From assembly GCF_003073045.1 (NCBI RefSeq), contig NC_037590.1, positions 44,866,296 through 44,930,295 of the forward strand: a DNA stretch of 64,000 bases, in the 5' to 3' direction. The translations under genes and the position numbers were made by a program. Under the pieces are notes generated by a model that worked only from the letters and a program-made list of their open reading frames with translations, ran no database searches and was not told where the DNA came from. This document shows positions 1-64,000 of the stretch, piece after piece (the first letter of the stretch is position 1; each line of letters starts with the position of its first letter). This DNA is from Pomacea canaliculata. Its lineage: Eukaryota > Mollusca > Gastropoda > Architaenioglossa > Ampullariidae.

Positions 1-900
1 GGGTGTGGCAGAGACCTTTTCATCATATTGCCTTACTATCACACAGGCTTCAAACCAGCTATCAGCTGTTTTTGCATTTTTTCATAACGTGATGGGGTAC
101 CAGTGGAAGCTGATGAACTGATTCAACAGTCCATAGCTAGAATAAATAGTATGCAGATTAAACCAAAGTGCATGCATGGAAGTGATTAAATTTTTGCGAA
201 TGTTGGAAATAAAAGAAAGCAGTGTTGTGCTGAACAGTTGTGTACTACTATTACCACTAATAATTATTATGTTGTGCCATGTTATAGCTAGAAGCTACTC
301 GTCACTGACACATGCTTGAGTGGAATCACTTGACAGTTGGTCAGTAACATCAAACTAATGATTAGAATAGAATTTTACCTTGTGAATTATGATGGGTTAC
401 ATAAACCAGTCTAGTATGTGCATGTCGAAAAAATAAGTGCCATCTCCTATGGTCCTTGGACTTGACCATAATCATCCAAGATAAACAACCATCCCAAATT
501 TGGATTTTACAATGTAATCAGCAAAGGAATCGTTTTATGGTAACACGAAAACCAAAGACTGGCTTAGATTTTTTTTACAAACCTCACTAAACAAATATTT
601 TTATTCATCTTGAGGCAAATGAAGGCATAGTTGGTGTCATTTATCCTAACACATATGTTCATAAATTTATGTGCATTCCGAAGCATTCTCTTATTTGAAT
701 TGTCAAAAGGGGTATTTAGTGACCGGCCAAGAAGTTAAAAACTGATGCATTTTGCAGATATTTTAACTTTTAGATTCTTGCAAAAATGTTAAAATTGTAA
801 TATAAAGATAATACAATACCATGTATTTTGTAGAATGTGGCAGGGTGATGCATTTAACTTTTTTCTGTGGACAATTTCCCAACAAATATTTTTGTTCTAG
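1..900 (+). other. Intron of the MASK gene (no coding sequence seen)
   Basis: AT-rich sequence ending in a 3' splice site (TTTTGTTCTAG) directly before the first visible MASK exon. No conserved reading frame, RNA gene or clear repeat was recognised. The first ankyrin block and the N-terminus of the protein must be encoded to the left of the window. Confidence 0.7.
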
Positions 901-3900
901 GCAAGAGCCAGGAATCCTTAAGAGCAAGCGCAGTCAAAGCAGCAAGCAAGCGTATAGTGAATGGGGCAACGGGCGTGGAAGGGAAAGGAGGTGGGCCAAA
1001 GTCTATTAGTGTCATGGGGGACAGCCTTCAGCAGCTGAGTCATGAAGGAGCGATGCTGGCAGACTTTTCTGATGAAAAGGCCACAGAAAAGGTGAGAAGT
1101 AGTGTGAATCCTGATTACTTACTGTTGTTTCAGTCAAGAGAGAGAATTTGGATATTATCAAAATTTCAACAGGTTCCTCACCATGGCAATAATATTTCAG
1201 TAGTTTCTTTACTAGCACTTCTTGTTCTTGTTCCTAATCACCCCCAGTGGAGCATAGGGCCACATTAGTAGCACTTAGTACTGCACCATTTCAAGAGTTT
1301 TAGTGATATGAAGGTCAGTTGACAACAGTAAAAGTGCTTTTGTTAGAACACGCATGTGTTTACTTACATAAAAAAATTGTCTTTTTCCCCCATAAAACTG
1401 TGTATAAGCAATGTTTCTGTTTTTATGTGTATTTATCTTGTAGGTGGAGGCAATCATCAACAACATCATGGCAAAGGAACTTCTGGCACCAAGTGCTAGC
1501 AGTCGCGAAGAACAAATCCAGAGAAAGCAGCAGATTTTGGAAGAGCTTCAGAAGGTGATCATGGTCATTTGATAGTCTTTATTGTGGCACTAACTCAAAG
1601 AGATTTTCAAACCAAAGCATTTACTTTTGATAGCAGTATTGTAGTATAAATACATGTAGAGCATAATCAGATTATTTCTTTTATAAAAGAGGTACATAAA
1701 ATGTTATGCATTGTTATTAACAGAATGAAAGTTTTTGTCTCAGCTGAAGGATAAACTAAATGTTGATATACAAAATTTAGAGATCAGATAAGAATACTAT
1801 ATCACCTTAATAAGTGTAGTTTTTTAAAATGATGTATAATTTTAAAGTACAATTTATGTTTGGACCATGTGGGAAAATTTCTAGGTGGAGAAAGAACTTC
1901 AAGAGAAGGCCCAGGCTCAGCAACAGTTAGAACAGCAGCAGCAACTTCTGAAGGCTCGTTCTGCTTCAGCTGCTATTCCTGCAGCTGTACGTCAGGCTGA
2001 GGAGACAAAGAAAGCCATGGAAGTAAATCTAGCCTGTGCAGCACCCTCCCGAAGCAGCAGCAGCAGCATGCAGCCAGGCCTAGCTGAGTCCATTGTGTCT
2101 TACTGGGCCGCCAACAGTGGACTCTCCCTTGAGTGACTTGGTGGTGCAACTGCCAAAACTATTGAGTAGTGGTGAGCTTGCTGCTGCTGCCCACTCACTG
2201 ATGCCGCATACTGCATACCCTGATGCATATATTCAGCACCCAGCCACATCATCCCCTCAGCTTGTGCTGCCCCCACAGCTGCCTGTCTCAACCCCCTCCT
2301 CCACCATGGGAACCCTCATCTCCCCATCCCAACAGCAGGCGCAGCAAGCTGCAGCTGGAGGAGGGGGCACTTCTCAAGGAAGCAACCTCCCATGTGGGAA
2401 TGGAGGGGGTATAGGTGTAAAGACCTCCAACAAGCGGAACAGCAGTGGCAAGGTGCAGCGAAGCAAGTCTCAGCAGATTCAGCAGCAACAGCAAGTCCTC
2501 AGCCAGCAACAACAGCCTCCTCTCCCACCCCCTCCACCTCAGCAGCAGTTGCCACTCTCCCCTCAGCCTCTTTCCTCTCCTCCTATGTCTCTTGCCTTCC
2601 AGCCTGAACACATGGGAGGTAAGATCACTTATTGCGTTGGATGTGAACAATTGTCATGTGCCAGTTGTAACTGTGGCAAATAAATTTTAGGGAAACTGAT
2701 GATTTAGGGAAACTGAAAGCTGTAGCATGAAGGTATAGTTTTATCATGCTGAAAGTAACTGTGTGCTTGCAGTCTATATCTAACCTTGTTGACCATTAAA
2801 GAAGGTAAAGGGTATGAATAAAAAAACGTGTTCTTAACCATGTCTTAATGTTGTAGCTTTGTTATTTCTGCCACAGGATCACATTTTCAGGAGGGAGTGG
2901 CAATGAGTGCGGAAGCTCTCCAGCAGCAGCAGCTGGCAGCCCTGGCACAACAGCAGCCTCAGCAACACATGCAACAACTTGCACTCCCCCACTTACACAG
3001 GACCAGCTTCTTCATCACATGATTTCTCAGCAAGTTATTCAGGCTCCTTTGGGCCCATTCCAACAACCATTGCACCAGTTGTTGCCTCAGGTCAGTCATT
3101 TCAGCCAGTCATCTTTTGCTTGGATGTGTGTTTGTGCACATCTATGATTGAATAGAAATTTACTTGCTGGGTTTTTTTTTTATATAAAAAAAGACTCATT
3201 TAAATTTGCAGTCATCCAGTTCACTGCAATATTTGCATGCACCATTATAGCTATGTGTACCAAATGTTTTCTCTGTTGCTGTCATATAACATTTCGAGTA
3301 TAAGGTATGAAAGGATGTGTCCACAGTCCATTAAGTAGTGCTAACTTTAATTATTATGTCTGGTTTTCATCAAATTCTTCAAGAATATTTTTTTCTTCTC
3401 TGGGAACATAGGCTGTTTAATTGTTGTATCTTGCCTCAATATTGTTTATTGTTTAGCATTCTGTGAAGTTGCCAGTGGTTCCAAATAGAAAAAAAAAATT
3501 TCACAGATAAAAATTGCAGTTGTACTACACAGAGCAGATATGGAAATGATAGTTTAATGAGAGAGTACAAGGGAAAGAAATGGAGAGGGAGTAAGTCATG
3601 AATCCTATTCAAAATGTGCTCTAATTATGTCCTGTCAAACAAACAAAGGTGTTTACTGTTTTCACTATTTTTACACAAACTTAATACAAATAAGTCAGTA
3701 AATCACATCTAGAAGAATTGCAGCAGAAATAAATCCAGGCAACCCGGATAGCCTGGCTAGGTACTTAGTTTAAAAAAGAATCGAGTAAAAGATATATTTT
3801 TGATAGAAGCATTTAACATATGGGATAACTGTATCAAGATACAGTCTCATTGTGCTAAATTTAAACTTAAGAAACTTTGACTAGCTAGAAAATTGTATAG

Positions 3901-6900
3901 CTGATGGTCATTGCCCACATGCTGACAGCAGCCACCTCAGCCAGCACTCTTGACGCATCAAGAAAGGGCTCAGTTAATTCAGCAAACTCAGCAGGCCCAG
4001 TTACTGCAACACCAACTTCTCAAACAGGCTCCAGGAACAAATGCAGCAAGTGCAGTCACTAGTCCTTCTGTGGTGGGCAGCACCGGTGGTGGTGAAGCTG
4101 CGGGTGTGATCAGTGACAAGAGTCAGGTATGAGTCTCTTTATATCAATACATTTACACCTTTAGTTGAATGCTTTTACAGTTGTGGGTAATTTTTTTTGT
4201 GTGTTGTGTTGGGGTGCATGGAATGATAAAAACTGTTCTTTTATAACATAGAGTGTTTTTTTAAAAAAAACAAAACAAAAAAAAACCAATTAAATACCTC
4301 AGTATGGTTGATCATGACCATTAATGTTTCAGGGTGCCCTGTATCCTACATCTGTTGATGTAGATTCCCAAACTGAAAGTAATCATGACACAGCCTTGAC
4401 CCTAGCATGTGCTGGTGGCCATGCTGAGCTTGTGAGTCTGCTTCTTGCCAAAGGTGCTGACATTGAACATCGGGATAAGAAAGGTGAGAGTTTTTTTGTG
4501 TGAAAATAACACTGAAGTGACCCACAGTTTGTTTATTAAATGCTGTTTTTGATATCTGAAAGAGGCATTAAAAAACATACATGTTGAATACTGAGCAACA
4601 TCAGCATGCCAAAAAAGTGCAAGACATGAAGACATTCTGATAAATTGTTTCTTAATCTAAAACCAGTAGAGAATCATGTTTTTGTCTTGGTTCTTGGCAG
4701 GCTTTACCCCATTGATTCTGGCTGCCACCGCTGGACATGTGGATGTGGTTGAGATCCTTTTAGAACATGGTGCCGAGATTGAAGCCCAGTCAGAGAGGAC
4801 TAAGGATACTCCACTATCCCTGGCTTGTTCAGGGGGAAGATATGAGGTGAAGCAACTTTTATGTGAAACTCTTTGCACTGCTTATTTTGTGTATATGTGG
4901 AGGCAGAGTAGGGGATGTTCTATTTTTGTGTTGAAAAAAAATTTTGGTCATTTGTTTGAGACTAAAAAAAGAATAGTATTGAGGACAGGAATATGCCCTC
5001 ATTTCTTTAATGTATTTTTTTATGCTAAATCTTCTCATTATTAAGAAGACATGAATGAAATTATGTGATTTTGTAATGCTTTTTCCTTTTGCTAAATTAA
5101 AATGGTAGAATTAAAAATGGTACTTTTTAAAAAAAAATCTTTCAGGTGGTGGAACTGTTACTAACGAAAGGCGCTAACAAAGAGCATCGGAATGTTTCTG
5201 ATTATACTCCCCTTAGTTTGGCAGCCTCTGGGGGTTATGTCAACATCATTAAGCTTCTCTTGTCTCATGGGGCAGAGATCAATTCCAGGTTGGTATCACT
5301 CTTTCAAAGATAAATCAAGGTTTCTCAGTCTGTGTTGCTGATCTTTTCATTTTGTATATTTTGGAACAAAAAAGGACGATGTTTTTTGAGAGATTGTTGA
5401 TGCTTAGTGTGAGACTGGTTGGTTATTGCCCATATTTTTTTCTCATTACATTTGAAGAATGATGAAAATGCAGCAGAATTTTGTTTATGATAATAATTGC
5501 AGAACTGGAAGCAAGTTGGGAATATCACCATTGATGTTGGCAGCAATGAATGGGCACACTGCTGCTGTGAAGCTGCTTTTAGACATGGGCAGCGATATAA
5601 ATGCCCAGGTAAAGAGTCTTTAGATGATATTTTATGCATTTGACTGACTGGCATGCTTTGTTTTTGAATGCCTGACATTGGCAAAATCACCTGGGCAGCT
5701 ATGTGTATAGACATCTTACTGAGCTTTTCAGTCTCACTACATTCCTCACTGACATCACACGCTCATAATATACGTAGATCACAACCACCATCATGCAGTC
5801 ATTCATAACTACTTTCCACGAGCGTACTAACTTTTTGAGAAAAAAATAGAGAACAGAACACATTGTTACAAGGAATGTCTTATATCAGTAAGGAAAATTT
5901 TTGGTACTGTGAATAAAAAAAAAAAAAAGATGACCTTGTCTTCGTTCTTGTTTAGCTTATTATTTGATTTACTGTTTCAGATCGAAACCAATCGCAATAC
6001 AGCCTTGACTCTTGCCTGTTTTCAAGGTCGCCATGAAGTAGTTAGTCTGCTGGTGGACCGAAAGGCAAACATTGAACATCGTGCAAAGGTAATCTTTATG
6101 TATTGGTTATTTTGTGTTCTTTTCGTTAATAAAGAGCAGAAATAAATTGCATTCCTTAGATTTTGGGGTGCCCATTTGGAAAAGAAAATTTTTTCTACAG
6201 CATTTGATACATTTTTGGTTGTGTTGGCCATATTCTGTTTCGTTTAAAGTTAGATAATTTCTCACTTTACTCCCAGACTGGGCTCACCCCTCTGATGGAG
6301 GCGGCATCAGGTGGTTATGTTGAAGTGGGGCGTGTTCTGCTTGATAAGGGAGCAGATGTTAATGCTGCACCTGTCCCATCATCAAGGGACACAGCTCTAA
6401 CTATTGCTGCCGATAAAGGTCACTACCGCTTTGTGGAACTTCTGCTACATCGTGGCGCCGCTGTTGATGTGAAGAATAAAAAAGGAAACTCTCCCTTATG
6501 GCTAGCTTGCAATGGTGGGTGAATATTGTCTGTATTGGAATCAACTAGCTTTTGTATGATAAGGTAGTCGATCACTTTGTTTGATCTTAATACGACACCT
6601 ATAAGTTCAAGGGAAAAAAAACTTACGTGAAAAACATGATTTCTTTTGCACTTAAATCATGAAGAATAATCTGATTGTGGTTATACCATTTTAACTTGAG
6701 CCCATAATTCAGAGTACTTACTGAAAATAAAGTTTAAAACTTGGCAGCCGAAGTAAAATTATCTACAGCAAGAGAACTTCAAAAAGAATTAATGGTGATT
6801 ATAAGTGATTAAAGTGTGCAATATTTTAGTTTCCTATTTTTCCATTCCCTGACCTCAACCCCCCACCCCGACACACTTTGAAAAAACACCTAAGAGTATA

Positions 6901-9900
6901 CATAACATGGACATAACAGGTGGCCACCTGGATGTGGTGCAGCTGCTGGTGTCAGCTGGGGCTGATGTTGATAGCCAGGACAACCGCAAAGTTTCCTGCC
7001 TCATGGCAGCTTTTCGGAAGGGACATGTAAAAGTTGTCAAATGGAAAGTTAAACATGTTACACAGTTTCCTTCTGATGCTGAACTTCAGCGGTTTATTGC
7101 CACAGTAACTGATAAGGTAAGCCTTTTCTCTCTCCCCCCTCTCTCTGGTTTATTTATTCAGTGGAAAGATGTCATGGCATGGTATTGTGCAAAAATATGT
7201 ATGTCAAGACTTCCTCATAGTATGTTCTTCATGCGACTTGGATGTGCACCAACAGTTTATAACTTGATCAGTTCTTTTGTGTGTAATATTAAACTCTTTT
7301 CAGGAAGTCCTTTTTATGATGCTTAGCTTTATCAGACTATAAAGAATAAAATGATTACCACAGGAATTGCAGAAGAAATGCCAGCAGTGTATGGACATAA
7401 TTGTCACTGCCAAAGATCGGCAAGCAGCAGAAGCCAATAAGAATGCCACTAGCCTGTTGCTTGAAATTGACAAAGAACGTCAGGTGGAAGAGCATCGCCG
7501 TCTTCAGGCTGCAAAGCGACGTGAAAGGAGAAAAGCTAAAAAACGAGAGAAGTTGAAGGAGAAGGATAAAGAGTATGTAGTTGGAGTTTTTTTTTTTTGC
7601 AACAATAATTATTTTTTCACACAATTTATTTTGTAGCGTAATTTGAGCATCTCATTCCCTAGTGTAAAAGTACTCTTATCTGAGTGAAATTTCTGCATTT
7701 TTTTATGTTTGTTACATATTTTTATTCTTAACATTTTAGCCTGAATTTAGTTTTGATCAGAAATAGTTTTTGTGCATGATCCAGGACATTTTATAAGTAC
7801 AGTATAAAATTTTGTATTTTTATATTAATGAGTAGTGTTAGCTATTTGTTGCAGCTGTGAGTCCTTTTTATTTTTGTATTTAATTATGTAAACATAAGAA
7901 ATAAGCGTCTGCTTTTGTGTTTATGAAAGTTGATATATGGTTGAAGTGTACCGAGATGGTGATGTTCATGCCTAATTTAAATAAGTATTTTGCTTTTTTC
8001 CCTTTCGTTTTGTTAATATTTATACAATCATTTGACAAAAGAATTTTTATCTTCTGTCTTTTAACAGTAAAAACTCATCTCCAGAGCCAGAAGGGACTGA
8101 AAACCATCTGGAAGATAATGATGATGATGAATATGATGATCAAGTAGAAGTGGGACCTCCATCTGCAACTGTAACTTCTACCATAGGTAATGAGAATTTG
8201 TTACTGGTCTTCTAAATGTCTTAACACACCTCAGATTGCAGAAGAAGATGTTATCTGAAGTTCATGTTAAAGAATTTACTTCCAGATACTCAGCTCGTGA
8301 TTTACTCACATTCAATGGAGATTTGAAGTGACGTGTTTTAGAATTTGGAAAAAAGGGGGGGGGGGAATTAAATGTTCAAAGTTAACAATGATTTGGTTGT
8401 TGAATACAACAGTGCTTTTGTATAATTTTCCGTATTTATTAAATTACTGAGAACATTTTTGGAGCATAATTAAGTGGTATGTGCACACCACTGTGAAATT
8501 GGTGTGCTGAAGCATCACCTTCATTTTATCAAATATAGTAGTTCATCAAACCTTCAAGAATAGCGTTAGACAGGGCATATAAAATGTTAGTAAATTTGTA
8601 TTTAAATAGGTTTTGTACAGCAGTCTACCTTTGTATTTTTTATGCAGGCACGACACTGGTGAAGAACACAGAAGCCAAGAGTACCAGACCTAACATGATA
8701 AAGTTGTCTCCATCTTTGTCGTCATCATCATCTTCCTCAACAGGCCCAGCTCTTACTCCACCTGGCAACGCTATTACTTCATCTACAAATTCCCAGTCTA
8801 TCTCTTCCACTATTTCCAACTCTTCCTCCGCTACGGAATTGAAGAAGAATCGGCGTAACCGCAAAGAGAAAATAGAGGGAATGGAGCTGAAAAGAAACCA
8901 CTTGCCTTCTCCTTCCTCTCCTCCAGCATCTGTATCAGTATCCATGGCTACCAGCTTGGCTGTTACAATAGCCATGATGACCAATGCTGGAGGGAAGCTG
9001 GGCTTGTATTCCATTGCTGGAAACAACAGCTCAAGCTCTAATACATTCACCAGCAGCAACTCTAACAACAACACTAACAGTTCCAAGTGCAAGAAAAATG
9101 ACATCATTAAGCAGCCACCTCCTAGTGGCAAAAACAGTATGTACTGTACTGACTTTTCCCTGCTGTTCCACTAATTGTAAATTTTCTAAAATCCAGGATC
9201 TAAGTTTTTGTGCATTTTTGGAATTATTTTCCCCTTTCATAGCCCCTCCCTCCACTCTTGACCTCTTTGTGATCACTTCTTATCCCCAAACAGTTCACTT
9301 ATTTGTTGCTTTGCTAGGTTTAATATTCATGCATATTGGATTTTTTCCCCTCCTAGGAGTAGGAGACCTGGATGATTTTGGATCTGTGTCTGGAAAAGTC
9401 ACTTACAAAGATGTAGACAAACTAGGGAGAAATCTGGATAAAGTCAAAATTGCTGCAAGGTGAGTTTCACTCAATGCCATGTTATGCTTTCAGTTTGAGA
9501 GGCTTAGTGGAGTTGCTAATATTAAAAGTCAGTGCATTATGTGACCTAAATTTTTTTTATTTTGCTTTTAATTTTTTGTTTAACATTTTAGAGGGTTTTG
9601 GAGGAAAGGAAAGGATTTAAGGTTTAAATGCTTTGTGGGGCAACCAAAACTGAAGCAACCAGCTTTACGAATCAATGTTTGGGGATGTTGTCAGCCAGCA
9701 GTCTTTTTTTCAATATTAGGAGCTATTCTTTGGAGAGTTGAAATTTTATTGGTTATTCTAAAATGTTAACAGAAGTGGCTTTTGTAATAGCGACAGCATG
9801 TGCCTGGTGGAGCGGGACTCTAATCTGGCCCCTAAGTTGTCTCCACTTGGTACAAGTCCTCGTAAGGGTCAGCGTAAGGATGAAGGATGGAAGGAGGTCA

Positions 9901-12900
9901 CAAGAAAGTAAGTTAAGATGCTTGGCACTTTTTTGCTAGCTTTATGTTCTGAGAAGCATTTTCTTACTCAACTGCGTAAGTCTTGATTATTCATTGATTA
10001 AATTGAGAGCAAGATCGGTTGCCAGTCACATTTGGTTGGGGAATCTTGTGGGCTAGATTCCAGCCATGTCCAGAAATTTGGGAGTAGCATTTGCCACCAA
10101 GACTTTCAACAAAGTATTTGCTGCTAAGCAACCAGTAAGAATGAACATGTTCACAATTATCAGGCTGGTACCAGTAAGTTAGATATGTTTTTTTTATTTA
10201 ACTTGAATGTTAAGACTTGTATTTAGGTTAATGATTCATGTATATTCAATATGAGAAGCATTTGTATCAACAGATCCAAAAAAGTTCAAGTACCAGCAAA
10301 TGCCATCAGTCGTGTGATAGGTCGAGGAGGTTGCAATATAAATGCCATAAGAGAAACATCTGGAGCTCACGTAGAAGTGGAGAAGCCGAAAGGGTCTGGG
10401 GATCGCTTCATCATGATCAAGTAAGTGTTCCACCTGATATGCCCCTCATGCAGAACCTTTTAATACAGGATTTGATTTTATTGGTTGTAAACAGTACTAT
10501 CTGCTTTAGATTTTATGAATTTATATTTATGCACCTTTTTTTTAAAAGCTTTTAAAGATCTAATTCAGATGAAAGAAATATTGTAGGTCAAGGGTGGAGA
10601 ATGTCCGATATATGACCCACAAAATAATTTCCTCCAGCCCACCAACACAGCCATAGATTTCATGAAATTTGTAAACTTTTTCTTAGCAACGTAAATGTAT
10701 GTTAATTGAGTAATAACAATAGCAAATTTTGAGGGGCACACAAAGTGATCCATTATGGAATAGACAGGACACGTTTAAGTATATGACCATATAGACATGC
10801 ATGCTTCTCATGGGCTGCCTGTGATCTATATGAATGATTTTATAGAATTATGCATGCATATGACCTTTACTCAAACCGAGAGTAGACCGCTTCTCGTTTG
10901 ATGTCAGTGGAAAGTAAATAGCGTTTTTCAACCATGTTTGTTCATCCAATAAATGTGTAGCATTTGTGTAAACACTTTGTAAATGCCATGAACTCCTTCA
11001 TCAGGAGGAGGTTTGTGCATACTGAATGGTCATTATTATTAATGTACTTTCACAAATAGAAAATTGTGAATTTTTTGTTACTCTAAACTGTCTTCTCTAG
11101 AAACATTCTAATTATAAACATGTTTTACAGACTCCGTACAAATTGTGTTGTTAAACTTTTCATAGTGGCAAGGCACAGTTTTTATGAACTTTAATACAAA
11201 AGGTGGATTATGGTAATTCAAAGGACAGCAGTGTCAGGAAGGCTAGGATTGTAGAGTTGCAAAAGTGCGTGGTGGTGAATCTATAGTTTGACCAAATTAA
11301 GTAGACAATTTAGTACATACCACAAGTGATGTTATAGCCATTATAATGGCCCTTGGAGGATAAAAGATTTCCCACCTTGGTTGTAGGGGATTATTAGCTT
11401 TGATACCTTCATTTATTTGTTTTATTATAATTTGCATTAACCATCTACCTATTGTTTACATTAGTTTGTGATGTTTGTAAATGTTGCTACAGTTTGTGGC
11501 GAGTTATCTTCTGTGGCTGTTTTGGGGGCTGTTGACAATGAACTCTTGTGACTTTCAGGGGTTCTGCTGAGGCCACTAGACAGGCTCATGCAATGATCAA
11601 TGCCTTAGTACAAGAACCTGACAAAGACCTGTCAGAGATCATTTCAAGGACCAAGGGCAAACCTGTGGAGAAGATACAGCAGACACCAGCTACTATAGGT
11701 GACTTTGCTATTGGGATGTTCTCTGTGCCTACTACTTCTGCTACTACTACGAGTGGAAATGGCCAGCATTCAGGCAAGACATCTACATCAGGAAAGTCGC
11801 AGAGCAATCGCCAAGCATCAACCCCCAGCACAGCACTTAATGGCATGCGTTTATCTTCCAGCACAACTGGACCTCCAATTACTGTCTGGCAGAATCAGCA
11901 ATCTAATTCAGGCACACCTGCCTCCCCACGCCGCAGCAGCCCCCAGAAGCAGTTATCTAGTAATGCCTCATCATCCACCAGCATGCCTTCCCTTACTTCA
12001 GGCACTGCCAACCAAGAGAAGGGTATTTCGCGTCAGTTGTTCTCATCAGAACCACATCGCCGAGCTGGATCTGCCACACCCACTACAAGTTCTAGCACTC
12101 CGCCTAGTTTCAACATCAGCAACCCAACCCTCAAGTCATCTGTGGTTACCGTAGGCCGTAATTCCACAGACCGACAGCAGACACCAACCAACATTGGGAC
12201 ATCCAGCACCAGTGGTGTCACTGGTGCCAGCATCAGCAGCAAGACTGTAGGACGTCCTGGATCAAGCACCATACGTCTGCTGCAGCGGCAAGGATCTGGC
12301 ACCACTCGCTCAGACCCCCAGCCTCTGCCAATAGTGTCTAGCCATGTTTCCACTAGCATTAGCCCTGCTACTACATCTGTCACTTCCAGTGCTGCACAGG
12401 CTTCTCCAGGCAACTACTCTCCCTTTGAGAGCACAATTTTCTCCAACGTAACTGTCCAGTTCCTCAATAAGAAGGAAGAGGAGAAGCTTAACTTTGCTAG
12501 TGTTGCTGCAGCAGGAGTAGTTCCAAGCCAGTCTAGTCCCCTGTCAGGACAGCCACCGTCTGGTCTGCCTGGTCCTGGAAATGAGGTTGATCCAAATCTT
12601 CAGGCCAAGGCTCCTGGTTACAAGATGGGCATTAGAACTGCTTCCCCTCAGTCGCGTCCAGAACAGGCCAATCGTGTATCTGCAAACATGCATTTCCAGC
12701 TGCCACTGGGTGGTGGGTGTTATCCAGGCCCATCACTACCACCAGGAGTGAGCATGCCTCCACGTCCAAGTCTCCCGAACCCTGCCAGCGATGGGGGCAG
12801 CATGTCTCCCCATAATCCTCCCCACATGAGTTCGCTTGACCATATGGCTTCACAGCACAACCCACTGGTTCCACAACAGCTCAGTCAGACCCCCTTGCAC

Positions 12901-15900
12901 CATCCTCTCAGCTCCAACCAAAAGGAAGAATATAGTACCCCTCACCAGCCAATGACATTGCCTGAAATCAAAAGCACCCTAAACCCTAATGCACCCGACT
13001 TTTGCGTCATGGGTTCTGGCATTGTCAGCACACCTTCCAGTCTTGTGAATGGCTTTGCATCCTCAGGAATGGGAGATGGGCGTGTTGGGAGTGATCTTGG
13101 AAATGGCATGGGTGGTGGAGGTGGAAATAACAGTGCGGTGTTGGAGATGGAGATAGAGGAGTTGGTATGCCCACAATGAATAATCTGCAAGCCCTGCAGC
13201 AGCAGCTTCAGCAAAGCATGAACTTCTCTCCTGCCGCCCTGCATGCCCTTCACCAGCAGCTGCTTAGTATGCAAATGATGAATCCCCAGACCTTCTCCAC
13301 AGCCCTTTCGCAGTCAACCAATCTGTTTGCCCAGGCTGCAGCAGGAGGGTCTACCGCTGGTGCACTAGACCAGCTGGACCTTGCTCACATGTCCTATTTT
13401 GTACAGCAGCTGACAGGCGGGAGAATTCCCCTTGTGCGCTCCTCCAGCCCTGGCATGGGACAGCCACTGCCAGTCCCAATGGTCCCCAGTGCTGGCCCTG
13501 TTGGACCACATCACCTGGTGCAACATGATGGTCCAGGAGGAGGAGCAGGCAGTCCTGGGGTTGGTCCAGGACCAGGCCCTATCAGTGGTTTCATGATGCC
13601 ACAAGGTATGCAGCGCAACATGTCTCCCATGCCAGGGAACCCTCACCGTCCTCAGAGTGCTCCTTCACTACCAGGTGACTTTCTTTTGTCAAAAAGAGGA
13701 GAATGAGTCGACTGATTTGTATGTTGACAGGAATGGACAGCAGCTATTACAATGTTTTTTTTTAAAATCTATGTACAGTAATCCCTCACTGTATCACAGT
13801 TCACTTATTGCGGCTTCACTGTATCATGGTGGTTTTTTTTTTTAAAAAAAATATATTGTGGTGTTTTCGCTATATTTCTCAGGATTTTGTGGTATATAGG
13901 TATTTGTATCATATTTGTGATTTTAATCATTCAAGTTGTGAATACCCATATAGAATTTTATATGTTTAAATTACGTAGATTTAAGAGTGTAGAAAGTGTT
14001 TAAGAGCATAGGAAGTGTTGATAAAAGTGGGGAAAGCTTAATAAGAGAGTGGGAAAGATTTATAGGAGTGTGGGAGGTGTTTATAAATCCGTAATATATA
14101 TTGATAAATAAAAGATACAACGCCACTACTTCATGGATTTTCACCTATTGCGGGGGGTCTCTGAAACATAACCCCCATGGTAGGTGAGGGATTACTGTAT
14201 ATGCATTTAAGTGCTGTATGTGTTCAAAACTTTAACAAGAAGTATGCAGTGAGGATTATCTTTGCAGACCCTGCTCTTCAGGTCCCATGCACCCACCCAG
14301 CATTGGGTCACCAATGCCACCCCTTACACCTCCATTGCTGGACAACAAACAAGGCCTGGAGGATCGTCGTGTACCTCGACCCATTGGAGGGGAGCGAGCC
14401 CAGCGCAAGCTGCCTTTGAGTTCTGCCTCATCTGGGTTTGGAGGTGTTGGTGAATTTGGCAACAAACTCTGGTGCTTTTCTTCTGGTAAGTGTGATATAA
14501 GAGAAGCAGTGTCAACGTAAACAGTCTGTTAAGTCAATATTTAGCTTAAATTTTGATAAAAGTTATTTACTCTTCATCTGGTAACAGGAAATTCTGGATG
14601 TTGCAGATACAGAGTGGATGTCTTCCACATCACCACAAATGTCAGCAGCACCCTTGCCTTCATCTGTCATGACTTCTTCGGTAGTGACAGGAGGCAATAT
14701 GGCATACAACCTTAACAGCTTTCAACGAGAAGGACATGGTAGCGGTGTTGCTTTAGACAGTGTTGGAACCTTTCCAGACTCCCTAGGGCCAGCCGACCGC
14801 TCTCTTGACCCAACAATGCAGGTGAGCAACATCGTGTTGGATGGAAATACATCATAGCTAAAGATCAAAGTGGATTCATGCTGTTTCTTGTTCTCATTTT
14901 GACTTGGTTTTCCATGTTATTTAGGTGATTAATAAACATTTCTTGAACGGCATATCAGGTGATCAATATTCTAAGTGATGAGGTGGCCAGGCTGGCAAAG
15001 GAATTAACCCTACTGTCAACATCTTTTTGGGGCTTTTTGTTTCTTTGGTCCACCAGGAGGCAGCTAAATCAGTGGTCCTATGTGTTGATGGTTAGACGTC
15101 CTATAAATTTAGAAAATTAACACATGACCAAGCCATCTGCCTGGCACATTTAGTCACAATTACTGGAGTGATGAAGGTGAGGTAGGATATTTATTCCCAG
15201 AAGACAAGGTAATCTAGATGCTGCTGAAACAAGCTAGAATACCCATTGCACATGCAAAACTGGTTGTGCAGTGTTTATCTGACCTGAAGACTGCCGCACA
15301 TTTCTGTCACATCAACATGATAACCGACCTAAAGAATCTAAAAATAAGTTTGCCCCTCCCCTTTTATTCCTCTTGAGTAAGTAGGTGGTTTGTGTGAATA
15401 GTGATGCTGTTCCATAAGATGTATACTAATCACGCATGAAAAGTACTCGTTAGCAAATTGTGTGATAGCAGCTCTTTACAGCATGGCTAATCTTCTACTG
15501 GTTGCTTGCAGTAAATGAAGAAGTAAATAACAGAAAAAGGCATGTGGGTCCATTGCAGCTTTGTGACCTTTGCTAAACTGCCAAATTGGCCAGCATACCA
15601 AAATAACAGTAGCAGATGGCATTTGGTCAAAGTGTCATTTTATGCTTTGTTCTAATTCTGTTTCTTTCTAACCTGTTCCCTCCTATTCATCTCATTCTCT
15701 TGAACTGTTTTAGAAAGCAGGGTGCGGATCAAATTTTCCTAATTTTTTTTTTTTAAACTCTGAAACTTAATGTCAAACATGATGGGATGTTCATATTAAT
15801 TTTCTTGCTGACCTTGCTACAAAGAGTGATAGCGAAGACCCGTTGCTGACACTTGGGCACTGGCATGCGATTGCAGAGTCAGCAGATGATGCTGCCCATG

Positions 15901-16865
15901 TTTGTCAACGGGCTACAAGGACCCTTCCCCATTCAGCATCAGCCTATTTTCACATCACGGGGCGGCGGTGGTGGGGGTGGTGGTGATCACGGAGGCAGTT
16001 TGCCTACCATGTGGAGCCAAGGCATCAAGACTGGTCCCAGCGAAGCAGGGGATGGCGAGGTAGCTGTTCCCCTCTTTCTTGGTGTGCCATGCGGTCTGTG
16101 AGCAGCCCCACCATGTCCTACAAAAAATATTTCGCATTTTTTTCAGTTATAGATCTTGAATGCAAGTATCACAAATGTCTTGAAACATCTGCCATCACAC
16201 AGATCTAAAAACGACTTGGTTTGAGTGGGTTACAACAGTGGCAATGTTTGAAAAGCCAAAGGTGTTAAGAAGAAATTGGTACAAAAAAGAATGTCAGCAA
16301 GTGCTGTAGTAAAACTGTTTATCTTGCTAACACATTGCATGCTTTCCATCGCCTTCCTTTCTGATTTGGTTTTTCTGGAAGTAGCATATGCCTTGCTTTT
16401 GACTGGGGTTGCTGTAGTTCTCCCTTCCCGCCCCCCACCAAGAAATCTTAGAAGTCTATATTAACACTTGTCTCTGTATTAACACTTTCATAGCTTGACA
16501 TGGTAAATTATCGTACGTTTTGTCCCTTAACACCTTTTTAGATAATTTTTTGTGTTGTTTACCTTTCATTCTTTTACTGAAGGATCTGTTTTTGTCGCTT
16601 TTATGTAGTAACCTAGGAGACACAAAGATGTGTTCTAGTAGTTTCCATGCTACAAGAGATGCATCATGTACATTAGTTGCAAGTTGTCTGAGGTTATATG
16701 TTTGAAACTTACCTTAAGGAAAATTATTTGTAAAGTGACTTTTTCATATTCCAAAAGGGAAAGATAAAAGGTATTTGTACAGTAAAATTATTTGTAACAA
16801 GGAATAACATTTCTGTCTGCTTTATTTTTCAGCCATGGCGGAACTGGAGTCGGACTGACATGTAA
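901..16865 (+). CDS. ANKHD1/ANKRD17 (mask): MASK protein (ANKHD1/ANKRD17 family), C-terminal two thirds, 23 exons
   Basis: Family role (known): large ankyrin/KH scaffold that acts with Hippo-pathway YAP/Yorkie and receptor tyrosine kinase signalling, and binds RNA. Exons read by eye: 901-1091, 1444-1554, 1885-2618, 2877-3090, 3932-4126, 4333-4483, 4701-4846, 5146-5288, 5503-5608, 5981-6088, 6277-6514, 6920-7116, 7364-7572, 8068-8186, 8648-9136, 9357-9459, 9791-9907, 10274-10420, 11559-13674, 14282-14485, 14607-14821, 15877-16059, 16833-16865. Splice phases agree at every junction. About 2,150 residues are encoded: a coiled-coil Q-rich linker (EEQIQRKQQILEELQK), the second ankyrin block, a basic acidic-flanked helix, a KH domain, and a Ser/Gly/Pro-rich tail ending in WSRTDM. 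Identity rests on near-verbatim matches to vertebrate ANKRD17 such as DTALTLACAGGH and VIGRGGCNINAIRE. Three one-base frame discrepancies lie in exons 3, 4 and 19 (see findings). The 5' part is outside the window. Confidence 0.95.
1226..1268 (-). mobile_element. Short LINE 3' end (truncated copy) in a MASK intron
   Basis: The stretch around CCCCCAGTGGAGCATAGGGC is nearly the same as the 3' end of the LINE at 45890-47040. Read on the minus strand it gives VALCSTGGD and a stop, which corresponds to the C-terminus ALCSTGGE of that element's protein. It is a severely 5'-truncated relic. Confidence 0.6.
4333..7116 (+). other. Second ankyrin-repeat block of MASK (about ten repeats)
   Basis: Seven consecutive exons (4333-4483 through 6920-7116) encode back-to-back 33-residue ankyrin repeats with the TPLxLAAxxGH and VVxLLLxxGAD signatures. 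They start at SQTESNHDTALTLAC and end at the GHVKVV helix before NQFPSD-like sequence (here TQFPSDAEL). This matches the separate second block of the MASK family, which follows the Q-rich linker. Exon boundaries fall inside repeats, mostly in phases 0 and 1. Ankyrin repeats in this family are protein-binding surfaces. Confidence 0.93.
10274..11640 (+). other. KH RNA-binding domain of MASK, split by one intron
   Basis: The end of exon 17 (GWKEV), exon 18 (10274-10420) and the start of exon 19 (from 11559) together encode one type I KH domain. It has VPANAISRVIGRGGCNINAI with the GRGG loop that grips nucleic acid, then ETSGAHVEVEK, GDRFIMIKG and a closing helix ATRQAHAMINALV. The 1.1 kb intron between them (10421-11558) falls after the third beta strand. 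The invariant GxxG loop is intact. Confidence 0.93.
12973..13008 (+). other. PAM2-like motif in the disordered MASK tail
   Basis: Exon 19 encodes STLNPNAPDFCV in frame. The pattern LNxxAxxF matches the PAM2 motif that binds the MLLE domain of cytoplasmic poly(A)-binding protein; ataxin-2 has the very similar STLNPNAKEF. It sits in a low-complexity region, where PAM2 motifs usually occur. The match is seen in sequence; PABP binding by this protein is inferred. Confidence 0.6.
13776..14197. mobile_element. Non-autonomous pogo/Tigger-like DNA transposon (MITE)
   Basis: The element begins CAGTAATCCCTCACTGTATC and ends GGTGAGGGATTACTG, which are inverted repeats of each other. It is flanked on both sides by TA, the target duplication of Tc1/mariner-pogo elements. 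It is about 422 bp with an AT-rich core and no transposase. It lies wholly in the MASK intron 13675-14281, only about 85 bp from the next exon, so it inserted without touching coding sequence. Confidence 0.8.
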
Positions 16866-18690
16866 AATGAGGTGTCTTGGGGGCTCCTACGTCAACCAGT
16901 TTTATCAAAAAACAAATAACAAAACAAAATACAATAAAATGCCATGTGGGCATACTTTTTCTTATGAAAGTTCCAGCAGATGGCATGGTTAGATAATGGT
17001 GATTCAAGCCAAACAGAGCTTAAGCAATTTTTGAGCAGTGGGAACGGTATAGCTACTTTCATGGTTTTGTGTCTGAGAGTCTTGATGAGAGCATGCAGAA
17101 ATATTTTGAGCATGCTTGCGTCATTTTATTTCTGCCCTCTAATCCCTCCTCTTTTTTCCCGTCCCCTTCCCCAGTCACTTTGCAATGATCTTATTAGTTC
17201 TACCCTTCCTGTTGCTAGTAAGGAAGAATGTAAAGATTGCATAAATAAACATGAATTTGATGCATTTTATTGTTTTTGTGTGATGAATATTACTTGTGAT
17301 GAGTAAAAGCGAGGGTGTGTGTGTTAAACAAAGTGACAAAAACTATTCCATGATTTTTACAGTTGCACTTAGCATTTTAAGAGGAAATCATCAATAATCT
17401 GATTAAGTATGAAACGATGGTGAAAAATAGATGGAGCAGTTGCTATGGCCTGAGACAGTTGCATTCCAATGATGTCACTCCTAAAAACTGATCCATTAAC
17501 ACAAGGTTGTGGCTAAGATATTGTGAACATTAATGCCACCTGTACTTTTTAATATTCAGTAACAAATGCCCTGCTGCTTGTCACAGAAAAATTGATCAGG
17601 ACAACCAGAAATGCAGCTGATCTAATCACGTACATAGTTCGTGTAATAATGCATGTTGGACTAATAAACTTGTACAAATACTTGAAAAAAAAGTCAGGCA
17701 TCCGACAATCAAAATTATCACCCCCTTTAAGCAGTTATCAAGAAGTTGCTGTTGATGTACTGAATAATAGGGACCAGCTATTATTGCCTTGGCCTCATGG
17801 CCTCTTATTAAAATCATCATAATATTGTCTGGGTCATATCATCAAAACTGAATTTTAAATTTCAGAATGTTACCGAGCAAGTTATTGAATCATATTGGTT
17901 TACATTTAATGCTAGAACTGAGTTCTAATCAACAGCAACTCTGTGTGAAAATAAGATTTGCATTACATTGACATATTCAAAATGTCGACCTACAAGTTAT
18001 TATGCAATTTTAACAACCTCTCCTAATCTAAGTCATTAAATGTCTTAATAATGCCAACCATTTGATTTGTCTTGCCTTTCGTTGGATGTGCAAGTCAAAA
18101 TACAACTTGCAATCAGAATTGACCCTCTTTTCAAATGGTATTGGGCTTTATTGACATCCACTTCCTTTACTCCAAACCAATCGTGATTTCTAATAATGTC
18201 TCTTAATTACCTTGATTAAACTCCCATTGTTAGCTATCATAATTCAATAAAATATACACTTGGAAAATTAATGCATAATAATCATGTATAAAGCCAATAC
18301 TTTTTTTTTCTCAAAGGATGTTATGTAATGAGCCCATTCATTTGTATCTTAAATTGCAAAGCTGTTGAGCCGTCGGATATAAGCGTGCTTTTTTTTTTTT
18401 TTTTTTTTGAAGGGTAAGGGGGAAATCATAACTAAACTGTAAACTGGAATAACTATCATTATTGGTGCCAGCCAGAGAAATGTGAATCCCAGTCGTGAAC
18501 ATCAGTCTGAACTGATTAAAATACTTTCCATTGCTTTTGTTGTTAAACAATTCGCTTTTAAAATCGACTTATAACCTTCAGCGATTATTTAGACGTTTAA
18601 CAGCTATCCTTTGGATATGCGTACACAATGTTGTTAAGAAATAAATATAAAAGTATAATTCCTAACACGGAATGCTATCACCCCTACGGA
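16866..18690 (+). other. MASK 3' UTR and intergenic region
   Basis: This follows the TAA stop of MASK. Candidate poly(A) signals AATAAA occur near 16933 and 17242, so the 3' UTR probably ends between there and about 17.3 kb. The rest is AT-rich with no convincing coding frame, RNA gene or complete repeat. A T homopolymer lies near 18390-18408. Confidence 0.5.
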
Positions 18691-18719
18691 TCTCTGCTGA
18701 ATGGATTCAGCCTGTGTAA

Positions 18720-18942
18720 GGTGTTAGCCAATCAAAGTAAGCCGGGAGTGCGCTGGCCAATCAGAGTAGGCCGGGAGTGCGCATGAATGGGCTGTGTGTT
18801 GCGGAATCGAGACTAATGATGCTAGCGATGTGAGGAGCGAGGCGACTGCTCCGTTTAACATCTTCACTTGCAGTGAATTTTCTGCTGGAAGCACTGAAGG
18901 TTATTTGTGAGGGTGTGGCAGCATTCAGCATAGCTGTTGGTC
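18720..18942 (+). promoter_or_regulatory. Promoter and 5' UTR of the lectin receptor, with tandem CCAAT boxes
   Basis: A 29-bp unit is repeated in tandem (18727-18755 and 18756-18783). Each copy carries GCCAATCA, a CCAAT box of the NF-Y type, followed by a CpG-containing segment CCGGGAGTGCGC. Base composition changes sharply from AT-rich to CpG-containing here, about 190 bp upstream of the ATG at 18943. No TATA box is evident. Transcription start is inferred to lie between about 18785 and 18850. Confidence 0.6.
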
Positions 18943-21900
18943 ATGACGAGTGTGACAACATTTCTGTTTGGTCTGATCCTTGTACACAACATCGGTGAGT
19001 AAACATGTTTGTTGACTGCTGGTGACATGTTTAGCAGCTGCCTGGTCAGTGTCTTCACATGTTTAGATGTCTGTTCAGCACTAGTGTGGCTATAGTCTCA
19101 AGACCTTACATTGGGTTTATAGACTTCCTCACGAGAAGAGTACTGTCGGATCAACCTGTCTGTGTAATGTCGCCAACGTCAACACTCGATACATAATTAC
19201 TAATAATTAGGTCAAATACGTATTAAAATCAACGTAAAATCGTTCATCCGTTCACCTCTTATACAACCAAGGTATTATTCTGAAAAATAAGCCTAAGTTG
19301 TAGGAGATTATCAAGTAATGTATAGATACTTGTAATACTGTGTTGAGTTCAGCTGTCAAGCACACTCGTTTTCCAACCCCCTACCCCCAACAGGGCAATC
19401 AACAACTGTAATACCACAACAGATAATTAGGCTGCCTGCTATACCACATGAAGTATTGGTATAAGCTATTATAAAAAAAAGCCTCACAGATCCAAGAAAA
19501 TGTGAGAGTTAACACTGTCAGCCTAAACTTTTTTAACTATCATCATTTTTTCCATTTCAACAAAAGCAACAAGCAGCAAGAGCAGACTGATGGTTCTTCT
19601 GGTTCACCTTAACAAAGGTGGTTTTTTTTTTAACATTTACATTTAACAACAGATTTTATGTGGGCTTTTACAAGAGGAACTGAAAGGGGCCCTGAGAAGG
19701 TCACTAACTCTTACACACACATATTGTGAAGGCATTGTTGGAAAATGAAACATTCTGTCACATTGGGAATTCACTCAAAAAGCTATGAAATTTGATTTTT
19801 TAAAATTCAGGTGATGTGTAGTTGGTGATGTAATGAACCCCACTGAAAAAACATATTTTAAGGTAAAACTAATGTTTTAAGTTGATATGCTGCTTTTTGG
19901 TTGAGCAATTTTCCTGTTTAGATAGACATGCAGATATAAATTGGCTCGTACTCTTGTGTGAGTTCAGTAGAAGGTTTGGTTTACGTCGTTGAAAACCCCA
20001 CACATGCATTTAAGACTTTAACTTCTTGCTTTAATTAAGGATATGAGCATGATGGCTGGACATTGCATACCTAGATATGAGAGAGTGATATAAGGTGTTT
20101 CATAAAAAAAAAAAAGTAAAATGAACAATTTTGTGATCTACATAAATGAATCTGTATTTTTACTTAATAGATATTAAGAAATATGCTTACTTGAGTGTAA
20201 CAAACAGCAGTGAACAGTTGTGTTCATTTAATAGTATAATTAACATATCACCAACTTCATCCACCCCAATTTCATTTTAAATGCTGTCTTGTTAAAGCGG
20301 TAATTAAAGAGTAATAGAGCATTTTAGTGTTGTCGGTGCACAGACACACATTTTTCCTGCCCTTTTCATAATTGTTAGAAGACATTCCAGACAGATTTAA
20401 TCAGGAAGCTTGCTATAACCATAAAATCAACACATTTTCAGTTTGAAAAAAATATTTTATTCATGTGAGTTAATAAATGAAGCAGATAATGAAGATGACT
20501 GTTTACCCATTTATAAAATTGGAGGGGTTTAAAAAAAATCCTAGTTAAAAAATGTGAGAGGTTGACCAGCTACAGTAGAAAGTACACATCAATGTACCTG
20601 TGTTAATAGTATATTATATTGACCCCTGATGTCAAGAAACTGTTTTTGTTGTTATTACTATGTTTATATGATTGTAAAATTGTATCACTGTCAACAAGTC
20701 ATGATGAAATATTAGTATTTATGAGCCTGGTTTATTTAAAATGCCTTAAAGCAACCAGACCTTCGACTTTTTATGTCCTAAGAACCCTGACACCAGATTG
20801 TGTATGTTTTGAAATCAGCAAAAAGAAAAAATTCACTTAATTTACCCCTGTTCCCCCCAAAAAAAAATTTTACAACCATTTTAAAACGCCCTCAGATACC
20901 CTTTTTTTAGAGATTGAAAAAGAAAAAAAATTTGAATAACACTGAATTACTTTAGCAATTTAAGTTTGTGAAGCTTAGCACACACCAACACTATGATGAT
21001 GAAGGTGTGTCCGGGCCATGACAGTTTGGTGGTGAAGGCATCGCTTAGTTTGGATGATCGATGCCTTTTAGTCCGCGCAGTTTGCCGCAGTCGACATCTG
21101 GCACCAGACCAAGACTGTGTCACAGCATCGGTGAGTCTGCTGATGAGTCAGGTTGGCATTTCAACATCGCTCTGCCGCTCTGCACTCTGCCAGCTCTCTC
21201 TAACCAGTGCCAGCGCCTCACGAGTTTCGTCATCACCTGGACCTAGCGATCGGCAGGCAGTAGATGATAAACACAACACTTTCAAGAGTGGAATTCATTT
21301 TTGAAGAAAGATTAGTCATCTGACAAGCTAGTTAGACGACAACTGAAGAAGTGAGTCATGCGGGTATTTGTCAGACGACTGACTTATTTACAAAGTACCG
21401 ATGCCAGAAGACCACAGGTGAATCACTGATGGAGGAGCATGGCCTTTACCCTCTCAGACTCCTATACGACCTTCCTACCCATGTACTCGCGAAAAGACGA
21501 TTGGAAGCATTGTTGTTGAAGTGTTTACCACGAATGCTCTTTATACCTGCCGCCAACACTCGCCTCCGCTTTTTTTTTAAAGTGTCGATGGAGCATGTTT
21601 TTTTTTAAAATATTACAGATTGTGCGTCCTTCTCGTATGCCGGAAAAAATATTCACTGTGGTATGCCGTACAAATATTCACTAAGGCTTTTATTTCTTAA
21701 CGAATAGTAATAGAAAAAAGTAAATTCTTAACAAAAACCCACATTATGAAGAAAACAACAATCAAACGAGCATGAATTGAGACGTGTCATTTGCCATAGG
21801 TGCATCTGTCAAGAAACACTCATTTGTGGGATTCTTCCCAAAAGTCATCAATTATTGCATCTCTTTGAACAACATAGTCTGATGCCTAGTAATACACTGG

Positions 21901-24900
21901 TTTCATGATTCATGATTCTGAATAATACTGCAAACAGATAACCACGATCTGTGGATGTGGTTGTAACACTGCCTTCATATTGAGGAGTATTTTCTCACTG
22001 TAGCATGTTTCTTCTCCCTGTGAAATTCTCTTGTCATAATTTTTCTCCACAGACAGTTGATGAACAGGAGCAGATCTCCATTTTTATCGTGTGACATAGA
22101 CACTTGATGAGGAAGGAAACAATAAATAAAATGCCAGCGTGGAAGTATGCATTATAGAGATATCACATCTCAACTCATGCCCTGTGTCCATTGAAGTTGA
22201 CATTTAAGTTCAGTTGTCTCACATGGACATCTGAGATTGTATTTGGAATAAAATAATTTAACACAGATGTAACACCTACCTAAAATAATAATATCCTAAT
22301 ATCTTTAATCATCTCAATTTCTGATGCTGTCTGGTTTCAAGAAAGATAGGTATGCAGTATGCAATTGTCCTCATATGTACGGTGGACACTCTCCTGATTC
22401 TTCAGCCACTGCGCCACCAACCCTAAACTTACCATGTCATCAAGCTTATATTTTTATTATTAAATCCTTTTAACAAGGTTCTTGCGTGTAATTTGTGACA
22501 TTCCGGAACTATATGGTTCGACTTCTGCAGACGAGACCGACAGACATTCTCAGAGGATTTTATTTTAGCGACTAAATGGAAAGTGGATAAGTTCAGATTC
22601 CTCTCGTGCACCTAATTACAAGAGAACGATTATCTCCAGCAGCCGACAGGGCCAAACCCAGGGCTGCGCTTGTTTATGGGGCGGCAGGTCTCTCGAGATT
22701 CCGCCCGCCCACGGCCATGCACAGAGCGTGCAGTGTGTCGCACGTGCGTTCCCCGCTGACCTCTGAACCCAGCTTCCGGCAACTGGCACTGACTGTTTGG
22801 ATGCTGTGCGTGGCTTTTGTGCAACCCCGGGTCTAAGTTTATATCCCTGTGTAGAATCTAATAATGGCCGAGGTTTGTGTGCTCTCTGGCTGCTGTTGCA
22901 TATTCCACATTCTTTGCCATGTACTAAATTTTGGGGAATTACTGCTGAGAAGGGGAAAGGCCAAGGGATGCCGCAGCTAATTAAATCCCCTAATTGTCAG
23001 AAACTTTATAAAAACCGAGGAAGGGAACGCGGGGCGAGCAAAGTGGACCCTGTTCCCCACAGTAATAGTACTTAATCATCTTGTAGAAGGTTCTTGACAT
23101 GACTAAACCAATCTTGTTTTAATAATATACTACTAATATTTTTTATAAAGTGCTCAATAAACTGTTTGTTCTCAACGTTGACAATCAGGGAAATGAAAGT
23201 AAAGAAAATGACAAAATATTCAAAATGTAAGCCAATATCAACACAAAATAATAAATAAAATATAGCAAATGACATTCTAAGTAGAATTTCAAACAACGAA
23301 CCAATCACTATTCAAAACAATTTAAAAAGGCAAGCATAAAACACAAAATTAAATACCACAGAATATAAGTTTGTTTATATTACTATATTTATTACATAGC
23401 AACAGTTTAAAATCACAGTCTAAGTGGCTTTGTTTGCCTCACCCAGGGGAGCCTTTCGATGTTTACCCTCCTTCCCTAAGGTACACCACCGACCATCATA
23501 CCTAGCAGAACGTTAATTACACATTAATTCAGAAACTAATGACAGTGTTCTGTCGAGCAAAACTGGCCAAGTTTCAGCGGAAAATAAGTATCTTAAATCT
23601 TGCCCGAAAGAAAATAATAATAAATGTGGGATTTATACAGCGCATACTCGTAAGGAGTGTGCTCCTAGTGCTTGAGACAAGAGTGAGACATGAACAACAT
23701 ACAAAGGACGGAAGGATGAACAACAGTACTGATGATTAATAACAGACAAATACAGAGAACGCAAAGAGGAATCCGGTAACAAGAACTGAGTGTCGTGATT
23801 CAGGAGAGGAAGACGAGTAAGCAAGTAGTAATACACGGAAAGAGGGTGGGTGGTTGACAGAACTAGCTTTCTGTGGACTGATAGGAGTAATGCTCAAGGA
23901 AGAGATGTATTTTCAGTGCGCATTTAACAGATTCAGTGGTATGTAGGTGGCGGATATGGAAGGGGGAGAGTTCCGTTGTTTTTCTGCACAGTAACTAAAA
24001 GTCCTGTGACTGTGTGTTGTTCTGGTGACATGAATAGTGAGGATACAGTCATCAGACCAAGTTTCTGAATCTTGAATAGACTTCATTACAAATCACTGAT
24101 GAATAAATTACACTACTGAATTAAAAAAATCAAGATGATCAATTAACACACATACACAAGGGTCACCGTGCACCAAAACCAGTTTAAAACGATAATTCAG
24201 GAGCAGTCACACTACTATGTGCTGCCGGCGAAATAGTGATATGTCATATGTACATATATATATATTAACAAATGGAATGAATATTGTTATGATTGTTTAC
24301 AATTATCCCACTGAACCCCTGGTCCTGTGTGTGCGATGTGCAGAAGGGTCTAAAGATGGTTGCCCACCCATCGTTCAAGAAAGCTCGCACTTCGCCGAGA
24401 CCTTCGGCAACACCTGCTTCCTGTTCGTGGACGAGGAGGTCTACTGGAACGACGCCCGCGACAAGTGCTGGGACATGGGTGGAGAGCTGCTGGCCGTCCG
24501 CGACGTCGCCACCATGAACTTCATCAAAGCCACCCTGAACTCCAAGAAGTTAGGGTGGCGAAACCAGGGTGTGTGGCTGGGTGCTCGCTATTACAGTGGG
24601 AAGTGGAGATGGACCACTGGTAAGTACTTTCCATCCTCTTCCTTTCCCTCTTTCTCTCATTCACTGTTTTTTGGTTGCTGTTGTTGTTGTTTGTTGTAAA
24701 GAAGTTATATATATAATAGTTTACCCTTGCATGTAGATCAAGAGGCTAAGGATGCAGGGAGCGCTTCATGTTAAGGGGTGGGTAAAGTTTAGAATCAACA
24801 TTTTAAGAATATTATGGTCGTAACAAACAGTATTTGAATGTGGAGTTTGTCTTCCCGGTGTTGTCACATGGAAGCTTTCTGTGCAGGTGAGGCGATAGAC

Positions 24901-27900
24901 TTCCAGTACTGGTCGCCAGGGCAACCCAGCAAGATTCTGGGGCTGCTGTCCGTCGAGGACTGCGCGTTGATGCGGCGCGACGACGCATGGCAGTGGCACG
25001 ACTACATCTGCGGCAGCCTCAAGTTTCACTACAAGTACATCTGCCAGTTCCGTGAGTGCAATTTATATGCAAACTGGCCATTCCTTTCTGTGGGTACCCA
25101 CCATGTTTTCCTTGCTGCTTTGTATCAGTTGCCACCTCCTGCTGACCCCTCCCCCTGCCCTTTTGTCTGTTTGTCTCTCTGTGTGTGTGGAGAGAGAGGG
25201 AGAGAAAGACAACGAAAGAAAAAGAAAGCAGGGATGGGGAAATGGGGGAAAGACCATTGTGTTGCGCTGAGTGAAAACTAGCATGAGCTAAATCACGGGC
25301 TGCTCTACACATAACCAGCCGTTCTCCTGGCTTTGTTTTGCTGGTGGTGGTGTTTTATTTGGGCTTTCTAGTTCGTGCTGGAAGGAGTGGTTCTATCTGT
25401 CTTATCTTGGCCGGGAATTACCATGCAGATTGTGGGTGGGAAGGCAAGGTAAGCTGGGAGAGAGAATGTCAGTCAAATTCTGGTTTTCCTAGTCTTACTC
25501 TGGAAACTGATGAAGAATAAAAGAAGAAATACTGAGATGCGAAAGAAGATGAAGGATAATTCTTTAGGTGAAGGAAAGACAAAAGGCCTTAGCGTCCTTC
25601 AGACATTGACAAACAACATTGTTTGGCAGAGCGAGTTTGTCTTTATTTTGTAGGATATAAAAAACGGACACATGACCGGCTCTTGACAAAAGAAAATACG
25701 AAACAAATTCTACATTAGCCGGAAGAAAAAGTTGAAGTCTAAAACCTCTCTTCGTGTTTAGTAAAAAGCATTTTCGCGGGGTCGACTAAAACATTGCGTT
25801 GAAGACAGAGCGCTTTAGAAATGGCTTGGTCACCTTCCAGCATCGTGGGGACGGAATTGAAGTAAAAAAAAAAACAACAACAAAGAAACATGTGGCTGTG
25901 TCGGGAATGATTTCAGAGGTGGCGCTGATCGAAAACACGCAGCGCACGGATGGTGGGGTGGAGGTGGTCTGCGTGATGGGAAGCCGGCACCCTCCCTCTC
26001 CCCCCTGCTTTAGCAGAAAACTCACTTGACGGGTGTTAGAATAATATATCTCAACTTCCGTTGTGGATTTTGGGATGTTGAGAAGGAGAGATACAGTCCT
26101 TGTTGTGACATGGAGAGAAATCCACCTTCCCCACCCACACCCCCACGCGGACGTCACGCGCGCACATGAGTGTGCATGGAGTGGGAAGACATTCGCCACG
26201 CATTTACAAAGGATTCTTTACTACAACAAGGACTTAATTTACAGCCATCTTACAGCTACTTGTTATATAATGCCCCTTGTGTTGAAGGAATATCATAATA
26301 CACACATGTCATCAATACATTATCTCACGCCTCGTCAATATGGCCAGATGTCAAACACTCGTGATCTTATAAATATTTCAGGTATTGCCTGTTACCACAT
26401 GACATACTTTCAGTCAAGTTATTTATTTACACAATATATATATATGCCATAAAATAATGATTGTACAATAAAACGACTACGACATTCGCAAAGTATTTTT
26501 CCGAGAGTTGTGAATGGTGATTTGACTGACTCCCCATCCCTTCCCTCTCCATTTCTCTTTCTCTGTATGAGAGAGAGACAAAGTGTTGTATACATGTAAA
26601 CAAACCCTGTGGTTGGATTTGTGAGCAAAAGAAAAATTTCTGTCTTGGACTTCCTGGGACAGACAATAAAGTTTTATTTGATTTGATTGAAAACAGACTT
26701 GTACACCTTGTTCAGGTTTGTGTTTTGATTTGCTAGCATCTTTCTCGGCACTAGTCCGATCATGAAACTCTCGCCGATGACTGTGTGCTCCTGTAATGCT
26801 TATCAGGCCTTGTGAAAACGACGGCGGCGGCGGCGGCGACGACGACAACCTCCTCTACAGCAGTGACCGTCGCCGGTATCCAGGGTGACGGACAAAGTCA
26901 GAAGGCGCTGTACCTCAAAGGTCAGAGGGCGGAGTCCATGGTGATAGACGATAGCGTGGGGAGCGGGTTGTCCGGCCGCAGGGGTCACGGCACAGGTCAG
27001 TGGACGTGCAGGGGGCCGAGGGCAGCCTGTCTTCGCATCCTCCTAGTTTCATGGATGACTTGCAGCCTGACTACAGCTGCTTGCATGGCGGTCACTGCAT
27101 GACATAGGTCACCACCCTGCACTTTCGTTTCGTGGGTAGATGCACGAGACTTGCCCTCGTGGAGCGCATGTGCCTGTAACTGTTTCTTCTTCTTTTCTGC
27201 GACTGACCTTTTCTCTCGCTAATGCATGGTGGTCCATCATCATTAATATTATTTTCTGCATGCCGAGGCAGAACGTTTGTTTTATCGCCTGTCACGATTT
27301 GTCCCAAGACAGAAATGTGACCAGAACTGCTTAGTAATACAGATTAACGGTCTGAAAAAGTACAAGATTTTTTTTTTTATAATCAGTAGATTGAACTCGG
27401 TAATAGTATTTCCCAAAATAAATGAACGCGTTCGCCCTCAAAACTGTCTGGAAGATGCTCGGTCTGTGGTCCTGTCTCTGCCATGGGCTGTTCTCTGCAC
27501 GTGACACCTGTTTAGCTGCTTTGCCGGGATTATAACCTTAGTCGCTGGCTAAAACACCAGATCCACCCCACCTAATCCTGGCTATAGTCTTTACAACATA
27601 TGTATATCCATGGAGCTTGTGTAATATTTCTTCGCATGGTGATGCTCGCAATCTTCTATTCTTGAGAACGGGGAAATCCTCTTATAAACGTAGCTCTGTC
27701 CTTTGGGTGAAAAAGCACCCAGTAGTTCTTTGAGAATAAATTCTGTACTACCATTTGCTGATGTAATTACATAGCAGCACAGCTCTCAGGATGAAGTCAT
27801 CAGAGATGGACATCTGGGGTGCCTCCATTACCTGGCTGGGATGTGGATGCGGTTGTCAAAGCGTTTACTTTCTCTCACGCGCGTTTGTGGATGTGTTTAC

Positions 27901-30900
27901 AGGCGGGATTGGAGTGAGTCTGTAAAGAGTGTCTGTTGCAATAAACAGACAGCTGCAGCTGCAGACGAGAGAAACAGCGGATTATCACGAACTTGTAGAC
28001 ACGTCGGTGGTGTTATCTGTCCTCCTGCACCACTCGAGACGTCGTCGCGACAGCTATAAATAGCATTTGAGAGACGATAATGATCGATGTGGCGACCATG
28101 CATCTCAGAGAAGTTAGTTGAGGTCGAGACTAGTCGAGACAGAGCTTGAGGGCGCACGGGAGAGCCGTTAACATCACAGACGACAAGAACAGAGGTGGAC
28201 TTAGAAAGCAGAAGGAGGCTGGAGCACCTCTGGCTGATAGCGCGAGATGCGGTGAGCCTGATGGGAGCACCCGGCATCAGAGGAGGACACCAGCTCCCAC
28301 CCTGGCACCAGCCTCTGTGACACCATGAACGAGGAGCTACCAGAGAGCTATCAAAGCAAGTCCTGGAAGATCACTTGAACGTTCATTACTCTGTTTAATA
28401 AACAAAAGTTGATTAGTTATTTACAAAATGTTATCCCTATCATATCAATGAATGGCTTTTTATTTTCGTTGGATGATTTAAATCTTGCCCATTTTCAATT
28501 AAAATGTAAGGGAGAGATTTTCATTAGTCAGATTCTTAAGATCCACGAGAGAAATGGCATCTATGGACACTACCTCATCAGGTTTCATGTGCGCAGATAA
28601 TGTAGATGTGGTCTGGCTTTTGCATCTGCATGGGGAAAGCCTACATCTGTTAACGTTTTTAATTAACAAAGGTTTGCATCAAGTAAGGTTTAGCAGGCAC
28701 AAGAATTCAAAGAAACATGTCTTGCCCCCAGAAACAGCAGATTAAACTTAACAGCCTAAGTGGCTAGCAGGATTTCTTGCTTAGTGCCTGCGTCATCAGG
28801 CGCCTAACAGCCCTCAGAGAGATAGAAACCTTCCTTGTACAAATGTCACTTAGAAGAGAACAGAAGAGCTAGACCATGTAACTCCACCCAAACCTTTACA
28901 GAACATGAAAATCTGTTATGGGGGAAGGAGAGGTGTAAAAGTAGGGAGGTTCTCTGTACTCCACACTCTCTGCCCTACACTTTCTCTCCTCATCCTTTTC
29001 ACCCTCTTCCATTCCCCAGCCAGCTGTTGGTAGCAGAGGTGGGCTGGATGTGAAAAGGGAGGAAACTTGCCTAAAGCTTGAGCGAGACGCTCGACCTCAG
29101 ACATGCTTTCCACGCCATTAGACTGCCACACCCATAACACCCCATAGCAAGGGAGAGGACTGCCAGTGCTGTTCATGCCTTCTTTTCGTGAAAGAGGCTT
29201 TTAGTGTAAGATTGTTGCTTGTTTGCATATTTTGAGAGATTGGAAGAGAGAACTAAAAGGACAGATACAACTTCATTTGTTTTAGTGGAGGAATTCTTTT
29301 TAAACTTTTAGGGACAATGCAGGTCTAGCTTATTGTTTGAGGATGAGAGCAGTTATAACATACAGTATATATTTGTCTATCAGTGCACTTATCCAATTTG
29401 TTGAGATAGTTCAGCATACACCTAATATTTCTGATCCCATGTATTCTGTATTCTTCTACATAAAGGACCAAGAAATGGTGTTGACAGTACAAAAGTATCA
29501 TCAGTCTTTAGAATCCACTGCTGGACAAGTGGCGAGGGTGAGGGAATAGGAGCATTCTGTTGTCTCTAGCACATCTCTTGTGACCCTCCCAAGCACTAGC
29601 TGACCTTTCAGAGGCAGGCAATGTGGGTGTGGCTCCGGCTGACATGCAACCCAACCACCAGGGACCCTATATTTTATTTTCAAACACGAAAACGATGTAG
29701 AAGACCTGGTATAGATGTTAAGTTGTGGATGCTCTGTTCTCATGCAGCATGATGACATGAATGGTAGGGTTGTGAGAAGGCATGTTACAAAATATAAAAC
29801 TGAAAAAAAAAAAACGAAAAAGAAGAGAAAAAAAGGAAAAGCAGACTATGGCAGGATAGGTCTGTAAATGCAGCAGACATGGCAGCTTTGTTTGCATTCT
29901 TTTTCATTTCCATATGAGTTTTCAACATTTTAAGGTGACATGGGGTGCTAGCACCTGAACAAATATTTAGTGAAGCTTAATTAATAAGAAGAGGATGAAG
30001 GTAATAAATTTTGATGTAATAATATTTGATGTAATAATAGCTATTTTAAAAATGAGGTTCAGAACTGATAATTAACTTGAGGCCTGTTTGGAAGCCTTTT
30101 TTGAGTAGCAAAGGAGGACAGTCTTATGATGAGTCTTTCAGGATCCCACTTTCCACAATCAAGAAACGTGGCCTTGCACTATCTTCAAACTTAGTAGCTG
30201 AGCCACATGCCTCCTCCTTACTGTCTAAGGAATTACCATTGAAGGGTCTAGAGCGTTTTCCAGAATATAAGAATTGTTTTTGCCATTAAGAAAAATGAAA
30301 AATTCATTTCTCCTGGTCCCCACCTATCACAGAGTCCATCTAGGGGATGCAGCCAAGTGGTACCTTATGGGTATATCCAGCAGGGCTGCACCAGGGTTAC
30401 AGAAAAATATACTCTGACCCAAATAAGAGTGTGGATCAGATTGACCCAGACCGCAGCCTTCTAGAAGAGCTAGGGCATTGCACGACTAGCCGATTGATTG
30501 GTGTGGGACAGCACCAACCTTCTGTCTAGGAGAAGTCTGGGCCAAAGAATGCTGGTATGATAGGGTGCAACCCATCAGTGACCTTAGCCTCCAGGATCCC
30601 ATTCTTTCCTGACACAGGTCGCCCTGCACAGCAATCGCAGGGGGCCTAAAGAAGAACTCTGAGAAAACAGAAATCATGAAAGACAGAGATTTGTGGGAAA
30701 TATTGAAAAAAGGGAAATGACCAAAAGGCAGAGGATAGGAAAAAACCGACAGTAGAAGAAATAAGAGTTTTAATGATTAAAGGAGTAAAGGTTAAAGGAC
30801 CTGTGAGACAGAAACAAGTACAGTGAGGAGGAAAGAGGCAATGTACAACAGTACAACAGTGCATGTGTCTTGTTTTCCATGCTTTGTTATGCTTGCCACT

Positions 30901-33383
30901 GCATGCTTTTTTTCATATGTTTGCAGGATACACTTTTTTGAAGTCATTGATAGATGGGCATAAACAATTACACATGATTTATGCATGAACCCAGCTGCAT
31001 CCATGTATATTCTTTTATTCTTCCTCCCTCTCTCTATTCCTTCTCTCTCTCTTTCTTACAGGCATTCATTCACCAAAGAACTAACTACTTGCTTGAACAC
31101 TGCATAATGGGAAAATTAACCTTCTATGTTCCAGCCTTCAACTCTATCTACCAACATGCTGCTCACTCTTCAGCTGCAGCAGAAGACAATGGAAACAGTA
31201 AGTGAAGAGGAGTTTCAAATATTGGGAAGCGTAATTAAATCTTTAGCACTTATGTGAACATAAAAATAGTGAATGCTGAGACCATTGGTGTGTGTGCGTG
31301 CGTGTGCAGGAGTGTGTGTGCATTCGAGAATGTGCATAGGAAGGAACGCAAGCAAGTGTAAAACCATTGTTCGTATAATGAGCATAGTAATGGTAATTCT
31401 TATACTGTGCATGTTCTAGTGGAAGGTACTTGCCACTCACGCATACACACATAATGAGTGGTGAGCTGGTAAATTCGCAAACAAGCCACATCGCTGTTTA
31501 AACTTGCAGGATTTAAAACTGGGGAAAAAAGTCTCAGCTTATAATCCGAAATTTATGGTATTTCTGAATTGACTTCATGTATATGTATATGCCAGTCTTG
31601 ATCACCATTGTTGTGTTTAAGGGGAAATCACATGTTTTTAGTGGCAGACCATTGTGTTGACCCTGGTTTTAAATGCTGACTTTATAGCATACTTTATAGA
31701 TTTATTGTACCATTCCTCATGCAGTTCCTCATCCTTGTTGATTCCCGAATTGACAACTGCATGCTTTTAGCATGTATCATGTATGTGCGGTTTGTGTAAA
31801 GCACTCTGAGTTTGCCTTAATGGTGGAGAAAGGTGCTATAGAAATCATTGTCATTATTATTATTATTCCTGAACATCATATTGATTGTTGTGCTTATGGG
31901 GGTCATTGTGTGATTTCAGTGGCAATCTTGACCATCATACTGATTGTTGGAGGCATCATCCTTCTGGGGCTGCTGATTGCCTTCCTTGTTGTTCGTAGAA
32001 GGTCAGTACATTTGGTTAATGATACTACAGCTGTAATGGTGCTAATGACATGTGAAGGTTGTTGACAATCGTAGTGACAGTGGAGGTAATAATGCTGATG
32101 ATAACGTGAGCTTAAGTATCATTACCATTTTTCTTGTAGGATAGCTGAGGAAAGAAGATAACACTCCTGGGAACATATTCATGAAGTGAGAGTAAGTTAT
32201 TGCCCTGGGAGCAATGGGGAAAATCAAAGACAAACTTCTTGTTGCAACTATAAGAACACACTGTCCCGACCTCCGTGGATATTCCTGTTTCACTTTTCCC
32301 CAGAGAATCTTTGCTACTGCTTTATAATTATGGTCCCGGGGTAAGGCAACATCCTTCGAGTTGGGATGTAAGTTTATTTCTCTGTAGACAAGATCTTTGA
32401 TTTCCCCATTTAGCCCTGTGACAACAACTTACCTTCACTTCATGGTATCATTGTTAAGGCCAGCTACGTAGGTTGAAATCATATTTAGGGACATGTACAA
32501 GTTTTTTTAAGAAAAATGACATAAGGCTTAATAGTCACATGCACAGAAAAGGATTTCTTTATGGACTTCTTACAGTTGTAAATGTCTGAGGAGAAGTTTA
32601 TGCAAGCCATTGCATGTGGTAGGAGTGTGGTGTGGTGATAATTGTAGCAATGGATAATGATTAGTGGTGAATGGCCTCAACAAAAGATGCTGTATGTGTG
32701 GCAATATTAAATTATGTGTCTGTAGATAGAAATCTTTCATAAAATAGATGAGAATCAAGTCTGGTTGTCTTAAACAGGTATCAACACGCACTCAAGCACA
32801 TCGATGTGAGAGAAACAGTAGTTCACTTTGCTAATCGATCCTTCACCTCTGCCCACACTGTGCTAGCTCCTCCACCTGCACCCCACGTTTTCTCAGCCGC
32901 CACGAAGACAGTTTGTACCTGACTCCTGTGGAATCTGAGTGTTTCTATGAAGAGATCAAGAAGCCAGAGACTCAAAGGACCGATTGCATCAATAAAGACT
33001 TTGACAGCTTTCAGGAGACTGTCCCTCTTGCCTCAGGAGGACTTTGTGCAGGAGATGTGGGAGCCTGTGGGATCACGCTAGATGCGTTTGATGATAGCCC
33101 TGAGCTCCCACTGGTCTCTGCTGGCTCAGCCAATTCTATGGAGAGCCTGGACAGCTCAAAGGGCAGTATGAAACTGAAACCAGAGAATGTGCACAATGAC
33201 TACGTGGATATGAATGGCATGGCGGTCATGAGCAGCAAAGACAGTAGTGGCACAGCCAGCAAGGAAAGCTTGCATGGCAGTACTTTGAATGCAGAGGGTG
33301 GCAAAGCAGCTGTGCAAGATGACTACTACTATGTAAACACCTGGAAAGGTGCTCAAGAAAATGTGTATGAGGCTCTGCCCTGA
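18943..33383 (+). CDS. Transmembrane C-type lectin receptor with multi-tyrosine tail
   Basis: Seven exons: 18943-18994, 24344-24619, 24887-25051, 26807-26995, 31135-31197, 31920-32001, 32897-33383. Introns 1-5 are phase 1 and intron 6 is phase 2. The total is 1314 nt, exactly 437 residues plus stop, with no frame conflict. Residues 1-17 are a signal peptide. About 24-164 form a long-form C-type lectin domain with six cysteines (C24, C42, C59, C135, C151, C162) and VWLGAR for the WIGL motif. About 165-248 form a Thr/Ala-rich stalk. About 249-273 are one membrane helix followed by RRSR. The 160-residue tail has Y283LTP, Y293EEI, Y378VDM, Y421VNT and Y433EAL. The protein should sit at the cell surface and signal through tyrosine phosphorylation; this is inference. 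The stalk exon at 31135 is the least certain: it was chosen by phase and splice sites only. No orthologue name is recognised. Confidence 0.82.
22378..22435 (-). mobile_element. Possible tRNA-derived SINE remnant
   Basis: On the minus strand this reads GGTTGGTGGCGCAGTGGCTG, resembling the A-box head of tRNA-derived SINEs (TGGCGCAGTGG). No clear B box or tail follows, so it is a fragment at best. Confidence 0.35.
23610..24060 (+). repeat. Dispersed repeat, mollusc-type (TTTATACAGCGCATACTC family)
   Basis: The stretch begins with ATAATAATAAATGTGGGATT, continues with a GCGCATACTC segment, and near 23900-24000 has GGCGGATATGGAAGGGGGAG. I recognise this arrangement as a recurrent non-coding repeat of mollusc genomes from general knowledge only. 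Related but shorter fragments occur at 37610-37720 and 51795-51880 in this window. Confidence 0.45.
24344..25051 (+). other. C-type lectin domain (two exons) lacking canonical calcium-site residues
   Basis: The exons 24344-24619 and 24887-25051 encode the whole fold. Where sugar-binding lectins have EPN or QPD, this one has GQPSK. Where they have WND before the fifth cysteine, it has QWHDYIC. The six structural cysteines and hydrophobic core (WNDARDKCWDMGGELLAV, VWLGAR) are kept. The fold should be sound, but calcium-dependent mannose or galactose binding in the usual manner is unlikely. Confidence 0.8.
25052..26806 (+). other. Third intron of the lectin receptor
   Basis: Intron between the lectin domain and the stalk exon. 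A Pu/Py-rich tract lies near 25140-25240, and a tail-like stretch GACAATAAAGTTTTATTTGA lies near 26660. No coding exon was supported. Open frames here lack plausible splice signals and composition. Confidence 0.45.
26996..31134 (+). other. Fourth intron of the lectin receptor
   Basis: A 4.1 kb intron. Besides the SINE tail near 27500, a block at about 30300-30660 has the look of an older repeat or processed sequence with no recognisable protein. Two purine-rich runs occur near 29800-29850. No coding exon fits. Confidence 0.4.
27500..27575 (+). mobile_element. SINE 3' tail fragment
   Basis: The segment TATAACCTTAGTCGCTGGCT followed by AAAACACC matches the 3' part of the SINE at 51002-51168 (TATAAAGCCTTAGTTGCTGG, then CGTAAAACATC). 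It is an isolated tail without the tRNA-like head, inside an intron of the lectin receptor. Confidence 0.5.
31770..31870 (+). repeat. SINE/LINE-type tail ending in ATT repeats beside the membrane-span exon
   Basis: TGTGTAAAGCACTCTGAGTT, then GGTGCTATAGAAATCATT and an (ATT)n run, is the widespread AAAGCGCT...GCGCTATAAAAAT tail found at the 3' ends of many SINEs and LINEs. It ends about 50 bp before the 3' splice site of the membrane-span exon at 31920. Confidence 0.55.
31920..33383 (+). other. Membrane helix and cytoplasmic signalling tail exons of the lectin receptor
   Basis: Exon 31920-32001 encodes ILTIILIVGGIILLGLLIAF, a single membrane span, then RR. Exon 32897-33383 encodes the tail, rich in Ser, Asp and Glu. 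The tyrosines lie in recognised SH2-ligand patterns: FYEEI (Src-family), YVDM (PI3-kinase p85, YxxM) and YVNT (Grb2, YxN), plus YLTP and YEAL. These are pattern matches made by eye. Confidence 0.8.
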
Positions 33384-36300
33384 AACGGGAAATAACTGGA
33401 TTCGCTAGAAGCAAAATATGAAATAGACAAGCCTGCTGACAGGGTATCATCTAGAAACTGCTGTTCTGTGCTCTTACTACAGTGATTATTATATGACAGT
33501 TGCTTGGACCCATCAACATGCTGTTCCTTAAAGTTAAATGCAGCAGATGTCATACATAGCACCAGGTTGTGTTTTAGTCTTTGCTTTGGCAGTGCAGTTC
33601 ACTTTGCATTGTACTTTCAGCCTGTTGCACTGGGAGTCAGCATACCTGAGTAAGATATTGGTTGAAAGAATCATTAGATAGTCCTTCTTGCCAGTTAAAT
33701 CTAGAACTCTATCACATACCTTTTAACGACTTAGCAGCGGTATAGAGTTCAGTGAAAGCAAACACCGTCACTATAAAAGCAGCATAGTGCAAATGCATAT
33801 TAGGTAGTACTTACCAGGATGCCCAGTCTCAGTAGAGTTCTGACTCTTCCAGCTATTATTTTTAATTGTCAGTGTTTGATCTGTCGCTTCATTTAAGGTT
33901 GTGAGCGTGTCTGCTGCCAGATGTTTATCCCTATCTTCCCCTTCTCTTCCTGTTTCTTGTATTTTGTGCTCACATAAGATGTAGATAAAAACAAACAATA
34001 TGGATTACACAGTGTGGTTAACATATTGTCTCCCTTTTCCCCCAGATAAATGCACATCACCACATTCTGTTTTATTTATGAGCACTCCAAATTTTAAGGA
34101 GAATTTTAGGCAGTGCTTAGTATTAAGAATATAGGCTTCAACTGAAGATGATTAAAAAGTCAAAGTTCATATAGTCATGTTTTATTTTAGTCATCCATCT
34201 TTCCAATGTCCTTGTTAAATTCAAGTCATTTTATACATGTTTTCAGATTTCTATGAAGCTATGAACAGCACACAGTTTGAAATTGGTGCATGGCTAATTG
34301 CCATTCATTTGCATGAAGGTATATATAGATATAGAAGCATTTTTCTTGGAAAAAAAACAAAACTATTAAAACACCATAAAATATTATTTCAACCTTTTAA
34401 CATAGAAGACTTTTCTTGTTGAGAAGACCTTTTCCTTTTTGAATTACTAAATCAGATTGAAAGTTATGAAATTTGAAAAAAAGACTTCTTTCTCTAGCTA
34501 AAATAGCTGAACCGTCCTGCACAGATTCTGGGAACTACAGGGTGTTGTGTTTTTTTTCTTGTTCTTCGGGGTTTTTCCCCCACAATAGTCCACAGTTTAT
34601 GATAGTTTTGATGTTCTAGTGTTTGTAGAATGAGCACTAACCACTTTGCTGCTTCTAGGTTGTTTTTTTTTTTCATATTTATACATTAGTGCTTGACTTC
34701 AACCAAAGTATTTTTTGTTTTATCATTTACTGTAACATAACGTGGTCATTTGTCTCTTGATTTGTATTTTAACCTGTGATAATGCTAGTTTTGTCTTGAT
34801 TTTGCGCTTTTTATAACCTGTGATCATTTAATGATAGTATTTTATCAGATAGGATGACCCCATGGCCAAGATAGTTAAAAAATCACATACTGCCACAGTG
34901 TTTGATGACAAATTATTTATGTAAAGACATGTCTTTTTAAAGTTTGAACATCCTTAATTTATAAAAATTTTCTTGTCGTCTGTGTAAAACATGTAAGTAA
35001 TGATAAACATGCCTTGAATTATTTTTTTTTTACATCAGTATTCACAGTAAAGTCAATCTGCCTCTATATATCTCACACACATTTGAGTTGTACGTAGAAA
35101 CTTTGGCCATCAAGTAGATAATATGAAAATCAGGCACAGAAGGTCAATTGGGATTTTCTCAGAACTTTGTACATTTGTGCACAAACTGCAACGAACTGTT
35201 GATTAATGTTCCCATAAGAGCTCATGTCACTTCATAATTTGTTAAAGGAGTTATGTACTGGTAACTGCTGCATGACTTTTATCATTGACTGGGTTCCTCA
35301 GCGGCATTACTGGTTAATGTGTGTATTGTTTCTTTGAGTTTTACTGTCTGGTGAAATATGCATGCAATAATGTTCTTAAAACATGTGCACTGTGTATATA
35401 TATATATGTATATAGTTGCAGCACAAAAATATCTCTATCAAAATTATACAATCCATGCTGGAGACTCCTAATTGGTAGATTTCTGCTTAAAACTTTTGTC
35501 TTTCTGCTTAAAAATTATTAGACTTTCTATTAATGCTACATCTAATTTCCTGATTTAGGTTTCCAATTTCTTGTTCTAAGTTGGAAATCTGCTTAAGAAC
35601 CCCCACAGAAATTTTCAGGTTTTTTTTTTTCCACAAGCCTTTTCCAGCCTGACATAGTCTTAAAGCAAATTCTTTCTTTGTGTCTTCCAGGAGTTATTAT
35701 CGGATGAAATCATACTCTTCATTGTTCATTGTCACCTTACATCAGATTTTATTTTGGGGGGAGGGAAATTGTGGCAATTGCATGGATGTGTGTGTGTATG
35801 TTTGATATTGCACATGCATGAAAGTTAATACCTTTTCATGCACAAGTGTTATTGGTCCCTGCTGATTGTGTGCAGTCAAGGTGCAAATTTACCTGCAAGA
35901 TTATGCCTGTAAATTCTGTCAACTGAGATGTCATATTTCGTTTGTTTGACATAGTCCAGGAATTTTGCTTCTTTGATGAATCATTCTTCCCCAGTCTTCC
36001 CCTGATCTAAATTAGCATCTCACATGGTTGTTGTTGACACCTGCTCTTGTATTTTCAGTTCCCTGAAAAGATCAGGTCTTTCAGATTGCAAGTCTAGTGG
36101 TTAATATGATCTCTGATACTATTAAATCTTTTCACCACCCCAGCTGTTCACATGCCCTACAGAACTTGTTCAGGACTGCCTATCATGCGCAGCTTTAACT
36201 GGCGGCTGGCTATCAAGATGGAATAATAATAATGTGAACTTATAACACACAGCATCACAAGCAGGATTGATAGCACTCTCTGTGCAGACCAGTCATGATA

Positions 36301-38630
36301 AATGAAAGATAACAGCCAGTGGACAGTGAGTATGTATAGGGACACTGAACAAAGAAAGATGAGATACTAGAGCAGAATATAACGTGCAGTGTGTGATATA
36401 CAAAAAGACCTGAATAGCCATTCGTAGACCCCCATATCATTTGTGTTGTAAAGTTAATTTGTTACAGTGTACTATAATTGTCTTTGTCTTTGGAAAACCG
36501 ATGAAAAGTAGCTAACCAGAACATCTTCAGGTAATTGTCATGCCAAGTCCATACATAAATTTGTGTGATTATAACGCAGTAATCATCACACTTAATGAAC
36601 CGTCATTGATGAGTACAACACATCATGCAATGTCTGAAAAGAATACTTGTTAAATGCCTAAGACTTGCAGAGTTTGTACAGTCATTGACTTGAATCACCC
36701 AATACCCTCCATCCCCACGAGGAATCCAGGATGACAGCTTGCTGACAAACATGAATGGGTTGCTCATTCCATGCAGGACCTGCTCACCACTGCTCAAGAC
36801 AGGCTTGAGTGGTGAGATTTGTCAGCCATTGCATCTGTCCAGCTGTTCCCCCAACAAGAGGTACTAATGAAGCCGGCATAACAACTCATCAAATGGTACC
36901 AATGTTGATTAAGGGATGTATGTCAATGTAAAGTGGTCTAAAGCAAGATCAAGTTATCCTAAGAACACTTGAAATATGGAAAACCTAATGCCTAATCATT
37001 GGCATGATGTGAGACTTAGAGCAGAAATTTCTGTTTCAAATAACTTGGTTCTCTTTTTTATGCTCCACTAGTCCATTCTCAAGTGTTTTACTTCAAAAGG
37101 TCATGTTTGTTTTCTGTACAATTGAAAATAATTTTACGTACACATTCATTCCTATTGCATAAATTCCATTGTTGTGCCAAAACATTTATCAAATTTTACT
37201 GTACTTTTGTGTTGAATTTTAAAACAAGTTTTTGCATAAAAGCCCTACAAATGGTGGTTGCAATGAAAAAAATTTCAAGTGGCATTTTTTTTGTAAAAAA
37301 GAGGGCAGAAAATGTTATTTTTTATTTTCAAAATTTTGTTTTCATTCTTTTTGTATAACTGATGAATCCCAGTATGTATAATAATAATGATTTTACCTGT
37401 CAAAGTCAAGGGCTCCCACAAAATGATATTAAATTGACTTTATGCCAGTGATTACTGGGAGTGTGTAGGTACAGTATATTTTTACTTTGATAAACTCAAC
37501 GTGTATGTTGCTAGTCACATTTTCATATGCACATGGTAGCAATGACTGAATAAAGAAAATATGGAAATTTGGCAGTCTGTTTTAAAGAATGCAAGTTTGT
37601 AAAAAGTATTTTAAAATAAAATACAGATATTTATACAATGCTTTCTCACAGCACTGGAGGGGGAGCTCAAGGTGCTTTATGTACATCAAGGTGCAAGAGC
37701 ACACACCAGAGACAGCAAGATTCATGAAAGTTAGAATCATCTGTAGAAAACCATCAGCATTCAGTAAACTAATGTAACATCTAGAGAAGTGTATCTGGAG
37801 GCGAGATCTGAAAATACTTTTACTGTGGTGACGACTGGTGCTTTAGCTGCATCAATGACATGTAAAGAGGTGCATACATACACACTTATGCATGCTCACA
37901 CTTACACAAACACATAGAAAAATGAAATTTATTCTGTAAAGCAAGGCTGACAATGCAGCTAGAGCACAGTTTTGACTAAGTATTGTCTACAGCCCCAAAA
38001 AAATGAAAACCAAGGAAGATTTTCACATTAAGTTCAAATATTGCAGTCTAATATCCAATAATTGTTGTGGAATAAAAACTATGTAAAATATCTGTGTGTT
38101 TCTCTCACGCATGAGTAAACAAACAAGTACTTGTATTCATACATAGATAATTGTTCATGCATGATGAGGAGATGATAAAATATTCAAAAATTCCTATAAC
38201 TACAAAGGCGAATTACAGCTTGCACATTCATCTATTGCCTACTGAATATATCCATGAAATACAAATTTGTAGGAGGAAAAGGGAGAAGAGGTAAATGAAG
38301 TCTAGGAGAGAAAAACTCCAGTGTCTCCAGGTGAATGAACAGTTTTTCTATTCAAGTAAAAGCATACCTGACAAAACATGAGATACTTAGTACAAGAATA
38401 CAAACATCACCTTAATAATTTACAAGCCATTTGTTATAAGAGTATTTTACAAACATAATTGTGCATACTTTACTTATAAGAACACTAAGCATAAATCACT
38501 TAACATCAAAAGTTCTGTTGTAATTATATCTGGAGAGGATCTTATAACAATAAGATAAGCAATATGGTTTTAAAATTAAAAAAAATGTAGGACATACTTA
38601 GGCGAGACAAATGTGATACGAATTTAGCTG
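33384..38630. other. Lectin receptor 3' UTR and intergenic region
   Basis: AT-rich sequence between the convergent lectin-receptor and annexin genes. A late AATAAAG at about 37549 could end a very long 3' UTR, but earlier ends are equally possible. A repeat remnant lies at 37610-37720. Nothing else coding was supported on either strand. Confidence 0.45.
37610..37720 (+). repeat. Dispersed repeat fragment (TTTATACAATGCTTTCTCAC)
   Basis: Resembles the same family as 23610-24060: a short ATATTTATA lead, a GCTTTCTCACAGC segment, then GGTGCTTTATGTACATC. It is degraded and probably not recent. Confidence 0.35.
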
Positions 38631-38636
38631 TTTATT
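38631..38636 (-). other. Candidate poly(A) signal of the annexin gene
   Basis: AATAAA on the minus strand, about 130 bp downstream of the annexin stop codon. It is the nearest canonical signal and would give a short 3' UTR. Confidence 0.5.
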
Positions 38637-38762
38637 GCTGAAATCAACTATGTAATGCTCACAATTTGACAAAGGTAACAAATGGAAGTAAACTCATAGC
38701 TTTATGGTCTCAATATTAAATGAAACATTTTCAAAGATGGCAGGTATAGATGAAGGCTTCAG

Positions 38763-41700
38763 CTAATCACAACCCACAATTTTCTGAAGAAGCTTCTTGA
38801 AGTTGAAGCTGGTGTCTTCTTTCAGCCATCGCCACAGTGTCTTACCTGTCAGTTTCAGGAAGCATTCCTTAATCTGCACCATATCAATCTGGAAGAATGA
38901 GAAATGGGACAAGAAAGAGTTAAAAGTGCCACATTAATAGACAAAGTTTATTTTTCATCAGAATGACAAGAAACAAATCTCTAGTAACATTATAACATTG
39001 GACAAAGCCCGATATATCAGGCATAGGGAAAAATGTTTACAACATATTTGTGAATAAATGCGAGGAAACTCTCCCAAGTGTTTTCATGTCTAGTCCATTA
39101 CAGTGATGGACCAATCTATAAATCATATCTTAGTGTAACCGACACATCTGTCCCTGATGGCTACGCAGGGGTAGGCTAGTCACAAAAGAACACAACAAAA
39201 ATTGCAATGGCCTCACAACTGTAGATTTCATTAAGAGTTTCACTTGGCGGCTGGCCTGCCTTCTCCCCACTCACTTCCAAAATCAGAAAGCTTCCCAAAA
39301 CAGCAAACATATCCAACTTATCCTATCAAACATTTCAGCAACCATCCTTCCCTTTTCCCACAGCCTGGTTACCTAACCTTAAGCCTTCCCTGCCTCCATG
39401 GCAGCATTGACCTCCCCCAGTCCGGACTTCCTAGCCTTGCTAAGTGTGTGTGTATGTGTGTTATAGTCCTAAAGGTGCATATATAACCCTCATCCCGCAC
39501 TGTCTGGTCATGGCCTTCCCAAGTGGATCAGGTGAATTCACATAAAACAATAGGTCCAGTAGACACTAGCGGGACAGTTCAAGGTTGGCTATTATGTATG
39601 CAGCAGGCGTAGGAAGGGACAGTCATGGGAGTCGTTTCACCACTACCCTCTAAAAAAATAAAGAAATAACTTAGTACACTACTAGAGTGCTACATTAATC
39701 AACTTAATGTTATACTGAAAATTTGAAAAAAGAAAAAAACCAAAGAGGGGTGCATTTGGACCTAACAGCAACATCTGTATAACAAGCAGTATAACAACAT
39801 GGAACACAAAATTTGATCAAAGAAATATTTCTGTGAACAGATTGAGATTTATGTCAACAAAAATATTTATAGTTTAGAGTTATTTATTAACACTGCTAAG
39901 AAAAGTTGCATAACTCTTACAGCAAAAAGCACTACAGACAGTTAATTTTAGAATCTTAAAACTTCCTATAGTAACAGAGATTACACCTCTTATCCGAGTT
40001 TACCTCACTTCTGGAAACAATTACACGGATGAGGGTGCGTTCATCCGTTCCCAGACCCTTCATGGCAGCTTGAAGTCGCTCAGCAAAGAACATGGGGCGG
40101 CAGCGAATGTTCATTACTATGCACAGATTAGAAATGGTTCTTTGGCATGTAAGTAAATGCTGTAAAACAAAATGTGCAGCAGTTCAAAAGATATTAATAA
40201 AATTCTCTCACAAGCAAATTCTTCAATTTTTTTTTTAACAGAGATATAAAGCCCAAAACTAAAGATGTTTTGATTCAAAATTTTTATTCTGCTCTATTCC
40301 TTTCAATCAATTTTTTAACATTGAAATAAAATTAATGGATATAAAAACAATATTTGAAAATGTAGCACTCAGAATGGGTAGAAAATATATAGCAACACTA
40401 TGCTAAACAAGGTGTTAAACCATTTATGGGGAGAAACAAGCAGTAGAAAAGTACTAAATATACCTTATATGCTGACACACTAAGCTTCAAAAGGAAGCAG
40501 ACATAATGCCAACCGACACAAAGAATACAAGCAAAATTATCACAACAGGTAGTGCCAACTAAAAGGATGTGAAGATTTGCCAGTGCTTATAACAGCAAGT
40601 AGAGGATTAACTTACCAATGGCACGAAGTCCATTTCTGAAATCTCCAGATGTTTCACGATCAATGCTATTGAGGATGTCCCGCTGAGTAATCTGAAATTA
40701 TGATTCTGAGTTTCTAAAATATGTGATTGAAGAGACAGGTGAAATAAAAAGCTTAAAAAATAAATGCTGGCAGCAAGTGGTCTCTATTTCTAAGATAATG
40801 CTGTTTACTGCTTTGAACCTTTATATTATCTTGCCTGCTATCTTCTATAATAAAATACACTAAACACAATAATGTTTAAGTGAAATTTTTTTTTCTTAAG
40901 AATAAAGATTCTGGTCTTTCTAAGTTTACTTAACTTAAGAATACAACAACCAGACATGAAACAGACCCTACCTTATCCAGAATCAATCATGGCTTCTATG
41001 AAGAGGTTGTCAGAAAACCCTACCTTCACATATTCATTCCATGTAGCTCTCAGTTGATAGTAATCACGAGTAGAAAATATGCGGTTAAACGTTTCTTCAT
41101 CTGTTCCCCAGCGCTTTTCACCAGCATCGTTCAACTGTTGGGCCTCACGCTTGGCCTGCTCAAGGTCACACAACTTGTTATAGTTCACCTGGAACATACC
41201 TGTGCCTTCCTTTGCTTCTGGATTTCTAATTTCTTCTACAGCTGCTTCCAGTCGTTCCACTGGTATCTCATAGCGTTCTCCCTGCAGGAACGCCAATAAA
41301 TACATGGGTTAATGGACCTTGGAGATTATACAGATAAACAAATATCTGTTATTGCTCACAAAAAATATTTGCAAAGATGTTTCTGTTCATTGGCTGAAGA
41401 ATGAAAGATTTAGTTACAGTTTATCCTGTTTCCACGTCATCTATTTTCTCAGTACCAGCACCCTGCCAACAGCAAATCTGCTCAGCGTATCTGATGCAGC
41501 GGAATATTTGTATGAATAATTTAAAAAATGAATAGGTTGAGATCATGGTGAACTGATATCTCTGTTGAGATCCTGGCACTGGTTAATAATACAGATTAAA
41601 ATCCAAAAGCTGAACTGTTACCTAGCCAGACAGATTTGTTTCTGTACAGTGTAAAATATAGCTTCTTATGTATGGCAGAGAACAGAAGGAAAAAGTGTCA

Positions 41701-44700
41701 AGAAAGGAAGTCAGCAATCACAATAAAAGATGAAAAAGTAAAAAACTTGAAAAATTACAACACAGTCTGCATTAAAAGATTTGTCAATGAATTTTAAAAA
41801 ACCCAAGTACAATAAAATAACGTAAGATCCCATACAATTTTACTCAAAGACACCATACTGCTTACTCATGACCATCCATGCATGCACAAACACATATACA
41901 CACATATACACTTGTATATGTAAAAATTTTCTAGTTCTTTTGCTCTCTATCACACACAGCTACCCCAGCCACACCTGCACAGCTGAGATGAGAAGTCGTT
42001 TGAAGTCCCACTAGTGTCTTCGCGTATGTCTTTCTCGAGCACAGGTTCTCTTCCATGGTAGTGTTCATTTAAAACTGTAACATACCACATTTTCATATCT
42101 TGATCAGGTCTGTTTACTGGGAACAGTAATATTAAAACCCAAAGCTATAATTCAATTTAAAAAGGTGCCTAATATCTCATAAAAACGCCTGCAAGACTGA
42201 TTCTGAATTAGGGAAACATTTTGTAAGACTTTTCAAACTATTAACAAACCTAAAGATTGCATATCTCTTAATTAAACGGAAGATAGCCGTACATTTGAAG
42301 AATATAAGGGTCTAAAAGATGGCTACAGTGCTTACGATGCCCAATCAGACTATACATCTTATAAAAAACTGATGTCAACATACCTGACGAATAAACATCG
42401 CGAATTTCTTTGATCTGTGCATTAGTCCTGGTCATCAAGATCTCAATTAAGGCATTTCATCAGTGCCTAGACCCTGAGATGATATGTCAGAACTATAATA
42501 AAACATGTCACAACTATAATAAATATTTCTTCAAGAAATAAGAAATATTTCCACTTAGTCTCTGGACTTAAATAGCAGTCATATTTGCTGTTAGATATAG
42601 ATGCATAAATGCCATCTTCTGCAGTATGTCTCCTATTTATTTTCCCTTCTCCCTAAAACAAAATGAATGAAATCCACAGCATTTTTTTAATAAAGCATAA
42701 ATACAGGCACCAATAGCTATTTCATTTACACAAGTTTTAAACACTTTACTTCCTTTATGCCTATCTTTTATAGTGTTCCTTGCCACGTGTCACAGAAAGG
42801 ATGAAGATAGCATTGTATCATTCCTATAACAACTAATACAGTTGTGATGATGACTGAAGTGACATACTGTTTGCACACTTTTCCTTGGTTTTCTTAAATT
42901 AATTAAAGATCTTGCAGCTATACCTATCTCCTAGGTGTGGTATGTGCCAAAAATGGTACAATTAATATGCATATTTTCCCTTAATAACAGATCGCATTAA
43001 ACATGAAACATGTAGACTTTGATCATCATATATAACTTACATAAATAGCCTCTTTGATGCACCAAGCATCAAATTCTGCAGGTGGTGCAAACAAAGCCAT
43101 CACAAGCTCTTTGTAGTCACCACTAAGCTCTGATCTGAGGTCTTGAATCAGATCCTGAAAATAGAAGTTTATAAATTTAGTATCTTATATCCAAGCATCA
43201 GGTGAGACAAAGCTCTAGTCCTAACTAAAATGCTTCTACCACTCTTCTGAAACTTTGTCCAGGCATATTATTTGCAGAAAAAGAAGGTTCCCAGTCACTT
43301 AATCCCCAGACACTTCATCCCCTTTGACACTTTTTATTGAAATTTTCAAATCATGCTATTAACTTCAACGTCATTTGAACATCTACAACATTAGTTAAAG
43401 TTACATTATGAAGTGTCTGGGGATTAAAAGTCTAGGGATGAAGTGTCGGGGATACTGGACACTGAGTTTTTTAGCCAGATTTAATGTTTTTGTCATTAAA
43501 GGGAACCAATGAACTATTCTTGACATGCAATAGGTTCCTGGTTCCTACATGCTCCTCGGTTCCCGACCACAAAAAATTCGATCCTCAGATACGTTCATTT
43601 TTCATTCCCCTTCCAAAGTCCAGCAAAAATGTTATCTCTCCAAGTGACATGATTAAAACCTGACCTTCTAACCCTGATTATATCCCTAACTCTAACCCCA
43701 CCTGACCATTAAAATTCTCTAGCCCTAAACTTTAGAGAAACCTACATTTGATATCTTTCATGTAATTGACTTTGTCACTTTGTCAATATGGCATGGGGAG
43801 ATTTCAAGCATAATATTAACAAAGTAAAGCAAGATATACAAACCAAAATATAAGAATGAACATTTTCATTCTATTCGAATTCAGGAATACATCTTTTAAC
43901 CGTCAGGCACTAAACTTTAAATCATGCATTTATACTCTGACTGGAAGTACACCATTCTGTTTCTTAAAAATAAAGGCAGATAAGCACACATCTTGTGTAA
44001 TAACATAATCATTTAATCCTTTTCTAAACATGTTTTATGTCCACAATACCCTAAATTAATACACAACCTTTCACAGTTAGTTTCAACTTTGGTCCACTGG
44101 AATTAATTTTGCCTTAATTTTACAGGCTTCAGTTATGTATTTTTCTACAGGGTTACTTTTGTCTAAGCCCCAAATTTCAGCACCGTATGTCAGTACTGCT
44201 TTTATCTAGGAATCAAAGAGTTTCCAAAAGACAGATAAACCATTTGAGAGAGAGGGAGAAACTACATGCATGCACACAGGTACTTGTGTACATGCATGTT
44301 TCTGGATGTCAGTTTAATACAAGAGTCTACATTGGAAATTCTCTGTATAGTTCTTCCTACAAAATGAAATGTTTATCAACAAATAACTTGATAAAATCTT
44401 TAAAAATAGACAGTATTTTGTATACCCACCCGTCCATATAGAACCTTGAAATATTTTTTCAGTTCTTGGCGCTGAGCATTACATCGTGTGCCCACCACTT
44501 CAATGATAGCATCATCATCAGTTCCTATAAACAATTGAAAAATAGATAGACAGCAAAATAAAAAAACAATAAAGTTCAGTTTCACAGGAAAAGTTAGGTG
44601 CACATACACAAAAGAAATACGCTGAGGATCAATAAGGAAACTGCAAGAAATGGCTCAACCTCTTTCCTAATCCCAAAACTGTGATGTTCAAAGGCTTGTG

Positions 44701-47700
44701 TTTTGTAAATGGAACATTGTTCTTTTCTTATATTATTGAAATTAGTAACTTGTAATGAATTAAACACACTCATCTGTCTGCAATTAAGCCAGCCTTTAAA
44801 CAAATGTGAGGATCCAAATGTCTGTCAGTATTAAAAAGCTAGGTCTTTACCCATGGTTTTTCATGGGTTCCCAAAGAGCCTGGGGTTTAGATCTGTAGAC
44901 ACAAACAAAAGTGAGAACTGTATAGTCTTTAACATAAGTTCTTACCCAGTCCTTTCATGGCTGCTCTCAGGTACTCGCAATCAGCTTCCTTGTCCCACTT
45001 ACTCTTGGTCACATCACGACCCCTTTCCTTCTTATTCCATAAAGCAACAGGATCCTTATCTGTGTACATTTCAAATGGCTTCACTGTGCCCTCCGTCATT
45101 TCAAATGTACCTGATACCTTTCTCGCCTGATTAGCTCACTGACAAAGGCCTGATACATCTGCTCCCGCACCTTGGCTTTCACCTCTACTTCAGAAAGTTC
45201 CTGTGAAAAATACAGAGGTCTGTTAAAGAACAAAACTTCAGAACCTTTATTTTAAAATCAACCAATTTTAGACCAAAATCTGCTCATATTTTGAAAAAAT
45301 CCCACTTATTATCCTTAGTCAATATGGATGATTGTAAGAATGGAGAAGGCATTGGAACCTTTCATTAATATTATATATATTATGTTACATGGGGATAGGA
45401 GAAAAAGGACAGAAAGGCTTTACCAGAGGTCACAGCAAGTTTGGTATGGGGGAGGAAAAACAAAAAAGATGTACCAGAAGCAGACTCACAGCAGGTTTAG
45501 CAAGAGAAGGTTTGTCATCCTCTTCCTTGTGCTTTTTTTCTTGTTTCTGGTGCCTCTTCATAAATAAACAAATAAATAATAACATTGTTTGATGAAGAAG
45601 CAATATTCCCTGAACATTGACATGCAGTGCATATATACCATAAAATGTGTGCATGTGTTTGTGTGTATACAAGTTAAACTTTGTAACCAGTGGATACATG
45701 TGCTACCTGGTTGCTGTTATTGTATGCCTTTGCATGTTTCCTTGTTAGCCAGATTGACACACTGCAGATCTGACACTGCAAGAGCCATCAACATCATCAT
45801 AAGCACTCATCTCAACACCACCATCGCCAGCAATTATTACATGTACATGTGTGTTTCTTACGGCCATGGGAATGACAGCTGGTTTCTTTTTCTTCCTATT
45901 CACCCCCAGTGGAGCATAGAGCCACTACTACACCACGCCATCGGATCTGGTCCTGGGCGTCCATCTCCAGTTGTGACCTTGTCATGCTATCACCTCGCTG
46001 TGAACATGTCTGTCTGGGTCTCCCAACCCTGCACCTCCCCTGTAGATTCCAGTCCAGAGCTTGTCTCATTGAATTGTCGGCTGGCTTTCTCAAGGTGTGG
46101 GCAATCCAGCCCCACTTCCGCTTCTTGATGTCTTGGCTAGCAGGTTTTTGGTTGGTTCTCTCCCACAGGTTTGTATTGGAGGTCTTCTCAGGCCATCTGA
46201 TGTTGAGGATGTGGTACAGACATCTGTTGACAAATGTCTGAATCTTGTTGGTGATGGTGTTTGTCACATGCCATGTCTCAGATCCATGTAGAAGGACTGA
46301 TTTTATGTTTTCACTGAAGATGCGGATCTTAGTCTGTAGAGATAATGCCTTGGAGTTCCAGACAGGTCGAAGAATATGGAATTCAATCCTACGTTTATTT
46401 GGCTGCTTACATCTTCATCTGCACCTCCATCTTTGCTGACTATGCTGCCAAGGTAGGTGAAGCAGTCGGTCTCTGTAATACTATACTCCCCATGTAGTTG
46501 TAGTGGGGCTTCTTGCTTGTTGTTGACCCGCATTACTTCTGTTTTCTTGATGTTGATTGTCAGGCCAGTCATCGCTGCTTCTTCTGAGAGCCGAGTGAGT
46601 TTTGTCTGTTCATGCTGCTGCTTGTGGGACAACAGGCTGATGTCATCTGCAAAGCCGAGATCCTCAAGTTGCCTGGCAAAGGTCCACTGAATGCCCGTGT
46701 TGCTGTTAGAGGTTGTTCTTCTCATGATCCAGTCTATGATCATCAGGAAGATTGTCAGTGAGAGCATACAACCTTACCTGACCCAGTCCTAACTGCAAAG
46801 GGGTCAGTCATCTTCCCGTTGTAGATCACCTGGCATGCTGAGTCCTCATATAACTGGATGATGGTAATGGACTTTAGTGGAAATCCACTTAGTGCTGCAT
46901 CAACTTTCAGGCGGTTTACCTGTCTACGGAGTCAAAAGCCTCCTCAAAATCCACAAATGTCATGTAGAGTGGCAACAGCTGGTTTAGATGTGATGTAATC
47001 CTCCATGCCACCATTTTGTCTTGGGAGGCCTTTGCCCCTATATACAAATGTTTGGTTTTCTGATTTCCAAGTATTAAGTTCAAGCTACAAGAATGTCATC
47101 AAAGTTATATTTTGTGAACCTGAAAGTGAGCCAGAGTTAGTACGTCAAGAATGCAGAAGCCTCCATGAAACACACTGACTTCATGCTGGATCAGCTGAAA
47201 TGCACATTTTTGGAGTTTTTGAAAATCTGTGAATGGAGACAAATGTGTGAAACTGTCTGTATTACATTTTGTTTACAGCTGCACATATACTAAAACACTG
47301 GATGCACACACACACACAAAAGGATGAGGAAGACACAAAACTTAAGCCTCACATGTTTGGCAGAGGCAGCTTTGTCACTGTCTTCTTCCTCATCTGATTC
47401 CTCTTCTTCGTGTTTCTCTCCACTGAACCTCCTGTGGCGTCTATGCTGTTGCTATGAATACAATCATGCATTGTGTACACTATCCAAGAAAGATGGGGTC
47501 TGATACACAGTATGGTACTAGTCCTACCTGTATGGTTATTAATGCTAAGCTGTCAGCTGTCATCTAAATTTAATTAAATATGAGAAATTTAGCTTAGTTG
47601 ATTTTAATTATCCAGCTAACCACTGAACCTGGTTCCAAACATTTTTATGTAAAAAAACAAATGATAAAGCAACTAAAATATACATGTGGTATTCAGCTCA

Positions 47701-50389
47701 TTGCTCTTTGTTATTCCAGGAATGAGGATGGAAGTTTCCAAGGAGAATTTTCAGCTAAAATTCTATCTCTTACTTGTCGGTGTGCTAATTCAATACCTTA
47801 CATTTTATTTTATATGTACTACACACTTGCACTAAGCCAGCTTAGTTTATTCCTTCTTACTCCTCAAGGAGCATAGGGCCACAAACCAGCTTGGAATCCT
47901 AAAAAAATCCTGCTTTGTTCCAAAAGTGTTCGCAATGATACGTTGCTCAGTTAAACATCAAATAATTTTTCCATGTCTGTGTCATTCACAACTGCCTTGT
48001 TTTGTATTTTAATGTGCACTGGACATCACAAAGTTCAGTCACTTAAGCTCCAGCATTTATCATTTCCTGAATCAAGAAAACCGGCTCTAGGCAAGACCTA
48101 CTTTTTACCTGAAAACAGGGTGTAAGCCTTGATTTTTACTAGTTATTTATACCAAAACTTGGATACTACATCACTCACTCAGATCATTTGGCTGCTTACT
48201 GCGATGCTTACACAACTGGACAAGATGCAGGAGGTAGACCAGAGGGAAGAAAACCACAACACTGCCAGGGGTACACAGTGTCTAAAACAAGAACTCTCAG
48301 TAAGGTATTTATTATCTTACCTTTCCAGTTTTTATTTCCTCTTCCAATGTCTGAGACAAAACAAACAAAATACAAGACATTATGAGTTTTGATAAAATAA
48401 AACACTCCTATGGACATATTTATTAATGGGGAAATAGATGTTTTATGCCAAGCCACCAACTAAAGCTATATGATGACAAAACAGCCAGCCCTGTAAAAGG
48501 TGCCAAATACAGAAAAAGAACAGAATACCCTAGACAAGATTTGAGCTCAGATTTGAGCTCAGATCCTCATTAAACTAGTGGCAAGTATTTAACTGTTGTG
48601 CCACCAAATTGCTTGTCCACTGACAAAGACCAACATCAAGCAAGCCTTATCTTAAATTGACAGAATGCTAAACCAAAATGATGGATTAAATGTGAGAATG
48701 CTTTTGATCAGGCTAAAATACAATGACTCAAGTGTAGGCCACTGACACCAAAATTCTTGTTATCTTAGCAAGAACAGCTAATTACTTTCCTGGAAATTAT
48801 GTTAGTGGTTTTTTGGAAGGATGATTTGTTGTCTAGGACATGATCTTCAGTCTACTTCTTTTAGTCTTTTCTGATGTATTATTAAATACAGGGTGAGTAT
48901 ATCTGTATACCACCACCACACAGTGGCTGTGTTGTTGTTAAAGCCTGTACAGAAAGTTAAATTTACCTGTAGCATCATCTGCTGCATCTTTATCTGCTGC
49001 TGATAAAGGTCTGCATCCATCCTATTAAGATAAGATGTTAGTGGAGCCTGAATGCTCATAGGCGCCTGCATGGATAGGAAAAGAACTAAACTGTTCTTGC
49101 AGTAGCCAATAATAAGTTCTGAGCCACTTGCAAATTGTGGACCATAACACATGAAAATAAGTACTTGTAATGGTGAGTGTTACTACATTTTATTATGCGG
49201 TAAATGTTCATGTATTCACACAAATATCAAGCATGTCCACATACAGCTGTTCTTATAAAACACCCATGATGATATGTAAGCATAAATGTCTGCACACATA
49301 TAGATGCACTCATACAAGCACCGTTTATGTCTCTTTCACATGTTCACACTCTCTCACTTGCTCACCTCTACTAATGTGGTAGTGCCCACACACATATACA
49401 CAAGTTACGATGCTGTTGCTGTTGCTGTTGTGTATACTATAAGAATATTTCACCTGCTATAAATGAACAGCAACAATAAGGCAAAATAGCAGTTACTTAA
49501 GAAACCTGCCTGATATCCTGAATTCTGATTCAGGGTGGCACACTGTTGTACACCAGGTACCGTGAAGCCAGGCACTGCTCCAAGATATCCCATACCTAAA
49601 GCCAGAAATTAAGGTTACAACATGTAATCTGACAGTCAGCTAACAGAATAACAAAGCAACTCAAAATAGCTTGAGAATCATCCAATAGGATCTCACCAGG
49701 GTAATGTAACCTCATTATTAATAACTAAAATAATGTATTTTTCCATATTAATAAAACATAAAAACATCCATATATTCTGATCTCCTACCTAAACAATCAT
49801 CATAGTAAAATGTGAGCATCAAAGGCAGACACAAAAGTTGACAATTAGCAAGCAATGGGTGTAAAACCTTCTCAAACAGGTACACACCACTTGTAATGAT
49901 GCTTACCTTGGGTGAATCCATACTGGTTAACATTGTACGCACTTTGCATGCCCATGCCTGGTGGAGGTGGAGGACCAGAATTTGGTGGAAACTGGCCAAA
50001 CTGTTGGGGATATGCACTGTCACCTCCCCCATGATAAGATGGATAGTTGGACTGATAAAAGATTGCAAAAAAAAAAAGTCAATTTCACAAGCAATTCTTT
50101 GTCATAAAACAAACAATCATATTATATATTAGCAAAGATCACATAAATCATTAAGGAAAGCAAAACAATCTTTAACTGATCTATGTATACAGCTCTTTTT
50201 TAAAATGTCCCTTGGTATCTTTGTTTTCAGACTGATTAATAATAAGCTCCTTTAGATAATTAGCATGGAGCTGATTTTCTCCAATTCCAATTAATATTCT
50301 GCATACTCCTGTACAGGTTATGAATATTACATTTGATAACAAATAGTTACATTTGACAGAAATGGCACATATACCTGGTAAGTAAACAT
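38763..50389 (-). CDS. Annexin with four repeats and a charged N-terminal linker
   Basis: Coding exons in transcript order: 50389-50375, 50051-49907, 49595-49510, 49065-48967, 48350-48321, 47451-47353, 45555-45490, 45200-44946, 44524-44430, 43154-43041, 42473-42384, 42074-41975, 41281-41024, 40691-40616, 40116-40004, 38888-38763. The protein is about 589 residues after allowing for three one-base gaps. It starts MFTYQSNYPSYHGGG with a Pro/Gly/Gln/Tyr-rich head of the annexin A7/A11 kind. An acidic-basic linker follows (EKHEEEESDEEEDSDK), then four annexin repeats. Type II calcium motifs are clear in repeats 1, 2 and 4 (MKGLGTD, YGLGTDE, MKGLGTDE) with SELSGD, EDTSGD and RETSGD partners. Annexins bind acidic membranes in a calcium-dependent way and act in trafficking and repair. 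The paralogue cannot be named safely. Transcribed divergently from the exon at 51193. Confidence 0.93.
43291..43458. mobile_element. Small foldback element (possible MITE) in an annexin intron
   Basis: The left end CCAGTCACTTAATCCCCAGA continues CACTTCATCCCC. The right end carries ATGAAGTGTCTGGGGATTAA and then GATGAAGTGTCGGGGATACTGG, the inverted counterpart. The ends CCAGT and ACTGG are complementary. It is about 168 bp and non-coding. No clear target duplication was identified. Confidence 0.5.
45890..47040 (-). mobile_element. RTE-like LINE fragment (reverse transcriptase and C-terminus)
   Basis: Minus-strand frames encode the second half of a non-LTR reverse transcriptase. In order they show FVDFEEAFDSVDR, CQVIYNGKMTDPF, the catalytic FADDISLLSH, TYLGSIVSKDGG, then LNIRWPEKTSNTNLWERTNQ, KKRKWGWIAHTLRK and the terminal WRGVVVALCSTGGE. 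This order is typical of the RTE-type endonuclease/reverse-transcriptase proteins common in molluscs and flatworms. The N-terminal endonuclease is missing and the frame is interrupted at several places, so the copy is dead. It lies in the annexin intron between exons 45555-45490 and 47451-47353. Confidence 0.85.
47855..47885 (-). mobile_element. Very short LINE 3' end
   Basis: CTCAAGGAGCATAGGGCCAC resembles the 3' end of the LINE at 45890-47040 and the tag at 1226-1268. It is a third terminal scrap of the same family within the window. Confidence 0.45.
48545..48615 (-). mobile_element. tRNA-derived SINE head in an annexin intron
   Basis: On the minus strand it reads TTTGGTGGCACAACAGTTAA, then ACTTGCCAC and GAGGATCTGAGCTC. 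This matches the A-box head and following stem of tRNA-derived SINEs. The copy is degraded. Confidence 0.5.
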
Positions 50390-50639
50390 CTTGAGATGTA
50401 TTTAGGTTCCCTGAAAACCTGCACGAGAAACATAACTTTCATATAAATTCACCACCATAAGACTCTGTATAGTATCTAACATAAATAGGTCTTCATATCT
50501 CAAACCCATTTTGGCATTAAAGCAAATAAATGCATAAACATTCATGAATCTAGTAATGCAGAACATGTTCTCGTGAACCTGCTATGTGGTAAAAATTATC
50601 TCTCTTTATAACAAAAACGTGAAAACAATGAAACGATCG

Positions 50640-50850
50640 TTTAACGCTAACCTTAGAGATCCACTTTTTATCAGGCGACGGTAACCGTAAAGAGTTTCAC
50701 GTCGGGTTCTATTGATCATGGTCATGGAGATGTCAACAAACAACACGCGAGAAACTTCCGGTGTTGGTAACGATTGCGCAAGCGCACGCGCATGTTTCCG
50801 AGCTACGTTTTCGTTGGACTTCCTCGGCAGAACGGTCAGTCGTCTGCTAC
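50640..50850. promoter_or_regulatory. Bidirectional CpG promoter of annexin and an adjacent gene
   Basis: This is a CpG-containing island in AT-rich surroundings (GCGCAAGCGCACGCGCATG at about 50773-50791). On the minus strand a probable non-coding annexin exon ends at 50652 with donor AAG|GTTAGC and splices to 50410, just before the start codon. On the plus strand a probable non-coding exon ends at 50834 (AACG|GTCAGT) and splices to 51177. No TATA box is seen on either strand. The two starts are therefore roughly 100-150 bp apart. Confidence 0.6.
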
Positions 50851-51001
50851 CGCAATCTATCCTGATTTTAATAGAGTCCCTGATATATTAAATGATTAAA
50901 TAATGTTATTTTAAAAATTATTGTATGTAAATTATAAAGATTTGATTCTCCTTTTTAAAATGATTTTTATAAGTTGGTTCTTCTGCCCAATGAGCGTTTA
51001 A

Positions 51002-51168
51002 ATAGTCTGGTGGCGCAACGGTTAGCGCCTGTTACCAATAGAGAGAAGATTGGTTGTCTTGGGTTTAGTAATACAGCTATCTTCTCGGATACGCTTTATT
51101 TTTCTGCGCATGACACCGTAATATAAAGCCTTAGTTGCTGGCTCGGCGTAAAACATCAATTTCTCTCT
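51002..51168 (+). mobile_element. tRNA-derived SINE in the 5' UTR intron of the 51193 gene
   Basis: The head TCTGGTGGCGCAACGGTTAG matches the A box of tRNA-derived SINEs. The tail has TATAAAGCCTTAGTTGCTGG followed by CGTAAAACATC. About 165 bp, nearly complete in outline, with a weak B box. It lies between the two probable 5' exons of the plus-strand gene and abuts the pyrimidine tract of the 3' splice site at 51176. Confidence 0.65.
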
Positions 51169-51192
51169 ATCCACAGACGCAGACCTGTAAAG

Positions 51193-51248
51193 ATGGACAC
51201 CGTCATTAATACGATCGAGAACTCGGGCGTCGTCTGCTCCTTCTCTTC
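51193..51248 (+). CDS. First coding exon of an unrecognised gene
   Basis: After a strong 3' splice site (TCTCTCTATCCACAG, exon from 51177) comes AAGATGG, a good start context. The frame MDTVINTIENSGVVCSFS then ends at a canonical donor TC|GTAAGT in phase 2. The position downstream of a CpG promoter and the clean splice signals support a real gene. I do not recognise the peptide, and no following exon could be found in the next kilobases, so the next intron is long or the later exons are obscured by the palindrome. Confidence is limited because only 18 residues are visible. Confidence 0.5.
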
Positions 51249-51469
51249 GTAAGTTTCTTGTTGCTCACAGGTGTGTGATATCTTGAATTCTTTCTATTCC
51301 ATCCTTCTCGTTTACCTTTTTTTAGAGGCGAAACAAAAACAATGGGTTAATTAATTGTGATTTCTATTAACTGTCGCCATATATATGCAGCGTTAGCTTG
51401 CGTTAACAGAAAACCAGGACCCAGCATGTAGAGAATTATAATTATCCTCAGTGAGACCTACATCACAAC

Positions 51470-51590
51470 TTCAAATCTTAAAAAGGCGTTCGTCAGAGTC
51501 TGGCACGAGGGGCTATGGCATGCGATGCGAAAAATCAATACGGGAGAAGGCCTCGTTCAAGTCATCAAAGTGCTGTATATAATAGCTCTG
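51470..51590 (+). mobile_element. LINE reverse-transcriptase scrap
   Basis: The plus-strand frame reads LKKAFVRVWHEGLWHAMRKI, then GEGLVQVIKVLY. This is the conserved motif around KAFDRVWHEGLW of a second LINE lineage, different from that at 45890. The catalytic Asp after KAF is replaced by Val here. Only about 40 codons remain. Confidence 0.75.
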
Positions 51591-51794
51591 GATAATAATT
51601 AATAGATCAAATTTGATAATTTAACAAAATATCTTTAGGTTTTTAAGGGTAAACAAAATGAGGGAAAAAAACGGGTTCTTCAGTAGCCTTTATACATCAA
51701 GTAAGGTGTCGGAAGATAAATGTTTGCCGAATGCCCGCTGAATGTAAAGTAAAGCTGTGTCTATTTCGGCATATTGAAAAATTAGCAGATTAAT

Positions 51795-51880
51795 AATAAT
51801 AGTAATAATAATAATCATCTGTTGATTTGCATAGCGCTTTTTCCCACCATTAAAGGCGGGGTCACAGCGCGTTAGTAAAT
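51795..51880 (+). repeat. Dispersed repeat fragment (AATAAT run and GCATAGCGCTTTTTCCC)
   Basis: An (AAT)n run is followed by GATTTGCATAGCGCTTTTTC and GTCACAGCGCG. It resembles the head of the repeat seen at 23610 and similar SINE tails. Degraded. Confidence 0.4.
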
Positions 51881-53630
51881 TATCAAATTTAACAAGTATT
51901 TATACTTGACATAACCTTTGCCAACTTGTTCTCATAATCTTTGACACCAATGTTGAAGACCGTCAGTAAAATGAACACTTAAAGTATTCAGCACCAAGCA
52001 GTTCATGTGCAGAGCTTAGTTTTAATTTTGTTTTGTTTCTTTTGTGGTTTTTTTTTATATATCTGCCATGCAAATTGTAAAATGTCAGGGGTCATAAGGC
52101 TACATACTATTATGACGAGCAATTGTGTCTCATTTAGCAGACGACCTGTGTATGTCTAAAGACATACAAGGCTTTGTTTACATTAAGCAGCACCCAGATG
52201 TGACTAGCAGCCCACTTTTTGCTTTATCTTAGCGACCACCTTGACAAGCGATGTACAATGAGGCGCGTGCCTTCTGATGACTAACAGGTAGTTGTAATGA
52301 CACCACTGTGTTCTGACCATCGTCAGGGGGGGGGGGGATGCTTCGCCATTTGACTATCAACGGTAATTCCTTAAATTCACTCTGAGAGGTTTTTTTTTGG
52401 TCATCGAGTTCTTTGCAGTCTGCATCCACCCACAAGAAATTTGTCAGACATTTGTATTCACTGTCTGTGGTACATGTACTCATGTGTTATTTATGGTGTG
52501 TGTATGATTTATATTGTAGTTGCAATAAACGAACACATGCTCGGAACGTCACTGGAATAAAGTCTTTTCTAGTCTTTCTTCATAATGATGAACAAGGCAC
52601 GTTAAAGTTTACAAAACATTCTAATCTTTGATTGCATATACTTTGAGTATTAATATGCTATAGACAAATTAAAGGTTATTATAATTGGAAGTTATGCTCG
52701 TGTCAGAACTTTCTCTTTAATACTGCGATTTTTATGACAATGGTGTACTCCTGACATTTCCACACAGTGTTTTTGTTACTTTTTAATTTAGGTAGCGACA
52801 GCTAGGTTACAAAAAAAACCAAACAAAAACATAAAAATCAAGCTTCCTGTACGCAGAGAAGACACACACACACAAACACCTCTTTTCGAGATGTAAGAAC
52901 AACACATAAAGTGTAAAATATTTGTAGCCATGTTTATTGTGTCTCACACAATCCCCTCCCTGTGGCTGATGGAGTAGTTTGAATGCCTCATGGGATTTCT
53001 CCAAGTTTCTGTCTTCCCATCGAGTAAGGAAGTGGTCTGTAGTAAAGAGAGCATACAGATAACATGCATCGCACGGATTATCTACTCAGGAATTCTCTAC
53101 CATCTCTGTTTGTCTTGTATAAGCTACTGGATGAACAATTGTACAAACCAGTCATAACTTGAGTACTTATGTGTCAGTTTTTCATCATTCGTAGAACTAC
53201 CATAACTTCGTTATATGTGACCCTGTTACTTGACACCCAGGTAAAGTGTCTTATGTCTGTTCTTGTTCCTTTTACCAGTAATTCTCTCGTTCGTTCTCTT
53301 TATCTATTTCTTAATGTCTTGATAGAAGGTGCTAGTGTGGGGTTGTGGAAACGATTAATAAATGAGAAAAACCCCAAACAAGTAGTCAAATAAATAAAAA
53401 TTCAGAACTCACTAATCCCAAGAAGAGGAGAGTTGTCCATTGCAGCTACTAAAGGCAGGCCTCTGCACACACATCGACATCAGTGATTATTGACGAGGTT
53501 GGCAAAGTTTGGACTCAAAGCTAAATGGCAAGGACTAAGAATTAAGCAAGTTAGTAAAACTGTCTATTGCTCCTGTCTTCCTTATCTTCACTTTCAGTTT
53601 TTAATTTGTTAACTGTCATTGCTTGCTTCT

Positions 53631-54277
53631 TCAGCTGTAAGTGAAGGAGTCTTCTGTACACATTGATGGACGAGAAGGGAGAGGGATAGAATGGGAAATG
53701 GATTAGTTAAAAATCTGTTAAAATATAAAACTACATTTGACTGTCGGGTCATCCCATCAAAATAAGTTTTACATATATATATATGCAGGCGCGAGGGAAC
53801 ACACACACACATTCACACACACAGCCACACACTAGCACACAGCGACACTGCTTTACTTGTAAGAGAAGCTGGCTTTGCAGTCATGGTGCAGTAGGTACCT
53901 GTGAGATTTGATGTTATAGTAGAGACAGCGCTGGTGACTGAACCCAGGATGGATTGCACAATGTTGCCGACGGGTATGTTGATGGCGGCCGTCACACAGC
54001 TGACCAGTTTGGACACGATGCCAAGAACAAGAGCCAGAAGGCCCTGGACGACAGCAAGAGCGGTACCCAGCAGACTGCCCAGCAAGCTGCCGACTAAGGA
54101 CGTGACAACGTTCAGGAGAGCAGCAGCAATGGGGCCGAGGACAGACATGAGGGTTGTCAGTAGTGGGGGGACCAGCATCACTACGGGATCGACCAGCGAA
54201 AGCAAGTCCCGTTCTTCTGGAACATGAGCCGACATACTTGCTGCGGCCAACACCAGAATCAGCACCAGCGACTTCAT
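53631..54277 (-). CDS. Small hydrophobic secreted protein, copy A
   Basis: Two coding exons: 54277-53899 and 53653-53631 (phase 1, donor CACAG|GTACCT, acceptor TGTACAG). A non-coding first exon ends at 55015 and splices to 54289. The predicted product is 133 residues. MKSLVLILVLAAASMSA is a signal peptide, followed by HVPEERDLL. The rest is almost entirely Leu, Val, Ala, Gly, Ser and Thr, with repeated GSLLGSLLG-type helices, two cysteines (one lost if the second exon is used as proposed) and the C-terminus EDSFTYS. If the intron is retained, the frame instead runs on to 53813 through low-complexity sequence. I recognise no family. The helices could be membrane-active or surfactant-like, which is inference from composition only. 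Confidence 0.72.
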
Positions 54278-54873
54278 GGCTGTGAGGATCTGAAATCACA
54301 TCACTCAGTGTTGTTGTCACACAAGTCACATTGTGCTGTAACTGTAACCACATTTCTTGTGACAGCATTAGTGTTTTGTCATCAGTAAAACTTCTTGTCA
54401 TATACATTTTGTTTTGTCACAGAATCACAACTGTCGACGCTGTGATAACTATAAACACATCGGTTAGACCGATTTGAAAACAAGAGGGAAACCCAAACTA
54501 CTGTCATTAAACTTGTAGAAATATAAAATAAGCAACAGAAGTAAAGTGGATTGTGAAAGGCAAGTATAACATATACAAAGGTTGAACGTGTCAGTGAGTA
54601 TGGAGTGAGTACGAGAGACAGAGACGGTAGGTGCGTTCCGATGCGCGCGTTTGTGTGTGTAAAGTCATTGCCTGCAAAGAGCCATCAGCAATTGTCTCCT
54701 CTGATTGCAACCGACATTTCACCTCGGTGTATACCGTTAATGTGGACTAATTTACAAATGGACATTTCATTTTCTGAGAGAGTACTTAAGACCACCACAA
54801 ACAGCTACACCCATTAAAAGATTAAACTCGCGAAAAGTTACAAATCTGAAAAACAAGAAAGTACAGACGCACC

Positions 54874-54922
54874 AAAAAAAAAAAAAAAAAAAAAAAAATA
54901 AATAAATAAAAAATAAATAAAA
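54874..54922. repeat. Long A tract with AATA repeats, left arm only
   Basis: About 25 consecutive A residues followed by (AATA)n. The right arm at about 57781-57800 has only a short T/A-rich counterpart, so the tract expanded (or shrank in the other arm) after the duplication. Confidence 0.8.
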
Positions 54923-55014
54923 GGAGTTCAAGACTTAAGTGTTGAAGTCTGAATATACCGACATGTACGGAGGCCAACAAAAGTCTAAGATCCCCCACTT
55001 AGTAGACTGCTTAC

Positions 55015-55104
55015 CGTTGACGAGTGCTGAAAGTGGAAGCTGTGGTGTAAGCTGTGGGTGGCTGGAACCTGCTTGTCTGGGCAAAGAAGTGGCGGCCTTT
55101 TATA
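55015..55104 (-). promoter_or_regulatory. TATA box and non-coding first exon of copy A
   Basis: TATAAAAG lies on the minus strand at 55104-55097. It is followed about 30 bp later by the inferred start of a short non-coding exon ending at 55015 (CAACG|GTAAGC). The same arrangement is conserved in the right arm. Confidence 0.7.
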
Positions 55105-55626
55105 GTCAAAGGTGTCACGTGATGTGTTCCACAAAACACGAGGCGAAGGATGCGGTCAGTTGTGAGAACTAATAACGGAGTTGTTTTTCCACTGACCGTG
55201 TGTTCGTGATCTTAAAGTATAATTAGTTTACTTTTCTAGCTACAGCCACAATCGGAATAATTGACTTGTAAAAATATTAGTCCTTACTCCCATACCTTGC
55301 AGGACTTGGGTAAAAAAAATACAGAAATCTGTTAAAATAAGCGATGGGTGGAATTGTTAAAGACTATTATCAAGAAAGACAATCTGATTTTGCTTTGAGA
55401 GAATAACTAATTAGTATGCTTATCAGCATGTGATCATAATGAGTATGCTTTCCTTATCTAGCCAATCACTTGAAACTTGTCAGGTGTAGAAGAAGAGAGG
55501 AATTTATTAACACGTTTTTTGTATCTGCCCACCAACAAACAGGTGGACATTAAGAAAGAAGCAGCAGCTTGTACTTGTGTCTAAGTGTTGTAGAGTATTC
55601 CACCAAAGTCTACAATGCACCTTTTG

Positions 55627-57088
55627 TCCCAGAAGAAACACTTAAAAGGAAGGAAGTGCAAGTTGTCATGAAGTCAAGTAGCGCAAATAGTACAAACTAA
55701 TACTAAGATAATAGAGAAATGACCCTAACTGGGCAGAAGACTGTTTTTGGAAGAATTCATTATACATCGGCGTTATTCTGAAAATATCCGACAGAGTAGG
55801 AAGCCACACAAAAGTCATTAACATGTAGCAGGCACGTAAAACTCGCAAGGTATATTCTTACGCAAATTACAAGTGCAGTCCATCAAAAAAGAATTAAATC
55901 ATTTCTTGGTATTTGGTATACTAGCAATGAAAATAACTGTAAATAACTGCAAAATAACAAGATAGCATGTTTACTAACGCTAGCAAGCTCAGTTAAGAGA
56001 ACTCCATTAGAAAGAGCAGCAGCACACCTCCTGTTAGTCACCAGAAAGCATTCGCCTTCTGGCCATCGGTTACATTTGGAGATATTAAATCCATTTTGTC
56101 AAGTTGTAAGAATGTGTTAATTAGTTTGAGTGACATGGTGGATATTTTCTCATTTCTCTACCTAAAAGACAGAGACTATACATGTCCTCGGACAGAGTCC
56201 AATGATTTGTTTATGGACATGGTAACTGTGTGAGATGAAGGAAGACAAAAACCATGATGTCCAAAGCAGGCTGTGCCAAGTGTCATCACGAGACTCGATG
56301 GATGCAAGCTCCTGTGTTTGTAAGGGATTGTACAAGCTCCTGTGTTTGTAAGGGATTGTACAAGCTCCTGTGTTTGTAAGGGATTAATCTTCACCACAGA
56401 TATATGACAAAATGAAGGGCTGAATGTCGGTCTTATCGTGTAAGAACGTAAAGTAAGGTCACGTGGGTCTCTGCAGTAAGACCTTCATCTGTTTGGCGAC
56501 ACAAACAAACTTTCCACCAAAGGTCTCAACAAAAATCAAAACCAACTCCACCAACACGATTATAAAAACGTTTTGCGTACGCAACAGTCCAGCGGTGGTT
56601 ACAACACCGGATATAAGACCGATGGACAAATAATGTTTACCTACACGCAGCACCGACATTCCTTATCGTACTTGTACATCAAGCGAAAGGTCCTCGACGA
56701 CGATGACGACGACATGTCCGCTACACATTTAGAGCACATCTGCGACTGACTTCTTATTCTCCAGGTCAGACTGCGGTACCTTTTCTTTTCGTCCGTTTTT
56801 CCCCCTCTTCGCAAAAGAAAGACTGCATTAAAAGTTTCGTTTTTTATTTCTATATGTGCCAACATATTTTTGCCAGTCAAGCAGAGCTCTGCCTCCTGGC
56901 GGTGACTGGTGGACAAAGTTGATTAAAGTATGACACAGACAGAACAAACTTGCGCCCTTTGACGAGCTTTGGTCATGTTAGTACTTTTCTAAGCTTTGAC
57001 AAAACGGGCTCTTAGCAATTTTTTTTTCTATTAAAAAAAACTAGTTTTAAGGATTTTGTTGTTTTCGCTGCTGTTGCAGATGATCTTT
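55627..57088. other. Unique spacer between the palindrome arms
   Basis: A 1.46 kb sequence present once between the two promoters. It contains the 28-bp tandem repeat at 56305. No coding frame of convincing composition was seen. Because both genes point outward, this spacer plus the inner arm ends form a shared upstream region. Confidence 0.6.
56305..56385 (+). repeat. Three tandem copies of a 28-bp unit
   Basis: The unit begins CAAGCTCCTGTGTTTGTAAG and starts at 56305, 56333 and 56361. The copies are nearly identical. A fourth, slightly diverged copy sits alone at 60010-60037, exactly at the outer end of the right arm. Confidence 0.9.
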
Positions 57089-57602
57089 GAAAGGTGCATT
57101 GTAGACTTTGTGGAATACTCTACAACACTTAGACACAAGTACAAGCTGCTTCACTCTTAATGTCCACCTGTTTGTTGGTGGGCAGATACAAAAAACGTGT
57201 TAATAAATTCCTCTCTTCTTCTACACCTGACAAGTTTCAAGTGATTGGTTTGATAAGGAAAGCATACTCATTATGATCACATGCTGATAAGCATACTAAT
57301 TAGTTATTCTCTCAAAGCAAAATCAGATTGTCTTCTTGATAATAGTTTTTAACATTTCCACCCATCGCTTATTTTAACAGATTTCTGTATTTTTTATCCA
57401 AGTCCTGCAAGGTATGGGAGTAAGGACTAATATTTTTACAAGTCAATTATTCCGATTGTAGTTGTAGCTAGAAAGGTAAACTAATTATACTTTAAGATCA
57501 CGAACACACGGTCAGTGGAAAAACAACTCCGTTATTAGTTCTCACAACTGACCGCATCCTTCGCCTCGTGTTTTGTGGAACACATCACGTGACACCTTTG
57601 AC

Positions 57603-57692
57603 TATAAAAGGCCGCCACTTCTTTGCCCAGACAAGCAGGTTCCAGCCACCCACAGCTTACACCACAGCTTCCACTTTTAGCACTCGTCAACG
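57603..57692 (+). promoter_or_regulatory. TATA box and non-coding first exon of copy B
   Basis: TATAAAAG at 57603-57610, preceded by ACGTGACACC, lies about 80 bp before the donor CAACG|GTAAGC, so the non-coding exon ends at 57692. It splices to 58391 (GATTTCAG acceptor), 12 bp before the ATG. Confidence 0.72.
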
Positions 57693-58402
57693 GTAAGCAG
57701 TCTACTAAGTGGGGGATCTTAGACTTTTGTTGGCCTCCGTACATGTCGGTATATTCAGACTTCAACACTTAAGTCTTGAACTCTTTTTTATTTTTTCATG
57801 TTTTCGTGCGTCTGTTCTTTCTTGTTTTTCAGATTTGTAGCTTTTCGCGAGTTTAATCTTTCAATGGGTGTAGCTGTTCGTGGTGGTCTTAAGTACTCTC
57901 TCAGAAAAGGAAATGTCCATTTGTAAATTAGTCCACATTAACGGTATACACCGAGGTAAAAAGTCGGTTGCAATCAGAGGAGACAATTGCTGATGGCTCT
58001 TTGCAGGCAATGACTTTACACACACACAAACGCGCGCATCGGAACGCACATACCGTCTCTGTCTCTCGTAGTCACTCCATACTCATTGACACGTTCAACC
58101 TTTGTATATGTTATACTTGCCTTTCACAATCCACTTTACTTCTGTTGCTTATTTTATATTTCTACAAGTTTAATGACAGTAGTTTGGGTTTCCCTCTTGT
58201 TTTCAAATCGGTCTAACCGATGTGTTTATAGTTATCACAGCGTCGACAGTTGTGATTCTGTGACAAAACAAAATGTATATGACAAGACGTTTTACTGATG
58301 AGAAAACAATAATGCTGTCACAAGAAATGTGGTTACAGTTACAGCACAATGTGACTTGTGTGACAACAACACTGAGTGATGTGATTTCAGATCCTCACAG
58401 CC

Positions 58403-59081
58403 ATGAAGTCGCTGGTGCTGATTCTGGTGTTGGCCGCAGCAAGTATGTCGGCTCATGTTCCAGAAGAACGAGCCTTGCTTGCCACCAATTCCTTGGCGAC
58501 GCTGGTCGAACCCGTGATGATGCTGGTCCCCCCACTACTGACAACCGTCATGTCTGTCCTCGGCCCCATTGCTGCTGCTCTCCTGAACGTTGTCACGTCC
58601 TTAGTCGGCAGCTTGCTGGGCAGTCTGCTGGGTACCGCTCTTGCTGTCGTCCAGGGCCTTCTGGCTCTTGTTCTTGGCATCGTGTCCAAACTGGTCAACT
58701 GTGTGACGGCCGCCATCAACATACCCGTCGGCAACATTGTGCAATCCATCCTGGGTACAGTCACCAGCGCTGTCTCTACTATAACATCAAATCTCACAGG
58801 TACCTACTGCACCATGACTGCAAAGCCAGCTTCTCTTACAAGTAAAGCTGTGTCACTGTGTGTTAGTGTGTCATTGTGTGCTAGTGTGTGGCTGTGTGTG
58901 TGAATGTGTGTTCCCTCGCGCTTGCATATATATATATAAAACTTATTTTGATGGGATGACCCGTCAGTCAAATGTAGTTTTATATTTTAACGGATTTTTA
59001 ACTAATCCATTTCCCTTTCTATTTCTATCTCTCTCTTCTCGTCCATCAATGTGTACAGAAGACTCCTTCACTTACAGCTGA
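58403..59081 (+). CDS. Small hydrophobic secreted protein, copy B
   Basis: Coding exons 58403-58799 and 59059-59081, giving 139 residues. Signal peptide MKSLVLILVLAAASMSA is identical to copy A. After HVPEER the two copies differ: B has ALLATNSLATLVEP where A has DLLSLVDP, a net insertion of six residues. The rest differs at only a few positions (for example TTV for TTL, VNC for VSC, LGT for LGS). The strong pyrimidine tract before 59059 and the conserved donor in both arms favour the spliced form, although the unspliced frame stays open to 58903. Both copies have intact frames, TATA boxes and splice sites, so both may be expressed. Function unknown. Confidence 0.75.
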
Positions 59082-60009
59082 AGAAGCAAGCAATGACAGT
59101 TAACAAATTAAAAACTGAAAGTGAAGACAAGGAAGACAGGGGCAATAGACAGTTTTACTAACTTGCTTAATTCTTAGTCCTTGCCATTTAGCTTTGAGTC
59201 CAAACTTTGCCAACCCGTCAATAATCACTGATGTTGATGTGTGTGCAGAGGCCTGCCTTTAGTAGCTGCAATGGACAACTCTCCTCTTCTTGGGGTTAGT
59301 GAGTTCTGAATTTTTATTTATTTGACTACTTGTTTGGGGTTTTTCTCATTTATTAATCGTTGCCACAACCCCAACTGGTAAAAGGAACAAGAACAGACAT
59401 AAGACACTTTACCTGGATGTCAAGTACCAGGGTCACATATAATGAAGTAGTAGATGGTAGTTCTACGAATGATGAAAAACTGACACATAAGTACTCAAGT
59501 TATGACTGGTTTGTACAATTGTTCATCCGTAGCTTATACAAGACAAACAGAGATGGTAGAGAATTCCTGAGTAGATAATCCGTGCGATGCATGTTATCTG
59601 TATGCTCTCTTTACTACAGACCACTTCCTTACTCGATGGGAAGACAGAAACTTGGAGAAATCCCATGAGGCATTCAAACTACTCCATCAGCCACAGGGAG
59701 GGGATTGTGTGAGACACAATAAACATGGCTACAAATATTTTACACTTTATGTGTTGTTCTTACATCTACGAAAGAGGTGTTTGTGTGTGTGTCTTCTCTG
59801 CGTAAATGCCGGATCTTGATTTTTATGTTTTTATTATTTTTTTAATATAGCTGTTGCTACCTAAATTAAAAAGTAACAAAAACACTGTGTGGAAATGTCA
59901 GGAGTACACCTTTGTCATCAATATAAATGAACTCTCAATATTAAAGAGAAAGTTCTGACACGAGCATAACTTCCAATTATAATAACCTGTAATTTCTCTA
60001 AAGCATATA

Positions 60010-60037
60010 CAAGCTCCTGTGTTTGTAAAGGATTGTA
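60010..60037 (+). repeat. Solitary copy of the 28-bp spacer unit at the arm edge
   Basis: CAAGCTCCTGTGTTTGTAAA followed by GGATTGTA, one or two changes from the units at 56305-56385. It begins immediately where the similarity between the arms ends. Confidence 0.85.
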
Positions 60038-60169
60038 AGGGTCTCAAAGTGAAGTTGGCGTGAAGTCGCTTTGACTGCTGACCAGTAGCTCCGTCCACTC
60101 TAGCATCGTGCCGAGAAATGTCCTGCTGGTCCTCCGTTCCCTATTTCACTTTTCACATTCGCAGTTCAC

Positions 60170-60400
60170 CAAAAAAAGAATCTTTTTGGATTGAGTAGTT
60201 CACAGGCCACTTGATCATGCTCTTCACACATGACACGTATATGAATGAGGATGATATGGTCAGTTGTGTCTAAAGCCACAAAACGATTTAACATGGTCAA
60301 GGAATGAGATCTCACACTTATCCAGACCAGACAGGATATTATAAATCCCTTTAAACAGAGCAGTTTCGATGCTGTCAAAGGTGTGACATTCAGACTCACA
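60170..60400 (-). mobile_element. LINE reverse-transcriptase fragment
   Basis: Minus-strand frames give SIETALFKGIYNILSGLDK and, one base out of frame, ALDTTDHIILIH. These correspond to the consecutive motifs TETALLKVxNDLLxxLD and AAFDTIDHxILL of CR1/L2/Jockey-type reverse transcriptases. A frame break separates them. This is a third LINE lineage in the window. Confidence 0.65.
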
Positions 60401-61059
60401 GAAAATCAAGTTCTCATTTTTTCAGAATCTGCTTAATTAATTTCTATAATGCAAAGGTATACAACACATAAAATACGATAAATGAAAAGCAACATAACAA
60501 ATAGGTTCACACAGTCATTTAAGAGTATATCAGCAGAAGAAGCTATACGAAACAACATATACACATTTTCTTTGTCAATATCTCATCACCAACCATGCAC
60601 AGAAAAGCATCTGACTATAGACACTAAGGCCTGCCTGTCCGTACAACTCACATAACTGAAATTATATTTTGAAACTAGTGGAAGGTCTCCCAAAGATTCT
60701 CCAACTGTATTAAATGACCTTTGCTTAGTCACCTGTATTCCAAAGCAGTAATATTACAAGCTCGTCTTACTAGACTTCCATTTAGTTTTCTTTCTAAAGA
60801 CTTCATTAGACATGTAGGACCAGATATGTCCTTTACATTTAGGTTTCTACGCTTTTGTTGTGCACCGCGTGTAGTAGCATGCTATAAACTGTGTACACTG
60901 AGATTCTAAGTGTTCTTAAAACTCGAAATGTTGGCTCCCACCAAAGGGCATGATATTTCAGGGATGAACTAAGCTTCTCGCTGTGAAATCAGAGCATGGA
61001 GCACGAGGTATAAATCAGGAACAACTCCCGCCCTTCTGGTCGATTTCAGTCTGTGATTG

Positions 61060-61330
61060 AAACTGGGACATGACACTGCGGCTTGGAGGGCAAGAGCAAT
61101 TAGTCATTATGTTCAGGTCACGAACAGGTCACTGCTGATTGCTGGCAAACTAGCACAAGATGGGGATGTACCATACTAGTGAATGCCCCTGTAGTGCGGG
61201 GACCCAAACCCCAGAGCACATCCAGCAGGCATGCCAATGTTTTGATGACATGGTTCTGGCTGGATGCAGGGGAGCATCTCTAGGGAACTGCATACTTGCT
61301 GAAGCTGTCCGCAGCCTTTAATCGGAGCAA
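61060..61330 (+). mobile_element. LINE 3' coding end (C-terminal zinc-knuckle region)
   Basis: The plus-strand frame reads RSRTGHC, then HKMGMYHTSECPCSAGTQTP followed by EHIQQACQCFDDM, and ends at a TAA near 61320. The RTGH...CPC...TxEHxxxxC pattern is the C-terminus of several LINE polyproteins. Two in-frame stops lie between RTGHC and HKMG, so the copy is dead. Confidence 0.7.
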
Positions 61331-61602
61331 CTGACAGTGTAAATGCATGGCAAGAGTGGAACGCAAAAGATGAATTTCAATACCCATCAGTTTCAACACT
61401 GCGTCTTTTACTATAATTATGGTGTTTGAAGTTGTTTTATCAAGCTTTATAATTATTTAATAATTTTTAATTAAGCTTTTGACATGTATTTTAATATTTT
61501 TTTTAAATTAAGGGTTTTACAAAAATGAGAGCGACTTCGATATGAAAGATATTGTTTGTGTCGTGCTAAAATCCACATGAATGACGAACTGAGCTTCTAC
61601 AT

Positions 61603-63913
61603 TCATACCATTTCAGTGTCTATGTGTCTGTTACTTGATATGTTCTTGTTGTACTTTTTGGCAACTAATAAAAACCCTAGAAAAAATACTCCCATAAGCC
61701 CGGCCAGAAGGTAAAACAGGTACTCAGCATGCCCGTTGTTCATTTCATCAGGTAACCATGGATCTGGAAATAGTGAGTGCGTGAATTAATGAATGAAATA
61801 CTAAATAAAAAGGAATGAATACAAGTATGAAAAAGAGGAATTACAAAGAAAAAACGAAATTGGTATCAGTAATCGTAATGCTAAACAATTTTAATAGTAT
61901 TGTGCTACGCACCTTCAGGACATGGTTTACATGACTTATGACCTTTGATACAAATGCCCTTTACCATCTACTGTAGTTTCTTCCACTATTTTTAGTATGG
62001 CTGTAGAAAGGTAGCTGCCCAGTCCAGCTGAGGCCAAGTAAACACCCATCATAACTCCTTGCATGCTCTCTGGGGACTGCGTGTAGGCAAACTCTAGACC
62101 TAGTCATAACAAAGTAAACCTTGCACATACATTTTTGTTACACTGTAAACAAACTCTAGCCCTAGTTGCACCAAAGGCAAGGCTTCTATATTTATTTGTG
62201 TTGAGCTTTTTACAATTTAATGGAAATCGAAAGATACATTATTCGGAAACAAGGCAAACATTGAGAATAAGCCAAAACAGTTCAAGGAACTGAAATTTTC
62301 TTCAGCTGGCTTCTTAGCAAATAAATAAACACCGTGCATTCCATCAGTATGGATCATTTTGAACTGCTCTGAAGATTAAAATACTGTACCTGATACACTG
62401 ACAAAAGCTTCGCTGGCACCTACAAGTGCAAACTGTGGGATCTGAGCAAAGACGCTGATATAAGAGGCATTGAATGTTTCACTTCCAACTACTTGTTGAA
62501 ATCCCAGCTGCTTTTTCCTCTCAATTTCCAGAACTGCAGCCACAATCATTGAGCTTGCCGCCACCACCATGCCAATGCCTGTGAAAATGTAAGCAACAGT
62601 TAGTGTTTGACAATGAACATTCTCTTCTGGAACTTTCCCACAAAATGTATGTGACCGCGTGTTCGCGTGTGTATGTGTTTGTGTGAGAGTAAAGAGGATA
62701 CCCTTTGGTGGGAGTCTACTGCTCTCTGTAGACCTTGTATACAAACATCAACAGTGTCAACAAACTTCCATGTTTACAACTTGGAGTTTCTAAATATTCA
62801 AGTCCGATGTGCCTCGTTCAGCGAATCATTTACATCAAGAGAACTAACTACAGAAGTTGTTGAGGACATAGTAAACACACCTGATGTCAAACTTCGATGG
62901 TCCCGGTTAAAGACGGGGTGTGTGGGGGTCGAGCAGCGCTACCCCACGAGAACAACGTTCATATTGTTGTCAAATAACATTTTCATATACCTATTTTATG
63001 TAGATGTGAAAGTGGATGGCCCAGGCGCTCCATGCAGGGATAGAGCACTCTGTCCATGACAGGGATGAGAAGCATGACAGAAATTGTGTTGAATACGTTG
63101 AGGATGGCAACAGGCACATTTCCCTTACCAACATTCAAGTCCATGCGCTCACCTTGCAGGAAAAATGTTGTTTGGATCTGTGTAATCGAACATTTTTCAG
63201 GTATTACTTTTCAGATATTTTTTATGCAAGATAAATTTCTTTCCAAATTTATCTTCCTAAACGTGTGAATATTTAAAACAAGCTAATTAAAGGATATTTA
63301 AACATTTTCAATTTACTAGTTTGAATTGAGTAGCTTTATCACCTCTCACTTCAAAAGTCATTGCCGATGATGATATCTTACTGCTAATTGTGTTGCTACG
63401 ATTATTTTATTTCTACATGTATTTCCAAATTAACTTGAATCAGCAGGGTGATCTCAAATTTATACCAATAAACTGTGTTTTCTCTGTATGCTTTCAAATT
63501 ATGAAAATGATGACAATGCCTAAAAAGACTTTTTCAAAATGTCCCATGACGCTTGTGGGTGCAGTGGCTTGTGAGTTGTAATAGGCTCACAAGCTCTACT
63601 GCAGATGAAGCACATCGTTCTCCTGTCGTCACTTACCTTTCCCCCAATAAAGCCAGGTAAAAACTGCTGCTCGGTAAATAGAAATTAGGGTCTGAACTTA
63701 CCTGCGAATAGACGGCCCAATACATGGTCAAAAGGAAGAATATTGGCAGGACCCTAAGAACTGCAATCACTCCATCAACTATTTTGTCATCATAAGACCC
63801 TCCATGCTGGATACGTGCTGTGTCAAAGAACCCGTGGGTCTGTTGTTTTTCTCTACCTTTGGGTGGACAGCAACCTTGAAAACAGACGATGAAAGAGTCT
63901 CTAATCATGCCAC
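61603..63913 (-). CDS. SLC15A4-like proton-coupled peptide/histidine transporter, C-terminal half
   Basis: Five 3' exons in transcript order: 63913-63702, 63177-62991, 62578-62390, 62099-61965, 61763-61603. They join in phases 0, 1, 1 and 1 and encode about 294 residues ending at a TGA. Members of this family (POT/PTR2) move di- and tripeptides or histidine with protons, and SLC15A4 does so in endolysosomes. Visible family marks are RVLPIFFLLTMYWAVYSQ, QTTFFLQGERM, LIPVMDRVLYPCMERLG, IPQFALVGASEAF and GLEFAYTQSPESMQGVMMG, then a last membrane helix. The pattern AxxxYGG.. to YWxVYxQ agrees best with SLC15A4 (PHT1) rather than SLC15A1/2, because there is no large extracellular loop. The first exons lie beyond 64000. 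Confidence 0.9.
62082..62186 (-). repeat. Short tandem duplication over a 3' splice site of the transporter gene
   Basis: TGTAGGCAAACTCTAGACCT (62082) and TGTAAACAAACTCTAGCCCT (62144) begin two similar blocks of about 45 bp, 62 bp apart. The first block includes the splice acceptor and start of exon 62099-61965. The second is intronic and contains a decoy CTAG acceptor. Confidence 0.6.
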
Positions 63914-64000
63914 CTGTAAAAAAATAGTAACAGTCAAATATCACAAATACCAGGATATTCAACACTGCGAAAAATAACCAACCAACTACACTATAACTTA

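Follow-up and report, generated by a model that had tools for sequence, protein, structure and literature searches.

Can a single mollusk gene supply a C-type lectin receptor that signals through its own cytoplasmic tail? This question is raised by a 64,000-nucleotide stretch of the Pomacea canaliculata genome (contig NC_037590.1; the whole stretch is hereafter referred to as the window), in which a first-pass annotation had read a lectin domain, a membrane helix, and a tail rich in tyrosine motifs as one self-contained receptor that needs no adaptor chain. Our analysis leads us to favor, at roughly even confidence, the view that the gene encodes a type I receptor at the cell surface, of the kind represented by the oyster lectin CgCLec-HTM, and that this receptor would signal by itself without an adaptor chain.

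Gene model, lectin domain, and membrane helix

Six plus-strand exons, when joined, give one reading frame of 416 residues plus a stop codon:

18943-18994 (+): exon 1, which supplies the start codon and a likely signal peptide, MTSVTTFLFGLILVHNI (in-frame ATG; hydrophobic core judged by eye)
24344-24619 (+): exon 2, phase 1-1, within the Pfam Lectin_C match
24887-25051 (+): exon 3, second part of the C-type lectin-like domain (CTLD) with QPS and WHD, phase 1-1, Pfam Lectin_C
26807-26995 (+): exon 4, stalk, Ala/Thr-rich at its start, phase 1-1
31920-32001 (+): membrane-helix exon, VAILTIILIVGGIILLGLLIAFLVV, residues 228-252, located by hydropathy
32897-33383 (+): tail exon, 487 nt, with the stop codon at 33381-33383

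All six exons are open in this frame and together encode a Lectin_C match, a helix, and the tail, which bears out the annotation in that lectin domain, membrane helix, and tyrosine tail lie in one spliced frame. The first four of the five junctions are in phase 1 and the last one is in phase 2, and the tail exon lies within a stop-to-stop ORF of 182 codons that ends at 33383 on the plus strand. We infer the linkage of exon 1 to exon 2 from phase. The product of exon 1 is likely a signal peptide, as judged by eye; a scan of this segment for 19-residue windows with a hydropathy of 1.6 found none. When the spliced protein was compared with the window by tblastn, only its own exons were matched, the short helix exon being missed. 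A search of the window against Rfam and a search of phage records each returned zero matches. The gene model appears coherent and describes a type I receptor that has one CTLD and ends in a tail with tyrosine motifs, the six exons presumably being joined by splicing.

Splice sites were scored with splice-site frequencies and ranked against all GTs and AGs of the window. The donors of exons 1, 2, and 4 and of the helix exon rank in the top 0.3 to 1.2% of GTs (those of exons 1 and 4 each in the top 0.7%), and the donor of exon 3 ranks in the top 8%. Among the acceptors, that of the tail exon (32897) is in the top 1.6% of AGs, and weaker ones precede exon 2 (top 12%), exon 3 (5.6%), exon 4 (8.9%), and the helix exon (15%). 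In addition, we computed a codon score, for which 1300 codons from other ORFs of the window served as the training set. Exon 2 scored above all 1000 stop-free background draws, which came from only 4 distinct background ORFs; P was 0.041 for exon 4, 0.15 for the helix exon (i.e., weak), and 0.34 for exon 1 as well as exon 3, both of which have a codon bias at background. In each of exons 2 to 4, a stop-containing frame equals or beats the coding frame, and the coding frame of exon 3 has the lowest score of the three; the helix exon and the tail exon score highest in their own frame. The codon score is of little help and leaves the gene model unsettled.

The window contains several further features. 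Upstream, an ORF with ankyrin repeats is found at 6208-6522 (+) and a long low-complexity ORF, the first 62 residues of which have no Pfam match, at 11542-13179 (+); both perhaps belong to a MASK/ANKHD1-type gene. On the minus strand, an annexin exon at 40973-41308 (Pfam E 2.2e-9) marks a downstream gene on the opposite strand, and a reverse transcriptase fragment lies at 46303-46773 (RVT_1 E 4.1e-8); by eye, an ORF at 45896-46414 may share an element with this fragment. A large inverted duplication spans 52857-59799, with five arm pairs of 267-461 nt that are 92-98% complementary. It holds two opposed ORFs, 53813-54295 (-) and 58385-58903 (+), whose product would be small and hydrophobic and would begin like a signal peptide (MKSLVLILVLAAASMSAHVPEER), and a Pfam search with the plus-copy ORF (58385-58903) gave zero matches. 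Near the end of the window, the minus strand carries a weak match to a POT-family transporter (PTR2, E 1e-4), whose 21.8 bits fall short of the cut-off of 27.

Residues 51-164 of the spliced protein match the Pfam Lectin_C profile with 42.3 bits against a curated cut-off of 22.6, which places the domain in the C-type lectin-like domain superfamily. The ectodomain has six cysteines (residues 24, 42, 59, 135, 151, and 162), and the cysteine set expected of a long-form CTLD is present. A search for N-x-S/T sequons in the protein found none, and a match of an NCBIfam polycystin model to the CTLD region, with an E of 2.2e-5, stayed below the cut-off of that model. Matches at an E of 0.001 or lower were obtained for 95 distinct PDB sequences. 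Among the best 60 of these 95, LY75 (30.8 bits for its best stretch), PLA2R, and MRC2 owe their place at the top to the summed scores of several domains each; these proteins have many CTLDs, whereas the Pomacea receptor has one. The single-domain chains of CD23 (41 bits), Mincle (39.7 bits), and the bivalve lectin codakine (38.5 bits) have scores that lie close to one another, and the PDB matches therefore name no nearest relative.

Two tripeptides of exon 3 bear on the ligand:

24922-24930 (+): QPS, residues 122-124
24994-25002 (+): WHD, residues 146-148

Classical sugar binding is not predicted, because QPS and WHD replace the EPN or QPD and the WND of the classical primary calcium site. The pair would still allow microbial binding, since CgCLec-HTM, which also has QPS/WHD, appears in a table of bivalve lectins with four bacteria, LPS, and peptidoglycan as ligands (PMC12842671). 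In the same table, inhibitory sugars are given at 100-200 mM for MmCTL5 (QPS/WND), and some WHD lectins are listed as calcium-dependent (PMC12842671). By analogy with these lectins, ligand binding of other than the classical type is possible.

Residues 228-252 are the only region of the protein with 19-residue hydropathy windows of at least 1.6, and none of these 25 residues is charged. Receptors that pair with adaptor chains usually carry a charge within the membrane helix. The helix region also matched an NCBIfam PVV-CTERM model, with an E of 0.13 and below the cut-off of that model.

Tyrosine motifs of the tail

The tail comprises 163 residues with 7 tyrosines, which occur in YLTP, YEEI, YVDM, a YYY run ending in YVNT, and YEAL. 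Each of these motifs had been named in the annotation, and all are present in the translation of the tail exon:

32916-32918 (+): Y262, YLTP
32946-32948 (+): Y272, YEEI (Src-family SH2 type)
33201-33203 (+): Y357, YVDM (p85 SH2 type)
33330-33332 (+): Y400, YVNT (Grb2 SH2 type), third tyrosine in DDYYYVNT
33366-33368 (+): Y412, ENVYEAL, the only hemITAM-like YxxL

Motifs of the YEEI, YVDM, and YVNT kinds are matched by the SH2 domains of Src-family kinases, p85, and Grb2, respectively, and their presence on one tail is suggestive of composite SH2 docking. We estimated the chance of such motifs with 100,000 composition shuffles of the 163-residue tail. Taken singly, Y[DE][DE][ILV] had a P of 0.031, Y..M of 0.20, and Y.N of 0.30; YVDM and YVNT are thus each within chance. 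At least one each of the three occurred together in 0.13% of the shuffles (P 0.0013), a value that is optimistic because the three motif classes were chosen post hoc, after the tail had been seen.

Scans of the tail for the ITAM (YxxL/I x6-12 YxxL/I), the ITIM ([S/I/V/L/T]xYxx[I/L/V]), and the ITSM each gave 0 matches, and a hemITAM scan gave one loose match, ENVYEAL, with DEDGYxxL absent. A comparison of the tail with the PDB yielded 4 matches, the best with an E of 0.39, which we took as chance. Among viral contigs there were 5 pattern matches, none confirmed, and among prokaryote genomes 24, one of which was confirmed. The latter, L001 of Cryobacterium, has 28% over residues 61-142 and an E of 5e-5, a value that refers to the candidates only, and was judged a chance match of low complexity. 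A tail without relatives in viral contigs and prokaryote genomes is expected, because this is an animal gene.

Given these motifs, we postulate the following course of events. The single extracellular CTLD, with its non-canonical QPS/WHD site, would bind a ligand, perhaps a microbial surface, while the plain hydrophobic helix would serve as membrane anchor. Clustering of the receptor would lead to phosphorylation of the tail by Src-family kinases, after which phospho-YEEI and phospho-ENVYEAL may hold Src-family or Syk-type kinases, and phospho-YVDM and phospho-YVNT may hold PI3-kinase and Grb2. As the tail would dock all of these partners itself, we propose that the receptor could signal without an adaptor chain.

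The same tyrosines can be read in another way: in a layilin-type endocytic or adhesion receptor, they would direct sorting as YxxPhi signals and provide anchorage to the cytoskeleton rather than dock SH2 domains. We consider this somewhat unlikely. The tail has four YxxPhi matches, and at least four such sites arose in the shuffles with a P of 0.033. Layilin, a vertebrate lectin of CTLD group VIII, is described as a type I protein of 382 aa that has a single CTLD and a tail of 126 residues, its ligands and partners being hyaluronan, talin, and ERM proteins, and its tail motifs YNVI and YDNM are described as YxxPhi (PMC12703705). The Pomacea receptor has this layout, i.e., type I, one CTLD, similar size, and a long tail with a YxxI plus YxxM (YxxPhi) pair. 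Against this reading, YEEI is a strict match to the Src-family type (P 0.031), and the tail aligns with that of human layilin no better than shuffles do (P 0.27 in 2000 shuffles for a local alignment and 0.50 in 1000 for a global one). A likeness of the tyrosine blocks seen by eye failed in this alignment, and layilin orthology was rejected. The CTLD scored 67 against that of layilin, with a shuffle maximum of 51 (1000 shuffles), which reflects a shared superfamily only. The layilin sequence used in these comparisons agrees with the published description in its length (382), LAYILI, YNVI, and YDNM, and its C-terminus has no PDB match. The annotation had known of no vertebrate lectin with a comparable combination of parts; layilin weakens this claim as far as layout is concerned (type I, one CTLD, YNVI and YDNM in the tail), although the two tails do not align.

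It is unlikely, in our judgment, that the receptor works through Syk only, with Y412 EAL as a non-classical hemITAM, the remaining motifs being incidental. YEEI is a better fit to Src-family SH2 domains, and ENVYEAL, a loose hemITAM, is without the acidic DEDG before Y412. This reading does agree with YVDM and YVNT falling singly within chance, and also with the oyster precedent, the tail of CgCLec-HTM being reported to bind the Syk SH2 domain via a non-classical ITAM (PMC13027682).

Possible optional and alternative exons

Three further candidate exons on the plus strand would alter the product of the gene:

31135-31197 (+): optional cassette exon, 63 nt, 21 residues, frame kept; acceptor in the top 3.2%, donor in the top 3.4%
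31062-31197 (+): alternative exon, 136 nt; acceptor of 14.6 bits, top 0.02% of AGs
32140-32191 (+): candidate alternative exon, 52 nt; acceptor in the top 1.9%, donor in the top 3.7%

The annotation had described seven exons and 437 codons. This frame was reproduced when 31135-31197 (codon score P 0.08) was inserted, which gives 437 residues, but the seventh exon is optional, as six exons give 416. Since the cassette shifts the numbering by 21, Y293, Y378, and Y421 of the 437-residue form are Y272, Y357, and Y400 of the 416-residue form. Every GT donor in 26807-27199 was paired with every AG acceptor in 30900-31189, with the donor after 31197 fixed. The frame remains open in as many as 53 of these pairings, among them five that use donor 26995, and exactly one pairing (26995 with 31135) gives 437 residues; because so many pairings remain open, an open frame is weak evidence for the cassette.

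The acceptor at 31062 is the highest-scoring among the exons tested. Exon 31062-31197 was rejected as a plain seventh exon, because the frame breaks after 26995; it was kept as an alternative. An ATG at 31107 in this exon is in frame with the membrane helix, and a lectin-less isoform via this acceptor is a candidate. Taken further, the locus might produce split transcripts, in which 31062-31197 starts a lectin-less membrane protein or read-through of exon 4 gives a secreted lectin. This we hold to be quite unlikely. The strong acceptor at 31062, out of frame with exon 4, speaks for it, as does the read-through of exon 4, in which the frame continues for a further 35 codons and an AATAAA lies at 27417; 3' of the tail exon, at 33384-37000, there is no AATAAA and only three ATTAAA are found. 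The AATAAA argument is weak, however, because this hexamer occurs 75 times on the plus strand of the window. Exon 4 passes to the exon at 31920 from phase 1 to phase 1 in one clean frame, and the reading that begins MGKLTF... is without an obvious signal peptide and has a codon bias at background, all of which argues against split transcripts.

With exon 32140-32191, the protein would end in ...VVRRRIAEERR, followed by a stop, without the tail tyrosines. A total of 14 site pairs in 18.9-33.4 kb, this one included, reach the same thresholds, so the exon is a lead only and a short-tail isoform is speculative. Rather improbable, finally, is an adaptor-free scaffold resembling CD19 or IRS, neither ITAM, ITIM, nor hemITAM, which would gather Src-family kinases, PI3-kinase, and Grb2 on one tail beside a CTLD without classical sugar binding, with exon 32140-32191 swapping in a short silent tail.

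Comparison with oyster receptors

The self-contained tyrosine-signaling receptor that the annotation had proposed is plausible by analogy with receptors of the oyster. One CTLD, type I topology, an uncharged helix, several motifs, and the Syk precedent of CgCLec-TM1 and CgCLec-HTM are in line with it; YVDM and YVNT at chance level, a non-classical QPS/WHD site, and tyrosines that also read as YxxPhi detract from it. A role as innate immune sensor is likewise plausible. If the favored reading, a self-signaling receptor of the CgCLec-HTM kind, is true, such transmembrane C-type lectin receptors extend beyond the oyster, with a richer set of docking motifs, and the question opens of whether, in invertebrates, lectin receptors are coupled with PI3-kinase and Grb2 besides Syk. 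If the tail motifs prove unconserved, the gene would be just one among many gastropod CTLD genes, of which more than 100 are given in most cases (PMC10140915). Among the literature matches listed, by titles and abstract openings, there was no gastropod receptor with such a tail, which is weak evidence of absence.

In two reviews, the Pacific oyster receptors CgCLec-TM1 and CgCLec-HTM are described as binding LPS and bacteria and as associating with Syk, which leads to ERK and IL-17 (PMC13027682, PMC12842671). In the case of CgCLec-TM1, a transmembrane mollusk C-type lectin, Syk is reported to be bound by the receptor's own tail (PMC13027682). The original source for CgCLec-HTM, as cited in the reviews, is J. 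Immunol. 2019, 203:1845. A C-terminal membrane helix is said to single out CgCLec-HTM among single-domain lectins, and ScCTL-1, which has four domains, also has such a helix (PMC12842671). In the bivalve lectin table (Table 4 of PMC12842671; 48 rows counted by eye), QPS occurs in 3 of the 48 rows and WHD in 6, and both occur together only in CgCLec-HTM. The Pomacea receptor and CgCLec-HTM, as tabulated, have in common a single CTLD, a C-terminal membrane helix, and QPS plus WHD, a likeness that rests on two tripeptides and the layout because the two were compared by description. The tyrosine tail of CgCLec-HTM is reported to bind Syk itself, and p85 and Grb2 motifs go unmentioned in the review passages on it, whereas the Pomacea tail carries YVDM and YVNT besides YEEI and ENVYEAL.
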